Assembly: GCF_019711595.1 (NCBI RefSeq)
Contig: NZ_JAIGNR010000001.1
Coordinates: 620,001-684,000 of the forward strand
Length of the DNA: 64,000 bases
Reading direction: 5' to 3'
DNA from: Qipengyuania sphaerica
Lineage (GTDB): Bacteria > Pseudomonadota > Alphaproteobacteria > Sphingomonadales > Sphingomonadaceae
The notes under the pieces were generated by a model, which saw only the letters and a list, made by a program, of their open reading frames with translations, was not told where the DNA came from and ran no database searches. Shown here piece after piece: positions 1 to 64,000 of this stretch. A program made the translations under genes and the position numbers. How positions within the stretch are numbered: position 1 is the stretch's first letter; every line of letters starts with the position of its first letter.

Positions 1-282
1 GGCGAGCCAACTGGTGGGCGCAGCCTCGTCGAACTGGCTGTCGAGGCCCGCATCCGGACCGGCTTTTTCGACGGTGCCGTATCGGTCGTACCATTCGTCG
101 ATGCCGGCTCGGTCGGGCCTGACCCCACTCCGAATTTCGAAGAGATCAAGCTCGGCGCAGGCGTAGGCCTGCGGTACCACACCGGCTTTGGCCCGATCCG
201 TATCGATGTCGGCGTTCCCCTGACGCCGGACGAGGACGATGCGCCCGTCGCGGTCTATGTTTCGCTGGGGCAGGCATTCTGA
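1..282 (+). CDS. tamA: TamA outer-membrane assembly protein, 3' end only
   Basis: Only the last 93 codons are in the window. They read as the final strands of a BamA/TamA-type beta-barrel: a GGRSLVELAVE segment, an FVDAG turn, the GLRYHTGFGPIRIDVGVPL strand, and an aromatic C-terminal end (VYVSLGQAF), as expected of an outer-membrane protein that BAM inserts. TamA forms, with TamB, an envelope-spanning module for outer-membrane protein and lipid homeostasis. The stop codon shares bases with the tamB start (TGATG), so the two are translationally coupled. The family call rests on the barrel end plus the tamB neighbour. Confidence 0.85.
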   Translation, partial: GEPTGGRSLVELAVEARIRTGFFDGAVSVVPFVDAGSVGPDPTPNFEEIKLGAGVGLRYHTGFGPIRIDVGVPLTPDEDDAPVAVYVSLGQAF

Positions 283-3200
283 TGGCGGAGGTGGACGTCC
301 AGGATACGCCGCCTCCTCGCAAGCGCAGCCGCGCGCGCCGGGTGGGCAAATGGACATTGCTGTTGGTCGGTGCGCCGATTCTGCTTCTCGTTGCCGCCCT
401 GGTTGTCCTGAATACGCCGCTGGGCGAGCGTTTCCTTGCGAGCCAGATTGCCAAGCAGACTTTTCCCAACGGCCTCGTCATCCGTATCGGCCGGATCGAA
501 GGGAATATCTACGGCGAGGCGATACTCCACGATGTGACCCTGTCCGATCCGCAGGGCGTCTTCATGACCATCCCGCGCGCCGAGGTCGACTGGAACCCGC
601 GGGCATGGCTTGCCAACCGTCTCGATATCGACAGTTTCGCAGCGCGCCGCGCCTCGTTGGCGCGCCTGCCCGAATTTCTGCCGAGCGAAGATGATGGTCC
701 GATCCTTCCCGGCTTTGATATTTCCATCGACGCACTCGAAATCGACAACCTCATGCTCGCCCCCGGTATCGCAGGTGAGTATGCGCAGCGGGTCGATCTG
801 ACCGCAGAAGTCCAAGTGGAGGACCGCCTCCTGTTCGTCGAGGGGACCGCCAGGCTGGGCGAACAAGACAGTCTCGCCCTGCGCGTCCATGCCGAGCCCG
901 ACGGCGACGATTTCGACCTGTTTGCCGATCTCGAAGCAGCAGAGGGCGGGCCGATTGCAGGCATGTTCGCATTGCCCAACGCCTATAGCGCAAAATTGCG
1001 CGGCGACGGGACGTGGAACCAGTGGAAGGGCGGGCTTCTGGTCCGCTCTGCGGGCGACCGAGTCGCCGCGCTGAGGATCACGAACAATGCCGGCACGTTC
1101 GGATTGATCGGCAAGGTCGACCCGAGCGATTTCGTCACCGGCGCCGTTGCCGATGCTCTGGGCGAGGATGTCGCCCTTGCCTCGCGCGTCACCATCGACA
1201 ACCGCGCCTTCGACGGGCGGCACGTCCTCATCGGACGCGCCATGCGGCTGGAGGGTGAAGGGCTGGTCGACCTCGCCGAAAACCGCTTCGGCAATTTCGA
1301 GCTCGATGCCGTTTGGCGCGACCGGCTGGCACTGGGCAGTGACTTGCGGCTCGAGGACACGAAAGCCAGCGCGACGCTCGACGGGGCGTTCACCGATCTT
1401 ACGGTGGTCCATGATCTCAGTGTCGGACGGCTCGTTTCGGGCACGACGCGGCTTTCCCAGCTGAGACAGCAGGGCACCGCACGTTTCGACGGAACCCGCT
1501 GGACGATGCCTATCGCTCTTTCGGTCGGGCGGGTCGAGACCGGCAATGCACTCGTCGATCCGCGCTTGGTGAATGGCTCGGCGCGCGGGCAATTGGTGCT
1601 GAGGGAAAACGAGCTCAGCGGTGACGATCTTCGCATCGCCTTCCGCGGACTGGCCGCCAATCTCGCCCTGCGCGGTGACCTCGATGCGGGCCGCTACCAA
1701 ATTCGCGGACCGGTACGCGCCGACAAACTGGCGCTCGACAATGTGGGACTGGCGGGCGGGACCGCGGTAATCGATTTCGACCTCGTCCCGTCCGGTTGGC
1801 GGCTCGGAGCCGATCTCGATGCGCGTATAGCGCCGGTCAGCAACGACACGCTCGCCAATCTCGCAGGGGATGCAATCCGCGTTCGGGGCGGCATCGCAAC
1901 CAGCAGCGGAGCGGCCATCGATTTTCGCCGGCTGCGGGTCAATTCCGACAAACTTACCTTGGCGATGGATGGCTCGATCGACGGTTCGACGACGAGCCTC
2001 GCGGGTACAGGCGAACACGCCGATTATGGCCCTTTCACCGTGGAAGGGCGTATCGAAGACGGCGCGCCCACTGCGGAGCTAGTGTTCGCGAGGCCGGTAA
2101 CCGGCCTCACCGACGTACGCCTTGCCATCGCACCGACCGAGGAAGGGTTCTCGATCGACACCGAGGGTGGTTCCGTACTCGGGCCGTTTGCCGGCGTGCT
2201 CGGACTATACGCACCCGAAGGCGGACCGACCCGCATAGCGATCGACCAGATGACGGTTTCGGAGACGCGGGTCACCGGCGCGCTTACCTTGGTCGAGGGA
2301 GGCGCCCGCGGAGATCTCGCGCTCTCCGGGGGCGGACTGGACGGTACGGTCGCACTCGCCCCGCGCGATGGCGGACAGGGTGTCGATCTCGATCTCGCCG
2401 CCCGCAATGCGCGCTTCGGCGGAGAGCCACAGCTGACGATCGCCCGTGCCCAGATCGACGCGAGCGGGGTCATTGGAGGCGGCTCTTACTCGTTTTCGGG
2501 TACGGCCGATGCCCAGGGCTTGCAATATGGCACGCTGTTTGTCGGCCGGATGGCCGCGAGGGGCGAAGTCGTCAATGGTGTCGGCGAACTCGATGCGGCA
2601 ATCTCCGGTCGGCGCGGCAACCGTTTCGCGCTCGATGTAAATGCACGTTTCGGGCCCGACCGGATTGCAGTCGCTGCCGATGGGCAATTCGCCGGACGCG
2701 ATATTTCAATGCCACGCCGGGCTGCGCTGACCGCGCTCGAGGGCGGAGGCTGGAGGCTCGCTCCGACGCAGGTCAACTATGCCGACGGCGGGGCTATCGC
2801 TTCGGGCATTTTCGGCACAGACGAGACGGCGCTGGAGCTCAAGCTTGCACGCATGCCGCTCTCTCTGGTCGACGTGGCGGTGGCTGATCTCGGCATGGGC
2901 GGGACGATTTCGGGCGTGGTCGATTTCCGCGCGCCCAAGGGCGGCCTGCCGACCGGCACGGCGCGCGTGAAGGTTGACGATCTTACCCGCTCGGGCCTCG
3001 TGCTTTCTTCCAAGCCGGTCGATCTTTCGCTTCTTCTCCGATTACAGGAGAATAGCCTCGAGGCACGGGCAGTGCTCGCAAACGAGGACATCAAGCGTGG
3101 CCGGGTGCAGGCTCTCATCACGCAGCTTCCTGCGACCGGGGACCTGACCCAGCGGCTGCGCGCCGGTCGTCTCGATGCGCAATTGCGGTACGAGGGAGCA

Positions 3201-4481
3201 GCGGAGAGTCTCTGGCGTCTCGCAGCGATAGATGCGTTCGACCTGACGGGTCCCGTCGCGATTTCTGCCGATGCCACAGGTACGCTGGCCAACCCGCGCG
3301 TGCGGGGACGCGTGTCGAGCGACGATGTGCGCGTCCGCAGTTCTCTTTCAGGAACCGATATACGGAACGTAAGCGTACGAGGGACTTTTGCAGGATCGCG
3401 GCTCAACCTGACCAGCTTCGCAGGCTCGACCGAGAACGGCGGGACAGTGACCGGTAGCGGCATCGTCGATCTCGAGGGGCTGGGCGAGCGAGTGGAAGGC
3501 CGGTTCACCGAGGTTCGCGGACCGACGCTCGACCTGCGTGCATCCGCCAAAAACGCCCAGCTGCTGGAGGCCAACGGCCTGAGCGCGACGATCAGCGGTC
3601 CCTTGCGCATCGTGTCCAACGGTCTCGGCGGCACGATCGCCGGACGGGTTCGTATCAACCGGGCGAGCTGGCGGCTTGCCAATGCGGCCGAGGACCTGCG
3701 TTTGCCGCGTATCGCCACCCGCGAAATCAACGCGCCTGCCGACCGCGCACCGCAGGTCTCGGCGGGTCGTCCATGGCGCTACCTCATCGATGCGCGCGGC
3801 AGCAGCCGGATCGATGTCGACGGCATGGGCCTCGACAGCGAGTGGGGCGCCGACATCATCCTGCGCGGCACGACCGACGATCCACGCATCGGCGGCAATG
3901 CAACCGTGGTGCGCGGCGATTACACCTTCGCCGGGACCCGCTTCGAACTGACCCGCGGCGAGATCGATTTCGACGAGAATGTCCCCATCAATCCGTCGCT
4001 CGACATTCGCGCAGAGACCGAGCGTGACGGTGTGGACGTTATCGTGACCGTCACCGGGACAGTCGACCAGACAGAGATTGCCTTCACCTCCGATCCCGCC
4101 CTGCCCGAGGAAGAGCTTCTCGCCCGCCTGCTCTTCGGAGGTTCGATCACCGAGTTGTCGGCAACCGACGCGCTCCAGCTCGGCGCTGCGGTTGCCAGCC
4201 TGCGCGGCGGGGGCGGGCTCGACCCGATCAACCAACTGCGCACCGCCATCGGTCTCGACCGCCTGCGGATCGTGTCGGCCGATCCGGCTCTCGGCCGCGA
4301 GACGGGCGTGGCGCTGGGCAAGAACCTCGGCCGCAAGTTCTACGTCGAAATCATTACCGATGGGCGCGGATACAGTGCGACCGAGGTCGAATTCCGCATC
4401 ACCAGCTGGCTATCGCTGCTGGCGAGCATATCGACCATCGGTCGCGAAAGTGTGGTCGCGGAAATCAGCCGCGACTATTGA
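282..4481 (+). CDS. tamB: TamB (DUF490) translocation and assembly module protein
   Basis: A 1399-residue protein with a short basic N-terminus, one signal anchor at about residues 23-43, then over 1300 residues of repetitive beta-rich sequence. This matches the long periplasmic beta-taco groove of AsmA/TamB proteins. The C-terminal 350 residues carry the DUF490 domain (for example RGDYTFAGTRFELTRGEIDF and EEELLARLLFGGS) that contacts TamA. Anchored in the inner membrane, it spans the periplasm and is implicated in phospholipid transport and outer-membrane protein assembly. It is coupled to tamA by the TGATG overlap. Length and order are normal for the family. Confidence 0.95.
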   Translation: MAEVDVQDTPPPRKRSRARRVGKWTLLLVGAPILLLVAALVVLNTPLGERFLASQIAKQTFPNGLVIRIGRIEGNIYGEAILHDVTLSDPQGVFMTIPRAEVDWNPRAWLANRLDIDSFAARRASLARLPEFLPSEDDGPILPGFDISIDALEIDNLMLAPGIAGEYAQRVDLTAEVQVEDRLLFVEGTARLGEQDSLALRVHAEPDGDDFDLFADLEAAEGGPIAGMFALPNAYSAKLRGDGTWNQWKGGLLVRSAGDRVAALRITNNAGTFGLIGKVDPSDFVTGAVADALGEDVALASRVTIDNRAFDGRHVLIGRAMRLEGEGLVDLAENRFGNFELDAVWRDRLALGSDLRLEDTKASATLDGAFTDLTVVHDLSVGRLVSGTTRLSQLRQQGTARFDGTRWTMPIALSVGRVETGNALVDPRLVNGSARGQLVLRENELSGDDLRIAFRGLAANLALRGDLDAGRYQIRGPVRADKLALDNVGLAGGTAVIDFDLVPSGWRLGADLDARIAPVSNDTLANLAGDAIRVRGGIATSSGAAIDFRRLRVNSDKLTLAMDGSIDGSTTSLAGTGEHADYGPFTVEGRIEDGAPTAELVFARPVTGLTDVRLAIAPTEEGFSIDTEGGSVLGPFAGVLGLYAPEGGPTRIAIDQMTVSETRVTGALTLVEGGARGDLALSGGGLDGTVALAPRDGGQGVDLDLAARNARFGGEPQLTIARAQIDASGVIGGGSYSFSGTADAQGLQYGTLFVGRMAARGEVVNGVGELDAAISGRRGNRFALDVNARFGPDRIAVAADGQFAGRDISMPRRAALTALEGGGWRLAPTQVNYADGGAIASGIFGTDETALELKLARMPLSLVDVAVADLGMGGTISGVVDFRAPKGGLPTGTARVKVDDLTRSGLVLSSKPVDLSLLLRLQENSLEARAVLANEDIKRGRVQALITQLPATGDLTQRLRAGRLDAQLRYEGAAESLWRLAAIDAFDLTGPVAISADATGTLANPRVRGRVSSDDVRVRSSLSGTDIRNVSVRGTFAGSRLNLTSFAGSTENGGTVTGSGIVDLEGLGERVEGRFTEVRGPTLDLRASAKNAQLLEANGLSATISGPLRIVSNGLGGTIAGRVRINRASWRLANAAEDLRLPRIATREINAPADRAPQVSAGRPWRYLIDARGSSRIDVDGMGLDSEWGADIILRGTTDDPRIGGNATVVRGDYTFAGTRFELTRGEIDFDENVPINPSLDIRAETERDGVDVIVTVTGTVDQTEIAFTSDPALPEEELLARLLFGGSITELSATDALQLGAAVASLRGGGGLDPINQLRTAIGLDRLRIVSADPALGRETGVALGKNLGRKFYVEIITDGRGYSATEVEFRITSWLSLLASISTIGRESVVAEISRDY

Positions 4482-4490
4482 TATTTGCGA

Positions 4491-5075
4491 TCAGCCTTCG
4501 GGCGGTTGTTCGGGCACCAGGACGGTGTCGAGCGGGATGATCACGCCGTTGGTGGCGGCGGTCGCGCTGCTGGCGATCTTGGCGGTCGACCCTATGCCGT
4601 TCGAAACGCTGATCGTGTCGCCATCCTTGGAGAACGTCACATCGCCGCCGCCCAAGGTGGTCATGGTGACATCGCCGCCCTTGTCGTCGATTGCCTTGGC
4701 AATGTTCTCGGGCGTCAGGTGGCCGGGCAGTATATGCTCGCGAAGGAGGCCGACCAGCACAGGGCGCTGTTCCTCCGTCATGAGCGCCTTGCCTTCTTCA
4801 CCCAGCGCCTCGAACGCGGCGTCGTTCGGCGCGAGCAGCGTATAGCTGCCCGGACCATCGAAGATCGAGCCGAGCTCGGCCTCCGAAATCGCACCATTGA
4901 GGCTGGCCAACTCGGGCAGGTCGCCGAGCGAGGCAGCAAGCGTCCTTGTAGCTTCCTCGTTGGTAACACTCGGATCGCTCTCGTCGACATCGGCGTCGCT
5001 CGAACAGGCGGGGAGGAGTGCCAGGCCGGCAATTGCACCGGCCAGCACAAAGGGTTTCGTGAAGTTGGTCTTCAT
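4491..5075 (-). CDS. Fasciclin-domain lipoprotein
   Basis: 194 residues. A signal peptide ends in a lipobox (LPAC, Cys24), so the mature protein is probably lipid-anchored. Residues about 45-188 form one fasciclin (FAS1) domain, with the H1 motif YTLLAPNDAAFEAL at 78-91 and the H2-like strand GVIIPLDTVLVP at 177-188. FAS1 domains mediate adhesion in eukaryotes; the role of small bacterial secreted forms is poorly known. The gene starts 14 bases after the stop of the secreted Arg/Asp-rich protein gene, behind a GGAG ribosome site, so the two are probably one transcript. It converges with tamB across 9 bases and I see no terminator between them. Confidence 0.85.
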   Translation of the reverse strand: MKTNFTKPFVLAGAIAGLALLPACSSDADVDESDPSVTNEEATRTLAASLGDLPELASLNGAISEAELGSIFDGPGSYTLLAPNDAAFEALGEEGKALMTEEQRPVLVGLLREHILPGHLTPENIAKAIDDKGGDVTMTTLGGGDVTFSKDGDTISVSNGIGSTAKIASSATAATNGVIIPLDTVLVPEQPPEG

Positions 5076-5089
5076 CTCGTTTTCTCCGA

Positions 5090-6130
5090 TTAGATCAGAA
5101 GGTCGATCGCAGCCGCGACGAGGCGGGTCTCGGGGTCCACTTGGTAAACGTAGCCATCCGAATAGCGATACATGTACTGCGGGGTGTCATAGTACCGGTC
5201 ACGATAGGCGTAGGGCACGTTGTAGACATCGTAGCCACGCGGCATCGGCTGTCCGATCTGGAACTCGTCTCCGGTGATCAGCGCAGCGATCGAGGTGATA
5301 GCGGCATCTTCCGGATTGACGCGATAAATCACGTTATCGGCGTAGCGATAGCGGTCGTATCCGCCGAGATCGTAGTAATCGACATAGTAGTCCGGCACGC
5401 GGTAGCTCTGGTACGAGCTCGGCCAGACGTTGCCGATCCCGAGCGCACCGCCGAGCAGCGGGAGCCAGCTCGAAATGCCGCCACGGTCACCGTAGCGGAC
5501 CAGATAGCCGTCGCGGTAATAATAATCGCCGCGACGATCGTAATTGCTCAGGCCGAACAAGCTCGGGCGATAGTTGTAGCCATAGATGCTGCGCTCGCCG
5601 CGATCCTTCAGCTGGCCCGGAGGATTACAGCCGTTGCGCTTTTTGGCGAGGCCCGGGGGACACCCGTCGATTAGACCGCGATTCCGGTCGCTGGCGAGCC
5701 AACGGTAATCGCGGTCTCCGCTGCGGAAACGGCGGTCATCTCGGTCATCATAACGAACACGGACTTCGCGGCGGTCGTCGCGATCATAGCGGCGATCGTC
5801 GCGGTCGTATCTACGGTCGTCGTAACGCGTCGCCTGGCGCTTGTCATTGCCGCGATTGCCCTGGTTGTTCTGGGCATAGCTGCGATCGGGGCCGCGATCA
5901 GCCTTTGCCTTGCCATTGCCGTTATTGCCCTGGTTGCCCTGGTTTCCGCGACGGTCGGCTTGCGCCGTGCGCTGCGGTCCGCGGTCGGCATGCTTGCCGC
6001 CGCCCTTGTTACCCTTGTTCTGGGCCGAGGATTGTTTGTCGCCTTTACCGTTGCCGTTGCCGTTTCCTTGGGCGTAGGCACCGCTGGAGGCCAGCGCGAG
6101 GGCGGCCACTCCTGCCATGAGAATACGCAT
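5090..6130 (-). CDS. Secreted Arg/Asp/Tyr-rich protein of unknown function
   Basis: 346 residues with a clear Sec signal peptide (residues 1-20, ending AYAQ). A low-complexity Gly/Asn/Lys/Gln stretch follows to about residue 100, then a block dominated by DDRR/YDRD repeats. Next is a motif of the type PGLAKKRNGCNPPGQ, which I associate with RcnB-like and other periplasmic proteins of sphingomonads. The C-terminal part is Tyr/Asp-rich, with two similar segments containing YxYxDNVIYxVNPE and YMYRYSDGYVYQVDPE. An AAGGAG ribosome site precedes the ATG. No enzymatic motif is visible. An envelope or structural role is possible but unproven. It is probably cotranscribed with the fasciclin lipoprotein. 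Confidence 0.7.
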   Translation of the reverse strand: MRILMAGVAALALASSGAYAQGNGNGNGKGDKQSSAQNKGNKGGGKHADRGPQRTAQADRRGNQGNQGNNGNGKAKADRGPDRSYAQNNQGNRGNDKRQATRYDDRRYDRDDRRYDRDDRREVRVRYDDRDDRRFRSGDRDYRWLASDRNRGLIDGCPPGLAKKRNGCNPPGQLKDRGERSIYGYNYRPSLFGLSNYDRRGDYYYRDGYLVRYGDRGGISSWLPLLGGALGIGNVWPSSYQSYRVPDYYVDYYDLGGYDRYRYADNVIYRVNPEDAAITSIAALITGDEFQIGQPMPRGYDVYNVPYAYRDRYYDTPQYMYRYSDGYVYQVDPETRLVAAAIDLLI

Positions 6131-6200
6131 AATTATAACTCCTTTGGTGCCCCAACGGAGCGGATATCGAGTCGGTTCCGGTTAACGCTCGAGTAAGGTT

Positions 6201-6833
6201 TCAGCCGTCTAACCCGCAGGAACGGTAGAGTTTCGCCTCTTCGCGGCGTCTGCGGACGAGGCCCTTGAGCACCTGTCCCCCGGCATACTTCCAGCGTCCG
6301 AACTCCTCGGCAGCGAGGGCATATTCGCCTTGCTTGTGAAAGCGGGTGAGCGAAGCGCGGTGGATCGCCCCGGTGTTGTAATGGAAGCTGACAAGCGCAT
6401 CGAACTGGGCTTGCGAAGTGGGCGCACCGCCTATTTCGCGCGCGACGTCCCGTGCATGGCGTGCGATATCCGTTTCCAGCCGTTCGTCGCATTTCGCCTT
6501 AGGCCAGAGCGTACCGGGGCCGATATCGGGGCCGGTCGCGCCCCAGCCTATGGTCCACGGAGTGCCGCCGGTGCCGGGATCGGGGTAGGCTTCGTAGAGG
6601 CCGTCGGAGCGCAGGCGGGCGCATCCCTCGAAGCTCTTGATGAGTTGGATACCCGCAGGGGAAACACCGCAGGATGGAACGGATTGAACGCGGTCCTGGG
6701 CGAAATCCTGGCCAGCCTCGTCGAGCGCGCGGTCGAGCACATCGACCTCGCTTTGCGAAAATCCCCGCCCGAGCATGCGCCTGACGGTATCGAAAATAGA
6801 TCTGCGGGTCATGGGAAGTGCGCCTTTCGTCAT
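6201..6833 (-). CDS. Phage-type lysozyme (glycoside hydrolase family 24)
   Basis: 210 residues from the first ATG. A start at 6812 (MTRRS) is equally likely, since an AAAGG lies upstream of it while the first ATG has little. The C-terminal 150 residues are a T4/P21-type lysozyme: Glu69 in SFEG, Asp85 in AYPDPGTGG and Thr94 in WTIGWG form the E-D-T catalytic set, and a later TSQAQFDALVSFHYNTGA segment is typical of endolysins. It cleaves the glycan backbone of peptidoglycan. The 55-residue N-terminal part is unrecognised and carries no signal peptide or membrane segment. No holin, spanin or other phage gene is nearby, so this is either a domesticated endolysin or a gene moved alone. Confidence 0.85.
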   Translation of the reverse strand: MTKGALPMTRRSIFDTVRRMLGRGFSQSEVDVLDRALDEAGQDFAQDRVQSVPSCGVSPAGIQLIKSFEGCARLRSDGLYEAYPDPGTGGTPWTIGWGATGPDIGPGTLWPKAKCDERLETDIARHARDVAREIGGAPTSQAQFDALVSFHYNTGAIHRASLTRFHKQGEYALAAEEFGRWKYAGGQVLKGLVRRRREEAKLYRSCGLDG

Positions 6834-6880
6834 TTTGAGAGGCGCAAGGATTAGGCAGAAGAATGCTTAGTAGGAAAACC

Positions 6881-7888
6881 CTATTCGGCCGCTGGAGGAG
6901 TATCTTCTGCCTGCTCCTGCTCCTGCTGCGGCATCTTCGCCGGCCGGCCTTCTGGATACAGCGTGGCGTAGATCTCATCCAGAGTCAGGCGGCCATACTC
7001 CATGTCTGGCGCCCGGTGCGGATTATCGACCCTGCCGAGGCGGACCCGGAGGCTGTCGAAGTCCTCCTCACCCGAATTGGAGGAGGGCGATGCCAGACCT
7101 CCGGCATCATCCGGCGGGGCAAGTTCGGCGCAGGATTCATTGACCAGCATCGACACGTCGAATTCTTCCGTGAATTGAAGTCCATACTGGCGGTCCGCCG
7201 ACCAGCGTATCCACGCTTTGATGTCACCTGCGCCGGTCAGCGAAAGGGTCACTTCGTCCCCGTCGCGCAGGGTGGTCGCGTCTGCAACCGCTATCATCGC
7301 GCCGGTCCGCGAAATATTGCGCAGACGCGCGGTGGCCTGCCGCTCGTTCCAGCGCATCTTGCCGACGAATACGAGAGGATGGCGCTTCGAAGCATCGCGG
7401 CGTTCCGTGCCGACCGTCAAACCGTTCGAATAGCCCGACGCTTCGACTTCGCGCCGGATTGTCTTCACGATGAAATCCTGCACGCCCGCTTCGGCGATAA
7501 TCACCGTCTCGGCAATGAATTCGAGGCCGATACGGCCGTTGCGCACCCAGCGCACCGCGGTGGTGATCGGGGCGCATTCCTCGATCGAGAGATAGACTTC
7601 CTCGCCGATCGCCAGATTCAGGTCGCAGCCGATCATGACCCCGTTGGACGAAAGGTTGAGCAGCTGGACATCGTGGATATTCCCTCCGACATCTGCGCGC
7701 GCGGTCTTGCCGCGAAGGACATGGCGATCCTCGTTGCGCTGGTGGACGGCGCGCGGTCCATTGCGCGGAATGGCGACCGCTCCGAGACCCGAGGCCTTCG
7801 GATCCTGCTTGCGTTTCTTCTTCTGGATGATCACGCCCGCGCGCGATTCCGCGACGTCTGCCGTGATGTCCTTGCGCCAGAAATTCAT
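6881..7888 (-). CDS. Tandem PilZ-domain protein
   Basis: 335 residues from the ATG at 7888 (MNFWRKD), chosen because a GGAGGGACGGG purine-rich ribosome site lies just upstream. An in-frame ATG at 7936 would add 16 residues. Two PilZ domains are visible. The first has the NLSSNGVMIG motif and ends IGLEF; the second has RNISRTGAMI and ends YGLQF, both fitting the (D/N)xSxxG signature. PilZ domains bind cyclic di-GMP, although the paired upstream RxxxR arginines are less clear here. The C-terminal 70 residues are acidic and low-complexity. No effector domain is present, so the output is unknown. It lies downstream of glnA but beyond that gene's terminator. Confidence 0.8.
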   Translation of the reverse strand: MNFWRKDITADVAESRAGVIIQKKKRKQDPKASGLGAVAIPRNGPRAVHQRNEDRHVLRGKTARADVGGNIHDVQLLNLSSNGVMIGCDLNLAIGEEVYLSIEECAPITTAVRWVRNGRIGLEFIAETVIIAEAGVQDFIVKTIRREVEASGYSNGLTVGTERRDASKRHPLVFVGKMRWNERQATARLRNISRTGAMIAVADATTLRDGDEVTLSLTGAGDIKAWIRWSADRQYGLQFTEEFDVSMLVNESCAELAPPDDAGGLASPSSNSGEEDFDSLRVRLGRVDNPHRAPDMEYGRLTLDEIYATLYPEGRPAKMPQQEQEQAEDTPPAAE

Positions 7889-7966
7889 ATCCGTCCCGTC
7901 CCTCCGGAGGCTTGCGACGGGTATGGTAAGGATCATGCCCTAAGAAAGCGTATAGGCGTTCTGGAA

Positions 7967-8001
7967 CGAAAAAAGGGCGCCCGGATCAATCCGGACGCCC
8001 G
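7967..8001 (-). terminator. Intrinsic terminator after glnA
   Basis: Read on the minus strand this is an almost perfect hairpin: arms GGGCGTCCGGAT and ATCCGGGCGCCC close on a 2-base loop, with one imperfect pair. A run of six T residues follows. It starts about 55 bases after the glnA stop and ends the glnB-glnA transcript before the PilZ gene. Confidence 0.85.
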
Positions 8002-8054
8002 TTCTTGTAGCCCTGTCGCGCCTGGCGCGGCTTGAGGGCGGTATAGCTCCGAAA

Positions 8055-9464
8055 TTACGCGCTGTAGTACATGTCGAATTCGGCGGGGCAGGGCGTGGTT
8101 TCGACGCGCATGACTTCTTCCCACTTCAACTCGGCATAGGCGTCGAGCTGGTCCTTGGTGAAGACGTCGCCCTTCAAAAGGAACTCGTGATCCGCTTCCA
8201 GCGCCTCGAGCGCCTCGCGCAAGCTGCCGCAGACGGTCGGAACGTCGGCGAGCTCTGCCGGGGGCAGGTCGTAGAGGTTCTTGTCCATTGCTTCGCCCGG
8301 ATGGATCTTGTTCTGGATCCCGTCGAGGCCGGCCATCAGCAGCGCGGCGTAGGCGAGGTAGGGGTTGGCCATCGCGTCGGGGAAGCGGAATTCCACGCGC
8401 TTCGCCTTGTCGCCTGCACCATAGGGGATGCGGCAGGATGCCGAACGGTTGCGTGCCGAATAGGCGAGCAGCACGGGCGCCTCGAAGCCCGGCACCAGGC
8501 GCTTGTAGCTGTTGGTGGTCGGGTTGGTGAAGGCATTGAGAGCCTTCGCATGCTTGATGACGCCGCCGATGTAGTAGAGGCAGTTTTCGCTGAGGCCGCC
8601 ATACTGGTTGCCCGCGAAGGTCGGCTTGCCATCGTCCCAGATCGACATGTGAGTGTGCATGCCCGAACCGTTATCGTCCTTGATCGGCTTGGGCATGAAG
8701 GTCGCAGTCTTGCCGTAAATATGCGCGACCTGGTGCACGACGTATTTGTAGATCTGCATGTTGTCGGCGGTTTCGACCAGCGTGCCGAAGGTCAGGCCCA
8801 GTTCGTGCTGCGCGGCGGCCACTTCGTGGTGGTGCTTGTCGCAGTTGAGACCCATTTCGATCATGGTCGAGACCATTTCGCCGCGGATGTCGACAGCGCT
8901 GTCGACCGGTGCGACGGGGAAATAGCCGCCCTTGGCGCGCGGACGGTGGGCAAGGTTGCCGCTCTCGTATTCCTTGCCGCTGTTGGTCGGCAGTTCGATA
9001 TCGTCGATGGCATAGCCCGAACCGGCATAACCGTCTTCGAAGCGGACATCGTCGAACATGAAGAATTCGGCTTCGGGGCCGACATAGATCGTGTCGCCCA
9101 GACCGGTCGACTTGAGGAATGCTTCGGCGCGCTTTGCGGTGGTCCGCGGGTCGCGGGCATACCATTCGCCGGTCGAAGGCTCGACGATGTCGCAGAACAT
9201 GATCAGCATCGGTTCGGCGCTGAACGGGTCGACATAGACACGCTCGAGGTCGGGCTTCAGGATCATGTCGCTCTCGTTGATGACCTTCCAGCCGGCGATC
9301 GACGAACCGTCGAACATCAGGCCGTCTTCGAGCTGGTCCTCATCGAGCGTTGCCGCGACCATGGTCAGGTGCTGCCACTTGCCCTTGGGGTCGGTGAAAC
9401 GGAGGTCGACCCATTCGATCTCCTCGTCCTTGATGCGCTTCAGGACGTCGCTTGCACTTGCCAT
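8055..9464 (-). CDS. glnA: Type I glutamine synthetase
   Basis: 469 residues, the normal GSI length. It makes glutamine from glutamate, ammonium and ATP, the main ammonium-assimilation step, as a cytoplasmic dodecamer. Visible landmarks are the metal-binding GPEAEFF segment, the KPI..DNGSGMH active-site loop, the NRSASCRIP motif, and the DKNLYDLPP loop carrying the Tyr that is adenylylated in enzymes controlled by GlnE. A CGGAGG ribosome site precedes the ATG. It follows glnB by 61 bases on the same strand, the classical glnBA arrangement, in which P-II signals nitrogen status to the adenylylation cascade. Expect regulation by nitrogen at both transcription and enzyme level. Confidence 0.98.
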
Positions 9465-9525
9465 GGTAATTTGCCTCCGTTGGGGTAGTTCGTATTGCGC
9501 CCGCGATCGGTGCGGGCAGGGATAA

Positions 9526-9915
<390 letters not shown>

Positions 9916-9939
9916 CTAATGTGTTCTTGCGCGCGTCGT

Positions 9940-9955
9940 TCCAAGAAGCGTGCCA
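9940..9955 (-). promoter_or_regulatory. Possible sigma-54 promoter of glnBA
   Basis: On the minus strand the bases read TGGCACGCTTCTTGGA. This matches the sigma-54 pattern TGGCAC-N5-TTGC(A/T) except that the -12 element is GG rather than GC. It would give a leader of about 65 bases before the glnB GTG. NtrC-dependent sigma-54 control of glnBA is known in proteobacteria. The -12 deviation and the lack of a clear NtrC site keep this tentative. Confidence 0.35.
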
Positions 9956-10027
9956 AACAGGCAATTGGCGGAAATGCGCGGGTGCGGCTGAGGGAGTGGT
10001 GGGCAGTTGCCCAAAGGCTGGACGATG

Positions 10028-10048
10028 TCTGCCTAAAAATTAGGCAGA
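10028..10048. repeat. Perfect inverted repeat over the argC stop codon
   Basis: Two 9-base arms, TCTGCCTAA and TTAGGCAGA, flank a 3-base loop, and the argC stop codon lies inside. Read on the minus strand the hairpin has only Ts in its loop and no T-run after it, so it is not a textbook terminator. It may be a 3'-end stabilising hairpin, or an operator lying between argC and glnB. Confidence 0.6.
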
Positions 10049-10981
10049 TGGAAGTTTGAGGCCGGAGGTTTCATCGAGGCCGCACAAGAGGTTGAGGTTC
10101 TGTACGGCCGCCCCGCTGGCACCCTTGCCGAGGTTGTCGAGCCGCGCGACGAGGCGGGCGTGCCAGCCGCCTTCATTGCCGAATACGAACAGCTCCATCC
10201 CGTCGCCCGGAGCCGCGTCGGCATCGAGCAGGAGCTCGGCGGGAGTGTCGCCCGTGTATACGGAAACCACTTTCGAATCCGCGTAATGCCGAGCCAATCC
10301 CTCGCGCAGGGCGTCTGCATGCGGCTCGCCTTCCATGGCGCCGAGATGTAGCGGCACTTCGACCAGCATCCCCCGGAATGCCGGGACCACGGCGGGGGCG
10401 AAGATGACCGGATGCTCCAGCCCTGCATGCGCCTGCATTTCGGGCAGGTGCTTGTGCGCCAGATCGTAGCCATAGCCGCGGAAGGCAGGGGGCGGAGTGA
10501 GGATTTCATAGCGCTCGATCAGCGCCTTGCCGCCGCCCGAATAGCCGCTCACCGCATTGACCGTATAGGGCCAGTCGGCTGGCAACAGCCCTTCGCGGAC
10601 CAGCGGGGCGACGAGGGCGAGGAATCCGGTCGGATAGCAGCCCGGATTGCTTACCCTGCGGGCATCGGCGACACGCTCGCGCCCGACCAGTTCGGGAAAG
10701 CCGTAGCACCAGCCTTCGGCCGTACGGTGAGCGGATGAGGCATCGATGACCCGCGTTCCGCTTGTCGGGTCGATCAGGCTCACAGCCTCGCGCGCAGCCT
10801 CGTCGGGCAGGCAGAGGATGGCGACATCCGCTTCGTTCAGCGCCTCGCGCCTTGCGGCCCTGTCCTTGCGCTGCGCATCGTCCAGTGTGATGAGCGAAAA
10901 CTCGTCGCGGCCCGCCAGCCGCTCTGCGATTTCGAGGCCGGTCGTGCCGGCCGCGCCGTCGATGAAGACCTTATGCGTCAC
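10040..10981 (-). CDS. argC: N-acetyl-gamma-glutamyl-phosphate reductase
   Basis: 313 residues from a GTG at 10981 (VTHKVFIDGAAGTTGLEIAERL). This is the short (type 2) ArgC form of about 310 residues. It carries out the NADPH-dependent reduction of N-acetylglutamyl phosphate in arginine biosynthesis. The N-terminal Rossmann segment is GAAGTTG; the catalytic Cys is in VSNPGCYPTG; the SGYSGGGK segment follows. An upstream ATG at 11011 exists, but the extra 10 residues (RTGPRSRPT) do not look like family sequence. It overlaps the end of the SH3-like gene by 11 bases, suggesting coupling. No other arg gene is in the window. Confidence 0.93.
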   Translation of the reverse strand: MTHKVFIDGAAGTTGLEIAERLAGRDEFSLITLDDAQRKDRAARREALNEADVAILCLPDEAAREAVSLIDPTSGTRVIDASSAHRTAEGWCYGFPELVGRERVADARRVSNPGCYPTGFLALVAPLVREGLLPADWPYTVNAVSGYSGGGKALIERYEILTPPPAFRGYGYDLAHKHLPEMQAHAGLEHPVIFAPAVVPAFRGMLVEVPLHLGAMEGEPHADALREGLARHYADSKVVSVYTGDTPAELLLDADAAPGDGMELFVFGNEGGWHARLVARLDNLGKGASGAAVQNLNLLCGLDETSGLKLPSA

Positions 10982-11333
10982 TGTCGGGCGCGAGCGCGGA
11001 CCTGTGCGCATATCCGCTCGGCCCTTCCGGCCCTGCGGTAATCCACACCCAGTCGCCTTCGCAGTCGAGCAGTTCGACGGCCGAGCCTGCAGCGAGCGTC
11101 GCTCCGTCAGCCGCGTCGTCGCGCGAGGCCAGCTTCAGGGTGACATCCTCGGACCCGATCTTGCGATCGTGCGGGATCACGTAATGCGCGGCGAGGAAAC
11201 GGCCGGCGAGCGCAATATGGGCGAGGTCGCCGCGCACGGGCATCGTGCCCGGAGCAGGCTTCTTGACGGGACCCTTCAGTCCGACGATTCCTTCGGGCAG
11301 GCTATAATCGGCCGCAGCACTCACTAAGGTCAT
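10971..11333 (-). CDS. Small SH3-like domain protein
   Basis: 120 residues with no signal peptide or membrane segment. The C-terminal half (AAGSAVELLDCEGDWVWITAGPEGPSGYAHRSAL) has the shape of a bacterial SH3-like fold: a hydrophobic strand, a DW(V)WI strand and a G(Y)xH/R end. The N-terminal half is unrecognised but shares a PVRGDLAHIALAGRFLAAHYVIP segment of the kind seen in small Sphingomonadales proteins placed next to argC. Its 3' end overlaps argC by 11 bases. Function is unknown; it could bind a protein or peptidoglycan partner. Confidence 0.6.
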   Translation of the reverse strand: MTLVSAAADYSLPEGIVGLKGPVKKPAPGTMPVRGDLAHIALAGRFLAAHYVIPHDRKIGSEDVTLKLASRDDAADGATLAAGSAVELLDCEGDWVWITAGPEGPSGYAHRSALAPDSDA

Positions 11334-11397
11334 TTCCCTGTTGCAATCGCGTGGCGCTTAACCGCGCTCCCCCTGCAGGGCAAGCGCGGCGGGCAAA

Positions 11398-12786
11398 CTA
11401 TGCCGATTTGAAACGCTTTTGCAGCATGTGCCAGGCGGCGCGCAGGCCGTAGGCATCGCCGCCCTTGGGACGCCCGGGCTTGGCGGAAGGGCGCCATGCA
11501 AAGGTGTCGAAATGCGCCCAGTCGATGCCGTCGCCGACGAACTTGTCGAGGAAAAGCCCCGCCACGCTGGCGCCCGCAAAGGCGTTGCCGTGGGCGTTGT
11601 TGGTGTCGGCAATGTCGGAGGAGAGCCATTCGGCATAGGCTTCGGGCAGCGGCAGGCGCCAGGGATGATCGTCATGCGCCTTGCCCGCTTCGATCAGAGC
11701 GTCGGCGGTCTCGTCTTTGCGGGCCATCAGGGCGGGGAAGTCGGGTCCGAGGGCCACGCGCGCCGCGCCGGTGAGGGTGGCGAAATCGAGGATCAGCTCG
11801 GGCTTCTCCTCGCTCGCGCGGGTCAGGGCATCGCCGAGGATCAGCCGCCCTTCGGCATCGGTATTGCCGATTTCGACCGTCAGTCCTTTTCGCGATTTGA
11901 GTACGTCGCCGGGGCGGAAACTGTTGCCGGAAATCGCGTTCTCGACCGCCGGGACCAGCAGGTGCAGCCTCACGGGAAGTTTCGCGCCCATGATCAGACC
12001 GGCCAGCGCGATCGCGTGCGCCGCGCCGCCCATGTCCTTCTTCATCAACAGCATGCCCGAAGAGCTCTTCACGTCGAGACCGCCGCTGTCGAAGCAGACG
12101 CCCTTGCCGACCACGGCGATTACCGGATCGCTATCCTTGCCCCAAGTCAGGTGCATGATGCGCGGGGCATGGTGGCGCGTCGCCGCGCGGCCCACGGCGT
12201 GGACCATCGGGTATTCCTGCTCGAGCTGGTCGCCGCGCGTGACCGAGAGTTTCCCGCCGTGCGCCTTGGCCAGCTTCTCGCACTGATCTTCCAGCGCAGC
12301 AGGGCCCATGTCCTCTGCGGGCGTATTGACGAGGTCGCGCACGAGACACACCGCCTTTGCCTCTGCCACCGCAGCATCGATCTTTTTGGCTTCCTTGGTC
12401 AAAAGGATACGTGGACCCACCGGCTTGTCGGGCTTCTTGTACCGCTCGAAGTGATATTGCGCAGTCTGCCACCCATGCAGTGCAGGTCCCGGCTCGCCCT
12501 TGGCGCGGCGATAGGTGCCTTCCGGCAGCGCTTCGGCCAGCTTCGCCATGCACCAGCTCGACAGCTTGTCGGGATCGGCAACGCCGCCCACTGCGAACCA
12601 GCCATCGCCATCGGGAACAATCCCGACCTGGTAGCCACCGCCCTCGAATTTCTGTGCCTCGAGTGCGGCGCGCTGGCCTGCCGACAATGACTTCGCCCAA
12701 TCGGCAAATCCGTCCTTGTTCACCAGATGGATGGGGATAGCCTCCTGTCCCCGGTCTGCCTGGATTAGGTCGGCTTTGTCGGCCAT
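11398..12786 (-). CDS. Leucyl aminopeptidase family protein (M17)
   Basis: 462 residues, cytoplasmic. The C-terminal catalytic domain has the dinuclear-metal segment VGKGVCFDSGGLDVKSSSGM, the MKKDMGGAA segment with its catalytic Lys, and the NTDAEGRL family signature. It removes N-terminal residues from peptides. The N-terminal 150 residues form the smaller regulatory/hexamer domain and diverge from E. coli PepA, so a specific pepA or pepB name is not assigned. A GAGGGGAA ribosome site precedes the ATG. It is divergent from the DUF3298-type lipoprotein gene, with 43 bases between starts. Confidence 0.93.
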   Translation of the reverse strand: MADKADLIQADRGQEAIPIHLVNKDGFADWAKSLSAGQRAALEAQKFEGGGYQVGIVPDGDGWFAVGGVADPDKLSSWCMAKLAEALPEGTYRRAKGEPGPALHGWQTAQYHFERYKKPDKPVGPRILLTKEAKKIDAAVAEAKAVCLVRDLVNTPAEDMGPAALEDQCEKLAKAHGGKLSVTRGDQLEQEYPMVHAVGRAATRHHAPRIMHLTWGKDSDPVIAVVGKGVCFDSGGLDVKSSSGMLLMKKDMGGAAHAIALAGLIMGAKLPVRLHLLVPAVENAISGNSFRPGDVLKSRKGLTVEIGNTDAEGRLILGDALTRASEEKPELILDFATLTGAARVALGPDFPALMARKDETADALIEAGKAHDDHPWRLPLPEAYAEWLSSDIADTNNAHGNAFAGASVAGLFLDKFVGDGIDWAHFDTFAWRPSAKPGRPKGGDAYGLRAAWHMLQKRFKSA

Positions 12787-12829
12787 GATATTCCCCTCGG
12801 ATTAATCTGCTGCGTGCCAAGGTAATTCG

Positions 12830-13663
12830 ATGCGAAAGTCCCTGTTCCTGATTTCCCTCGCCCTGTCGAGCGCAGCCTGCTCGCAATCGGCGGATGAAGC
12901 GCCCGCATCTGAAGAAAGCGCGCTGTCGCCCGCTGCCAGCGCGACAGCGGTTACGAAATCCGATGCAGGTGTGGAAGCGAAGGCTTTCGAATTCGAGGAC
13001 GATGCCAGCCGGAATGGAGGGACCCGCGAATTCGCTTACAGCTGGCCCGCAGCCGCGGCGCGCGAACCGAAACTGGCGGCGCAGCTCGATGCAGAGCGCG
13101 TGCGCGAGCTTGAAGCGCAAAAGGCCGATTGGGAAAAATCGCTCGTGGATTTTCCGGATGGCTGCGTGTCCTGCATCGGGCGCGGGTTCGACAAGGAGTG
13201 GAAGGTTGTAGCCGACCTGCCGCAATGGCTCAGCCTGTCGGCAGACCTATACCTTTATACCGGCGGCGCGCACGGCATGAGTGGCAAGACATCGCTGGTG
13301 TGGGATCGCCGCGGAGAAGTCGGCGTGAAGGGCGTCGAGCTGTTCAAATCGCCCGTTGCTCTGGAAACGGCGCTGGGGGTCCGCCTGTGCGACGCGCTCA
13401 ATGTTGCGCGAGAGAAGCGCAGGGGGATGAAAATCGACCCGACAAGCGGCGACATGTTCGATGACTGCCCGGGTATCGATGAAAGTGCTGTGCTTGTCGG
13501 CTCTTCGAACGGCGAGACTTTCGACCGCATCGGTATCTACTTCGGGCCCTATGTTGCGGGCTCCTATGCGGAAGGTGCCTACGAACTCAATTTCCCCGTC
13601 ACCGCCTCGATCATCGATGCGGTAAAGCCGCAATATGCCAATGCTTTCAGCGTGAAACGCTAG
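12830..13663 (+). CDS. DUF4163/DUF3298 (RsiV-like) lipoprotein
   Basis: 277 residues. The signal peptide ends in a lipobox (SSAAC, Cys18). After a 40-residue Ala/Ser/Glu-rich linker the protein matches the DUF4163-DUF3298 arrangement: the YSWPAAAAREPKLAAQL strand, then LSLSADLYLYTGGAHGMS, whose TGGAHG turn is characteristic, and the C-terminal LFGPY/VAGSYAEGAYELNFP-type segment. Related domains occur in RsiV, where the fold binds lysozyme, but most lipoprotein homologues are uncharacterised. Four cysteines (two in CVSCIG) may form disulfides. It is a single gene followed 41 bases later by map on the same strand. Confidence 0.8.
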   Translation: MRKSLFLISLALSSAACSQSADEAPASEESALSPAASATAVTKSDAGVEAKAFEFEDDASRNGGTREFAYSWPAAAAREPKLAAQLDAERVRELEAQKADWEKSLVDFPDGCVSCIGRGFDKEWKVVADLPQWLSLSADLYLYTGGAHGMSGKTSLVWDRRGEVGVKGVELFKSPVALETALGVRLCDALNVAREKRRGMKIDPTSGDMFDDCPGIDESAVLVGSSNGETFDRIGIYFGPYVAGSYAEGAYELNFPVTASIIDAVKPQYANAFSVKR

Positions 13664-13704
13664 GGCGCTCGCAATTCGGCCGCAGGGTCGCTACATGGAC
13701 GCGC

Positions 13705-14532
13705 ATGACCGAATATCAGGTGATCGATAGCGAACAGACCGTCTACCGCGACGGCACCATCAAGCTGCACGGCCCCGAAGGCTTCGAAGGCATGCGCAAG
13801 GCCGGGCGCCTTGCCGCCGAAATCCTCGACGAGCTGACCGGCATGGTCGAACCCGGGGTGACCACCGGCCAGATCGACGACAAGGTGCGCGAAATGACGC
13901 TCGATGCCGGTGCTGTGCCCGCGACCATGGGCTATCGCGGCTATTCCCATAGTTGCTGCACCTCGATCAACCATGTGATCTGTCACGGCATCCCTTCGGA
14001 CAAGGCGCTGAAGGAAGGCGACATCGTCAACATCGACGTAACGCCGCTTCTTGACGGCTGGCACGGCGATACCAGCCGCATGTTCTTCGCCGGCGAACCG
14101 CCGCTCAAGGCCAAGAAGCTGGTCGAGGTGACCTATGAATGCCTCATGCTCGGTATCGAGGCGGCGAGCCGGCCCGGCGCGCGGCTGGGCGATATCGGTG
14201 CAGTGATCGAGGCGCATGCGCGCCAGCATCGCTATGGCGTCGTGCAGGAATTCTGCGGTCACGGCCTCGGTCGCCTGTTCCACGATGCGCCCGAAGTAAT
14301 CCACACCGGCCGCATGGGCACCGGCCCGCTGCTCAAGCCCGGCATGTTCTTCACCATCGAACCGATGATCAACCTCGGCCGCCCGCACGCCAAGATGCTT
14401 AGCGACGGTTGGACCGCCGTGACCCGCGACAAGTCGCTCTCGGCGCAATTCGAGCACTCGATCGGAATTACCGAGAACGGGGTGGAGATCTTCACCGAAA
14501 GCCCCAAGGGCCTTCACAAACCGCCTTACTGA
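13705..14532 (+). CDS. map: Methionine aminopeptidase, type I
   Basis: 275 residues, standard for type I. It removes the initiator Met from nascent proteins. The metal ligands are all seen: Asp in NIDVTPLLDGWHGDTSRM (two Asp), His in FCGHGLG, Glu in FTIEPM and Glu in QFEHSI. Substrate-side His occurs in SHSCCTSINHVICHGIP. The N-terminus has about 20 extra residues before the conserved GFEGMRKAGRLAAE helix, common in alphaproteobacterial Map. The ribosome site is weak. It is convergent with the J-domain gene, 4 bases apart. Confidence 0.97.
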   Translation: MTEYQVIDSEQTVYRDGTIKLHGPEGFEGMRKAGRLAAEILDELTGMVEPGVTTGQIDDKVREMTLDAGAVPATMGYRGYSHSCCTSINHVICHGIPSDKALKEGDIVNIDVTPLLDGWHGDTSRMFFAGEPPLKAKKLVEVTYECLMLGIEAASRPGARLGDIGAVIEAHARQHRYGVVQEFCGHGLGRLFHDAPEVIHTGRMGTGPLLKPGMFFTIEPMINLGRPHAKMLSDGWTAVTRDKSLSAQFEHSIGITENGVEIFTESPKGLHKPPY

Positions 14533-14536
14533 GGCA

Positions 14537-15112
14537 CTAACTACCGCTGTGCCTGGTCTGCTCGAGCAGCAGCCGCTCCTTCGCGGCGCGGCTCTGCGTG
14601 ATGACGTGATCGACCCCCTCGATGGTGATCATATATTCGCTGGACTGCGAAATCTCGATCAGGCCCTTCGATTTCAGGTACCAGGTGTGGAATTCGAAGC
14701 TTTCGTCCGAACAGCCTAGCTCCCTCTGGAGGTAATAAGGCATGACGCCGGGCTCGCGCGCATTTTCGCGGCGTTTCTTGTAAAGCGCGAGCAAGAGCTC
14801 CTCGTGCAATTCCGCATCCTGAACGGCAGTGGCACCGTCGATCACGATATCGTCTCGCGGCTGCGCGGGCTGGGCATCCACGCCATTCACCTCGGCATAG
14901 AGGCGATCGTATTTGTCGCGCTTGCTCGCACTTTTCAGGATCTTGTAGGCGCGGGTGATGTCCTGGAATTTCTCGACATCCGCGGTGTCCGCGTGATCGG
15001 GATGGTAGAGCTGCGCGAGCCGCCTGTAGGCCTTGTCGATTTCCGAGCGCGTGGCAGCGTGTTCGATCTCGAACAGCGCATAGAGGTCCACGAAATCCTC
15101 GTCGTCTTCCAT
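14537..15112 (-). CDS. J-domain protein
   Basis: 191 residues. A J-domain occupies residues about 8-72, with the invariant HPD at residues 37-39 and the QDITRAYKILKSASKRDKYD helix after it. It should therefore stimulate an Hsp70 ATPase. There is no Gly/Phe region, zinc-finger domain or C-terminal substrate domain, so it is a class III-type co-chaperone rather than DnaJ itself. The C-terminal 90 residues look like a small winged-helix-like regulatory domain (YYLQRELGCSDESFEFHTWYLKSKGLIEI). Its client is unknown. The gene stands alone, with ccmB downstream-facing at 15215. Confidence 0.85.
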   Translation of the reverse strand: MEDDEDFVDLYALFEIEHAATRSEIDKAYRRLAQLYHPDHADTADVEKFQDITRAYKILKSASKRDKYDRLYAEVNGVDAQPAQPRDDIVIDGATAVQDAELHEELLLALYKKRRENAREPGVMPYYLQRELGCSDESFEFHTWYLKSKGLIEISQSSEYMITIEGVDHVITQSRAAKERLLLEQTRHSGS

Positions 15113-15214
15113 TTCCGGCTTTCCGTCCGTCTCGATGCGACCGCTCCCGATTAGCGCCGGACGGCAGGGCTGTCATCCGGTCTTGTACCGTTGTCTTTTA
15201 AGTGAAGGAAAAGG

Positions 15215-15871
15215 TCAACTTTCCCGGCTCGCGCGGATCGCCGCAGCCGATGCGAACGGAGCGAGCGCGACGAGGACGAGACTGATTGCGGCGGTGAACA
15301 ACAGTGCCGAGGGGTCGGGGCGGGCGAGGGCGCCTGCGCCGAAGATCAGGATCGGCACGGCGAGCGGAATGACCATCAGTCCGGCCAGCGCGGCGCCTCC
15401 ACGCATGCTGGCGGTGAGTGCGGCGACTGCAAGGCCCACGGCGGCAAGGCCGGGCGTCCCGGCAAGGAGGCCGAGAAGGACCGTACGCGTTGTCTCGCCG
15501 TCCAGGCCCAGCAAAGCGGCAGCGGGAAGGGTGGCGAGCAGCAGCAGCGGGGCAAAGGCGAGCCAGTGGGCGAGAAGGCGCACCGCCATTGCCAGTTCCT
15601 CCGATACATCTCTCAGATAGAGCTGGTCGAACACCCCCGCATCGAGATCGTCGGTGACGAGCTTTTCGAGCGGCAGGATCGCGGCAAGGAGCGCCGCTAC
15701 CCAGATTACCCCGCCACCGGTCCGCGCCAGCAGTTGCGCATCGGGACCGACAGCAAAAGGATAAAGCATCGCCACCGCAAGGAAGAACAACAGCGGCAGC
15801 ACACCGCCTCCGCTGCCGCCCGGCATCAGGCGGGCGAGGTCGCGGCGCAGCAGGGTCAGCGCCGCGCTCAT
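15215..15871 (-). CDS. ccmB: Heme exporter permease CcmB
   Basis: 218 residues with about six hydrophobic segments and no charged loops of note, the normal length for CcmB. It starts at the ATG at 15871 inside a 4-base ATGA overlap with the ccmA stop, which fixes the start. CcmB is the membrane subunit of the CcmABCD complex that releases holo-CcmE for cytochrome c maturation. Conserved features are the LRRDLARL N-terminus, the LPLEKLVTDDLDAGVFDQLYL loop and the PLAVPILIFGAGA helix. Other ccm genes are not in this window, so ccmAB is separated from the rest of the pathway. Confidence 0.92.
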   Translation of the reverse strand: MSAALTLLRRDLARLMPGGSGGGVLPLLFFLAVAMLYPFAVGPDAQLLARTGGGVIWVAALLAAILPLEKLVTDDLDAGVFDQLYLRDVSEELAMAVRLLAHWLAFAPLLLLATLPAAALLGLDGETTRTVLLGLLAGTPGLAAVGLAVAALTASMRGGAALAGLMVIPLAVPILIFGAGALARPDPSALLFTAAISLVLVALAPFASAAAIRASRES

Positions 15872-16449
15872 GCGGCGTAATCCTCGATTGCGAGGGTCTT
15901 GCCTTGGGGCAGGGCGAAGGGCTGGTGCGAGGCGACGACGGTGATCCCGCCGCCGTTGCAGTGGAGGGCAACCAGCGCCTCCACGCTCTTGCGTGCCTGC
16001 GTGTCGAGGCCGTTCAGCGGTTCGTCGAGCAGCCAGATCGGGCAATTGCGGTTGAGCAATCGCGCCAGCGCAGCGCGCTTCTTCTGGCCGGTCGAGAGGT
16101 AGCGCACCGGAACGTCGAGCAGCGGTTCGAGCTGCAGGACTTCAAGCGCGCGGCCCGGGTCGCGGCAGCCGTCCAGACGCTCCCAGAATTCGAGGGCACG
16201 GCCCAGCGGCAAGTTGGGATCGAGGGAGAGGCGCTCGTCGACCAGTCCTATCCCGCCAACCGAAGAAACCTCGCCGGCAAAGGGACGCAAAAGGCCTGCA
16301 AGGATGCGGATAAGGCTGGATTTTCCAACGCCGTTGGAACCGGTCACCTGCACCGCATCGCCGGGCGCGCACGCCAGCGACAGCCCCTTGAAGAGCAGCC
16401 TATCGCCCCTGCGGCAGGCGATGTCGGTCGCGATCAGCTGCGCTTGCAT
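15868..16449 (-). CDS. ccmA: Heme exporter ATP-binding protein CcmA
   Basis: 193 residues from the ATG at 16449 ([15 protein letters not shown]). Upstream in-frame sequence is Arg-rich and not family-like. It is a compact ABC ATPase: Walker [10 protein letters not shown], signature LSTGQKKR (an LSxGQ variant usual in CcmA), Walker [10 protein letters not shown], and the switch His in VVASHQ. With CcmB it powers release of heme-loaded CcmE during cytochrome c biogenesis. The stop overlaps the ccmB start by 4 bases. The gene is divergent from the pterin dehydratase gene 56 bases away. Confidence 0.94.
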
Positions 16450-16505
16450 GGGGCGCAGCGATAGGCAAAAGGCTCCCTCGCGACAAGCACAGGAGATTCG
16501 CGAAG

Positions 16506-16796
16506 ATGCCCGTCGAAGAGCTGACCCCCGAAGAACGCGAGACCTGGCTGCGCGCATTGCCCGAATGGTCGCTCACCCGGGAAGGCAAGGCGATCGAGCG
16601 CAAGTTCGAATTCGGAGACTTCGCCGAAGCCTTCGCTTTCATGACCCGCATCGCGATCAAGGCCGACAAGGCCGACCACCATCCCGAATGGTTCAACGTC
16701 TACAACAGGGTCGAGATCACCCTGACCACGCATGATGCGGGCGGACTTTCGCTGCGCGACGTCAACATGGCCAAGAAGATCGACAAGCTGGTCTAG
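16506..16796 (+). CDS. Pterin-4a-carbinolamine dehydratase
   Basis: 96 residues, the full family size. The active-site signature is intact: [16 protein letters not shown] and TTHDAGGLS, giving the paired His and later His-Asp residues. The enzyme dehydrates 4a-hydroxytetrahydropterin, recycling the cofactor of phenylalanine hydroxylase. In bacteria lacking that hydroxylase it may serve molybdopterin or other pterin metabolism. No hydroxylase gene is nearby. A GGAG ribosome site sits 10 bases before the ATG. It is convergent with the SDR gene, 2 bases apart. Confidence 0.95.
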
Positions 16797-16798
16797 GC

Positions 16799-17602
16799 TT
16801 ATTTCCAGGCGCTTTCGCCGCGGCGAACCATGCGCCGCAACCTTCCGGGCATCCACCGCCGGGCGAAGGCGAGCTTCTTCGTAGTCTTTCCCAGGAGGTG
16901 ATGTAATTCGTCGGAATGGACCGCGCGCCATGCCGCAGCGGCCACGTCGGCGACCGGAAGGACTTCGCCCTTCTGTTCGGTCACATTGTCGCGGATGATG
17001 TCGTTCGACGATCGGTTGGGCGTCTTGTCGAGCAACGGGGTATCGACGAATATCGGGCAGAGCGAGGCCACCTTAATGCCTTCTTCCGACCATTCCGCAT
17101 CGAAGGCCTCAGTCAGGCTCCGAACTGCTGCCTTGCTGGCGCAATAGACGCTGATATCGGCCAAGCCGTAAAGCCCGGCAATGCTTGCAGTGTTGAGCAG
17201 GCACGACCCGGGAGCAGTTCTGGCGAGATGCGGGTGAGCGGCCTTGGCGCCGAAGATCACCCCTGTTACGTTGATGTCGATACACGCCGAGATTTCTTCT
17301 GCGCTCAGCGTATCGATCGGTCCGCCGGGTGCGATGCCTGCGTTGTTGACCACGACGTCAATTCGCCCGCCCGCAGCCGTGGCGAAAGCGTCGAGCGCTT
17401 CCTCCCACTGATCGAGTTTGCGCACATCGAAAGTGTGCCGGTAGCTGAAGCCGTGCTTCATCATTCCGAGGGTCTCGCGCATGCCCGCCTCGTCGACATC
17501 GCCCACGCCGACGAACCAGTCACGCTCGGCGAAATAGAGGGCGATGGCGCGGCCGATGCCCGATGCGCCTCCGGTGACGAAGATAGCCTTGCGCGTGCTC
17601 AT
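16799..17602 (-). CDS. SDR-family oxidoreductase
   Basis: 267 residues, classical short-chain dehydrogenase. The nucleotide-binding TGGASGIG is at residues 10-17, NNAG follows strand 4, and the catalytic Ser/Tyr/Lys are in NTASIAGLYG and YCASKAA. After the first strand the pocket residue is Asp (GDVDEAG), which usually favours NAD(H). The C-terminal extension with TTKKLAFARRWMPGRLRRMVRRG is basic, possibly membrane-associating. Substrate cannot be told. GAGAGG precedes the ATG. It lies 15 bases after the start of the downstream-facing glycosylase gene unit, same strand, so may be cotranscribed with it. Confidence 0.9.
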   Translation of the reverse strand: MSTRKAIFVTGGASGIGRAIALYFAERDWFVGVGDVDEAGMRETLGMMKHGFSYRHTFDVRKLDQWEEALDAFATAAGGRIDVVVNNAGIAPGGPIDTLSAEEISACIDINVTGVIFGAKAAHPHLARTAPGSCLLNTASIAGLYGLADISVYCASKAAVRSLTEAFDAEWSEEGIKVASLCPIFVDTPLLDKTPNRSSNDIIRDNVTEQKGEVLPVADVAAAAWRAVHSDELHHLLGKTTKKLAFARRWMPGRLRRMVRRGESAWK

Positions 17603-17617
17603 GAAACCTCTCGTGAA

Positions 17618-18235
17618 TTACAATGCAGGGTCGGCATAGGCATGCCAGGTGAAGATGGCCATGGCACCGCGATAGGGCTTCCACTTTTCGGCCAGCTCGC
17701 GCGTCTGCTTCTCGCTTGGGCGTTCGGGCAAGTCGAGCATCTTGCCGAGTGCCGCCTGCACCGCGAGGTCGCCTGCGGGCCAGATGTCCTGCCTTCCCTC
17801 GGCAAACAGCAGGTAGATTTCCGCCGACCAGCGCCCGATGCCCTTGATGCGCGTGAGTTCTACAATGGCCTCCTCGTCATCCTCCGGCAGGTTCTCCAGA
17901 TCGAGCTCGCCACTCGCCACCAGTTCGCACAGGGATCGCGCATAGCCCTGTTTCTGGCGCGACAAACCGCAGCCGCGCAAAGTGTCGAAATCGCGGGCGA
18001 GCAATTCGTGCGCGTGCATCTCCTCGCCCAGCTCGGCTTCCAGCTTGTTCCAAACCGAAGACGCGGCCGCGACGCTTACTTGCTGGCCGACGATGGTGCG
18101 CAGCAGCGTGCGGTATCCGGTCTCGCGTATACGCTCTTCGGGATACCCGACGCGCTCTATCGCGCCTGCCACAGTCTTGTCTTCTGCCGCCACCGCATCG
18201 AGGTGATCGCGTATCTGCGCCCTTGTGAGACCCAT
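17618..18235 (-). CDS. AlkA-like DNA-3-methyladenine glycosylase II
   Basis: 205 residues from the ATG at 18235, behind a GGAAGG ribosome site. It belongs to the HhH-GPD DNA glycosylases: the helix-hairpin-helix is LTRIKGIGRWSAEIYLLF and the catalytic Asp is in WPAGDLAVQ. Upstream, TIVGQQVSVAAASSVWNKL is the conserved first helical block. It removes alkylated bases (for example 3-methyladenine) from DNA, starting base-excision repair. It lacks the extra N-terminal beta domain of E. coli AlkA, so is the short form common in alphaproteobacteria. It is divergent from the ferredoxin gene. Confidence 0.92.
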   Translation of the reverse strand: MGLTRAQIRDHLDAVAAEDKTVAGAIERVGYPEERIRETGYRTLLRTIVGQQVSVAAASSVWNKLEAELGEEMHAHELLARDFDTLRGCGLSRQKQGYARSLCELVASGELDLENLPEDDEEAIVELTRIKGIGRWSAEIYLLFAEGRQDIWPAGDLAVQAALGKMLDLPERPSEKQTRELAEKWKPYRGAMAIFTWHAYADPAL

Positions 18236-18322
18236 TGTGTGGCTTGCCTTCCCGCGCCGGTTTGAATAGCAGCCCCACGCATACGGCCCGCGCGGCGGGC
18301 GATGCAACACAGGAATCCATCG

Positions 18323-18640
18323 ATGCCCAAGCTGATCGTCACCACCCGCGAAGGCGATACTTCCGAAATCGAGGTCGAAGACGGCCTGACCGTGATGGAG
18401 GCCATCCGCGACAATGGCTTCGACGAGCTGCTGGCGCTGTGCGGCGGCTGCTGTTCGTGCGCGACCTGCCATGTGCATGTCGACCCCGAATTTACCGGCA
18501 AGCTGCCCGCGATGAGCGAGGACGAGGACGACCTGCTCGAGAGCAGCGACCACCGCGTCGAGACCTCGCGCCTTTCGTGCCAGATCCCATTCAGCGCGGA
18601 TCTCGACGGCCTCAAGGTTACTATCGCGCCTGAAGATTGA
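18323..18640 (+). CDS. 2Fe-2S ferredoxin
   Basis: 105 residues from the ATG at 18323 ([11 protein letters not shown]), behind an AGGA site. The cluster ligands are in [13 protein letters not shown] plus a fourth Cys in LSCQIPF, the spacing of adrenodoxin-type ferredoxins. The group includes partners of P450s and the Isc ferredoxin. It donates single electrons to an oxygenase or cluster-assembly partner. No partner gene is adjacent: an alkylation-repair gene diverges on one side and cysK follows 43 bases later on the same strand. The acidic helix [16 protein letters not shown] is where adrenodoxins dock partners. Confidence 0.93.
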
Positions 18641-18682
18641 TGTTGTTTGCGGGTTAAGGCGTGCGCGCCTAACTCGGCCATC

Positions 18683-19699
18683 ATGACACAAATTCCCGTA
18701 CGCGAGCAGACGCTCGACCTCATCGGCAACACCCCGCTTGTCCGCCTCGAAGGGCCGAGCGAGGAAGCCGGCTGCGATATTTATGGCAAATGCGAATTCG
18801 CCAATCCCGGCGCTTCGGTGAAGGACCGCGCCGCGCTCTACATCATCCGCGATGCGGAAAAACGCGGGGTGCTGAAACCGGGTGGTACCGTGGTCGAGGG
18901 CACCGCCGGCAACACCGGTATCGGCATCGCGCTGGTGGCCAATGCGCTTGGCTACAAGACGATCATCGTGATGCCCGACAACCAGTCGAAGGAAAAGATG
19001 CAGACCATCCGTGCTTTGGGCGCGGAGCTGGTCACCGTCCCTCCGACCAAATATGCCGACTGCAACCACTTCCAGCACGTCTCGCGGCGCATGGCGGAGG
19101 AAACCGAAAACGCCATCTGGGCGGGGCAGTTCGACAATACCGCCAACCGCAAGGCGCATATCGAAGGCACGGCGAAGGAACTGTGGGAACAACTCGATGG
19201 CAGGATCGACGGATTCACCTGCGCGGCTGGCACGGGCGGCACGATTGCCGGCGTGGGCATGGGCCTCAAGGAATTCGACGAGAATGTCGTGATTGCGCTG
19301 ACCGACCCGCACGGCGCAGCGCTCTATAACTACTTCGCTAATGGCGAATTGAAGGGCGAAGGCTCCTCGGTCGCCGAGGGCATCGGCCAGGGCCGCATCA
19401 CCGGCAATCTCGAAGGCGCGCCGATCGACACCCAGTTCCGCATATCGGACGAGGAAGGCCTCAAATGGGTTTCCCGCCTGCTGCGCGAGGAAGGCCTGTG
19501 TCTTGGCCTGTCCAGCGGCATCAATGTCGCTGGCGCGATCGAACTGGGCAAGAAGCTGGTCGCTGAAGGGCGCGAAAACCCGCGTGTGGCGACGATCCTG
19601 TGCGATACCGGATTTCGCTACCTCTCGACGCTTTACGATGCCGACTGGCTGCGCTCTAAAGACCTGCCGGTCTTCGACTGGCTCGCCACAAGCGATTGA
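18683..19699 (+). CDS. cysK: Cysteine synthase
   Basis: 338 residues from the ATG at 18683 (MTQIPVREQTLDLIGNTPLVRLEG). It is a PLP fold-type II enzyme: the PLP Lys is in GASVKDRAA, the substrate loop is EGTAGNTG, and the phosphate-binding segment is CAAGTGGTIAG. It replaces the acetyl group of O-acetylserine with sulfide to make cysteine. The sequence sits among the longer cysteine synthase A forms of Sphingomonadales. A cystathionine beta-synthase-like activity cannot be excluded from sequence. The small membrane protein gene follows after 14 bases. Confidence 0.92.
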   Translation: MTQIPVREQTLDLIGNTPLVRLEGPSEEAGCDIYGKCEFANPGASVKDRAALYIIRDAEKRGVLKPGGTVVEGTAGNTGIGIALVANALGYKTIIVMPDNQSKEKMQTIRALGAELVTVPPTKYADCNHFQHVSRRMAEETENAIWAGQFDNTANRKAHIEGTAKELWEQLDGRIDGFTCAAGTGGTIAGVGMGLKEFDENVVIALTDPHGAALYNYFANGELKGEGSSVAEGIGQGRITGNLEGAPIDTQFRISDEEGLKWVSRLLREEGLCLGLSSGINVAGAIELGKKLVAEGRENPRVATILCDTGFRYLSTLYDADWLRSKDLPVFDWLATSD

Positions 19700-19713
19700 C
19701 GCGGGCGGCCTGA

Positions 19714-20097
19714 ATGCCCAAGATTCCCGGCATGCCGCGAACTTTCGACCTGACCCGCAGCGCGCCGGGCGCACCTGAGCTTACCGATGTTCCACTCGCC
19801 GGGTCGCGCGCGCAATCGATGCAGCGCCTGCAGATCGGTATCGGCGGCGTGGTGCTGATGGTGCTGCTGGTCGGGCTTGCCAGCTTGATCCAGGACCGCA
19901 CACGCGAGGTCGATGCCGCGTCGGTTCCGGCGGCGGCAGCAACGACCGAGCCGACCGCAGCACCCACGCAGCAGGATCCGCTGGTCGATGCCGGTGTGGT
20001 GCCCGACCTGCCCGCACAGCCAACTCCGACCACGGCGCAATCGCCCGCGGTCGTTCCGGAACAGGGCGTGCCCGATGATCTTCAGCGCGAGCCGTAA
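19714..20097 (+). CDS. Single-pass membrane protein, Pro/Ala/Thr-rich tail
   Basis: 127 residues, unrecognised. One membrane helix at about residues 41-60 (IGIGGVVLMVLLVGLASLIQ) divides a 40-residue N-terminal part from a 65-residue low-complexity tail rich in Pro, Ala, Thr and Gln. The orientation is probably cytoplasm-in for the N-terminus. The gene overlaps the start of the GldG-like lipoprotein gene by 23 bases, so the two are probably made together. The start could also be ATG 19732. Confidence 0.6.
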   Translation: MPKIPGMPRTFDLTRSAPGAPELTDVPLAGSRAQSMQRLQIGIGGVVLMVLLVGLASLIQDRTREVDAASVPAAAATTEPTAAPTQQDPLVDAGVVPDLPAQPTPTTAQSPAVVPEQGVPDDLQREP

Positions 20098-20851
20098 TAT
20101 CCTTGCGGCCATAGCGCTGGTCCTGCTTTCCGCTTGCGGGGGCAGTGCTGCCGAAGACCAGGCCGCCCGGAGCGAGGTGAGCGAGACCAAGCCGAAGCTG
20201 GGCCTTTTCACCACTCTCCCGATCTATTGGGGGGAGGGGGATTTCGGCGCCATTCTCGATGGCACGAGCAAGCCGGACTGGGTGCGAACAGAGCTGGAGA
20301 GCAGGTTTGAACTCGTTCCGCTCGATACACTCGAAGCCGATGCGCTGGAGGGTCTCGACCGGGTTCTGCTTGCCCAGCCAAGGCCACTTGCCCCGTCAGA
20401 GAATGTGGCTTTCGATGCATTCCTTGCCGGAGGAGGCAGGGCGGTAATCATGGCGGACCCCATGCTGACCCGTCATTCGGGTTACCGCATAGGTGACAAG
20501 CGCAGGCCGCAGGATGTGGTGCTGCTCTCGCCCATATTCGATCGGCTGGGTATCGAATTGAGGTTCGACGAGGACCAAGAGGAAGGCGAGCGGGTACTTC
20601 GGCAGTCGAATGTCGACTTCCCGGTAAACCTGGCCGGCCAGTTCGTGGCCAAGGACACCGGGGAACCATCGCGTCGATGCCACGCGCTCGAGGACGGCCT
20701 GATCGCCCAATGCGTAAATGGCGAAGGCGAGGCCTATCTGTTCGCAGACGCCGCTCTCCTCGACTGGGAATGGGGTGATCCGGTCCCGGCGAAGCGCAAG
20801 CAGGCACTCTGGCGGCTGCTCGATCCGCTGCTCCCTGAACCTCAAAACTAG
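20075..20851 (+). CDS. GldG-like / DUF4350-type lipoprotein
   Basis: 258 residues from the ATG at 20075 (MIFSASRN), whose signal peptide ends in a lipobox LLSAC (Cys19). The mature part resembles the soluble domain of gliding-associated ABC components (GldG): LGLFTTLPIYWGEGDF, LDRVLLAQPRPLAPSENVAFDAFL and GGGRAVIMADPM follow the pattern of a Rossmann-like domain that lacks an enzyme motif. No ABC permease or ATPase is next to it, so whether it works with a transporter is open. Its start lies inside the preceding small membrane-protein gene, implying coupled translation. It is the last gene before the dcw leader. Confidence 0.65.
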   Translation: MIFSASRNILAAIALVLLSACGGSAAEDQAARSEVSETKPKLGLFTTLPIYWGEGDFGAILDGTSKPDWVRTELESRFELVPLDTLEADALEGLDRVLLAQPRPLAPSENVAFDAFLAGGGRAVIMADPMLTRHSGYRIGDKRRPQDVVLLSPIFDRLGIELRFDEDQEEGERVLRQSNVDFPVNLAGQFVAKDTGEPSRRCHALEDGLIAQCVNGEGEAYLFADAALLDWEWGDPVPAKRKQALWRLLDPLLPEPQN

Positions 20852-20857
20852 CCTCAC

Positions 20858-20915
20858 GGGAAATTGCGGGACTCGGCGCGGGAATTTGCGGGACTCGGCT
20901 GGAGGTCATGCGGGA
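20858..20915 (+). promoter_or_regulatory. MraZ-box-like direct repeat array
   Basis: GGGA occurs at 20858, 20868, 20880, 20890 and 20912, with a degenerate TGGA at 20900, so steps are 10-12 bases. The longer word TGCGGGAC recurs at exactly 22-base spacing (20865, 20887, 20909). E. coli MraZ binds TGGG-type repeats at 10-base steps upstream of its own gene, so these are candidate MraZ operators for autorepression of the cluster. Confidence 0.6.
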
Positions 20916-20951
20916 CAGCCGCCGATTCCCTTGGTTTTTCCGTAGGCTAAG

Positions 20952-20967
20952 TTAAGGATCTGTTAAC
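20952..20967 (+). promoter_or_regulatory. CtrA-type binding site upstream of mraZ
   Basis: The bases give TTAA, seven bases, then TTAAC, an exact match to the CtrA box of alphaproteobacteria. It lies between the two MraZ-like arrays, about 257 bases before the mraZ start. CtrA control of division genes is established in Caulobacter. Whether this site is used here is inference. Confidence 0.5.
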
Positions 20968-21024
20968 GATATGCACAGGCTTTTGCGGATAAGAATGCAA
21001 TCAAATCAATGTATTACAGATTAA

Positions 21025-21068
21025 TCCCGTAAAATCCCGCAATTTTCCCTTCCATCCCCGCGCCTCCC
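21025..21068 (-). promoter_or_regulatory. Inverted MraZ-box-like array
   Basis: TCCC occurs at 21025, 21035, 21046, 21055 and 21065, i.e. steps of 10, 11, 9 and 10 bases. On the minus strand these are GGGA half-sites, the mirror image of the upstream array. Helical phasing argues for one face of the DNA bound by a ring-shaped oligomer such as MraZ. Confidence 0.6.
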
Positions 21069-21223
21069 GCGATAATTAACTCAGACATCGGACATGCCAG
21101 TGTCTTTGCGCGCGTCGCCGAAAGCGATGCGAGCCGTGAAAGCGCATGCTTTTGCGGACGGGGGAGGTGTGTTCGGCGGAAGAGGTGAAAACGCCAACTG
21201 GGCCAAGCTGCGGGGACTGGGGA

Positions 21224-21709
21224 GTGCAATTCGGAGGGTACAGCGGACAAGCCTATTCGCCTGCAGGCGATAAGGGCCGCTTTGTGCTTCCGCCCCTGTT
21301 CCGCAAGGCCGTGAAGGAAAGCTCCGACGGCCGCGTGCTGTGCCTCATGAAGCATCCCACATGGAATTGCCTCGTCGGCTTCGGCCTGTCGCGCAAGGAA
21401 GAGCTCGAAGCCCAGCTCGACCGCGAGGAAGACCGCGCAACCGCCCTAAACCGCGATTTCGACCGCGATACCCGCGCCAGCCAGCTCTTCGGCTTCGTCG
21501 AAATGCCCTTCGACGACAGCGGGCGTTTCGTCATGCCCGAACACCTGCGCAGCCTCGGCAAGATCGAGGACGGCCTTTATTTCCAGGGCGGCGGACGCTT
21601 CTTCACCTTGTGGAACCCCGAACAGCTCGCCGAAATGGGCGATGAATGGGCCAGCGCCAAGGCCGCCTGCGACAGCCTGGTCGCCGAAGCGAAGGCGAAG
21701 GGCAAATGA
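21224..21709 (+). CDS. mraZ: Transcriptional regulator MraZ
   Basis: 161 residues from a GTG at 21224 ([20 protein letters not shown]). An upstream in-frame ATG at 21146 would add 26 residues without MraZ character. Two SpoVT/AbrB-like swapped-hairpin domains are visible, each with the GRF(V)LP/MP core: [13 protein letters not shown] and [13 protein letters not shown]. MraZ forms a ring that binds repeated GGG-type sites in its own promoter and damps dcw expression. Two such arrays lie in the leader. The C-terminal Ala/Lys-rich helix is usual in alphaproteobacteria. Its stop overlaps rsmH by 4 bases (ATGA). Confidence 0.92.
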
Positions 21710-22644
21710 GCGCCGCACCGCACATCCCCGTCCTCCTCGACGAGGTGATCGAAGCTCTCGACCCGCAGCCGGGCGACGTGCTGATCGACGCGACTTTCGG
21801 CGCGGGCGGTTATACGCGCGCGCTGCTGGAGCGCGGCGCCACCGTGCATGCATTCGACAGGGACCCCGACGCCATTGCTTCGGGTCGCACCTGGCGGGAG
21901 ACGGAGAGTACTCCGCCCCGCCTCATCCTTCACCCGCATCGCTTTTCCGAAATGCTCGACGTGATGCGCGCCGCCGGTGTCGAACGCGTCGACGGGGTCG
22001 TCATGGATATCGGCGTGTCCTCGATGCAGCTCGACCAGGCCGAGCGCGGCTTTGCCTTCTCCAGCGACGGCCCGCTCGACATGCGCATGAGCCAGGACGG
22101 CGAAAGCGCGGCCGATTTCCTCAACACTGCCGAGGAAAGCACCATCGCGGACGTGATCTACCAGTATGGCGAGGAGCGCCAGTCGCGCCGCGTCGCGCGG
22201 GCGATCGTCGCTGCGCGCCCGCTGGAGACGACCGGCGAACTCGCGAATGTCGTGCGCAAGGCGCTGGGCCACAAGCCGCATGACAAGAAAGACCCGGCCA
22301 CCCGCACATTCCAGGCCATCAGGATTCACGTGAACGGCGAACTCGACGAACTGTCCCAAGGGTTGCGAGCCGCCGAGCACCTGCTGCGCGAAGGGGGCCG
22401 CCTTGCCGTGGTTTCCTTCCACAGCCTCGAAGACCGGATCGTCAAGCGCTTCCTGCGCGAGGCATCCTCAACCCCGAGCGGCTCGCGTCACGTCCCCATG
22501 GCGGCGCAGGTCGATCCGGTCTTCTCCAGAGTTTCGAAGGCGATCAAGCCCGGCGCAGCCGAAATCGATCGCAACCCGCGCGCGCGTTCTTCCGTCCTGC
22601 GTCACGCGATCCGCACCAGCACGCCGGCAAGGGAGGCAGCATAA
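21706..22644 (+). CDS. rsmH: 16S rRNA (cytosine-1402-N4) methyltransferase
   Basis: 312 residues from the ATG overlapping the mraZ stop. It methylates N4 of C1402 in the ribosomal decoding centre using SAM. The N-terminal [13 protein letters not shown] and the SAM loop [14 protein letters not shown] are clear, as are [15 protein letters not shown] (the DxG(V/L)SS signature) and the C-terminal [15 protein letters not shown], all diagnostic of the MraW family. Its stop shares one base with the start of ftsL (TAATG). Confidence 0.97.
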
Positions 22645-23162
22645 TGGCCAAGGTCTCACGCATCCGTCAGGTGGGCTGGCTCATGTTGCTCGGTATCTGC
22701 GTGGCCATGTTCCTCGCGCTCACTTTCCGCGTGAACGCGGTGAAGAGCGAGGTGCGCCTGCTCGAGCGCCAGATCATCGCGGCGAAAAAGTCGAAGCAGA
22801 TGCTCGAAACCGAATTCCAGACCCGCGCCAGCCAGGCCCAGCTGGCTGCGTGGAACCAGGTCGAGTTCGGCTATGACGCGCCGCGCGCCGACCAGTATGT
22901 CGAGCACGAACGCCAGCTGGCCGTACTCGGCACTCCCCGCGGCATGGATGCGCCTGAAATGATCCGCGTGGCCAAGGCCGACACCGGCCCGGTCGAGGAG
23001 GATGGTCTCTTCGGCGACTGGCTCGAGGAGGATACGCCCGAGCGCGCCACGGTTGCCGTGGCCAGGGTCGAGCAGCCCACGCGCCAGCTCGCGACCAGCC
23101 TCGCGCAGCGGCTCGCCCGGCCCGCCAACACCTCCGTCGCAATGGCAGAGGTCGGCCGGTGA
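22644..23162 (+). CDS. ftsL: FtsL-like divisome protein
   Basis: 172 residues. A short basic cytoplasmic N-terminus precedes one membrane helix (about residues 11-28), followed by a heptad-like region (VNAVKSEVRLLERQIIAAKKSKQML). This is the FtsL/DivIC topology. FtsL sequences are barely conserved; the name rests on topology, length and place between rsmH and ftsI. The C-terminal 80 residues beyond the coiled coil are longer than in E. coli FtsL. FtsL joins FtsB/FtsQ in activating FtsW-FtsI septal synthesis. Start and stop overlap both neighbours. Confidence 0.75.
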   Translation: MAKVSRIRQVGWLMLLGICVAMFLALTFRVNAVKSEVRLLERQIIAAKKSKQMLETEFQTRASQAQLAAWNQVEFGYDAPRADQYVEHERQLAVLGTPRGMDAPEMIRVAKADTGPVEEDGLFGDWLEEDTPERATVAVARVEQPTRQLATSLAQRLARPANTSVAMAEVGR

Positions 23163-24916
23163 ACGCATTCTCCGCTCTCCACGGTGGACCGGGAGCGGTT
23201 AGCATGGCGATGGCGAGCGGGCGGGTGCAACTCGTCAGCATTCGCCAGAAATCGCTCGACCTGGCGCGCTGGCGCGTCTTGTGGATTGCCCTGATCTTCG
23301 CGCTGGTCGCGGCCGCCGCCCTGATGCGCATCGCTTATCTCGGTGCCGGCGGCGAGGGTGCGCGCGCGACCTCGCTCGAAGCTGCGCTGCTGCCCGATCG
23401 GGGCGAGATCGTCGACCGTAACGGCGTGCCCCTCGCGCGCGCATTCCCTGCCTATGCCCTGTGGTTCAATCCCGATGCCTTGGGTGAGGGGGAGCAGCCG
23501 CTGATCGCCAAGCCGGTGGAGGTCGCGGCCAAGCTCAAGGCGATCTTCCCCGAAATGGACGAAAAGAAAGTCGCCGCCCAGTTGGCGAGCGGCAAGGGCG
23601 CCTATATCCGCCGCCGTCTGCTGCCCGAGGAAGCCAATCGCGTGCAGGACATTGGCGAACTCGCGCTTGAAATGCCGATGGAGAACGACCGGCATTATCC
23701 GCAAGGCCAGATGGCCGCGCATGTGCTCGGCTATGTCGCCGCTGACGGTTCGGGCCGCGTGGGCATGGAGCAGGTCTTCGACGAGCATCTTACCAGCCCG
23801 CTGACGCGCGGCACGCCGGTGGCGCTCAGCATCGACGTGCGCGTGCAGGGCGCACTCGAAGACGAACTGCGCCGCGGCATGAAACTCACCCAGGCGCAGG
23901 GCGCGGCGGGGATAGTGCTCGATGTCGATACCGGCGAAGTGCTCGCGCTTGCGTCCTTGCCCGAATTCGATCCGAACAAGATCGACGCCGAGGGCCAGAA
24001 GCTGATGTTCAACCGCGTGACCAACCAGGTCTACGAACTGGGTTCGACCTTCAAGCCGCTCACCGTCGCCGCTGCCATCGACAGCGGTACGATCCGCGAT
24101 CTTGGCCGCCAGTTCGATGCAACCCCGGTCAAGGTTGGGCGTTTCACCATTCGTGACAGTCACGAAATGGGTGCGACGCTGAACGCGGTGGAGACGCTGA
24201 TCCATTCATCGAACACCACCACCGCTCGTATCGCCGACGAAGTGGGACCGGAGCGGATGCGCCAGTACATGATGGATCTCGGCATGAACGGTCGCCCGGA
24301 AATAGAGCTTCCCGCCAAGGGTTTCCCGCTCTGGCCGGGCGAGAAATGGGCGCGGCTCACCAATATGACGGTCGGTTTCGGCCACGGTATCGCGGTCACG
24401 CCGCTGCATCTCGCCAGTGCCTATGCGGCGATGGTCAACGGCGGGGTCTATCGCCCGGCAACGCTCAAGAAACTGGGCCCCGGCGCGGCGCCCAAGGGCC
24501 GCCGCGTGTTCAAGGCCTCGACCTCGAGCCGCATGCGCCAGATGATGCGCGCGATTTCGATCTACGGCACCGGCCGTAATGCCAACGCTCCTGGCTACCG
24601 CGTCGGCGGCAAGACGGGCTCTGCCGAAAAGCCGGGCGGCAAGGGCGGCTATCGCCGCACCGCGCTGGTTTCCACTTTTGCTGCGGCCTTCCCGATGGAC
24701 CGCCCGCGCTATGTCGTGATTGCCATGCTCGACGAGCCCAAGGGTACGCTTGCCAGTTCCTACCAGCGCACCGCCGCCTGGAACGCTGCGCCCATCGTGG
24801 GCCGCCTCGTCCCGCGCATCGGCCCGCTGATCGGCGTGCGCCCCGACGACAAGCGCGACATCGACATTTCCGCCATTACCCCGCTCATTCCCGAGGCGCA
24901 AAATGAAGCTGAGTAA
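23159..24916 (+). CDS. ftsI: Septal peptidoglycan transpeptidase FtsI (PBP3)
   Basis: 585 residues from a GTG in a 4-base overlap with ftsL; an ATG at 23204 is an alternative. A single membrane helix (about 41-60) is followed by a dimerisation domain and the transpeptidase domain. Motifs are S296-T-F-K299 (acyl-enzyme Ser), S350-S-N352 and K485-T-G487. It cross-links new septal peptidoglycan with FtsW and is the target of division-specific beta-lactams. The N-terminal pedestal motif RGEIVDRNGVPLA is conserved. Its end overlaps murE by 14 bases. Confidence 0.97.
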   Translation: MNAFSALHGGPGAVSMAMASGRVQLVSIRQKSLDLARWRVLWIALIFALVAAAALMRIAYLGAGGEGARATSLEAALLPDRGEIVDRNGVPLARAFPAYALWFNPDALGEGEQPLIAKPVEVAAKLKAIFPEMDEKKVAAQLASGKGAYIRRRLLPEEANRVQDIGELALEMPMENDRHYPQGQMAAHVLGYVAADGSGRVGMEQVFDEHLTSPLTRGTPVALSIDVRVQGALEDELRRGMKLTQAQGAAGIVLDVDTGEVLALASLPEFDPNKIDAEGQKLMFNRVTNQVYELGSTFKPLTVAAAIDSGTIRDLGRQFDATPVKVGRFTIRDSHEMGATLNAVETLIHSSNTTTARIADEVGPERMRQYMMDLGMNGRPEIELPAKGFPLWPGEKWARLTNMTVGFGHGIAVTPLHLASAYAAMVNGGVYRPATLKKLGPGAAPKGRRVFKASTSSRMRQMMRAISIYGTGRNANAPGYRVGGKTGSAEKPGGKGGYRRTALVSTFAAAFPMDRPRYVVIAMLDEPKGTLASSYQRTAAWNAAPIVGRLVPRIGPLIGVRPDDKRDIDISAITPLIPEAQNEAE

Positions 24917-26381
24917 GATTTGCGCAGGCGCGGGCGTCGATTGCCCCGAGGGCGGCGACACCAATGTCACCGGTTTCGCCATCGACAACCGCAAGGTCGC
25001 GCCCGGCACCGTGTTCGGCGCATTCCAGGGCACGCAGGTCAACGGCGAAGATTTCATTCCCGCCGCGATCGAGGCTGGCGCAATCGCTGTAGTGGCGCGC
25101 AAGGAAGTCAAGGTCGACGGCGCGACCCACATCGCCACCGACACTCCGCGCAAATGCTTCGCTGAGATGGCCGCGCAGTTCTTCACTCCCGTGCCCGAGC
25201 ACATCGTCGCGGTGACCGGTACCAACGGCAAAACCAGCTGCGTCGAGATGACCCGCCAGATCTGGCGCATGTCGGGCGAACGCGCGGCGAGCATCGGCAC
25301 GCTGGGGGTCACCACACCCGATGAGAGCGTGTCGACCGGCCTCACCACGCCCGATATCGTCACCTTCCTCTCCAACATGAGCGGGCTGGCGCGCGAGGGC
25401 GTCACGCATGTCGCCTATGAGGCATCGAGCCACGGCCTTTCGCAATATCGCAACGAGGGGCTGCCGGTAATGGCGGCAGGCTTCACAAACTTCAGCCGCG
25501 ATCACCTCGATTACCACGCGGACATGGAAGACTATTTCGCCGCCAAGATGCGCCTCTTCGACGAGGTCGTGTCGGACGGGGCGACGGCGGTTATCTGGAT
25601 GGGAACGGGCGACAGCGGCTGGAACAAGCGCGTTGTCGAGCACGCGAGCAAGCGTGGTCTCAATGTCATGACCGTTGGCGAACAGGGCGAGCATATCCGC
25701 CTGACCCGCCGCGAACCGACGCAGCTCGGCCAGTCGCTAACCGTTGAGCACGAAGGGACCGAGCGCACCATCAACCTGCCGCTTATCGGTGCCTACCAGG
25801 TTTCGAACGCACTGGTCTCGGCAGGCCTTGCGCTTGCCACTGGGATCGATGCCAGCCGCGTGTGGGATGCCGTCGCGCGCCTCCAGCCGGTTCGCGGTCG
25901 CCTCGAACGCGCAGTCATCGCGCCTTCGGGTGCCCCGGTTTATATCGACTATGCCCACACGCCCGACGCGATCGAGGCCGCCATCGCTGCGCTGCGTCCG
26001 CATGTGACGGGCCGGCTCATCACCGTCTTCGGCGCGGGCGGCGACCGCGATCATGGCAAGCGCGCGCCCATGGGTGAAGCGGCCGCCAAGGCGAGCGACC
26101 TCGTCATCGTCACCGACGACAATCCGCGCGGCGAAGATCCTGCGGAAATCCGCCGCGCGGTGCTTGAAGGCGCGCCGCAAGCACGCGAAGTGGCGGGTCG
26201 TCGCGAAGCCATCCATGCGGCCATTGCCGAAGCGGGACGGGACGACATCGTCCTCGTCGCGGGCAAGGGCCACGAAACGGGTCAGATCATCGGATCGGGA
26301 GAAAACATGCGGGTCCATCCCTTCAACGACGTCGAGGTCGCACGCGAATGCGCGGCGGCCATCTCCAGAGGTGACGCATGA
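24903..26381 (+). CDS. murE: UDP-MurNAc-tripeptide synthetase MurE
   Basis: 492 residues, normal. It adds the third amino acid to UDP-MurNAc-L-Ala-D-Glu. The ATP loop is TGTNGKT at residues 105-111, the carbamylated-Lys segment is YHADMEDYFAAKMRLF, and the DNPR motif at 406-409 marks the meso-diaminopimelate-specific enzyme, as expected in a Gram-negative. GKGHETGQ closes the C-terminal domain. It overlaps ftsI by 14 bases and murF by 4 (ATGA). Confidence 0.98.
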   Translation: MKLSKICAGAGVDCPEGGDTNVTGFAIDNRKVAPGTVFGAFQGTQVNGEDFIPAAIEAGAIAVVARKEVKVDGATHIATDTPRKCFAEMAAQFFTPVPEHIVAVTGTNGKTSCVEMTRQIWRMSGERAASIGTLGVTTPDESVSTGLTTPDIVTFLSNMSGLAREGVTHVAYEASSHGLSQYRNEGLPVMAAGFTNFSRDHLDYHADMEDYFAAKMRLFDEVVSDGATAVIWMGTGDSGWNKRVVEHASKRGLNVMTVGEQGEHIRLTRREPTQLGQSLTVEHEGTERTINLPLIGAYQVSNALVSAGLALATGIDASRVWDAVARLQPVRGRLERAVIAPSGAPVYIDYAHTPDAIEAAIAALRPHVTGRLITVFGAGGDRDHGKRAPMGEAAAKASDLVIVTDDNPRGEDPAEIRRAVLEGAPQAREVAGRREAIHAAIAEAGRDDIVLVAGKGHETGQIIGSGENMRVHPFNDVEVARECAAAISRGDA

Positions 26382-27850
26382 GCGCCGCCATCCTGCGCCA
26401 TCCGGCCTATCTCGAATGGCCCGCCGACCCGCGCGACCGCCTGCCTCTAACCCTTTGGGACGCACAGAGCATTGCCGAGGCGGTCGGCGGGGAAGCGAGC
26501 TGCGACTTCCAGGTGGCAGGCGTCGAGATGGACAGCCGCGATGTCGTCAATGGCGACCTCTTCATTGCGCTGAAGGGCGAGGCGATGGACGGCCACCGCT
26601 TCCTCGACAAGGCCTTCGAAAACGGCGCGGCGGCGGCGATCGTGGATCGTCCGGTCGACTATCCGCATATCCTGGTTGCCGACACCACCGAGGCCCTGAA
26701 GGCGCTGGCCAAGGCTGCCCGCAGCCGGACCGAGGCAAGGATCATCGGCGTCACCGGTTCGGTCGGCAAGACAGGGGTGAAGGAAGCCATCTTCGCCAGT
26801 CTCGAACGCGCCAGCCGCGGCGCTGCGCACCGTTCTACGCGCAGCTACAACAATCACGTCGGCGTGCCGCTGAGCCTTGCGCGCATGCCCGCGCGCAGCC
26901 GCTTCGGCATCTTCGAGATGGGCATGAACAATGCCGGCGAAATCGAGGGGCTGACCACCCAGGTACGCCCGCATGTCGCCGTCATCACCACGATCGCGCC
27001 CGCGCATATCGAGAATCTCGGCTCGATGGAGGCCATTGCCGACGCCAAGGCGGAAATCTTCTCCGGGCTGGGGCCGGGCGGGATCGCGGTCATCCCCGCC
27101 GACAGCGAATATTTCGACAGGCTCAAGGACGCCGCAGACAAACTCGGCGCGAAAATCGTCAGCTTCGGCCGCGCGCCGCATTCCGATGTGCGCCTGCTCG
27201 ATGCGATCCCGAGCGCCAATGGCGGCAGCCTCGTGACCTGCGAATTCGGCGTGCCGGGCGTCGACGGGGGGCGCCTGTGCTACACCGTTGCCGAGCCGGG
27301 CGATCACTGGGTCATCAATTCGCTTGCCGTGATGGCGGCAGTCCGTGCAGCCGGTGGTGATATGGCCGCGGCCGGTCTCGCGCTGGCCGAGATGGGCGGT
27401 TTGAAGGGTCGCGGTGCGCGCCACGGTATCGATGCGCCGGGCGGCAAGGCGCTGCTGATCGATGAGAGCTACAACGCCAATCCCGCCAGCATGCGCGCCA
27501 CGCTGGCGCAGCTGGGCCAGACGCCGTCGAGCCGCCGCATAGCCGTGCTGGGTTCGATGAAGGAACTGGGCGACTTTGCCGACAAGTTCCACGGCCAGCT
27601 CTCGCAGCCGCTGATCAACGCCGATGTCGACTATGCGTTGCTGGTTGGCGACGAGATGCGCGCTCTTGCCCGCGAACTGGGGAAACCCGCCTTCAACTCG
27701 CTTGGCAAGCCGCTAGAGTGGGAGCATTGCTCGAATGCCGAGGAAGCCATCGCCAGGCTCGAGGAATTCGGGCTGATCGCCGGAGACGCCGTGCTGGTGA
27801 AGGGATCGAACTCGGTCGGGCTCGGCAAGCTCGTCGAACACTTTACCTAG
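26378..27850 (+). CDS. murF: UDP-MurNAc-tripeptide D-alanyl-D-alanine ligase MurF
   Basis: 490 residues, cytoplasmic. It joins D-Ala-D-Ala to UDP-MurNAc-tripeptide, completing the pentapeptide precursor. The P-loop reads [13 protein letters not shown], the variant found in many alphaproteobacterial MurF. The [27 protein letters not shown] and [11 protein letters not shown] segments are family hallmarks. Its start overlaps murE by 4 bases; 16 bases separate it from mraY, with a GGAG ribosome site in between. It uses the D-Ala-D-Ala made by Ddl, encoded later in the same cluster. Confidence 0.97.
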
Positions 27851-27866
27851 GAGCCACAGCGGCCCA

Positions 27867-28937
27867 ATGCTCTATCTCCTCGCCGAGTATTTCAATTTCG
27901 AAGGGCTGTTCAACCTCGTGCGCTACCAGACGGCGCGCGCGGGGGCGACGCTGCTGACGGCGCTGATCATCGGCCTGTTCATCGGTCCGCGCTTCATCGA
28001 CATGCTGCGTGTGCGCCAGGGCAAGGGCCAGCCGATCCGCGAAGACGGGCCGCAGACCCACCTTGCCAAGGTCGGTACGCCGACGATGGGCGGGTTGATG
28101 ATCCTCATCAGCCTCTTCCTTTCGCTGATGCTGTGGATGGACTTGCGCAATCCCTTCATCTGGGCCTGTCTTGCAGTGACCGGCGGCTTCGGTCTGATCG
28201 GTTTCCTCGACGATTACGACAAGGTCTCCAAGGCCAGCCACAAGGGTGTGTCGGGCAGGGTCCGCCTGCTGCTGGAATTCGCCGTTGCCGGCGTGGCGAG
28301 CTGGCTGATCGTCAGCCAGATCAACACCTTCGTCTACGTCCCCTTCGTCAACAATTTCGGCATCGAACTGGGGCCGCTCTACTACGTCTTCGCCGCGACC
28401 GTGATCGTGGGATCGGGCAATGCGGTGAACCTCACCGACGGGCTCGACGGACTTGCGACAATGCCGGTGATTATCGCTGCGGGTACCTTCGCGGTGATCG
28501 CCTATCTCGTGGGCCGCGTGGACTATTCGGAATATCTCGGCATTCCCTATGTCGAAGGCGCGGGCGAGCTGGCGATTTTCTGCGCGGCTATCATGGGCGC
28601 GGGGCTCGCCTTCCTGTGGTTCAACGCGCCGCCTGCCGCCGTCTTCATGGGCGATACCGGCTCGCTGGCACTGGGTGGCGCTCTGGGCGCGATTGCCGTG
28701 GCGACGCATCACGAGATCGTGCTGGCGATCGTCGGCGGGCTGTTCGTGTTCGAGGCGCTTTCGGTCATCATCCAGGTCTTTTGGTTCAAGCGCACGGGCC
28801 GGCGGGTCTTCCGCATGGCGCCCATCCACCACCATTTCGAGCAGCTCGGCTGGTCCGAGAGCAAGGTCGTGATCCGCTTCTGGATCGTCGCCATCGTGCT
28901 CGCACTCCTGGGGCTGGCAACGCTCAAGCTCAGATGA
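27867..28937 (+). CDS. mraY: Phospho-MurNAc-pentapeptide transferase MraY
   Basis: 356 residues with about ten membrane helices. It transfers phospho-MurNAc-pentapeptide to undecaprenyl phosphate, forming lipid I at the inner membrane. Active-site landmarks are FLDDYDK (the Asp pair), [29 protein letters not shown] and the MAPIHHHFE loop with the His cluster. The start is ATG 27867. Its stop overlaps the murD start by 4 bases (ATGA). Confidence 0.98.
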
Positions 28938-30223
28938 TCACCTCGCCCGCCTGGAAGGACAAGAAATACGCGGTGCTCGGCCTCGCGCGGTCCGGCCGGG
29001 CGACGGTCGAGGCGCTTCTTGCCGCGGGCGCGGACGTGCTGGTGTGGGACGACCGCGAGGAAGCGCGCGAGCCATACAACGGTCGCTGCGCCATCGGCGA
29101 TCCGCTGGAGGCGGACTTGGCGGGCTTTGCAGGCGTGGTCGTCAGCCCCGGCGTCCCGCTCAACACCCACCCGATCAAGCCGCATGCCGACAGCTTCGGC
29201 GTGCCTGTGATCGGCGACATCGAGCTGTTCGCACAGGCGCGCGAGAACCTGCCTCCGCACAAGGTCGTCGGCATCACCGGCACCAATGGCAAGTCGACCA
29301 CCACCGCGCTGGTCCACCACATCCTCAAGACCGCAGCCGTGCCGACCACCATGGGCGGCAATATCGGCCTGCCGATCCTAGAGCAGGAGCCGCTGCCCGA
29401 AGGCGGGGTATATGTGCTGGAGCTCTCGAGCTACCAGATCGACCTGACCTTTTCGCTCGATTGCGATGTGGCGGTGCTGCTGAACATCACGCCGGACCAT
29501 CTGGATCGGTATGATGGTGACATGAACGCTTACGCCGAGGCCAAGGCGCGGCTGTTCGACCTGCAATCCGAAGAACACACCAAGATATTCGCCGGCAATG
29601 ACATCTACAGCGATGCGATCGCCGACACGCTCCGCGATGAAGCGGAGGAGCCAATCTTCGCCTACCCGCGCGCAACGGGATCGCCAGCCCTGTCTGGACC
29701 CCATAATGCACAAAACGCCAGCGCGGCGGCGCATGCTTGCGAAGCGTTGGGCGTTTCAGATGCGGACATTGAGCACGGGCTATCCTCGTATACGGGCCTC
29801 CCGCATCGTATGGAGCGTGTCTCCGAAATTTTCGGCGTCGCTTACGTCAACGACAGCAAGGGCACGAACACCGCCGCCTCTGCCCCCGCGCTGGCGGCGT
29901 TCGACAACATCCACTGGATACTCGGGGGGCTCGCCAAAGAGCCGGGGCTGGGTGAATGCGAGGCCGAACTCGGCCACGTCAAAGCCGCCTACACCATCGG
30001 CAAGGCCGGGCCGGACTTCGCCGCTCTGCTGGAGGGCCGCGTGCCAGTGGAGCAATGCGAAACGCTCGACCGCGCAGTGACCTCCGCAGCCGCAAAGGCT
30101 GAGGCAGGCGACACCGTCCTCCTCTCGCCCGCCTGCGCCAGCTTCGACCAGTACATCGACTTCGAAAAGCGCGGCGAGCATTTCCGTGAACTCGTGGAGG
30201 CCCAAAGGGAAAAAGCGCAGTGA
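28934..30223 (+). CDS. murD: UDP-MurNAc-L-alanine:D-glutamate ligase MurD
   Basis: 429 residues from the ATG inside the mraY stop overlap ([21 protein letters not shown]). It adds D-Glu to UDP-MurNAc-L-Ala. The N-terminal Rossmann domain GLARSGRAT binds UDP, the ATP loop is [11 protein letters not shown], and LELSSYQI plus NDSKGTN and [11 protein letters not shown] are MurD-specific. The length is slightly short but within the family. It overlaps ftsW by 4 bases (GTGA). Confidence 0.97.
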
Positions 30224-31488
30224 CTGCCATGCAGCCCTTCGTCCCCGGCGCCAAGCGTAAGCCTGCGCACATCCCGGGCGGCAAGCTATCGCGCTGGAGC
30301 CAGCTGAAAATCTGGTGGCGCGAGATCGATCGCGCGCTCCTTGGACTCGTGCTGTTCCTAATGGCGGGCGGCGCAATCGCGGTTGCGGCCGCGAGCCCGG
30401 CCAGTGCGGACCGGCTCTCGACCTCGTCCGAAACGCTCGACCCGCTCTACTTTTTCTACCGCCACCTCGGCTGGCAGGCAGTGGCGCTGTGCATCCTGTT
30501 CAGTGTCTCGATACTCAGCCGCGAGAATGCGCGGCGGCTTGGCGTCGTGATCGCCGCCGCGATGCTCGGTCTCCTGTTCCTCGTCCCCTTTATCGGGGTG
30601 GAGATCAACGGCGCGCGGCGCTGGATCGTGATCGGCATGCAGTTCCAGCCGTCCGAGTTTTTGAAGCCCGCCTTCGTGATCGTGGTCGCCTGGGTCCTGT
30701 CCTGGCGCATGCGCGATCCCAACTTGCCGGTCCTGTGGATCGTGACCGGGCTCACCGGCCTCATCGGCGCGCTGCTGATGATGCAGCCGAATTTCGGTGA
30801 AGCGATGCTGTTCGCGGGCGTGTGGGGCGTAATGATCCTGCTGGCAGGAATACCCTTGAAGCGGCTCGGCATCGTTATGGGCGGCGGGCTGTTTCTGCTG
30901 ACAGCCACATACTTCCTATATGACAATGCCCGCCACCGTATCGACGGCTTCCTTGGCGGCGGCACGGCTTACGACCAGGTCGACCTTGCCAGCCGCACGC
31001 TGCTCGCCGGGGGCTGGACGGGCGCGGGTTATGGCCTCGGCCTTCGCAAGATGAGCCTGCCCGAAGCGCATACCGACTATATCTTCAGCGTCATCGGCGA
31101 GGAATTCGGCCTGATCGTCTGCGGTTTCGTGGTCCTGCTCTACCTCACCATCATATTGCGCGTGCTGATGCGGCTGGTGGACGAGGAGGATCTGTTCGCG
31201 CTGCTGGCGGGCACCGGGCTGGTCGCGCTCCTGGGTGGACAGGCCTTCATCAACATCCTCGTCAACCTCCAGCTATTCCCCTCGAAGGGGATGACGCTGC
31301 CGCTGATAAGCTATGGTGGTTCGTCGACCATGGCCATCGCGCTGACCGTGGGGCTGCTGATCGCCATCACACGGCGCAATCCCTATCTCAAAACCACCAC
31401 GAGGGGACTTGGCGACCTGCTGGGCATCGGGCAGGGGGGCGCGATGAAGACGCCTGAGGCGCGCGTGACGCGCGAGATTCACCAGTGA
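30220..31488 (+). CDS. ftsW: Septal peptidoglycan polymerase FtsW
   Basis: 422 residues from a GTG in the murD stop overlap; the Met at 30229 could also serve. It is a SEDS-family glycosyltransferase with about ten membrane segments. The INGARRWI and FQPSEFLKPAF motifs, the LPEAHTDYIFSVIGEEFG loop (with the catalytic Asp) and LPLISYGGSS near the end are all present. It polymerises lipid II at the septum as the partner of FtsI, encoded five genes upstream. It has a long charged N-terminal tail of about 40 residues before the first helix. It overlaps murG by 4 bases. Confidence 0.96.
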   Translation: MTAMQPFVPGAKRKPAHIPGGKLSRWSQLKIWWREIDRALLGLVLFLMAGGAIAVAAASPASADRLSTSSETLDPLYFFYRHLGWQAVALCILFSVSILSRENARRLGVVIAAAMLGLLFLVPFIGVEINGARRWIVIGMQFQPSEFLKPAFVIVVAWVLSWRMRDPNLPVLWIVTGLTGLIGALLMMQPNFGEAMLFAGVWGVMILLAGIPLKRLGIVMGGGLFLLTATYFLYDNARHRIDGFLGGGTAYDQVDLASRTLLAGGWTGAGYGLGLRKMSLPEAHTDYIFSVIGEEFGLIVCGFVVLLYLTIILRVLMRLVDEEDLFALLAGTGLVALLGGQAFINILVNLQLFPSKGMTLPLISYGGSSTMAIALTVGLLIAITRRNPYLKTTTRGLGDLLGIGQGGAMKTPEARVTREIHQ

Positions 31489-32681
31489 CCGGGTCGAGCC
31501 GCCACTACGTGCTGGCTGCCGGAGGGACCGGTGGCCACATCCTGCCCGCCTTCGCGCTGGCTGCCGAGCTCGAGAGGCGCGGTCACCATGTCGCGCTGAT
31601 CACCGACGAACGCGGCGCGCAGATACCGGGCAAGCCCGACTTCATGCCCGCGCATATCCTGCCCGCAGGCCGCTTCGGCAAGAACCCGCTGCAATGGCTG
31701 AAGGGCGCCAAGGCCGTGTGGGAAGGACGCAGCATGGCCAGGCGCCTGTTCGACAGTTTCCAGCCGAGCGCGGTTGTCGGCTTCGGCGGCTATCCCTCGC
31801 TGCCTTCTATCCTCGCGAGCACATCGGCAAACATCCCGACCATCGTGCACGAGCAGAACGCCGTGCTGGGCCGCGTGAACCGGTTGTTTGCGGGGCGTGT
31901 GAACGCGATCGCGACGGCCTATCCCGACGTGCAGCGCCTCAAGCCTGCGCATAAGGGCAAGACCTATCTTGTCGGCAATCCGGTGCGCGCGAATGTGCTG
32001 GCGCTGCGCGACGAGCCTTTCCCGCCTTATGGCGAGGACGGGCTCCTGCGCGTGCTGGTGACGGGTGGCAGCCAGGGCGCGCGGGTCCTGTCCGAGGTCG
32101 TGCCCGATGGCCTTGCCATGCTCCCGCCCGCCATTCGCCAGCGCCTGCAGGTCACCCAGCAGTGCCGCCCCGAAGACCTCGACGCGGTGCGCGAGCGCTA
32201 CCGCACGCATGGCATTCCGGCAGAACTGGCGACCTATTTCGAGGACATGCAGAGCCGCCTTGCCGATGCGCACCTCTTCATCGGCCGCGCCGGCGCCTCG
32301 ACGATTGCCGAACTGACCGCGGTGGGCCGGCCTGCAATCCTCATCCCGCTGCCCATCGCGACCGACGATCACCAGGCCTTCAATGCACGCGAAATGGCCA
32401 AGGCGGGCGGGGCGCGGATGATCCGGCAGGAAAAGTTTGAGTCCAAGGAACTCGCCAAGCAGATCCGCGTGCTCGCCGACGATCCGCAGGCGCTCGCCAA
32501 TGCTGCCCATGCCGCATGGAACTGCGGCCGCCCCAAGGCCGTAGAGGACCTTGCCGACCTCGTCGAAAGCTTCGGCGGGGCGGACATGATGGATGTTATC
32601 CGCGTGGGCGGAAATAATGCTCGCGGCGCCACTCAGGGCGTACCAGCGGGCCAGGGCGCGAAACGGGAGAGCGCAGAATGA
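31485..32681 (+). CDS. murG: Lipid II synthase MurG
   Basis: 398 residues from a GTG overlapping the ftsW stop. It is a GT-B glycosyltransferase that adds GlcNAc to lipid I on the cytoplasmic face. Signatures are [16 protein letters not shown] near the N-terminus, [20 protein letters not shown] and, in the donor site, [25 protein letters not shown]. The C-terminal 25 residues ([20 protein letters not shown]) are a low-complexity extension. It overlaps murC by 4 bases (ATGA). Confidence 0.97.
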
Positions 32682-34087
32682 AGGGCGTACCCACCGATAT
32701 CGGTGTGATCCACTTCGTCGGCATCGGCGGTATCGGCATGTCGGGCATTGCCGAGGTGATGAACAACCTTGGCTACACGGTGCAGGGTTCGGACATCAAC
32801 GAAAGCCCCACCGTGGAGCGCCTGCGCAAGCAGGGCATCTCGGTCCATATCGGGCACGAGAAGGAAAACGTCGAAGGTGCCGCGGTCGTCGTGACGTCGA
32901 CCGCAGTCAAGCGCACCAATCCCGAAGTCGCCCACGCACTTGAAAACCGCATTCCCGTGGTGCGCCGCGCCGAAATGCTCGCCGAGCTCATGCGCCTCAA
33001 ATCCACCATCGCGGTGGCCGGCACGCACGGCAAGACGACCACCACCAGCATGATCGCCAGCCTGCTCGACTGCGGCGATGTCGACCCCACCGTCATCAAC
33101 GGCGGCATCATCGAGCAATACGGCTCGAACGCGCGGCTGGGCGATAGCGACTGGATGGTCGTCGAGGCCGACGAGAGCGACGGCAGCTTCCTGCGGCTGG
33201 ACGGCACGATTGCGGTCGTCACCAATATCGATCCCGAACATCTCGACCATTACGGCGATTTCGACGGTGTGAAGGACGCCTTCGTCGAGTTCATCCACAA
33301 CGTGCCCTTTTACGGCGCGGCAGTGCTTTGCATCGACCATCCCGAAGTGCAGGCGGTGATCGGCAAGGTCCGCGACCGCCGCGTGGTGACCTATGGCTTC
33401 AACCTCCAGGCCGATATCTGCGGCGTGAACGTCCAGCCGCACGAAGGCGGCAACCGCTTCGACGTGATCGTGCGCCAGCGCGGCGAGGAAGACCGGCGGA
33501 TCGAGAACGTCTGCCTGCCCATGCCGGGCCGCCACAACGTCCAGAACGCGCTTGCCGCGATCGCCGTCGCCATCGAAATGGGTTGCCCCGACGAGGTGAT
33601 CTGCAACGGCTTCTCCAGCTTCGGCGGCGTGCGCCGTCGCTTCACCAATGTCGGCAGTGTGGCAGGCGCCACCGTGATCGACGATTATGGCCACCACCCG
33701 GTCGAAATCCGCGCCGTGCTCTCCGCGGCGCGCGAGGCGGCGCGCAACCGCGTCATCGCCGTCATGCAGCCGCACCGCTATACCCGCCTGCGCGATCTGT
33801 TCGAGGATTTCCAGAGCAGCTTCAACGAGGCAGACCAGGTCTATGTCACGCCCGTTTACGCAGCAGGCGAGGACCCGATCGAGGGCGTGAACTCTGACAC
33901 TCTGGTCGAGGGCCTCAAATCGCGCGGCCACCGCAATGCGGCGACCGTGAATGATCGGGACGATCTCGCGAAGTCCCTCGCCGGAGACATCGAGGAAGGC
34001 GACCTCATCGTCTGCCTCGGCGCAGGTGACATCACCAAGTGGGCCGCTGGCCTTGCCGATGCCATCGAGCAGGAGCGCGCCGCGTGA
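32678..34087 (+). CDS. murC: UDP-MurNAc:L-alanine ligase MurC
   Basis: 469 residues. It performs the first peptide addition, L-Ala to UDP-MurNAc. The N-terminal [15 protein letters not shown] binds UDP, the ATP loop is [12 protein letters not shown], and the EADESDGSF and [12 protein letters not shown] segments identify MurC. It overlaps murG upstream by 4 bases and murB downstream by 4 (GTGA), so the whole mur block should be made in fixed ratio. Confidence 0.98.
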
Positions 34088-35055
34088 GTCCGCAGGAAAA
34101 CGACGTCTGGAACTGGGATAGCGGAATGGCTCCCGATTGTTCGGTCGAAGGCAGCATCGAAGCGCCGATCGATACCCATGGCCTCAAGGGCAAGCTTACG
34201 CCCGATGCGCCGCTCGCCAAGCTGGTCTGGTTCAAGAGTGGCGGCAATGCCGACTGGCTGTTCGAGCCTGCCGACATGGAAGACCTCAAGGAATTCCTGC
34301 GCCGCCTCGACGGCGATTTGCCGGTGATGGCGCTGGGCCTCGGATCGAACATGATCGTGCGCGATGGCGGCGTGCCCGGCGTGGTGATCAAGCTGGGCAA
34401 GACCTTTGCCGATGTCTCTATCGACGACGAAAGCTGCGTGGTCGAATGCGGGGGCGGTGCGCATGGTATCCTCGTTGCAAGCGCGGCGCGCGATTGCGGC
34501 GTGGCCGGCCTCGAATTCATGCGCGGCATCCCCGGCACCGTCGGCGGCTTCGTACGCATGAACGGCGGTGCCTATGGGCGCGAGGTGAGCGACGTGCTGA
34601 TCGATTGCGAGGTCGTCATGCCCGGCGGCCAGCTGATCATGCTGCCCGCATCGGACCTGCAATACAGCTATCGCCACTCTGCCCTCCCGGAAGGTGCAGT
34701 GGTCGTCTCCGCCCGTTTCCAGGGAGAGCCGGGCGATCCTGAAGCCATCGGCGCGAAGATGGATCAAATCGCCGAGGCGCGCGAGAACTCGCAGCCTTTG
34801 CGCACCAAGACGGGTGGTTCGACCTTCAAGAACCCTCCGGGGAAGAAGGCGTGGGAACTGGTCGATGCCGCCGGGTGTCGCGGCCTGAAAATGGGCGGCG
34901 CACAGGTGAGCGAGAAGCACACCAACTTCCTCCTCAATACGGGCGATGCCACCAGCGCCGATATCGAAGGGCTGGGAGAGGAAGTGAAACGCCGCGTCTA
35001 CGAGAATTCGGGCGTCGAGCTCGAATGGGAAATACAACGTGTGGGGCGACCTTAA
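34084..35055 (+). CDS. murB: UDP-N-acetylenolpyruvoylglucosamine reductase MurB
   Basis: 323 residues from the GTG overlapping the murC stop. It reduces enolpyruvyl-UDP-GlcNAc to UDP-MurNAc with NADPH and FAD. FAD-binding segments are [13 protein letters not shown] and [24 protein letters not shown]; the catalytic Ser/Glu region is [13 protein letters not shown] with the later SEKHTNF. It lacks the Tyr-loop insertion of type I enzymes, so it is a type II MurB. Nine bases separate it from ddl. Confidence 0.96.
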
Positions 35056-35064
35056 GGACCGATA

Positions 35065-36045
35065 ATGACCGATCTCCCCAAACTCCCCGATGACATCCAC
35101 ATCGCCGTCCTGATGGGCGGCTGGGCCAACGAACGCCCCGTCAGCCTGATGTCGGGCGAAGGCGTCGCCAAGGCGCTGGAAGAGCGCGGCCACAAGGTCA
35201 CGCGCATCGACATGGACCGCAACGTCGCCGCGCGCATCGCCGAGGCGAAGCCTGATGTCGTGTTCAACGCGCTCCACGGCGTTCCCGGCGAGGATGGCAG
35301 CGTACAGGGCATGCTCGACCTGATGGGCGTGCCCTATACGCATTCGGGCCTCGCTACTTCAGTCATCGCGATCGACAAGCAGCTGACCAAGCAGGCGCTC
35401 GTCCCGCACGGCATTCCGATGCCCGGCGGCCGGATCGTGAAAAGCGTCGATATTTTCGAGCGCGACCCGCTGCCGCGCCCCTATGTGCTCAAACCCGTCA
35501 ACGAAGGCAGCTCGGTGGGCGTCGCCATCGTCACTGACGAGGGGAATTACGGCAATCCGATCAGCCGCGATGCCAAGGGCCCGTGGCAGGATTTCAAGGA
35601 ATTGCTCGCCGAACCCTATATCAAGGGCCGCGAGATGACGTCTGCCGTGGTCGACTTCCCCGAAGGTTCGCGCGCGCTGGCGGTAACCGAACTGAAGCCC
35701 AAGAGCGGTTTCTACGATTTCGACGCCAAATATACCGACGGCATGACCGACCACGTCTGCCCCGCCGACATTCCCGAGCATATCCGCGACATGTGTCTCG
35801 AGATTGCGCTCAAGGCGCACAAGGTGCTCGGCTGTCGCGGCACCAGCCGGACCGACTTCCGCTGGGACGAGGAGCAGGGCGAGGACGGCCTTTTCGTGCT
35901 CGAAACCAACACCCAGCCGGGCATGACGCCGCTCAGCCTCGTGCCAGAGCAGGCGAAGCACGCAGGCATCGAATATGGCGAGCTGGTCGAAACCGTGATC
36001 GCTGCCGCGCTGCGTTACCATGAGGACAAGAGGCGCGATGGCTAA
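35065..36045 (+). CDS. ddl: D-alanine--D-alanine ligase
   Basis: 326 residues, an ATP-grasp enzyme that makes the D-Ala-D-Ala dipeptide used by MurF. LMGGWANERPVSLMSG is the substrate segment (the usual GGxSxER reads GGWANER here), VFNALHGVPGEDGSVQG and VLKPVNEGSSVGV hold ATP and the ligation loop, and ETNTQPGMTPLSLVPEQA carries the metal ligands. An AAGGA site precedes the ATG. Its end overlaps ftsQ by 8 bases. Confidence 0.97.
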   Translation: MTDLPKLPDDIHIAVLMGGWANERPVSLMSGEGVAKALEERGHKVTRIDMDRNVAARIAEAKPDVVFNALHGVPGEDGSVQGMLDLMGVPYTHSGLATSVIAIDKQLTKQALVPHGIPMPGGRIVKSVDIFERDPLPRPYVLKPVNEGSSVGVAIVTDEGNYGNPISRDAKGPWQDFKELLAEPYIKGREMTSAVVDFPEGSRALAVTELKPKSGFYDFDAKYTDGMTDHVCPADIPEHIRDMCLEIALKAHKVLGCRGTSRTDFRWDEEQGEDGLFVLETNTQPGMTPLSLVPEQAKHAGIEYGELVETVIAAALRYHEDKRRDG

Positions 36046-36943
36046 GGTCACCCGCAAGCCCACCGGCGTGCGCCGGTCTGCCGCGGCGCGCAGCCGCAGC
36101 CAGAAGGCGCGCGCGGCGAAGAAGCACACTTCGGGCCTGCTCGACCGCGCAATGGCGGCGCTGCCCTTTACCGAGGACCAGTGGCACAAGTTCTTCCTCG
36201 TCAGCATCCTGGCGATCGGCATGGTCATCGTGTGGAGCGTGGCAAAATATGCCGGCGTTCCCGAACTGGCGCAGGCCGAATTGGCGAAGTCGGCCGGTCG
36301 CGCCGGTTTCGAGGTCGAGCGCGTGCGCGTTACCGGTGTCGAGCGGATGAACGAACAGGTTGTCTACGAGCGCGTGCTCGGCGAGCAGGACCGCCCGATG
36401 CCGCTGGTCGAGGTCGGCGAAATCCGCGAGCGGCTGCTCGAACTCTCGTGGGTGAAGGATGCGCGTGTCTCGCGCCAACTGCCCGATTTGCTGCGCATCG
36501 ATATCGTCGAGCGCGAACCGCATGCCGTGGTGCAAAAGGCCGACCGGCTGATCCTCGTCGATGCCGAGGGGCACGAGCTCGAGCCGATCTCGGCCACTGC
36601 GGCCAAGGACATGCTGCTGATTACCGGCCCCGGCGCGCAGAAACAGGTGGGTGAACTCGGCCGCCTGCTCGATGCCGCACCTGCCTTGAAGCCGCAGATC
36701 GCCGCTGCCGAATGGATCGGCAACCGCCGCTGGAACCTCACTTTCAAGACCGGCCAGATGCTCGCGCTGCCCGAAGGTGACCAGGGGCCTGCCGCGCTGG
36801 TGAAATTCGCCGAGATGGACGGTCGCAACCGGCTGATCGGCGGCAAGGCAATCGCCATCGACATGCGCGTGCCCGACCGCGCCTATCTCCGCTGCAAGGA
36901 CGGGCCTTGCCCGCGAAGCATGCAGGCGGGGAGCGCGGAATAA
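36038..36943 (+). CDS. ftsQ: Cell division protein FtsQ
   Basis: 301 residues from the ATG at 36038 (MAKVTRKPTG). A very basic cytoplasmic tail of about 50 residues precedes one membrane helix (SILAIGMVIVWSVAKYAGV). Then come a POTRA domain (FEVERVRVTGVERMNEQVVYERVLGEQ is its start) and the beta domain characteristic of FtsQ (RLILVDAEGHELEPI). It scaffolds FtsL/FtsB in the divisome. Its stop shares one base with the ftsA start (TAATG). Confidence 0.93.
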   Translation: MAKVTRKPTGVRRSAAARSRSQKARAAKKHTSGLLDRAMAALPFTEDQWHKFFLVSILAIGMVIVWSVAKYAGVPELAQAELAKSAGRAGFEVERVRVTGVERMNEQVVYERVLGEQDRPMPLVEVGEIRERLLELSWVKDARVSRQLPDLLRIDIVEREPHAVVQKADRLILVDAEGHELEPISATAAKDMLLITGPGAQKQVGELGRLLDAAPALKPQIAAAEWIGNRRWNLTFKTGQMLALPEGDQGPAALVKFAEMDGRNRLIGGKAIAIDMRVPDRAYLRCKDGPCPRSMQAGSAE

Positions 36944-38241
36944 TGGCCAGTTCGCCCCACACGCCCATGCCCCGAATCGCCCGCGTCCATGCGGCGGTGA
37001 ACATCGGGAGTTTCCGCGTTTCGGCCATGATCATGGGCCAGAGCGAAGACGGCGAGATGATCGTGCTCGGCTCCTCGCACCGCAAGGCAGAGGGCATCAA
37101 GCGCGGCTATGTCACCGATATGGCCGCAGCCACCCATGCCATTCGCACGGTGGTCGAGAAAGCCGAGGCCTCGGCGAACACCAGCGTCTCCAGCGTCTGG
37201 ATCGGCTGTGCGGGCGCGGGCCTCTCCAGCAAGATTGCCAGCGTCGAAATCGCCATCGGCGGGCGGCGTATCGACGAGGACGACGTCGAACACCTGCTCT
37301 TCGCCGCGCGCGATCATATCCAGCCTGACGGGCGCATGGTCCTGCACGCACAGCCCGCCCACTACACACTCGATGGGGCGCATGGCGTGGCGAACCCCAT
37401 CGGCCTCCATGCCGAGGCGCTGGGAGTCGATATCCATGTGACGCTCGCCGAGGGTGCGCCGGTGCGCAACCTCATCGAAGCGGTGCAGAGCGCGCATCTC
37501 GATGTCGAGGGCGTAGTCGCAAGCCCGCTGGCCGCTGCCTACGCCTGCCTCTCGCACGAAGAGCGCGATCTGGGTGTGGCGTTGGTCGAAATCGGCGCGC
37601 AGGTGACCAATGTTTCGGTCCACGCTGGCGGAATGCTGCTGGGCCTGCGCTCGATCCCGGTAGGCTCGAACGATATTACCGACGCCATCGCCAGCTCGCT
37701 CGGCATCAGGCGCGGGCAGGCGGAGCGGCTCAAATGCGTCGCCGGGTCGGCCATCGCAACGCCCAGCGATCACCGCGAGATGATCCCCGTCAATGCACCG
37801 GGCGAGGAAGCCAGCGGACGCCTTGCGCGAGGGGCGGACGAGCAGAACCGCATTCCTCGTGCGGAGCTCGTATCGGTGGTCACCGACCGGCTTGGCACGA
37901 TGACGACCGAGATCAGCAAGGGCCTGAAAGCCATGGGCTTTTCCGGTGGAAACGGCGGGCAGGTCGTCCTCACCGGAGGCGGGGCGGAATTGCACGGTAT
38001 CGCCGAATTCATGCAGGGCGCGCTCGGCCTCCCGGTCCGCCGGGGCAAGCCGCCCGCGCTGCGCGGCCTGCCCGAAGCGCACGCCACGCCGGGCTTTGCG
38101 ACGCTTGCAGGCCTGTGCCTGTATGCCAGCGAAGACCCGGTCGATATCCGCACCATCGGCCCCTCCTACCAGCCGACCAAGCGCTATTCGGGGCTCGGCC
38201 TCGTCAATCGCGTTGTACAGGCGGTGCGCGAGTATTTCTGA
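36943..38241 (+). CDS. ftsA: Cell division protein FtsA
   Basis: 432 residues, an actin-family ATPase that anchors FtsZ to the membrane and recruits later divisome proteins. The start is the ATG at 36943, overlapping the ftsQ stop. The phosphate loops are AAVNIGSFRVSA and VALVEIGAQVTNVSV; the adenosine motif is VVLTGGGAELHGI. The C-terminal amphipathic membrane helix is SGLGLVNRVVQAVREYF. The phosphate-1 motif has Asn rather than the usual Asp (AxDxGS) at its second position, a common variation in this group. 139 bases then separate it from ftsZ. Confidence 0.95.
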   Translation: MASSPHTPMPRIARVHAAVNIGSFRVSAMIMGQSEDGEMIVLGSSHRKAEGIKRGYVTDMAAATHAIRTVVEKAEASANTSVSSVWIGCAGAGLSSKIASVEIAIGGRRIDEDDVEHLLFAARDHIQPDGRMVLHAQPAHYTLDGAHGVANPIGLHAEALGVDIHVTLAEGAPVRNLIEAVQSAHLDVEGVVASPLAAAYACLSHEERDLGVALVEIGAQVTNVSVHAGGMLLGLRSIPVGSNDITDAIASSLGIRRGQAERLKCVAGSAIATPSDHREMIPVNAPGEEASGRLARGADEQNRIPRAELVSVVTDRLGTMTTEISKGLKAMGFSGGNGGQVVLTGGGAELHGIAEFMQGALGLPVRRGKPPALRGLPEAHATPGFATLAGLCLYASEDPVDIRTIGPSYQPTKRYSGLGLVNRVVQAVREYF

Positions 38242-38280
38242 TACACCGCCCGAAACTAGCGCGAAATCACTGTAAAGCGC

Positions 38281-38317
38281 GGTGGATAACGCCATTTAAC
38301 CTTTGCATGCGCGAATC
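38281..38317. promoter_or_regulatory. Candidate cell-cycle control sites before ftsZ
   Basis: GGTGGATAA at 38281-38289 is, on the minus strand, TTATCCACC, 8 of 9 bases of the DnaA box. A TTAACC half-site (CtrA-like) begins at 38296, and a GAATC (GANTC, CcrM-type methylation site) lies at 38313-38317. All are within 100 bases of the ftsZ start. In Caulobacter DnaA, CtrA and GANTC methylation all act on ftsZ, so the set is suggestive. Confidence 0.4.
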
Positions 38318-38380
38318 GTCTTGTGCCAAAAGCGTGTGCAACACGGCCGCGGCCAAATTTCAGTCCCAAGGGAACGCCCA

Positions 38381-40213
38381 ATGAGCATCAATATCGGACC
38401 CGCCTCCAGCGACGACATGCGCCCCAAGATCATGGTGGTCGGCGTCGGCGGGGCGGGCGGCAACGCGATTGCCAACATGATGGACGCCGAGATCGAGGGC
38501 GTCGATTTCATCGTCGCCAATACCGATGCGCAGGCGCTGGCGAGTTCCCCGGCCGAAAAGCGCATCCAGCTCGGGCCCGATATCACCGGCGGCCTTGGTG
38601 CAGGTGCACGGCCCGAAGTAGGCAAGGCAGCGGCCGAGGAGACGGTCGAGGATATCGAGGACGCGCTCGACGGCGTGAACATGTGCTTCATCGCTGCCGG
38701 CATGGGCGGCGGCACGGGTACGGGCGCTGCGCCGGTTATCGCCGAGGCCGCGCGCAAGAAGGGCGTGCTCACCGTAGGCGTGGTAACCAAGCCGTTCCTG
38801 TTCGAAGGCACGCGCCGCATGCGCAGCGCCGAAGCGGGCATCGAGGAATTGCAGAAGCATGTCGACACGCTGATCGTCATTCCCAACCAGAACCTGTTCC
38901 TGGTCGCCAAGGCGGACACTACCTTCAAGGAAGCTTTCGAGCTCGCCGACGAAGTGCTCCAGCAGGGCGTGCGCTCGATTACCGACCTGATGGTCATGCC
39001 GGGCCTCATCAACCTCGACTTCGCCGACGTGCGCAGCGTGATGAGCGAAATGGGCAAGGCGATGATGGGTACGGGTACGGCAGAAGGCGACAACCGCGCT
39101 CTCGAAGCTGCCGAACGCGCAATCGCAAACCCGCTGCTCGACGGTGTCAGCATGGCGGGCGCGAAGGGCGTGATCATCTCGATCATCGGCGGCGAGGACA
39201 TGAAGCTGCTCGAAGTCGACGAGGCTGCGAACCACATCCGCGAGCTGGTCGACGAAGATGCGAACATCATCTGGGGCAGCGCCTTCAATCCCGATCTCGA
39301 CGGCAAGATCCGCGTGTCGGTGGTCGCCACCGGTATCGAGCATGACGGCAGTGCCATGCCCGCGCAGCCGCGCAATTTCTCCATGGCCCCGCAGCGCGCC
39401 CCGCAGCGCCCCGTGCTCGACCTGCAGGAAAGCGAGCCCGAGGAAGAACCGTTCGAACTCAGCGAAGGCCTCTCGGCCGAGCCGGAACCGCAACCCGAGC
39501 CCGAGCCGGTCTACGAAGAACAGCCCGCCTACGAGCCGGAGCCCGAGCCCGAGCCGGTTTACGAGCCCGAGGTCGCCGAGCCTGCCTATGACGACAGCGA
39601 GGATGAAGAAGGCCCGCTGATGAACCCGGCAGGCCTCTCGCCGTCCACCGGCGGCAACGACTACGGTGACGAGGAAGAGGAAGATTACGACGACGTCGAC
39701 GGCATCGTCGATCCGCTCGCCGGCCTGCGCCGCGCCGAAGCGGATGATGCCGATTTCGCCGACGATCACGGTGCGGTTCCTCCGCCTGCGGACGACAGCG
39801 GTTTCGAAGTAGGTGCTGCAGAAGGCGACGGCTTCGTCGACGATGCGGATGGCGGCGCCGCACCGCTCGACCTCTCCGAGGAATTCGACGAGCCGGTCGA
39901 CCCGAATTACAATCCGCTGTCGCAAAAGCCGCAGCGCGGGCCCGCCATGGGTGGCGCCGGCACCGATGGTGCGGGTGCCGGCGGCGCGAGTGCTGGCGGA
40001 GCCGGAGCAGGCGGCGGTAGTGCCGGCGGTGGGGGCGGTGCCCCGGCCGGTGGCGGATCGCCTCAGGGCAGCACCCTGTTCGAGCGCATGGCGAACTTGT
40101 CGCGCGGCTCGAGCAGCGCAGTCGACGATGAGGACGAAGACGAGGATGATGATGAAGGCGGCAGCGGCGGCCTCAACATCCCGCGTTTCCTCGGCCGCCA
40201 GAACAACCAGTAA
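38381..40213 (+). CDS. ftsZ: Cell division GTPase FtsZ, long-linker form
   Basis: 610 residues from the ATG at 38381 ([10 protein letters not shown]), much longer than the 380 of E. coli. The GTPase core fills residues about 12-322, with the tubulin signature GGGTGTG at 109-115. It is followed by a linker of about 270 residues: first a Glu/Pro-rich part with repeated [10 protein letters not shown] units, then an acidic part, then a Gly/Ala/Ser-rich stretch. The conserved C-terminal peptide that binds FtsA is [12 protein letters not shown]. Long linkers are known in alphaproteobacteria and tune filament behaviour. It is separated from ftsA by 139 bases with its own regulatory sites. Confidence 0.97.
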
Positions 40214-40258
40214 ACCAAGGCAGGACCATCGCGCCTTCCCGCGCGTTGGTCGGGTGAG

Positions 40259-42103
40259 ATGGCAATACGAAACGCCAGACGCTGGGCAACCTCGGCCGCA
40301 CTAGCCGCATTGGCGGTTGGAGCGGGCGGCCTGCGCGCACAGGAAGTCGTCCAGGCCCTGCCGCCCCCCGGTTCTGCTGAGCTGAGCGCAGCGCTCCAGC
40401 GGCTCGCCTATGATGGCAATAATGTCTCGGCTTTGCTCGATGCAGGCGACGCGGCGCTGAAGCTGGGCGACGTCCCGGCTGCCATCGGCTTTTTCGGCCG
40501 GGCGCAGGCGATTACTCCCAGCAATCCGCGTATTTCGCTGGGGCTGGGGCGCGCCTATACGCTCTCGCGCCGTCCGGTAGAGGCGCTTAGGCTTTTCGCG
40601 GAGGCGGAACGAGGCGGTATTCCGCTGCGGACCATGGCTGCCGAACGGGCGCTCGCCTTCGATCTCGTCGGCGATTCCAAGAGCGCACAGGAGCTTTACC
40701 GCCTCGCGCTTTCGGCTGGAGATAATCCGACCGTCCGCCGCAATCTGGCGTTGAGCCACGCGATTTCGGGCGACAAGTCAGGGTTCGAAGCCGCGCTCCT
40801 GCCGCTGCTGCAGCAGGGCGATAACGCCGCCTTCCGCACCCGCGCATTCGGACTGGCGATCCTTGGCGAGACCGAGGCCGCGGTAAAGATCGCGCGCGAC
40901 ATGATGCCCGGCCCTGCCGCCGCGCAGATCGAGCCCTATCTACGCTACATGACGCAGCTGACCCCGGCCCAACAGGCTGCGGCTGGCGCGCTCGGCGTTT
41001 TCCCGCGTACCGCTGCCATCGGGCAGGACGATGCGCAGATTGCCGCCTATTCGCCTTCGAACAGCGGCAGGGCTGCTTCGGTAGACGCCTCACTGACGCC
41101 GACCGGTCCCCAGCTTGGCTCGCAGCGGGAAAGCCGCGCGGATACGCGGAGCCGGGACAATCGCCAGGCCCGCCGCGAGCGGCGCCAGGAAGCGCAGCAG
41201 GCGACCCGGAATGCGCCTGCGCCGACCCGTCAGGCTTCTGCCGAACTGCCAGCTGTCAGTCGCAGTGCCGAGCTTCCGCCCGTCAGCCGGGAGCCGGCCA
41301 CGCAACCCGTCGACATGGGCGCGCAACCATCGCGGCCCGTCGCGGTGACCTCACCGCCACCGCCTCCGCCCCCGCCACCACCACCACCTCCGCGGCCCGA
41401 CCTCGAAGAGGCCTTTGCCGGTTTCAATCTCGCCAATTCCGGCTCGACAGCACCACGAGCAGGAGCGGTCGACATCACTGCCATCAATGTCCCGCGCGAA
41501 CGCGAGGAGCCGGCCGCTCCGGTCCATCCGCCGCGCCACTGGGTCCAGCTGGCCACCGGCAAGGATATCTCCGCCCTCGGCTTCGACTGGCGCCGCATAA
41601 CGCGCGGCGCGGGCGGAGAGCTTGCTGGCAAGGACGCCTTCACCGCTCCCTGGGGCGAAGCAAACCGCCTTCTTGCAGGGCCTTACGAGAGCGCGGGTGA
41701 CGCGCGCGAGGTCGTGAACCGTCTCAAGGCGATCGGCGTCGACAGCTTTCCCTTCTCGAGCGCAGCGGGCGAGGAGATCTTCGCCCTGGCAGGCGCGCCG
41801 ACTGCGCCCAAAGGTCCGCCACCGCCACCCGCGCATCCCTCGCGCCACTGGGTGCAGGTCGCGACCGGACAGGACCGCAAGGCGCTCGGTTTCGACTGGC
41901 GGCGCATATCGCGCGGTGCCGAGGGCGAACTCACCGGCAAGGGTCCCTTCGTGGTGAAATGGGGGGCGGCCAACCGCCTCCTCGCCGGTCCCTATGATTC
42001 GGCGCAGGCTGCGCGCGAGGCGGTCAACAGGCTGAAAGCTATGGGGATCGACAGCTTCACCTTCACCAGCGAAGACGGCGAAGCGATCGACAAGCTCGAT
42101 TGA
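40259..42103 (+). CDS. TPR and tandem SPOR-domain periplasmic protein
   Basis: 614 residues. The signal peptide (residues 1-27, ending LRAQ) is followed by about 170 residues of TPR-like helices (38-210), a Gln/Arg/Ala-rich stretch, and a run of about 14 prolines near residues 366-380. Two SPOR-like units are placed at about 423-510 and 526-614. The units are strikingly alike: both start HP.RHWVQ.ATG, continue LGFDWRRI.RGA and end NRLLAGPY plus a helix. SPOR domains bind glycan strands stripped of stem peptides at the septum. The position right after ftsZ, where other bacteria have lpxC, suggests a division role similar to FtsN-type proteins, but this is inference. Confidence 0.82.
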   Translation: MAIRNARRWATSAALAALAVGAGGLRAQEVVQALPPPGSAELSAALQRLAYDGNNVSALLDAGDAALKLGDVPAAIGFFGRAQAITPSNPRISLGLGRAYTLSRRPVEALRLFAEAERGGIPLRTMAAERALAFDLVGDSKSAQELYRLALSAGDNPTVRRNLALSHAISGDKSGFEAALLPLLQQGDNAAFRTRAFGLAILGETEAAVKIARDMMPGPAAAQIEPYLRYMTQLTPAQQAAAGALGVFPRTAAIGQDDAQIAAYSPSNSGRAASVDASLTPTGPQLGSQRESRADTRSRDNRQARRERRQEAQQATRNAPAPTRQASAELPAVSRSAELPPVSREPATQPVDMGAQPSRPVAVTSPPPPPPPPPPPPPRPDLEEAFAGFNLANSGSTAPRAGAVDITAINVPREREEPAAPVHPPRHWVQLATGKDISALGFDWRRITRGAGGELAGKDAFTAPWGEANRLLAGPYESAGDAREVVNRLKAIGVDSFPFSSAAGEEIFALAGAPTAPKGPPPPPAHPSRHWVQVATGQDRKALGFDWRRISRGAEGELTGKGPFVVKWGAANRLLAGPYDSAQAAREAVNRLKAMGIDSFTFTSEDGEAIDKLD

Positions 42104-42250
42104 GCGCGCCGCCCCCGCTATCCGTATCGGGCAGCTTGTTCACAGGGTTTGCACAAGCGCTTTCGTTTCTCCCCAGCACCGTCGCCCGGCCCGATTGCCA
42201 AGTGCCGTGGGCCTTCTGCACATGGGACGCATGGCTTGGACGGGAAACCC

Positions 42251-42757
42251 ATGATGCGCGCCGGAGAACAGCGATACGAGGTCGAGGAGGACGCAGCGCC
42301 GCTCGACATGCTGCTGGCCCTCTTCGAAGCTCGCGGCTGGCCGTGCGAAACCTCTGCCGACGAGATATGCGGCGAAATCCAGGGCAGTTGGGCGAAATAC
42401 CAGCTGCGCGGGATCTGGCGCCCCGAGGACCGCGTCCTGCAGATCCTTTGCCTGCCGGACGTCCGTATCGGGAGCGAGAAGATGGGCGCAGCGTACGAAC
42501 TCGTCGCGCTGGCCAACGAGCAGATGTGGCTCGGCCATTTCGACATCTGGTCGAACGGCGGCGTGCTGCTTTATCGCAACGGCACCCTGCTCGGCAGCGA
42601 GGGGCTCATCAGCCTCGACCAGGCGCAATCGCTGGTCGAGATCGCGGTCGAGGAATGCGACCGCTTTTATCCTGCCTTCCAGTTCGTGCTGTGGGGCGAC
42701 AAGGCCCCGCGCGATGCGCTTAAGGCCGCGATGGTCGATGCCGCCGGGGAAGCCTGA
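42251..42757 (+). CDS. YbjN-domain protein
   Basis: 168 residues from the ATG at 42251 (MMRAGEQRYEVEEDAAPLDML); 34 further in-frame residues upstream look non-coding. It fits the YbjN/DUF1790 type: a compact alpha/beta fold beginning with an LLALFEARGWPCE helix, the strands YQLRGIWRPEDRVLQILCLPDV, a central NEQMWLGHFDIW, and the final helix DQAQSLVEIAVEECDRFYPAFQFVLWG. Related proteins are tied to type III secretion chaperone-like folds or envelope stress, but the role here is unknown. No signal peptide. 147 bases without a gene precede it. Confidence 0.8.
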   Translation: MMRAGEQRYEVEEDAAPLDMLLALFEARGWPCETSADEICGEIQGSWAKYQLRGIWRPEDRVLQILCLPDVRIGSEKMGAAYELVALANEQMWLGHFDIWSNGGVLLYRNGTLLGSEGLISLDQAQSLVEIAVEECDRFYPAFQFVLWGDKAPRDALKAAMVDAAGEA

Positions 42758-42801
42758 CGCAAATCCTTGATTTCGCGTTAGCCATAACCCTTCCGGTTTC
42801 G

Positions 42802-42830
42802 CTTGAAATAAGCCGCTAATCACCCGATAT
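42802..42830 (+). promoter_or_regulatory. Sigma-32-type promoter of the Bax inhibitor gene
   Basis: CTTGAAA at 42802-42808, 14 bases, then CCCGATAT at 42823-42830. This matches the heat-shock consensus CTTGAAA-N(11-16)-CCCCATNT with a single change (C to G). It would start transcription about 50 bases before the coding start, leaving room for the GGAG ribosome site at 42871. Confidence 0.5.
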
Positions 42831-42885
42831 TGACCACAGAAGCGAAGGCCCGGGTTCGCCCTCGCACAATGGAGAATTGACTACC

Positions 42886-43668
42886 ATGGCCGATTTCAAC
42901 GAAACCGACCGCCGTGTGGACATGACGTCTGTGCCGCGCGCTGGTGACGCGGCTACCCGCGGGACCACGTTCGACGCAGGCCTGCGCAAGCACATGCTGT
43001 CGATCTACAACATGATGGCATCGGGCGTGCTGCTCACCGGCATCGTTGCGCTGCTGTTCGTCGGTACGCCGCTGTTCGAAGCCGCCTATAACGTCGTCCA
43101 GACGCCGTATGGCAACGCCGTGCAGCCGAGCATGCTGGGCTGGATCATCTCGCTTTCGCCGCTGGCCTTTATCCTCGTGCTGAGCTTCGGGGGCGTGCAG
43201 CGCTTCTCGAAAACGACGCTGCAGGTGATGTTCTGGTCCTTCGCGGTGCTGTTCGGCCTGTCGATGTCGACCATCTTCATGACCTACACCGGCGAATCCA
43301 TTGCCTCGGCCTTCTTCGCATCGGCCGCGGCCTTCGCAGGGCTGAGCCTCTTCGGCTACACGACCAAGAAGAACCTTTCGGGCTGGGGAAGCTTCCTCGT
43401 CATGGGCCTCGTGGGGATCATCGTTGCGATGCTGCTCAACGCATTCTTCTTCCAGTCGGGCGCCATGGGCCTCGTGATCAACATCCTCGGCGTGCTGATC
43501 TTCGCAGGTTTCACGGCTTACGACACGCAGCGCCTCAAGAACGAATACTCGTTCGTGCGCGGTACGGAATATGCGGGCAAAGCAGTCGTGATGGGCGCAT
43601 TCAGCCTCTATCTCGACTTCATCAACCTCTTCATGTTCCTCCTGCAGTTCCTCGGCAACCGCGAGTAA
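42886..43668 (+). CDS. Bax inhibitor-1 / YccA family membrane protein
   Basis: 260 residues from the ATG at 42886 (MADFNETDRR), behind a GGAG site. About seven membrane helices and the family end FTAYDTQRLKNEYSFVRGTEYAGKAVVMGAFSLY, including the conserved Asp in YDTQ, place it in the BI-1/UPF0005 family. Bacterial members form pH-sensitive calcium leak channels or, like YccA, modulate FtsH membrane proteolysis. A sigma-32-like promoter upstream fits the second role. A strong terminator follows 43 bases after the stop. Confidence 0.92.
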   Translation: MADFNETDRRVDMTSVPRAGDAATRGTTFDAGLRKHMLSIYNMMASGVLLTGIVALLFVGTPLFEAAYNVVQTPYGNAVQPSMLGWIISLSPLAFILVLSFGGVQRFSKTTLQVMFWSFAVLFGLSMSTIFMTYTGESIASAFFASAAAFAGLSLFGYTTKKNLSGWGSFLVMGLVGIIVAMLLNAFFFQSGAMGLVINILGVLIFAGFTAYDTQRLKNEYSFVRGTEYAGKAVVMGAFSLYLDFINLFMFLLQFLGNRE

Positions 43669-43710
43669 GCCTCGCCCCTGCCGACCGCATTTGCAGGTCA
43701 GTTAAACGTG

Positions 43711-43745
43711 CCCGGGGCGAAACTCTCGCCCCGGGCATTTTCTTT
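43711..43745 (+). terminator. Intrinsic terminator after the BI-1 gene
   Basis: Perfect 10-base stem CCCGGGGCGA/TCGCCCCGGG with a 5-base loop, followed by CATTTTCTTT. It begins 43 bases after the stop codon of the Bax inhibitor gene and isolates it from the lipoprotein gene downstream. Confidence 0.9.
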
Positions 43746-43840
43746 GTCCGGTCAACGCGCTAGGACTGGCTCCGCTTCATGTCCCGTCAATGAACGGCGC
43801 GCGACAATGAGAGCCAAGAATTGAGGAGGGTCGGCGCATC

Positions 43841-44827
43841 GTGAGCCGCACAACGAAACAAGCCATTCGCATTTTCGCAGTCACTGCCGGTCTCGTGGCC
43901 GCTGCCGCCTGCACTACCGCTCCGCCGCCTCCGCCTCCACCTCCACCGCCGCCCCCTCCGCCGCCGGTCGTAATCCCGCCCCGGCCCACGCCGCCGATGG
44001 GCGCGACGACCAGCATGACCATCCCGATGGTCGCTGCAACCGGCGTGCGCCAGACGGTCAACGCCAATCTCACGCCTGCGCAGACGACCTGGAACCTGCG
44101 TTCTGCACTGAACGTCGCCGCGCTCAACTGCCTCGACATGAAGTACACCGGGCTGGTCGATAATTACGGCGCCTTCCTGAAGCGCAACGCCAAGGAGCTT
44201 TCGGCCACCAACCGCGCGCTGCAGAGCGAGTTTCGCCAGCGTTACGGCGCGACCTTTCGCGACGTGCAGGACAGCTACATGACTCAGGTCTACAACTACT
44301 TCGCGCTCCCGCCCGCGAAGACCGAATTCTGCGATGTGTCCTTCGCGATCAGCCAGGAAGTAAACCAGATCGCGCCGAGCGATCTCGACACTTTCGCTGC
44401 CGTCGCATTGCCGCGCATCGAGAGCGTTTTCGAAGACTTCTTCCGCGCCTACGAGCAATATCGCGTCGATTTGCGAGCCTGGGACTCGCAATATGGCCCG
44501 CCCACCGTCACCACCACGGTGCAGGGTTATACCAATCCGCTCGATCCTTCGGTCGATGTCGCGCCCGGCGAGACGCTGGTGAATTCCATGCCCGCCACGG
44601 CTCCGGTCACCGTAGCGGGTGAAGTCTCGGCACCCGTCGACATACCGCCGGCCACCGGACAGACCCCTGTGGTGATCGCTACCGACCAGACCGACGCCAA
44701 TGGCGAACCGGTGGTAACTCTGCCTACCGAAGGCCCGATTTTCCAGTCGGGCGAGGTCGTACAGGGCGAAACGCCGGTCGGCGGGGACATTACCACCGAA
44801 CCGGAAGACGACACACCGGTCCCCTGA
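43841..44827 (+). CDS. Proline-rich lipoprotein of unknown function
   Basis: 328 residues from a GTG at 43841. The signal peptide ends in a lipobox (AAAC, Cys24), directly followed by a run of 15 prolines, then PPRPTPP. A folded domain of about 160 residues follows (TTWNLRSALNVAALNCLDMKYTGLVDNYGAFLKRN to LRAWDSQYG) with three cysteines. It is unrecognised but looks helical and well formed. The C-terminal 100 residues are a Thr/Val/Pro-rich low-complexity tail. The proline run after the lipidated Cys would act as a stiff spacer from the membrane. It converges with halogenase 1, 9 bases apart. Confidence 0.65.
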   Translation: MSRTTKQAIRIFAVTAGLVAAAACTTAPPPPPPPPPPPPPPPVVIPPRPTPPMGATTSMTIPMVAATGVRQTVNANLTPAQTTWNLRSALNVAALNCLDMKYTGLVDNYGAFLKRNAKELSATNRALQSEFRQRYGATFRDVQDSYMTQVYNYFALPPAKTEFCDVSFAISQEVNQIAPSDLDTFAAVALPRIESVFEDFFRAYEQYRVDLRAWDSQYGPPTVTTTVQGYTNPLDPSVDVAPGETLVNSMPATAPVTVAGEVSAPVDIPPATGQTPVVIATDQTDANGEPVVTLPTEGPIFQSGEVVQGETPVGGDITTEPEDDTPVP

Positions 44828-44836
44828 GGCCCTGCC

Positions 44837-46333
44837 TCAGGCCGGCTTGTAATCGGGAAAGTTGAGCGCGCAGGCATCGAGCATTGCGCGCGTCGCATCG
44901 CGGTCCGCAGCCCTGATGCCTTGCGGCAGCGGCTGGAGCTTTTCCGGCCCCGGAAAGCTGCCATAGCCTGCGAAAAGGCAATGCCAACTCATGGCCGGAT
45001 AGGCGGGGTGCGTGCCGTTGATCGCGCGGTTCGCTTCCGCCAGGTCGCGGTGGGTGAACCAGGCGGTCATCATGTCCTTCAAGCCAGCAGGAAGTGACTG
45101 GTTGGCTGCATTCTCGCGCCAGTAGTCGGTGTCGCCGCGCTGGTTGAGCCGGTAATGGCCCACGATGTAATCGCGGATCCCGTCATACCGCTCGGCAATC
45201 CGGCGGTTGAAGGTATCGCGGTGCTGCCCGGTGAACCCGCCCGCCTCGAAGGCTTCCGCGAAATCCGTCGCCGTATGAATGACGATATGGAGCGCGGTCG
45301 CCTCGAGCGGCTCGATGAAACCCTGCGACAGGCCCGTCGCCAGGCAATTTCGGTTCCAGCTGTTTTCGATCCGGCCGACTTTCATCGACAGAAACCGGGC
45401 CTGTGTCTCCTCGCCCTCCATGCCGATGGCCGAGCGTAGTTCCCGCTCGGCCTCCTCGTCGGAGATGTGGCGCGAGGAATAGACATAGCCATTGCCAACC
45501 CGCGTCGTGAGCGGGATCGACCAGCGCCAGCCGGCACGCATGGCGATTGCATCGGTCTGCGGGCGCGGCGTTTGTCTGTGGGGCGTCGGCATCACGACCG
45601 CCCGGTCGTTGAACAGATTGTCGCCGAAGGGGAGGAACTTGGCACCCATTTTCTGTTGCGCAAGGATGGAAGCGAAGCCCGAACAGTCGACAAACAGGTC
45701 GCCCTCGATCCGCACCCCGTCTTCGCCCAGCAAGGCGGCGATATCGCCCTCGTCGGTCAGCTCCGCATGGAGGATCTTGAGCGGCAAATGTTCGACGCCG
45801 CGCGCAACCGCCCACTCGCGCAGGAAGCCGCCCAGCTTGTGCGCGTCGAAATGATAGCCGTAGCTGGGAGCGAACGGGAAATTCTCGCCCGCATGGGGCG
45901 ATTTGCCGGCCCGGGCGAGGGTCGCCGCCAGGAACCAGTCGTCGGGGTGTGCCGGAACATCGCCCCCGCGCCGCCGCAGCGCACAATTATGCGCGAATCC
46001 GGGCTCGGTATGTAGGTCGACGGGACCGGGGAAGGGGTGGAAATAGCTTTCGAAGCCAGCAACCTTGCTCCATCCGGTAAAGCGGATGCCGAGCTTGTAG
46101 GTGGCATCGCAGGCCGCCATCCATTCGGCCTCGTCGATGCCGAGCTGGTCGAAGAAGGCTTTCAGCTGCGGGGTGGAGCCTTCGCCCACGCCGATGATGC
46201 CGATGGCGGGGCTCTCCACCACCGTCACCTTGCCGCCGAGATCACCCCACCGCTGGTGGAAAAGGCAGGCGGTCATCCAGCCGGCGCTGCCGCCGCCCAG
46301 GACGACTACATGGGGCGGGGCAGCCTCGCTCAT
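44837..46333 (-). CDS. Flavin-dependent tryptophan-halogenase family protein (1)
   Basis: 498 residues from the ATG at 46333, fixed by a 4-base overlap with the esterase stop. FAD-binding GGGSAGW is at 13-19 and GVGEGSTP at 48-55. The catalytic Lys equivalent (PrnA Lys79) is K80 in TYKLG. The halogenase hallmark WxWxIP is W269-R-W271-S-I-P274, and E344 in PLEAT matches the catalytic Glu346 of PrnA. The Gly after the Thr in PrnA (chloride site) is Ala here. It should be a FADH2-dependent halogenase; a flavin reductase is not nearby. It closes the alpha-glucan operon. Substrate unknown; related enzymes found beside TonB receptors act on free indoles in vitro. Confidence 0.88.
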   Translation of the reverse strand: MSEAAPPHVVVLGGGSAGWMTACLFHQRWGDLGGKVTVVESPAIGIIGVGEGSTPQLKAFFDQLGIDEAEWMAACDATYKLGIRFTGWSKVAGFESYFHPFPGPVDLHTEPGFAHNCALRRRGGDVPAHPDDWFLAATLARAGKSPHAGENFPFAPSYGYHFDAHKLGGFLREWAVARGVEHLPLKILHAELTDEGDIAALLGEDGVRIEGDLFVDCSGFASILAQQKMGAKFLPFGDNLFNDRAVVMPTPHRQTPRPQTDAIAMRAGWRWSIPLTTRVGNGYVYSSRHISDEEAERELRSAIGMEGEETQARFLSMKVGRIENSWNRNCLATGLSQGFIEPLEATALHIVIHTATDFAEAFEAGGFTGQHRDTFNRRIAERYDGIRDYIVGHYRLNQRGDTDYWRENAANQSLPAGLKDMMTAWFTHRDLAEANRAINGTHPAYPAMSWHCLFAGYGSFPGPEKLQPLPQGIRAADRDATRAMLDACALNFPDYKPA

Positions 46334-47247
46334 TTCTCGCGCCAGAGCCACGTGAGCATTTCGGGCATGCGCTCACGCCAGAAATTCTCGTCATGCTCCG
46401 CACCGTCATAGACGCGGGCGGTGAAGTCCTCGCCCTCGCGCCAGCCGCGCTGCGCGAAGTCTTCGGCCAGCATGATCTGCCAGGGGCCGTAATAGCTGTC
46501 GAGCAGCTCGGCCCCGTGGTCCATCCAGATCCGCCTGCCGTTCGGATTGCCGAGATGCCCATCAAGATAGGTGTCCCACAGCCAGGCGATCTGTTCGTCG
46601 TGCTGCGGTGCCATCTGCGGGTCTGCCATGGCGAGATGCGCGCTGACGCATCCGGCGCGGCCGAATACCTCGGGTCGCTCGATGATCGAATAGCAGGACA
46701 TCACCCCGCCCATGCTCGCGCCGACGATGGTGCGGTTCTCCGCACCCGTTCGGGCGCGGTAATCGCGCTCCATCTGCGGGATCAGCGTGTCAGCAACCCA
46801 GCCCAGCTGGCGCTCGGATGCGATGGGGCCGCCCGCCATGTCGGACACGCTCCTGGCCACCATGCCCTTCGCATTCTCGGCAAATTGCGGGACGTAGCTG
46901 CGGTAGCGATCCTTGCCCGAAGGAGACCAGATGCCGACCACGATATGCGGCTCGGCCTCTCCGCGTGCGACCATGCCCTTGAGCACGTCCTGCACCATCC
47001 ACGCCTTGTTGTACTGCGTTTGCGAGGGGTCGAGCAGGTTCTGCCCGTCCCACATGTAGAGCACGGGGAAACGGCGATCGGATTGCGCATCATATTCGGG
47101 CGGCAGCCAGATCGTCACGCGCTGCGTAGGCAGGCCGTCCACCTCGATCGCCTCGATTTCCACCGTCCGCCCGCTTTCCGCAGGCGTGGGCAGGGTGCAA
47201 CCGATCACCCCCAGCAGGAGTGCGGCAGAGGCGAGGGAGCGGATCAC
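46330..47247 (-). CDS. Putative esterase lipoprotein (esterase D/enterochelin esterase fold)
   Basis: 305 residues from a GTG at 47247 overlapping the GH97 stop (GTGA). The lipobox IGC (Cys17) suggests lipid anchoring. The alpha/beta-hydrolase motifs are FPVLYMWDGQN, the nucleophile S178 in GASMGG, and the C-terminal His in AEHDENFW. PF00756 esterases include feruloyl, acetyl-xylan, S-formylglutathione and mycolyl members, so the substrate cannot be named. In this operon it could remove acyl groups from sugar or process the product of a halogenase. It sits between GH97 and halogenase 1 with 4-base overlaps on both sides. Confidence 0.82.
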   Translation of the reverse strand: MIRSLASAALLLGVIGCTLPTPAESGRTVEIEAIEVDGLPTQRVTIWLPPEYDAQSDRRFPVLYMWDGQNLLDPSQTQYNKAWMVQDVLKGMVARGEAEPHIVVGIWSPSGKDRYRSYVPQFAENAKGMVARSVSDMAGGPIASERQLGWVADTLIPQMERDYRARTGAENRTIVGASMGGVMSCYSIIERPEVFGRAGCVSAHLAMADPQMAPQHDEQIAWLWDTYLDGHLGNPNGRRIWMDHGAELLDSYYGPWQIMLAEDFAQRGWREGEDFTARVYDGAEHDENFWRERMPEMLTWLWREK

Positions 47248-49277
47248 CCTTGCGGTACGAATTCGATCGCGAAGCCGCCGGCAGGCGCAATGCGCAGGTC
47301 CAGCGTCTGGTCGGCAGTAACCGTCTTTTTCTCGACTTCCATCGCATGGCGGTCTGCGCCAAGGCCATTGGCGCTCGCCCCGTCGCGCCAGATCGTGGCC
47401 GAATAGGTCTTGCCCGGGTCGAGGAAATACAGCGGCACGCTGACATTGCGCTCCTGCTCGTCGGTCACTGCGCCGACGTAGAAATTGAGCGAGTTCCGGT
47501 CACGGCGGGCGATCACGGCATATTCACCGACCTTGCCGTCGATGAGCATGCTTTCGGCCCAGTCTGCCGGAACGCGTTTCACGAAATCGAGCGCGCGCGG
47601 ATATTTGACGAGGTTTTCGGGCAGGTCGGCGACCATCTGGATGGGCGAATAGATGGTCACGTAGAACGCCAGCTGCCGCGCGAGCGTGCTGGGAAGGTCG
47701 GGCGCGGTCGCGCCGCGACCCTCGAGCGAGAACACGCCCGGAGTGTAGTCCATCGGGCCAGACAGCATGCGAGTGAAGATCAGTTCAGGTACATGGCCGG
47801 GATCGTTCTTCGGCACGGCCCATGCATCATATTCCGCCCCGCGTGCACCTTCGCGGCTGACCCAGTTGGGATAGGTGCGGCGAAGGCCGGTGTCCTTGAT
47901 GGGTTCGTGAGGGTTCACTGCGATACCGTGCTCGGCCGCTTCCTTGACCACCTTGAGGTGGTGGCGGACCATCTCCTGCCCGTCGTGCCACACGAAGGTC
48001 TCGCCCATGCCGCCTTCGCCAGCGGGCGCAATGATGCCGCCCGCATCGGCGACATAGCCGCTCTTGACTGCATCGATGCCGAGGCTTTCGTAAAAGGCCA
48101 TCGCGTCTTCGAGCTGTTCCTCATAGACCTTGATGTTGCCGCCGGTTTCATGGTGTCCGATGATGCGGACGCCTTTTTCCATGCCGTAACGCGAAACTTC
48201 GGCGATATCGAAATCGGGATAGGCCTCGGTGAAGCTGAAATCGCGGCCATTGCCGAACCACGCGCCGTCCCAGCCCACGTTCCATCCTTCGATCAACACG
48301 CCGCGGAACCCGTGCTCCGCAGCGAAATCGATGTATTTCTTGGCGTTTTCGGTGGTGGCGCCATGCTTCTCGCCGCTGGCCCAGCTCTCGATATCGAGAT
48401 GCATACCCCACCAGATGCCGATGTATTTGTGCGGAGTGAAAAAGCCAACGTCGCCGAGCTTGTTGGGTTCGTTGAGGTTCAGCGTGATGTCGCTCTCGAA
48501 CAGCCCCTTGGCGTTGGAAGAGATGAGGATCGTGCGCCAGGGCGTGTTGAACGCGCCTTCGCGAATGACCTTGGGCCCGCGCGGTGATGGGGCCAGTTGC
48601 GCGCGCAGGCGGGTGCCGTCCATCCGCTTGAGCCACATGCCCGAATAATCGACCAACGCCGCCTCATGGAAGGAGAGGTGCGTGCCGTTGTCCATCACCA
48701 TGGTCACAGGCGTGTGGACGGTCGACAGCGCGCTGATCGGTGTCTTGGCGTAAAGATATTCGTACCGGTTCCAGTCGCCCGCAGGGATCGACCAGGCAGT
48801 GCCGTCGCCCGCAATGTTGAACTCGGTCAGTTCTTCGGCGATCCGATAGACCGGCTGGTTCACATTGTCGGCGAATTCGGTGCGGAACCCGATGCCGTCG
48901 TCGAACACGCGCATGCGGACGGTGATCTGGCGCGCGGCCTGATCCTTCTGGCGGAAGGTCAGCGCCAGTTCGTTATGGACGTCGTTGACCCACTGCTGCT
49001 CGCCCCAGGGCTGTTCCCAAGTCGAATTGTGCGCTTCCTCGCGGAAGTTCACGACCTCGAAATTGCGGCGCATCGGGTCGGCATCGGTGAAATTGAAGCC
49101 GATGGTCGATTTCGCGATGATCGGCACGCCGTCGCGGCTGACCTCGTAAAAGGGAATGCCTTCGCCATCGGCATCGAGCGTGACCTTGATGCGGCCGTCG
49201 GGCGAGGACACGGTCTCGGCCTGTGCGGCGGACAGGGGAAGGAGGGCGGCGCTCAGGAAAAGAGCTAGGCGGTTCAT
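47244..49277 (-). CDS. GH97 alpha-glucosidase (SusB-like)
   Basis: 677 residues from the ATG at 49277 (MNRLALFLSAAL). The signal peptide ends AQAE at about residue 21, so it is periplasmic. GH97 modules are evident: an N-terminal beta-sandwich (VSSPDGRIKVTLDADGEGIPFYEVS), a TIM barrel containing EGWNVGWDGAW, and the segments AVNPHEPIKDTG and SREGARGAEYD, which match the catalytic-Glu regions of SusB, the inverting alpha-glucosidase of Bacteroides. It releases glucose from the non-reducing ends of maltodextrins. It overlaps the upstream GH13 gene by 4 bases and the esterase by 4. Confidence 0.9.
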   Translation of the reverse strand: MNRLALFLSAALLPLSAAQAETVSSPDGRIKVTLDADGEGIPFYEVSRDGVPIIAKSTIGFNFTDADPMRRNFEVVNFREEAHNSTWEQPWGEQQWVNDVHNELALTFRQKDQAARQITVRMRVFDDGIGFRTEFADNVNQPVYRIAEELTEFNIAGDGTAWSIPAGDWNRYEYLYAKTPISALSTVHTPVTMVMDNGTHLSFHEAALVDYSGMWLKRMDGTRLRAQLAPSPRGPKVIREGAFNTPWRTILISSNAKGLFESDITLNLNEPNKLGDVGFFTPHKYIGIWWGMHLDIESWASGEKHGATTENAKKYIDFAAEHGFRGVLIEGWNVGWDGAWFGNGRDFSFTEAYPDFDIAEVSRYGMEKGVRIIGHHETGGNIKVYEEQLEDAMAFYESLGIDAVKSGYVADAGGIIAPAGEGGMGETFVWHDGQEMVRHHLKVVKEAAEHGIAVNPHEPIKDTGLRRTYPNWVSREGARGAEYDAWAVPKNDPGHVPELIFTRMLSGPMDYTPGVFSLEGRGATAPDLPSTLARQLAFYVTIYSPIQMVADLPENLVKYPRALDFVKRVPADWAESMLIDGKVGEYAVIARRDRNSLNFYVGAVTDEQERNVSVPLYFLDPGKTYSATIWRDGASANGLGADRHAMEVEKKTVTADQTLDLRIAPAGGFAIEFVPQG

Positions 49278-50896
49278 GCGGATATCTCCGTTATGATTGC
49301 GGCATGTGCCGGCAATTCGCGGTGGCTCGCGCCATTGATAGCCATCAGCACCTCGCCTTGGCAATCACTGCAGGCGATCGGTGCGCTGCCAAGATTGAAG
49401 CGGCATTCGATGCGCTGCGCGCCGGCTTCGCGCACGATAACGAGCAGGTCGCCCTCGGCGCGGCATTCGGCGACCTTGCCGTGATGCAGCGCGGGATGGG
49501 CCTTGCGCAGCGCAATCGCCTCGCGGGTGAAGTGGAGAAGCGAGTTTTTGTCGGCCTCCTGCGCTTCGACGGTGCGGGCGCGGTTGTCCTCGCCCACCGG
49601 GAGCCATGGATCGGTGCTGCCGAAGCCGGCGCAGGCGCTGGCATTCCACGGCATGGGCGTGCGCGCACCATCGCGGCTCAGCGTCAGCGGCCAGTTGGCG
49701 ATGGCTTCGGGGTCCTGCAGTTGCTCGAAGGGGATATCGACCTGCGTGAGGCCCAGTTCCTCGCCGTAATAGATGATGGCGTTGCCGCGCAGGCACATCA
49801 GCAGCAGCGTCTTCAACCGGGCAAAGTCGTCGCGCTCTTCGGGCGTGCACCAGCGGCTGAGCGCGCGCGGTGCATCGTGGTTCTCGAAGGCCCAGCTCGG
49901 CCAACCGAGGCGCTCTTCATCGGGCCATTCCGCCAGCGAGGCGCAGACCAGTTCGGGGCGCAGCTTGTCCGCATAGAGGAAGTTGAAGCTGTAGGCGGAG
50001 TTGAGGTGCGTTTCGCCATCGGTGAACAGCCGCATCTCGCGCACCGCATCGTCGCCGCCGACCTCGGCCACGGTGAAGATGCCGTCGAATTCGTCGGTCA
50101 GCGAGCGGATGCGCTCGATGAAGGCGGGGATGTCCGAATGGCTCTGGTTATACTGCTTGAGCTGGAAATCGAACGGGCGCGTGCGCGGCTTACCATTCTC
50201 CGGAGCGGGCGGGTTATCGCGCAGCTGCGGGTCATGCATGGCAAAATTGAGCGCATCGATGCGGAAACCGTCCACCCCGCGCTCGAGCCAGAAGCGCATC
50301 ACGCCCAGCACCGCATCCTGAGCATCCTTGTTGTGAAGGTTCAGCTGCGGCTGGCTGGCGAGGAAATTGTGCAGGTAATATTGCCCGCGCCGCGCGTCCC
50401 AGGTCCATGCCGGACCGCCGAACACCGATTGCCAGTTCGACGGCGGCGAACCATCGGGCTTGGCGTCGGCCCAGACGTACCAGTCGGCTTTCGGGTTGTC
50501 GCGGCTCGAACGGCTCTCGTTGAACCAATTGTGCTCGTCGGAAGTGTGCGAATAGACCTGGTCGATCAGCACTTTGAGCCCAAGTTCATGCGCGCGGGCC
50601 ACCAAGGCGTCGAAATCGTCGAGATTGCCGAAGATGGGATCGACGGCGCGATAGTCGGAAACGTCGTAGCCGAAGTCCTTCATCGGCGACTTGAAGAAGG
50701 GCGAAACCCAGATCGCATCCACGCCAAGGTTGGCAATATGCGGCAGCCGCCGGGTAATGCCCGGCAGATCGCCGATCCCGTCGCCATTGGCATCCATGAA
50801 GCTACGCGGGTAGATCTGGTAGATCGTCGCGCCCTTCCACCAGGGAAGCGCCTCGCTGGCCGCTACTTCGGCTTTCAAATCGGTTTTCACGTTCAT
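49274..50896 (-). CDS. GH13 alpha-glucosidase (oligo-glucosidase type)
   Basis: 540 residues from the ATG at 50896, set by a 4-base overlap with the SusA-like gene. No signal peptide, so cytoplasmic. GH13 catalytic groups: nucleophile Asp in DGFRIDALNFAM, acid Glu in FTVAEVGG, third Asp in FENHDAPR. QIYPRSFMDANGDGIGDLPGI is the exo-glucosidase hallmark shared with oligo-1,6-glucosidases and maltases. It probably hydrolyses maltose and short maltodextrins delivered by the MFS transporter. Confidence 0.93.
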   Translation of the reverse strand: MNVKTDLKAEVAASEALPWWKGATIYQIYPRSFMDANGDGIGDLPGITRRLPHIANLGVDAIWVSPFFKSPMKDFGYDVSDYRAVDPIFGNLDDFDALVARAHELGLKVLIDQVYSHTSDEHNWFNESRSSRDNPKADWYVWADAKPDGSPPSNWQSVFGGPAWTWDARRGQYYLHNFLASQPQLNLHNKDAQDAVLGVMRFWLERGVDGFRIDALNFAMHDPQLRDNPPAPENGKPRTRPFDFQLKQYNQSHSDIPAFIERIRSLTDEFDGIFTVAEVGGDDAVREMRLFTDGETHLNSAYSFNFLYADKLRPELVCASLAEWPDEERLGWPSWAFENHDAPRALSRWCTPEERDDFARLKTLLLMCLRGNAIIYYGEELGLTQVDIPFEQLQDPEAIANWPLTLSRDGARTPMPWNASACAGFGSTDPWLPVGEDNRARTVEAQEADKNSLLHFTREAIALRKAHPALHHGKVAECRAEGDLLVIVREAGAQRIECRFNLGSAPIACSDCQGEVLMAINGASHRELPAHAAIITEISA

Positions 50897-52731
50897 TCTG
50901 CGACCTCGGAAACCCGGCATACGGCCCAGCCGAATGCGGGAAGGGTGAAAGCGGCGCTGCCAGGAGCGCTGACGGCGGCCGGGCAACTGCCAGCAAGCGT
51001 TTCGAAGCTGCGCGCGTCGTATCCCACCGTGATATTCGCGGATTTCGCCGAACCAGTGGTGTTGAAGACGAGCAGGTATTCGCGCCCCGTGTCGGGCTCG
51101 AAACGGCTGGCAGCGAAGATGCCCGCATCCTCTTCGTAATGGCGCACTACCTGCTTCCCACGCGACAGGGCAGGGTGCGCGCGGCGGACGGCGGAAAATT
51201 CGGCAATCAGGCGGTAGAGCGGATGCGCGCGGTCGAAATTGCTCGCCGTGGTTGTCGCATCGGTCCCGATGAGGTCGTTGTCATTGTAGCTCTCCGTGCG
51301 GCTCGGGAACATGTCCTCGCGCGCTGCCTGGTCGTTGCCGTCGCCGACGAAGCCCTGCTCGTCGCCATAATAGATCACCGGGGAGCCGCGCAGCGTCAGC
51401 AGCATTGCATGGGCGAGCTTCGTGCGCGCGAGCATTTCGTCTGCGCCGATGTCTTCATTGTCCCAGCGCAGCATGGTGGTGAAGCGGCCCATATCGTGAT
51501 TGCCGAGGAAGGTCGGCATGCCGAGCGCGGCTTCCTCGCCTCCTTCGTAGAGCACGTCGCCGTCGAACAGTTCGTTGAGGATGAAAGTCCCCTTGCCCTG
51601 GCTCACGACCTCGCGGATGCCCTGCTGGAACGCAAAGTCGAGCACGGCAGGAAAGCCGTCGCGGCGGGTGTATTGCGCGATATAGCCATTGTCGTGATCG
51701 TCGCGGTAGACTTCGCCGAAGATGTGGAAGTTCGGAATGCCGCTTGCGCGCGCGGTTTCAAGCATGGCGGGAACGAATTCCTGCCAGAACTCCGGATTTA
51801 CATGGCGCGCGGTGTCGACGCGAAATCCGTCGATACCGGTATCGCGGATCCAGCCGGTGTAGATATCGATCATTCCTTTGACGACGCGCGGATGCTCGGT
51901 GAAGAGATCGTCCAGCCCCACGAAATCGCCCTGGCGGCTGCTTTCGCCCGAGAAGGTCGTGTCGCCGCGATTGTGGTAGTAGATCGGGTCGTTGAGCCAG
52001 GCAGGCACCTTGATGTCCGCTTCGCTCTTCAGGGTCGTCGGCGTGTAGGCATAGGACGGGTCGACCAGCTTGGCGAAATTGTCTGCGCTGCGGTCCTCGT
52101 CGCCCATGAAGCCGGGATTGATGGCCGGGCCATCCACTCCGCCGCGCCGTGAATAGGGGAAGTCGCCCTTGCTGCGGTAAACGTAACCCGTTTCGTCGCC
52201 TTCCAGATATCGGATGACGTCGGCGGTATGGTTGGTGATGATGTCCATGTAGACCTTCATCCCGCGCGCGTGCGCCGCGTCGACGAAGGCCTTGAATTCC
52301 TCGCGCGTACCGAAATGGCCATCGGGACGGGTGAAGTCGGTCACCCAGTACCCGTGATAACCCGCACTCTCGTCGCCTGCGGGGCCCTGCACCGGCTTGT
52401 TCTGGAAGATCGGTGCGAACCAGATGGCCGTAATGCCGAGACCTTCGAGGTAATCGAGGCGCTGGGTAAGGCCTGCAAGGTCGCCGCCATGGAAGAAGCC
52501 CTTGTGCGTGGGGTCGAAACCGGTTGCCAGGCGATCGCCCGTGAAATCCCCGAGGTCGTTCGAGGTGTCGCCATTCTCGAAGCGGTCCGGCAGGACGAAA
52601 TAGACCACTTCCTCGCTCGGTGCACGATCGCGGAACGTCCGGTCCTGACCATATTGCGGTGCGGGCGTCTGCGCGGTGGCGCAGGCCGAGAGACCGAGGG
52701 CGAGAAGGGGCAGGATAGGGCTTTTCATCAT
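50893..52731 (-). CDS. GH13 alpha-amylase-type lipoprotein (SusA/neopullulanase-like)
   Basis: 612 residues. The signal peptide ends in a lipobox LSAC (Cys16), so the mature enzyme is membrane-anchored. Catalytic Asp in DGFRVDTARH, Glu in HIFGEVY and Asp in LGNHDMGR are intact, and GDFPYSRRGG and NDNDLIGTDATT are family loops. The C-terminal beta domain ends VCRVSEVAE. It should cut alpha-1,4 (perhaps alpha-1,6) links in starch-derived dextrins in the periplasm or at the surface. It lies between halogenase 2 and the alpha-glucosidase gene with ATGA overlaps on both sides. Confidence 0.92.
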   Translation of the reverse strand: MMKSPILPLLALGLSACATAQTPAPQYGQDRTFRDRAPSEEVVYFVLPDRFENGDTSNDLGDFTGDRLATGFDPTHKGFFHGGDLAGLTQRLDYLEGLGITAIWFAPIFQNKPVQGPAGDESAGYHGYWVTDFTRPDGHFGTREEFKAFVDAAHARGMKVYMDIITNHTADVIRYLEGDETGYVYRSKGDFPYSRRGGVDGPAINPGFMGDEDRSADNFAKLVDPSYAYTPTTLKSEADIKVPAWLNDPIYYHNRGDTTFSGESSRQGDFVGLDDLFTEHPRVVKGMIDIYTGWIRDTGIDGFRVDTARHVNPEFWQEFVPAMLETARASGIPNFHIFGEVYRDDHDNGYIAQYTRRDGFPAVLDFAFQQGIREVVSQGKGTFILNELFDGDVLYEGGEEAALGMPTFLGNHDMGRFTTMLRWDNEDIGADEMLARTKLAHAMLLTLRGSPVIYYGDEQGFVGDGNDQAAREDMFPSRTESYNDNDLIGTDATTTASNFDRAHPLYRLIAEFSAVRRAHPALSRGKQVVRHYEEDAGIFAASRFEPDTGREYLLVFNTTGSAKSANITVGYDARSFETLAGSCPAAVSAPGSAAFTLPAFGWAVCRVSEVAE

Positions 52732-54236
52732 GTTCTCTCCGCTACCCGGCCCACAAAACCGGTCAGGAATTGGCGATGTGTCGGAAGCGAGCCTGCAATC
52801 ATGCTCGCCTGCTTTTCGATTGCGCCAAGGAAGGGGCCGATATCTTTGGCTGGGACGTTGTCGGCCAGCGGCGACCAGCTACGCGGCTCGATGCCCTGGC
52901 CCAGCATGACCTGGCCCCAGCTTTCATCGAGGAAGAGCTCTTCGTCCTCGCGCACGATCTGGCCCGAATTTTCGAACATCTCGATTTTCTCGGCGAGCGT
53001 ATCGGGCGGCGTGATGGCGCGGCAATGGTCCCAAAAGGGATCGCCTTCGCGCTCGTTGGCGATGTAGTGCAGCACCAGGAAATCGCGGATGCGCTCCCAC
53101 TCGATTTGCGACTGCCGGTTGAAGACCTCGCGGGCTTTGGCGCCGCCCTTCAGGTCGCCGGGCAACAGGGTGAGAAGACGCGCAACGCCCGACTGGACAA
53201 GGTGGATCGAGGTCGATTCCAGCGGCTCCATGAAACCGGCGGCAAGTCCCAGCGCGACGCAATTGTGCGACCAGAATTCCTTGCGGTGGCCCGTGCGAAA
53301 GCGGATCGGGCGCGGATCGCCGAGCGGCTTCGTCTCGAGGCTCGCGAGCAACAGGTCCGTCGCTTCGCCCACATCCATGAAGGAGGAGCAGAAGACGTGG
53401 CCATTGCCCGTCCGATGCTGCAGCGGAATGCGCCATTGCCAACCTGCGGGGCGCGCCAAGGACTGCGTATAGGGGCGCAGGTGATCGCCCGCTTCGGTCG
53501 GTACGGCCAGCGCCGTGTCACAGGGGAGATATTCGCTCCAGTCGACGAAGGACACACCGAGCGTCTTGCCGAGTGCGAGACTCGCAAAACCGGTGCAATC
53601 GATGAACAGGTCCGCAGCCAAGGCGGTGCCGTTTTCCAGCGTCATCAATGTGATGTCGCCGGTCTCTCCATCGCGCTCGAATGCGGCGATCTTGCCTTCG
53701 ACACGCTTCACGCCGCGCTTTTCCGAGTAGCTGCGCAGAAGCTTGGCGAGCAGGCTCGCGTCGAAATGGTAGGCGTATCCGAGATCGGCCACGTTTTTCA
53801 GCGGGGCGAGCGTAAAGCGCTGTTCGCGCGCGGCGACGACGTTGAGGCCATAAGAGCCGAAATCTTTCGCCACGCCGAGGCCGCGTCCGCGGAGCCAGAG
53901 CTGGCGGAAAGGGATGAGCCCGACCGTCCGTCCGGTCGCGCCGAAACTGTGGATATAGCTGTGGCCTACACGCAGCCAGTCGACGAACTCGATGCCAAGC
54001 TTGAAGCTGGCATTGGTCGCGCGCATGAATTCGGCTTGGTCCAGGCCAAGCCCCTGGATGAGATTATGGATTTGCGGAATGGTCGCTTCGCCCACGCCGA
54101 CCGTCCCGATCGCATCGGATTCGACCAGCGTGATCTCCGCCGTGTCACCCAGGAAGCGGGCGAACAGCGCTGCGGCCATCCATCCGGCGGTTCCGCCGCC
54201 GGCAATGACGATCTTCAAGTTTCCGGTGTTGCTCAT
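52728..54236 (-). CDS. Flavin-dependent tryptophan-halogenase family protein (2)
   Basis: 502 residues from the ATG at 54236 (MSNTGNLKIV). FAD-binding GGGTAGW is at 13-19 and GVGEATIP at 47-54. Catalytic Lys79 is in SFKLG, at the PrnA number. WxWxIP is W266-Q-W268-R-I-P271, and E340 in PLEST is the PrnA Glu346 equivalent, followed by Ser in place of the chloride-site Gly. It is clearly a paralogue of halogenase 1 but diverged, including the region that closes over substrate in PrnA (residues 90-150). It is the first gene after the receptor, 59 bases away across a strong hairpin. Function within glucan use is unknown. Confidence 0.88.
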   Translation of the reverse strand: MSNTGNLKIVIAGGGTAGWMAAALFARFLGDTAEITLVESDAIGTVGVGEATIPQIHNLIQGLGLDQAEFMRATNASFKLGIEFVDWLRVGHSYIHSFGATGRTVGLIPFRQLWLRGRGLGVAKDFGSYGLNVVAAREQRFTLAPLKNVADLGYAYHFDASLLAKLLRSYSEKRGVKRVEGKIAAFERDGETGDITLMTLENGTALAADLFIDCTGFASLALGKTLGVSFVDWSEYLPCDTALAVPTEAGDHLRPYTQSLARPAGWQWRIPLQHRTGNGHVFCSSFMDVGEATDLLLASLETKPLGDPRPIRFRTGHRKEFWSHNCVALGLAAGFMEPLESTSIHLVQSGVARLLTLLPGDLKGGAKAREVFNRQSQIEWERIRDFLVLHYIANEREGDPFWDHCRAITPPDTLAEKIEMFENSGQIVREDEELFLDESWGQVMLGQGIEPRSWSPLADNVPAKDIGPFLGAIEKQASMIAGSLPTHRQFLTGFVGRVAERT

Positions 54237-54256
54237 GGCTTCACCATAACCTTGCA

Positions 54257-54282
54257 GGCCCGGCCTTGTGCAAGACCGGGCC
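54257..54282 (-). other. Strong hairpin between TonB receptor and halogenase 2
   Basis: Two 12-base arms (plus strand GGCCCGGCCTTG and CAAGACCGGGCC) close on a 2-base loop with one G-U pair in RNA. No T-run follows, so it is not a normal terminator. It sits in the only sizeable gap of the operon and may attenuate or stabilise the receptor mRNA. Confidence 0.6.
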
Positions 54283-54295
54283 CGCACGGCATCGA

Positions 54296-57031
54296 TCAGA
54301 ACTTGTAGGTGAAGCCGGCGAGGAAGCGGCGACCGTAAGTCTGGTACTTCAGCCAGGCTTCGGGGATGCCCTGACCGTTGACCGGTGCGACCGTTGCCTG
54401 ACGTTCGTCGGTGAGGTTCTGGCCCTGAATGAAGAGCGAGAGGCCTTCGAGCGTCGAACCATCGGCGAAATCATATCCGATCTGCGCATCGTAGACGGTT
54501 TCAGCCAGCACCGACTGCCGATCAAGACCGCCGCTGAAGAGCGAGAAGTCGCCGATGAAGTCCGACCGGTAACGCATGCTGGCGCGGGCGCTGAAGCCTT
54601 CACCCTTGTCGTAGAAGGCCGTCATGTTGGCCACCCACTTCGAATAGCCGGGAATGTCCGTAGCGTTGCCGTTGAAGTCTTCCGCCTTGGTATCGGTGTA
54701 GCCGACACCGCCCGTCAGGCCGAAGCCGTCGAGAGCTGTAGTGAAGACATCGAACGGCAGCGTGCCGGCCAGTTCGCCGCCCATGATATAGCCGCCCTCG
54801 GTGTTGACGGGACCCCGATAAATTCCGATCGGAGTTGCGGGGACGATGCCCGTCGGCACGGGGAACACAGAATAATCAAACGCGGTATCGATTGCGTCCG
54901 GGTCGATATATTGGTCGAGGTTCTTCCAATACAGTTGGAGTGCTATGTAGCCCTGGGTCCCGAAGTATTTTTCGACGCTCAAATCCAATGCTGTGGCCAT
55001 ATAGGGGCGAAGTGTGGGATTGCCGCCACCGCCGTCATAGACCTGCGGATCCAAGTTTATATTCACTCCGAAGTCGACGATATTGTTCATCTGCGGGAGT
55101 CGCGGACGCATGAACTGGCGTGATGCACCGAAGCGGATGACGAAGTCTTCCGGCGCACGGAAATTGAGGTTCAGGCTAGGCAGGATCATCCAGTATTCGT
55201 CGGTAATTGTCGGCTTTACTGCACCAACCGATTCCACGCTGGTGTGCACCGCCTGGATACCGATGTTGCCAGTGAGATCGGTGCCACCACCCAAGTCGCT
55301 GAAGAAGTTCAGCATCGCGAACGGCGTCCATACGTCTTCGGTCACTTCGTAAGCTTGGGAAGCTCCGAAGTCGTTCGGTTCGTAGTCGAGGATGCCTTGC
55401 GGAACGAGAAGACGCGGGTCGTACGAAAGGATTTCTCCGAAGCCGCGATCAAGGAAGGTGGTTTCGACCAGAACGCTGTCGGGAATGACTGCGAAATCGG
55501 CACCGCCGGGCGGAATGAGAGTGGCCTCCTGCTGGGTGAGGCGCTTGTTGCGCGTGACGTAGTCGACACCGACCAGCAGGGATTCGAACAATCCGCCAAG
55601 GTCCTTCTCGATCTCAGCGCGGATCTGCTTCAGGTCGTCGCGGCTCTCGCGAATCTTGTCGTAGCCCGCCTGGTTGGTGGGCCCCGACCAGCCCTGCACG
55701 TCGGTAAGGACGAGATCATCGCTGTTCGCGTTGAAATCGCTTGTGAACAGCAGCGCGTTATCTTCGGTCAGCGTGTAACCGAAGGTGCCCCCAAATGTCT
55801 CCACGGGAAGCGGATTGCCGAGATCATCTTCCGTCGGCAAGTTGCGACCGAGACCAGCGATCGTTTCAAGGCGATCCTGCCAGCGGTCCGTACGCGACCA
55901 GCTGACGTCGAGCATGGCGCGCAGGCCGTTGTCGTTTTCCCACTCCAGATTGCCGCCGACCGAATAGGTGTCGTTCACCGCATCGGTGGCGTAGTTTTCG
56001 ATGATCGGGCGGCCGGTCCAGGTCGCGCTGGTGACGATCGAAGCGCCCGACACGGGACCGGTCAGTTCACGGCTGGTGAAACCGGTAACGGTCGATCCGC
56101 AGCACAGGATCGGCATTTCGAAGCCCTTCTGGTCGAGCTTCTCGTCGAAGTTGGAGTAGAAGCCGTCGACCGTCAGGGTCAGCTGGTCTCCGAGGCGTGC
56201 CTGCACGGTGCCGTTGAGGCCAAGGCGCTTCAGGCGCGAGGATTCTTCCCAGGTCTTTACGCCGCTGATGCCGAAGACTTCGTTGTCGGCGTCATAAGCG
56301 CCGTAGCCCCACGCGTTCCAGTCGCGGATGTGGTACGGTTCGTCGGTGTAGGCAGCGGACAGGGCAACGCCGATATTGTCGTCGCCGAAGGTGTCCACGA
56401 AGGTGCCGAAAACGCGGAAGCCGTATTCGCGGCTGCCGGCGACGGCCTGGAGATCGTTGTAAACGCCGCGTGCGCCTACTGCGATAACGGGCTCGCTAAT
56501 GTCGAGCGGGCGAATGGTGCGCAGGTCGATCGCGCCGACGAGGCCGCCTGCGGTCCGGTTGGCCTGCGAAGTCTTGTAGACGTCCACGCCGCTCAGAATT
56601 TCGGAGGGGAACTGGTCGAATTCTACCGCGCGGCTGTCGTTGGTGGTCGTCTGCTGGCGACCATTGAGCGTGGTGGTCGAGAAGTCGGGACCGAAACCGC
56701 GGATCGAGATGATGTTGGCGCGGCCGTTGCTTCGCTGCGCGGCAATACCGGGCAGGCGGGCAATCGATTCGCCGATGCTGTTGTCGGGCAGCTTGCCGAT
56801 GTCTTCGGCCTTGACCGATTCCACGATCGTTGCGCTGCGCTTCTTCTCTGCGGTCGCGCTCTGGAGCGATGCGCGAAAGCCGGTAACGACGATCACGTCG
56901 TCATCAGCGGTTGCTTCGGCGGGCGTGCCCTCGGCGCTCTCCTGCGCCGCGGCAGGTGCTGCGAATGTGCCGAGCGCGGCGGCGAAAGCCGACATGCTCA
57001 CGGTGGCAGCGAGCTTGCTACGAATAGCCAT
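54296..57031 (-). CDS. TonB-dependent receptor (Caulobacter type, maltodextrin)
   Basis: 911 residues from the ATG at 57031, behind GGGAGAAG. The signal peptide is residues 1-29 (ending AAAQ). A TonB box DDVIVVTG lies at 44-51, then the plug domain (VESVKAEDIGKLPDNSIGESIARLPGI, then ISIRGFGPDFSTTTLNGR), and the barrel ends YGRRFLAGFTYKF with a terminal aromatic. It resembles MalA-type receptors that carry maltodextrins across the outer membrane using ExbBD-TonB energy. It leads the minus-strand operon and is divergent from the LacI regulator. Confidence 0.93.
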   Translation of the reverse strand: MAIRSKLAATVSMSAFAAALGTFAAPAAAQESAEGTPAEATADDDVIVVTGFRASLQSATAEKKRSATIVESVKAEDIGKLPDNSIGESIARLPGIAAQRSNGRANIISIRGFGPDFSTTTLNGRQQTTTNDSRAVEFDQFPSEILSGVDVYKTSQANRTAGGLVGAIDLRTIRPLDISEPVIAVGARGVYNDLQAVAGSREYGFRVFGTFVDTFGDDNIGVALSAAYTDEPYHIRDWNAWGYGAYDADNEVFGISGVKTWEESSRLKRLGLNGTVQARLGDQLTLTVDGFYSNFDEKLDQKGFEMPILCCGSTVTGFTSRELTGPVSGASIVTSATWTGRPIIENYATDAVNDTYSVGGNLEWENDNGLRAMLDVSWSRTDRWQDRLETIAGLGRNLPTEDDLGNPLPVETFGGTFGYTLTEDNALLFTSDFNANSDDLVLTDVQGWSGPTNQAGYDKIRESRDDLKQIRAEIEKDLGGLFESLLVGVDYVTRNKRLTQQEATLIPPGGADFAVIPDSVLVETTFLDRGFGEILSYDPRLLVPQGILDYEPNDFGASQAYEVTEDVWTPFAMLNFFSDLGGGTDLTGNIGIQAVHTSVESVGAVKPTITDEYWMILPSLNLNFRAPEDFVIRFGASRQFMRPRLPQMNNIVDFGVNINLDPQVYDGGGGNPTLRPYMATALDLSVEKYFGTQGYIALQLYWKNLDQYIDPDAIDTAFDYSVFPVPTGIVPATPIGIYRGPVNTEGGYIMGGELAGTLPFDVFTTALDGFGLTGGVGYTDTKAEDFNGNATDIPGYSKWVANMTAFYDKGEGFSARASMRYRSDFIGDFSLFSGGLDRQSVLAETVYDAQIGYDFADGSTLEGLSLFIQGQNLTDERQATVAPVNGQGIPEAWLKYQTYGRRFLAGFTYKF

Positions 57032-57160
57032 ATCCAGTTCTTCTCCCAGTAGGTCCGCCCATATTTTCTCGGGTTCGCCGGACCAGATAAAATCCCCGCA
57101 GGCCGTTACCTGCTCAGCCTTTGAATACGACCGGGATGTGTCGCCCGCATAGACGGCATA

Positions 57161-57168
57161 CGTATACG
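57161..57168. promoter_or_regulatory. Candidate regulator operator CGTATACG
   Basis: An 8-base palindrome within GCATACGTATACGC, about 130 bases upstream of the receptor start and 175 before lacI. The same eight bases are found at 58385-58392, directly upstream of the MFS gene. Confidence 0.45.
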
Positions 57169-57208
57169 CACTCGGCATGCACTCCGGCCTTGATGCACAA
57201 AAACAACA

Positions 57209-57220
57209 GTGAACGTTCAC
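57209..57220. promoter_or_regulatory. 12-base palindromic operator, AACGTT core
   Basis: GTGAACGTTCAC is a perfect palindrome with the AACGTT centre common to LacI/GalR-family operators. It lies in the middle of the divergent region and could serve both directions. Confidence 0.5.
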
Positions 57221-57343
57221 ATTTTGAAACTTGCGCAAAGTGGCTGTTTTGCGGACTTTCCGGGCGTTGCGCGTTTGCCATAAGGACACTTGCTGCCTAG
57301 GGTTTGCAGCAAGGGCCGTTAGTGGCCTGGTTCGGGGAGAGAC

Positions 57344-58378
57344 ATGGGACGCAAGCCGACAGGACGGCCTACCAGTTTCGATATCGCTTATGCCGCCGGC
57401 GTTTCGCAGCCGACCGTCAGCCGTGCGCTGCGCGGCGATCGATCGGTGAGCGAGAAAACACGCGAGAAAATTCAGAAGATCGCCCGCGAACTGAATTATA
57501 CTGTCGACAAGAATGCCTCGTCGCTGCGCTCGCAGCGGGCGAACACGATCGCCCTCCTGTTTTTCGAGGACCCGACGCCCGACGAAAGCATGATCAATCC
57601 TTTCTTCCTCGCCATGCTCGGCTCGATCACCAAGGCAACCGCAGACGAGGGGCTGGACTTGCTGATCTCGTTCCAGCGGATGGAAGACGACTGGCACGTA
57701 CAATACCAGGACAGCCACCGCGCCGACGGGCTGATCCTGCTCGGCTATGGCGACTACACCAAGTACCGCGAGCGCATGGCGCAGCTGGCCAAGCAGGGCA
57801 CGCATTTTGCCCGCTGGGGTTCGGTTTCGAGCGACAGCAGCGGGGTAACCGTCGGAACGGACAATGTCGGGGCAGGGCGCCTAGCTGGTGAGCATCTGAT
57901 CGCACAGGGGCGCAAACGGATCGCGTTTCTCGGCCATGCGGACGAACATTATCCCGAGTTCAACGGTCGCTACCTCGGCTTGTCCGCTGCGATGCGCAAT
58001 GCGGGTATAGAGCCCGACCCGGCGCTCCAATACGATGCACTGACGACCGAAGAGGAGGGGCGCGCCGCAGCCCAGGCCCTGCTCGACAGCGGCGCCGACT
58101 TCGATGCCATCTTCGCTGCCAGCGACCTTATTGCGATAGGTGCCATGCGCGCCCTGGCCGACGCGGGCCGCAGCGTGCCGCGTGATGTCGCAGTCGTCGG
58201 CTTCGACGATATTCCTGCCGCCAGCATGACCACTCCGCCGCTGACGACAGTCATGCAGGACATTCGCGGTGCAGGGCAGATCCTCGTCGAAACCCTGCTG
58301 GCGCAAATCGAAGGCCGCGACCTTCCGCCGCGCAAACTTCCCGGCAAGCTGATCGTGCGCGGCAGCAGCTCGGCCTGA
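57344..58378 (+). CDS. LacI-family transcriptional regulator of the glucan locus
   Basis: 344 residues. An N-terminal helix-turn-helix at about 11-32 ([22 protein letters not shown], close to the LacI consensus) is followed by the hinge [20 protein letters not shown] periplasmic-binding-like effector domain follows, with [19 protein letters not shown] and [14 protein letters not shown], the usual end of sugar-sensing members. It probably represses the receptor operon and the MFS-amylase unit when maltodextrin is absent. It faces the receptor gene over 312 bases and is followed 92 bases later by the transporter. Confidence 0.93.
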
Positions 58379-58384
58379 CACATT

Positions 58385-58392
58385 CGTATACG
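58385..58392. promoter_or_regulatory. Second CGTATACG operator candidate
   Basis: Identical to the site at 57161-57168, in the 92-base gap between lacI and the MFS gene, about 80 bases before the transporter start. It suggests that the two halves of the locus share one regulator. Confidence 0.45.
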
Positions 58393-58470
58393 TAGTGGCG
58401 CAGAGGCCTGCTTCGTGCCAGCCTTCGCGAATGAGAGGACCGGGCGCAAAGACCCGGCCGGGATGAGGAC

Positions 58471-60009
58471 ATGATTATGGACGCGATTGCGCGCGAAAAG
58501 CCCAGGCAGGGATTTGCCGGGCTGTGGAACATCAGCTTCGGATTTTTCGGCATCCAGATCGGCTTTGCGCTGCAGAATGCGAACATGAGCCGCGTTTTCC
58601 AGACGCTGGGTGCGAGCATGGACGACCTGCCGGCCTTGTGGGTCGCGGCTCCGCTGACGGGCCTGATCGTGCAACCGATCATCGGCCACTTGTCCGACAA
58701 GACGTGGAACCGGCTGGGCCGTCGTCGCCCCTATTTTCTGACGGGTGCCATCTTCGCGGCGCTATCCCTTCTGGTCATGCCGTTGAGCCCGGCCTTCGGC
58801 GCGCCGCTGATCTTCGCCGCGGCGATGCTATGGGTGCTCGATGCCTCACTCAATGTTTCAATGGAACCGTTCCGCGCCTTCGTCGGCGACATGCTTAATA
58901 CCGATCAGCACAGTGCGGGATACGCGGTGCAAACTGCCTTCATCGGGGCAGGTGCGGTGGTCGGATCGATTTTCCCGTATTTCCTCGAGCAGCTCGGTGT
59001 TTCGAATGTCTCACCAGATGGCGGCATTCCGGACACGGTGAAATACAGCTTCTGGTTCGGCGCGGTAGCGCTGTTCACGGCCGTCCTGTGGACCGTCGTG
59101 ACTACGAAGGAATTCTCGCCCGAGGAGATGACCGCATTCGGCGAGGTCGCCGAGGCTGATGACACTCAGCCGCTGCGAGCCTTGGCAGCGAAATCTTACC
59201 TGTCCTGCATCTTGTGGATCGTCGCAGGCGCTGTGGTGATCCTATTGGTTGAAATGTTCGGCCTGCAAAAGGAAATGCTGCTGCTGGGGGGGCTGCTGAA
59301 AGCTTACGGTGTCCTAAGCGCGGTCGCTATCGCCATGGCCAGAAAGGGTCAGGCCGCCAACATGCTGTCTAGCATCGTCGGAGACTTTTCCGGGATGCCC
59401 GAGGTGATGAAGCGCCTCGCCTTGGTGCAGTTCTTCAGCTGGTCCGCGCTGTTCATCATGTGGATCAACACCACGCCCGTCGTCACCCAATACGTGTTTG
59501 GCAGTACCGACACGGCCAGCGTTGCCTACAACGCGGGGGCGAACTGGGTGAATGTGCTTTTCACGGTGTACAATGGTGTCGCTGCTATCGCCGCGCTCGC
59601 GCTTCTTCCGGTACTCAGCCGCAAGTTCGGGCAGGTCATGACGCATTCGATTTGCCTGATGCTCGGAGCCTTCGGCTTCCTGATGTTTTTCTTCGTGCGC
59701 GATGCGAACACATTGTTGCTGGCCGAAGTCGGCATCGGGATCGCATGGGCCAGCATCCTCGCCATGCCTTACGCCATTCTGGCTTCGAACCTGCCGCAAG
59801 CGAAGCTCGGCATCTACATGGGCTTGTTCAATATTTTCATCGTCGTACCGCAGTTGCTGGTAGCGACGGCCATGGGGCAGATCATGCTGTGGCTCTTCCC
59901 TGGCGAGCCGATCTGGACGATGCTGTTTGCGGCCGGGTCATGGATTATCGCCGCCCTCGCCATGCAGCGAGTGCGCACCGCCATCCCGCAGGAGGCCGAT
60001 CATGCGTAA
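58471..60009 (+). CDS. MFS sugar transporter (SLC45/GPH-like)
   Basis: 512 residues (or 510 from the second Met at 58477) with twelve predicted membrane helices. The loop 2-3 motif reads [21 protein letters not shown]; the GRRRPY core is typical of the proton-coupled sucrose/maltose carriers related to SLC45. The [14 protein letters not shown] segment in helix 1 is also conserved there. Its genomic place between a LacI regulator and an amylase predicts maltose or maltodextrin uptake across the inner membrane. This replaces a MalFGK-type ABC system, none of which is seen here. Its stop overlaps the amylase start by 8 bases. Confidence 0.9.
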
Positions 60010-61405
60010 ACTGATTGCCGCATCAGCCGCGATCGCGCTGGCTGGTTGCGCCCATGCCGTGCCGGGTCCGACCGGTGAAGCGCTGGACACCGGCTGGGAA
60101 TCGCAAAGCAAGGTCACCATCGAGCACCCGGAGTGGTCGCGCGACGCGGTGCTCTACCAAATCAATACCCGCCACTTTACCAAAGAAGGCACCTTCAAGG
60201 CTGCGCAGGAGCAACTGCCGCGCCTGAAGGAACTGGGCGTCGATATCCTCTGGCTCATGCCGATCCACCCGATCGGCAAGGAAAACCGCAAGGGCACGCT
60301 CGGGAGCCCCTACTCGGTACTCGATTATTACGGGGTGAACCCGGAATTCGGGACCGAAGAGGAATTCCGCGCCTTCGTCGATGCAGCGCATGCCCAAGGC
60401 TTCAAGGTCATCCTCGACCTCGTCGCCAACCACACGGCGTGGGATCATCCGATGCGAAGCGAGCATCCCGACTGGTACGAGAAAACTTGGGATGGCGACT
60501 TCCGCCCGACCCCGTGGTGGGACTGGTCCGACATCATCGACCTCGACTGGTCGAAGCCCGGCGTGCGCGAGCACGTCGGCGGGGCGATGGAATATTGGGT
60601 GCGCGAATTCGATATCGACGGCTATCGCGCCGATGTGGCGGGTTATGTCCCGCTCGATTTCTGGGAGACCGCGCGAGCGCGGTTGGAAGCGATAAAGCCG
60701 GTCTTCATGCTGGGCGAGGTACAGCAGAGCGGTTTCCACCATGCCGCTTTCGATGCGACCTATGCCTGGGACTGGCACAACACCTCGAAGAATGTCGCCC
60801 ACGGCAAAGGCAATGCCACCAGCTTTTACGGTTATTACGCCGAAAACGAGAGCCTCTGGCCGCGCGAGGCCATGCGCATGACCTATATCGAGAACCACGA
60901 CAGCAATGCGTGGGAAGGGACGATGGAGGAGAATTACGGCGCGGCACTCGAAGCGATGACCGCGCTTTCCTTCACTGGCGAGGGCCTGCCGCTCATCCAT
61001 AACGGGATGGAGGCTTGCAATTCCAAGCGGCTCGAATTTTTCGAGCGCGACCCCATCGACTGGAACCAAGACCCCAGTTGCGAATACGGCGACCTCCTGA
61101 AACGACTGATAGCGTTCCGGAAGGCCAACCCCGCACTCGAAAACGGGCAGTGGGGGGCTGTGATGCACAAGGTCGAGAACAGCGCTCCCGAGCAGCTTTT
61201 CGCCTGGGTGCGGCAGGAGGATGGCAACAAGGTGCTCGGGCTGTTCAACATGAGCGACCGGTCCGTGACGGCAACTTTCTCGGACGGCTTGCCATTCGGC
61301 AGCTATGTCGATTTCGCAACCGGCGACACCATTGCGATCGGGGGCGCCACCAAGGTCGATCTTCCGGCGTGGGGTTACCGCTTGATGAGCACGCGCAGAC
61401 GATAA
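60002..61405 (+). CDS. GH13 alpha-amylase lipoprotein
   Basis: 467 residues from the ATG at 60002 ([16 protein letters not shown]). The lipobox LAGC (Cys16) predicts lipid anchoring. Catalytic Asp in [11 protein letters not shown], Glu in MLGEVQQ and Asp in IENHDSNAW are intact, and [13 protein letters not shown] is the conserved first GH13 region. It is shorter than the SusA-like enzyme because the C-terminal beta domain is compact. It is probably an endo-acting or maltogenic amylase working in the periplasm. It overlaps the MFS gene by 8 bases. Confidence 0.92.
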
Positions 61406-61571
61406 TCATATCAATACGATTGCGAGCCCGTCGGCGCCCGCCGGCCCCATTGTGCTGCGCTGCAATTTCTCCTATCGGGCCGGCGACCTTTCGCTGCTTG
61501 CCGGTGGATATCCTGCGCGCCATCAGGGTCGCACCTCCGGCACGTCACAAGAATCCGACGAAGAGACCATA

Positions 61572-62480
61572 ATGTCCCTCACACATTTGCAACGGCTTGA
61601 AGCCGAGAGCATCCACATCATGCGCGAAGTGGTGTCCGAAGCAGAAAAGCCCGTGATGCTCTATTCGATCGGCAAGGACAGCGCGGTGATGCTGCACCTC
61701 GCCAAGAAGGCCTTCTACCCTTCGCCGCCGCCGTTCCCGCTGCTTCACGTCGATACCACTTGGAAGTTCAAGGACATGTACGCCCTGCGCGAAAGAAGCG
61801 CCGAGGACGCGGGCATGGAACTGCTCGTCCATCAAAATCCCGAAGCCGCAGAGATGGGCATCAACCCCTTCGATCACGGCCCGCTTCACACCGACATGTG
61901 GAAGACACAAGGGCTGAAGCAGGCGCTCGATAAATACGGCTTCGACGCGGCCTTCGGCGGCGCGCGCCGCGACGAGGAAAAGAGCCGCGCGAAGGAGCGT
62001 ATTTTTTCCTTCCGCACCGCCAGCCACGGATGGGACCCCAAGAGCCAGCGCCCCGAGCTGTGGAACCTCTACAACGCCAAGAAAAAGAAGGGCGAGAGCA
62101 TCCGCGTCTTCCCGCTCTCTAACTGGACCGAGCTCGACATCTGGCAGTACATCCATCTCGAGAACATCGAGATCGTCCCGCTTTACTATTCGGCCAAGCG
62201 CCCGACCTTCGAATACGAGGGCGGCCTGTTCATGGCCGACGATATCGAGCGGCTTGAAAAGGTCATGGGCAAGAGCCCCGAGATTACCGAACGTTCGATC
62301 CGCTTCCGCACGCTCGGCTGCTTCCCGCTGACCGGCGCTGTCGAAAGCGAGGCTGCGACGCTGCCCGAAATCATCCAGGAAATGCTGCTGACGACGACTT
62401 CCGAACGGCAGGGCCGCGTGATCGACAAGGATTCGGGTGACGCTTCGATGGAGAAGAAGAAGCAGGAGGGCTACTTCTGA
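61572..62480 (+). CDS. cysD: Sulfate adenylyltransferase subunit 2
   Basis: 302 residues from the ATG at 61572 ([19 protein letters not shown]). It is the catalytic subunit of ATP sulfurylase, making adenosine 5'-phosphosulfate from sulfate and ATP. The N-type ATP loop is [34 protein letters not shown] and the C-terminal [10 protein letters not shown] are CysD hallmarks. A 166-base gap from the amylase gene separates it from the glucan locus. Its stop shares one base with the cysNC start (TGATG). Confidence 0.97.
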
Positions 62481-64000
62481 TGACCGATCCCATCTACAAG
62501 ACCGACGCCCTCATCGCCGAGGATATCGACGCCTATCTGGAGAAGCACCAGCACAAGACCATGCTGCGCTTCATCACCTGCGGCAGCGTGGATGATGGCA
62601 AGTCGACCCTGATCGGCCGCCTGCTCTACGATTCCAAGATGATCTTTGAGGACCAGCTCGAAGCGCTGAGCAACGATAGCAAGAAGGTTGGTACGCAGGG
62701 CCAGGAAATCGATTTCGCGCTGCTGGTGGACGGCCTCGCCGCCGAGCGCGAGCAGGGCATCACGATCGACGTCGCCTATCGCTTTTTCTCGACCGAGAAC
62801 CGCAAGTTCATCGTCGCCGACTGCCCGGGCCACGAACAGTATACGCGCAACATGGTGACCGGGGCCTCGACCGCCGACCTCGCCTGCATCCTGATCGATG
62901 CGCGCAAGGGCGTGCTGGTCCAGACCAAGCGCCACAGCTTCCTTTGTCACCAGTTGGGCATCAAGAACCTCGTCCTGGCCGTGAACAAGATGGACCTGAT
63001 CGATTACGACCAGCAAAAATACGACGCAATCATCGCGGACTACAAGGAATTCGCGGAAAGCATCGGAATAGAAAGCTTCACCGCCATCCCGATTTCGGGT
63101 CTTGCGGGCGACAACATCACCTCGCGGTCCGAAAAGACCGCCTGGTACGATGGTCCGACGCTGATGGAGCATCTCGAAGCGGTCGAAGTCCGCTCGGACG
63201 CGAACCTCGGCAAGCCCTTTCGCATGCCGGTGCAGTGGGTTAACCGCCCGAACCTCGATTTCCGTGGCTTCTCCGGCCTCATTGCGACTGGCAGCGTCAA
63301 GCCGGGCGACAAGGTCCGCTCGCTGCCTTCGGGCAAGACCAGCACGGTGAAATCGATCGTCACCATGGATGGCGATCTGGACGAGGCGATTGCCGGCCAG
63401 TCGGTCACCGTGACGCTCGAAGACGAGATCGACTGCTCGCGCGGCGACGTTCTTGCCGCTGCCGACAGCCCGCCCGAAGTCGCCGACCAGTTCGAAAGCA
63501 CCATAGTCTGGATGGACGAGGAGCCGCTGGTTGTCGGTCGCGCCTACTGGATGAAGCTCGGCACGCAGATGGTCAGCGTGACCGTTGCCGAGCCGAAATA
63601 CGAGATCAACGTCAACACGATGGAGCATCTCGCGGCCAAGACGCTCGAGCTGAACTCGATCGGCGTCAGCGAGATCACCACCGACAAGCAGATCGTTTTC
63701 GATCCCTATGGCGAGAACCGCGCACTTGGCGGTTTCATCCTGATCGACAAGATCACCAATCGCACCGTGGGTGCGGGCATGCTGCATTTCAGCCTGCGCC
63801 GCGCACAGAACGTGCACTGGCAGGCGGTCGACATCACGCGTGACGATCACGCGGCGATGAAGAACCAGCGCCCGCGCGTGCTGTGGTTCACCGGCCTGTC
63901 CGGCTCGGGCAAGTCGACCATCGCCAACGAGGTCGAGAAGAAGTTGGCGATCATGAACCGCCACACCTTCCTGCTCGATGGCGACAATGTTCGCCACGGT
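62480..64000 (+). CDS. cysNC: CysNC: sulfate adenylyltransferase GTPase fused to APS kinase (5' part)
   Basis: 507 codons are present and no stop occurs before the window ends. The EF-Tu-like GTPase has P-loop GSVDDGKST at residues 36-44, then DCPGHEQY and NKMD; it drives ATP sulfurylase with GTP. Residues beyond about 450 begin an APS kinase domain (Walker A GLSGSGKST near 474-482, then FLLDGDNVRHG), so the gene is the bifunctional CysNC form that makes PAPS. The start overlaps the cysD stop by one base. Confidence 0.97.
   Translation, partial: MTDPIYKTDALIAEDIDAYLEKHQHKTMLRFITCGSVDDGKSTLIGRLLYDSKMIFEDQLEALSNDSKKVGTQGQEIDFALLVDGLAAEREQGITIDVAYRFFSTENRKFIVADCPGHEQYTRNMVTGASTADLACILIDARKGVLVQTKRHSFLCHQLGIKNLVLAVNKMDLIDYDQQKYDAIIADYKEFAESIGIESFTAIPISGLAGDNITSRSEKTAWYDGPTLMEHLEAVEVRSDANLGKPFRMPVQWVNRPNLDFRGFSGLIATGSVKPGDKVRSLPSGKTSTVKSIVTMDGDLDEAIAGQSVTVTLEDEIDCSRGDVLAAADSPPEVADQFESTIVWMDEEPLVVGRAYWMKLGTQMVSVTVAEPKYEINVNTMEHLAAKTLELNSIGVSEITTDKQIVFDPYGENRALGGFILIDKITNRTVGAGMLHFSLRRAQNVHWQAVDITRDDHAAMKNQRPRVLWFTGLSGSGKSTIANEVEKKLAIMNRHTFLLDGDNVRHG

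Follow-up and report, generated by a model that had tools for sequence, protein, structure and literature searches.

Genes of the operon and of the surrounding locus

The window analysed here is a stretch of 64,000 nucleotides of Qipengyuania sphaerica carrying an operon of seven genes, in the order TonB-dependent receptor (TBDR), Hal2, SusA-like GH13 enzyme, alpha-glucosidase, GH97 enzyme, esterase and Hal1, with the two flavin-dependent halogenases as second and last genes (Table 1). All the genes that a preliminary description of this DNA had placed between the halogenases were recovered as Pfam matches: the SusA-like gene (GH13), the alpha-glucosidase-like gene (GH13), GH97 and the esterase (PF00756). 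Its range had left out the TBDR and the divergent LacI, MFS and GH13 genes. The TBDR scored 497.5 bits against TIGR01782, above the curated cut-off of 310, and its AlphaFold model reached a pLDDT of 81.4; a start earlier than that of the 915-aa model is possible. From the coordinates, the SusA-like gene overlaps Hal2 by 4 bp, and Hal1, with its ATG at 46333, likewise shares 4 bp with the stop end of the esterase gene. On the other strand the GH13 gene, as listed, overlaps the MFS gene.

Table 1. Features of the operon and its neighbours (positions within the window).
Feature	Position	Strand	Basis
Hal1, second flavin-dependent halogenase, operon end	44837..46333	-	PF04820
Esterase	46330..47247	-	PF00756, 74.6 bits
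GH97 enzyme	47244..49277	-	PF10566, PF14508, PF14509; start from codon model
GH13 alpha-glucosidase-like enzyme	49274..50896	-	PF00128, 410 bits; start from codon model
SusA-like GH13 enzyme	50893..52731	-	PF00128, 216.7 bits
Hal2, Xcc4156/BrvH-kind flavin-dependent halogenase, receptor-linked	52728..54236	-	PF04820
GC-rich hairpin, TBDR stop to Hal2 start	54249..54290	-	Folding energy vs shuffles
TBDR, TIGR01782 type, 915 aa, operon gene 1	54296..57043	-	NCBIfam TIGR01782
LacI-family regulator, divergent from operon	57344..58378	+	PF00356, PF13377
MFS sugar transporter	58471..60009	+	PF07690, PF13347
GH13 enzyme	59927..61405	+	PF00128, 113.9 bits; start uncertain

The hairpin region (67 nt) was predicted to fold with -38.1 kcal/mol (z -5.16 against dinucleotide shuffles). 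When 61 distinct TBDR-Hal2 junctions were compared, here against mononucleotide shuffles, 51 of them gave a z below -2; the hairpin is perhaps an element for mRNA stability or processing. A promoter and terminator scan returned no greater number of sites than in shuffles, and a tRNA scan returned no tRNA.

The gene content resembles that of the Shewanella Mal (maltodextrin) loci, which comprise susA, susB, malZ, MalT, MalR and the Omp-Mal TBDR and share with the window a LacI regulator, an inner-membrane symporter, a TBDR, SusA and further maltodextrin hydrolases, as given in the main text of PMC2996990, where a term search found no mention of a halogenase.

For comparison, 70 distinct SusA loci were considered, made up of 69 of the 88 rows of a SusA search and another named locus; the remaining rows of the search, 19 in all (8 partial or weaker, 11 long), were left out, and L008 and L269, which are one contig, were counted once. 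The TBDR-Hal2-SusA order was found in 60 of the 70, and 41 also had Hal1 downstream, so the arrangement is not due to chance. A receptor lies upstream in 64 loci, all but four of them with Hal2. These four have the same enzyme set with neither Hal2 nor Hal1, and another receptor type (another clade, in which three of the TBDRs were placed by a tree, the fourth being 96% identical to one of these three). No clear halogenase is present in their genomes, where PF04820 gave either no match or a single one of 20-24 bits. The earlier statement that starch use needs no halogenation is therefore upheld. A starch-specific role of Hal2 was rejected on account of these loci and of the varied sugar enzymes beside linked receptors.

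Two classes of flavin-dependent halogenase

Both proteins match PF04820 over their full length, with 420.8 bits for Hal1 and 582.9 bits for Hal2 (cut-off 21). The WxWxIP motif (WRWSIP in Hal1, W269; WQWRIP in Hal2, W266) and the catalytic pair (K80 and E344 in Hal1, K79 and E340 in Hal2) were confirmed at exactly the positions first reported, and the FAD motif GxGxxG reads GGGSAGW in Hal1 and GGGTAGW in Hal2. The catalytic residues are intact, Lys and Glu being retained in 164/164 Hal2-type rows (which include one gene twice) and in 12/12 Hal1-class proteins. When compared with the Q. vesicularis locus, dN/dS was 0.096 for Hal2 and 0.139 for Hal1, with dS near 1, pointing to purifying selection on both.

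The residue following the chloride-site Thr is, as previously noted, Ala in Hal1 and Ser in Hal2. The altered halide handling proposed on this basis was rejected, since Ser is the norm of the clade (157 of 164 Hal2-type rows) and also occurs in the brominase BrvH. Likewise, Ala follows Thr in 10 of 12 Hal1-class proteins and is thus a class trait, of at most putative meaning for the halide. A second mark of this class, missed in the preliminary description, is the Ala that replaces Ser right after the Glu in all 12 proteins; indeed Hal1 belongs to a separate class, with EATAL where Hal2 has ESTSI.

The AlphaFold model of Hal1 (pLDDT 86.8) retrieved PyrH, SttH and AbeH as best Foldseek matches (E about 1e-43) and superposed on FAD-bound AbeH and Thal with a TM of about 0.87. 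Hal1 is thus predicted to have the flavin-dependent halogenase (FDH) fold with its FAD-binding box, and a missing FAD site, which had been named as an observation that would count against a halogenase, is unlikely on this model. For Hal2 the evidence on the fold is the sequence match to 6y1w, the structure of Xcc4156 (E 5.6e-142), its best solved relatives being this protein, 9luq and BrvH (6frl).

Substrate-loop region 1 counts 19 residues in both halogenases, compared with 16 in Xcc4156, 22 in BrvH and 42 in Th-Hal, while region 2 counts 17 in Hal2 and 23 in Hal1, the BrvH/Xcc4156-type references having 17. Region 1 of both proteins therefore lacks the long Trp-closing loop of the free-tryptophan halogenases (PrnA, RebH, PyrH), and the two regions together show the short loops of the open-pocket BrvH/Xcc4156 type. 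In the tree, Hal1 falls outside the BrvH/Xcc4156 clade and beside Th-Hal, on long branches and with a warning from the tool. No signal peptide was seen by eye.

Hal1 finds its best matches, by sequence and by fold, among the tryptophan 5/6-halogenases Th-Hal, SttH, PyrH and AbeH, which serve secondary metabolism; the substrate of these enzymes is free Trp and, unlike Hal1, they have the long loop. Xcc4156 of Xanthomonas campestris has the motifs, short substrate loops and open pocket of Hal2, but its clade holds seven other rows, six of which are halogenases of TBDR-SapC-cupin cassettes and not of alpha-glucan loci. BrvH (Brevundimonas-type, from a marine metagenome) shares the ESTSI motif and the short loops, and it too is accompanied by a second halogenase gene, in its case the adjacent one; it is active on indole and prefers bromide, and differs from Hal2 in standing on a separate branch of the tree. 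BrvH is an active brominase (PMC5945002). PMC7336383 reports activity of BrvH and Xcc4156 on indoles but none on free Trp, describes the native substrates of BrvH and of three Xanthomonas halogenases as unknown, and gives its authors' view that the open site of Xcc4156 fits larger substrates, possibly peptides. A term search for words beginning with TonB returned none in either the Xcc4156 or the BrvH paper.

Association of Hal2 with TonB-dependent receptors

The link to TonB uptake suggested in the preliminary description is strongly supported for Hal2, and is wider than could be seen from the window. Of the 84 halogenases of 12 chosen genomes, 52 have a TIGR01782 TBDR within 2 kb (1.6 expected) and 80 have one within 12 kb (5.5 expected), and two lie more than 80 kb away from one; these counts exclude four PF04820 rows below 25 bits, six Cupin_8 rows below 40 bits and TIGR01782 rows that were partial or below 300 bits. 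Among 69 wider Hal2 relatives, a TBDR of some family was found within 5 kb in 66, as a raw count. This was obtained with a wider profile including five extra seed receptors, TBDR-like by Pfam, which may include a few false members; a first profile, which missed other families, had placed a TBDR within 10 kb of 43 of the 69. The linkage thus extends over several receptor families, some of the receptors being siderophore-receptor-like, and, judging from genus names, over alpha-, beta- and gammaproteobacteria. It also extends over sugar contexts, since the sugar enzymes around linked TBDRs vary among the matches listed (the first 25 families per scan) in scans of neighbour proteins (37/41, 38/44, 43/52 and 46/51 scanned, cut or short ones left out). 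Among the same matches, receptor cassettes also carry Cupin_8, SapC and DUF6445, together with a single biopterin-dependent hydroxylase domain. Halogenase-like proteins that have lost the catalytic residues also occur in the cassettes.

A tree was built from 81 distinct TBDRs, of which 43 are linked and 38 are not; a receptor and a halogenase that overlapping stretches had duplicated in genome G091 were each counted once. On it the linked state required 8 label changes, against a mean of 26.8 and a minimum of 21 in 100 shuffles. Divergent TBDRs behave in both ways: Hal2 sits behind that of L271, and is missing behind those of L267 and L277. A search of the open-licence literature found no description of a halogenase-TBDR link.

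Within the genus, comparison of the window with locus L223 gave identities of 88% for SusA, 84% for the glucosidase, 91% for GH97, 71% for the esterase and 88% for LacI, against only 40% for the TBDR and 48% for Hal2. TBDR and Hal2 were thus replaced together while the sugar enzymes were kept. Among 174 pairs with an enzyme identity of at least 0.70, the TBDR had changed and Hal2 had been retained in 8. A strong co-evolution of TBDR and Hal2, seen with 8 loci (r 0.86), weakened to a moderate one with 51 distinct loci (r 0.47, partial 0.35). In these loci Hal2 tracks the alpha-glucosidase equally or better (r 0.52), its quartet value being 0.75 there and 0.68 for the TBDR. The strongest partner of Hal1 is also the glucosidase (quartets 0.90), so that Hal1 does not emerge as receptor-linked in this operon. 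By co-location and joint replacement, Hal2 belongs to the proposed TBDR-linked module, which Hal1 joins only via the shared operon.

The halogenase genes might also be mere passengers of receptor operons with no specific tie to the receptor. Hal1, which in the loci considered was only found together with Hal2, is absent from 29 of the 70, and Hal2 is absent from its usual place in 10, showing that the operon can do without either of them; genome G129 lacks halogenases altogether, although the TBDR of its locus L277 belongs to the linked clade; and, the TBDR adjoining Hal2, a single recombination tract could have exchanged both by chance, with no functional tie. Against this stand the purifying selection and the full conservation of Lys and Glu, the replacement jointly with the receptor and the linkage across receptor families in three proteobacterial classes, and we regard such passengers as quite improbable. 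The key partner of Hal2 is the TBDR of its operon, with which it very probably forms one module, rather than being an enzyme of alpha-glucan breakdown.

Candidate substrates and chemistry

What Hal2 acts on can be stated with less assurance. We infer that halogenation takes place in vivo and in the cytosol, on a peptide or protein, with the TBDR as a target. Cytosolic FADH2 and O2 would give a flavin hydroperoxide and then HOBr or HOCl, which would pass to the catalytic Lys (K79) and halogenate an aromatic side chain, probably Trp, of a peptide or protein docking on the open pocket. As target, the TBDR freshly synthesised and not yet exported would be likeliest, or else a different polypeptide belonging to the import module. 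A protein or peptide substrate for Hal2 is a tentative proposal. The reading as a whole, which we favour over the others, is likewise put forward tentatively: a receptor-dedicated Hal2 would halogenate a polypeptide, short or long, of the import module, and Hal1 would be a second and optional halogenase in alpha-glucan operons, perhaps with a site or product of its own. The more specific idea of dedicated TBDR-modifying halogenases, whereby certain receptor lineages carry their own enzyme (in some cases with inactive halogenase-like partners, SapC and cupin proteins) brominating or chlorinating aromatic residues of the receptor, seems rather unlikely. Cytosolic modification of an exported barrel protein is awkward. 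To our knowledge, no halogenation of outer-membrane receptor proteins has been described.

A common halogenation site in linked TBDRs was searched for and none emerged, as no aromatic column was found that the large halogenase-linked clades share and the remaining clades lack. Trp is more frequent in linked TBDRs (12.3 against 8.8 per 1000 residues), an enrichment that was dropped as a target signal, not being significant over 8 independent pairs. Three Trp of the window receptor, W245, W452 and W803 (915-aa numbering; 290, 497 and 848 in another numbering), are conserved in 98%, 100% and 89% of 61 Hal2-linked receptors (60 from alpha-glucan loci plus L155, only putatively of this type) and absent from the Hal-less receptors (three of four read out), but the receptor of L277, with no halogenase, still keeps all three.

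Alternatively, the substrate might be a small aromatic molecule of receptor-mediated import, such as an indole-like signal, a phenolic decoration or a compound taken up along with the sugar, and its halogenation in the cytosol would serve for tagging, detoxification or signalling. Free indole is indeed converted by BrvH, though slowly (2.5 mU/mg; PMC5945002), and an aromatic cargo is thinkable because receptor-linked halogenases also adjoin siderophore-receptor-like TBDRs. On the contrary, one enzyme type accompanies receptors for chemically different sugars, so that no single cargo fits, and the sugar regulator is an unlikely route of action since LacI was retained, still 88% identical, through the receptor swap in the genus of the window. 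We consider a small aromatic substrate somewhat doubtful.

It might also be that halogenation was lost and the flavin serves another oxidation, e.g., hydroxylation, on the same kind of partner. The Ala right after Glu in the Hal1 class is in accordance with this, as are the loss of catalytic residues in halogenase-like proteins of the cassettes and the domains found beside them, several of which (among Cupin_8, SapC, DUF6445 and the biopterin-dependent hydroxylase) are oxygenases. However, both enzymes of the window keep the catalytic Lys, Glu and sequence motifs, the Hal1 model keeps the FDH fold and the closest tested relatives brominate, thus making a different oxidation improbable.

For a halogenation within the import module, the tie to the receptor and the natural joint replacements provide a short list of candidate targets for BrvH/Xcc4156-type enzymes. 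A gene annotated as tryptophan halogenase need not signal a halogenated natural product. If receptors are halogenated, envelope proteins would undergo a modification of a new kind, and the enzymes would provide halogenases that accept peptides.

Operon organisation and integrity of the two halogenases

In the 2.84 Mb genome carrying the window, the genes running from a TIGR01782-type TonB-dependent receptor (TBDR) to Hal1, one of the two flavin-dependent halogenases (PF04820), form an operon on the minus strand, with LacI, MFS and one further GH13 gene in divergent orientation. With start codons picked by a codon model, a 4-bp overlap was found at five of five junctions from Hal2 through Hal1, which points to a single translationally coupled unit.

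Genes of the receptor-halogenase operon, in order of transcription (window coordinates)
Feature	Position	Strand	Basis
TBDR	54296-57043	-	first operon gene, family match
Hal2	52728-54236	-	family match
SusA-like GH13	50893-52731	-	family match
GH13 alpha-glucosidase-like enzyme	49274-50896	-	family match
GH97	47244-49277	-	family match
Esterase	46330-47247	-	family match
Hal1	44837-46333	-	family match

The motifs and residue positions that the preliminary description had assigned to Hal1 and Hal2 proved exact on checking and, by sequence, both should be working halogenases. An alignment of three references with 196 halogenase rows, which counted in those of the window, had identical sequences removed and still contained one gene twice, showed the catalytic Lys and Glu without exception in the 164 Hal2-type and the 12 Hal1-class rows; the remaining 20 rows are divergent. 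Compared with the Qipengyuania vesicularis locus, which is without the esterase, dN/dS was 0.096 for Hal2 and 0.139 for Hal1, similar to TBDR, SusA, glucosidase and GH97 (0.08-0.16), all these figures being rough because dS is about 1. The AlphaFold model of Hal1 (pLDDT 86.8) superposed on FAD-bound tryptophan halogenases with a TM of about 0.87. The nearest relatives were Xcc4156, then 9luq and BrvH, for Hal2, and the tryptophan halogenases Th-Hal, SttH and AbeH for Hal1; the region-1 loop of Hal1 (19 residues) is nonetheless of the short, open-pocket type, as in Xcc4156 (16) and BrvH (22) and unlike Th-Hal (42). The Hal1 class also carries Ala in place of Ser as the residue next to the catalytic Glu on its C-terminal side (12/12 proteins), with an EATAL motif in 8/12.

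The residue following the chloride-site Thr, Ala or Ser, had been proposed to indicate altered halide handling. This did not hold as a locus-specific change: Ser is found in 157/164 Hal2-type rows and Ala in 10/12 Hal1-class proteins, and BrvH, which is reported to prefer bromide with weak chlorination also (PMC5945002), has Ser as well, so that the residue is a clade trait and gives no sign of change at the window locus.

Among the divergent members, the distant-row alignment has Lys lost in 18/20 and both Lys and Glu in 16/20. One such residue-less protein (L147:9913-11376) lies in a second receptor-halogenase cassette of the same genome (C2:338018-347333; locus L147:4851-14424), made of a long TIGR01782 TBDR, four halogenase-like genes and then LacI-like and beta-glucosidase-like genes (below NCBIfam cut-offs). 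Similar genes occur inside multi-halogenase cassettes in the 12 genomes described below and at named loci; a protein of this kind might have a structural or regulatory role beside the intact enzymes.

Linkage of halogenases to TonB-dependent receptors

PF04820 matched at E 0.001 in 84/119 Sphingomonadaceae genomes, with at most 12 candidates scored per genome; 17 were weak (best E above 1e-20), leaving a clear halogenase in 67/119. Twelve genomes, mostly halogenase-rich plus the own and sister genome, supplied 84 genes for halogenases and 74 for TIGR01782 receptors. In these chosen genomes a TBDR was found within 0.5 kb of 32/84 halogenases (1.0 expected from coverage), within 2 kb of 52 (1.6), within 6 kb of 68 (3.2) and within 12 kb of 80 (5.5); two of the four beyond lie 86 and 528 kb away. 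A second set comprised 80 Hal2 relatives from named genomes (alpha-, beta- and gammaproteobacteria, judged by genus names), with a halogenase called in 79 and 5 kb available on either side in 69. A TBDR of some family lay within 5 kb in 66 of these 69; among five receptors checked in this set, four resemble siderophore-receptor models with scores short of the cut-offs, and the fifth belongs to the OMP_b-brl_4 type. No description of a systematic halogenase-TBDR tie was found in the open-licence papers searched.

SapC and Cupin_8 are recurrent partners, the order TBDR-SapC-Cupin_8-halogenase being kept in most of the Xcc4156-like branch. In the 12 genomes, SapC lies within 2 kb of a TBDR in 8/20 genes, and Cupin_8 within 6 kb in 15/25. 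The remaining 12 SapC genes are spread one to a genome, each separated by over 90 kb from every TIGR01782 TBDR on its contig. A DUF6445 protein stands immediately behind a receptor-linked halogenase at L060:11491-12159 and at further loci.

Receptor lineage and exchange of the TBDR-Hal2 pair

From its distribution, the halogenase appears to go with the receptor lineage and not with the sugar. Receptors with a halogenase alongside neighbour GH13/GH97 in the window and, at other loci, GH3 and GH16; GH10, GH3, GH43, GH9 and GH67; GH5 and GH67; or fucosidase, alpha-galactosidase, GH3 and GH97. A tree was built from 81 distinct TBDRs, 43 of them halogenase-linked and 38 unlinked. The label changes 8 times on it, whereas 100 shuffles averaged 26.8 changes and never gave fewer than 21.

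A family-wide SusA search matched 87/249 genomes (88 rows), and 70 distinct loci (69 of the rows plus one named locus outside them) were examined. A TBDR was just upstream in the operon in 64/70, 60 of them with Hal2; Hal1 was present in 41/70, always accompanied by Hal2. The four Hal2-less operons (L242, L249, L250, L251) are otherwise complete; three of their receptors form a separate clade in the tree, the remaining one shares 96% identity with a member of that trio, and their genomes have no PF04820 match or a single one of 20-24 bits. Where the receptor is divergent from SusA (three loci), Hal2 follows it in L271 and is absent there in L267 and L277, the last having a linked-clade receptor, yet a genome without any halogenase.

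Between the window and a same-genus locus (L223), identity is 88% for SusA, 84% for glucosidase, 91% for GH97, 71% for esterase and 88% for LacI, but 40% for TBDR and 48% for Hal2: the TBDR-Hal2 pair was swapped as a whole within an operon that is otherwise conserved. Locus pairs, non-independent since they share loci, were selected by mean SusA/glucosidase/GH97 identity, with replacement taken as identity below 0.60. At >=0.80 (18 pairs) there were 3 joint replacements, none of the receptor only, 1 of Hal2 only and 14 pairs with both genes retained; the corresponding counts were 8, 0, 1 and 50 at >=0.75 (59 pairs) and 50, 8, 1 and 115 at >=0.70 (174 pairs). Over 51 distinct loci, the distance correlation of TBDR was 0.47 with Hal2 (partial 0.35) and 0.30-0.34 with the enzymes, that of Hal2 with glucosidase being 0.52 (partial 0.37). 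Quartet agreement of TBDR was highest with Hal2 (0.68; others 0.47-0.59), Hal2 agreed better with glucosidase (0.75) than with TBDR, and Hal1 best with glucosidase (0.90, 38 loci). By these measures the receptor tie is moderate for Hal2 and not established for Hal1.

The L223 operon stops at the esterase, and Hal1 was probably lost there, since tblastn with Hal1 gave only the match to the L223 Hal2. Two further PF04820 genes, one at 375 bits, lie outside the operon in the same genome.

Putative target of the halogenases

The favoured reading is that the target of halogenation would be a polypeptide, short or full-length, belonging to the import module, with the receptor as first candidate. The Xcc4156 authors (PMC7336383) infer that the open pocket could leave room for larger substrates, possibly peptides, and describe BrvH and three Xanthomonas enzymes as lacking a known native substrate. 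A strong hairpin 3' of the receptor stop codon (window 54249-54290; -38.1 kcal/mol, z -5.16), with z below -2 at 51/61 distinct TBDR-Hal2 junctions (60 mononucleotide shuffles each), might hold receptor mRNA at a high level and that of the halogenase at a lower one, which would suit an enzyme acting on the receptor. Against the favoured reading, a search for a site common to linked receptors found none, their Trp enrichment was not significant, the receptor type persists in one genome devoid of halogenases, and a single recombination tract can swap neighbouring genes together.

Hal1 and Hal2 are members of a known enzyme group, ordinary as enzymes and unusual as a system, and this halogenase-TBDR system is easy to test.
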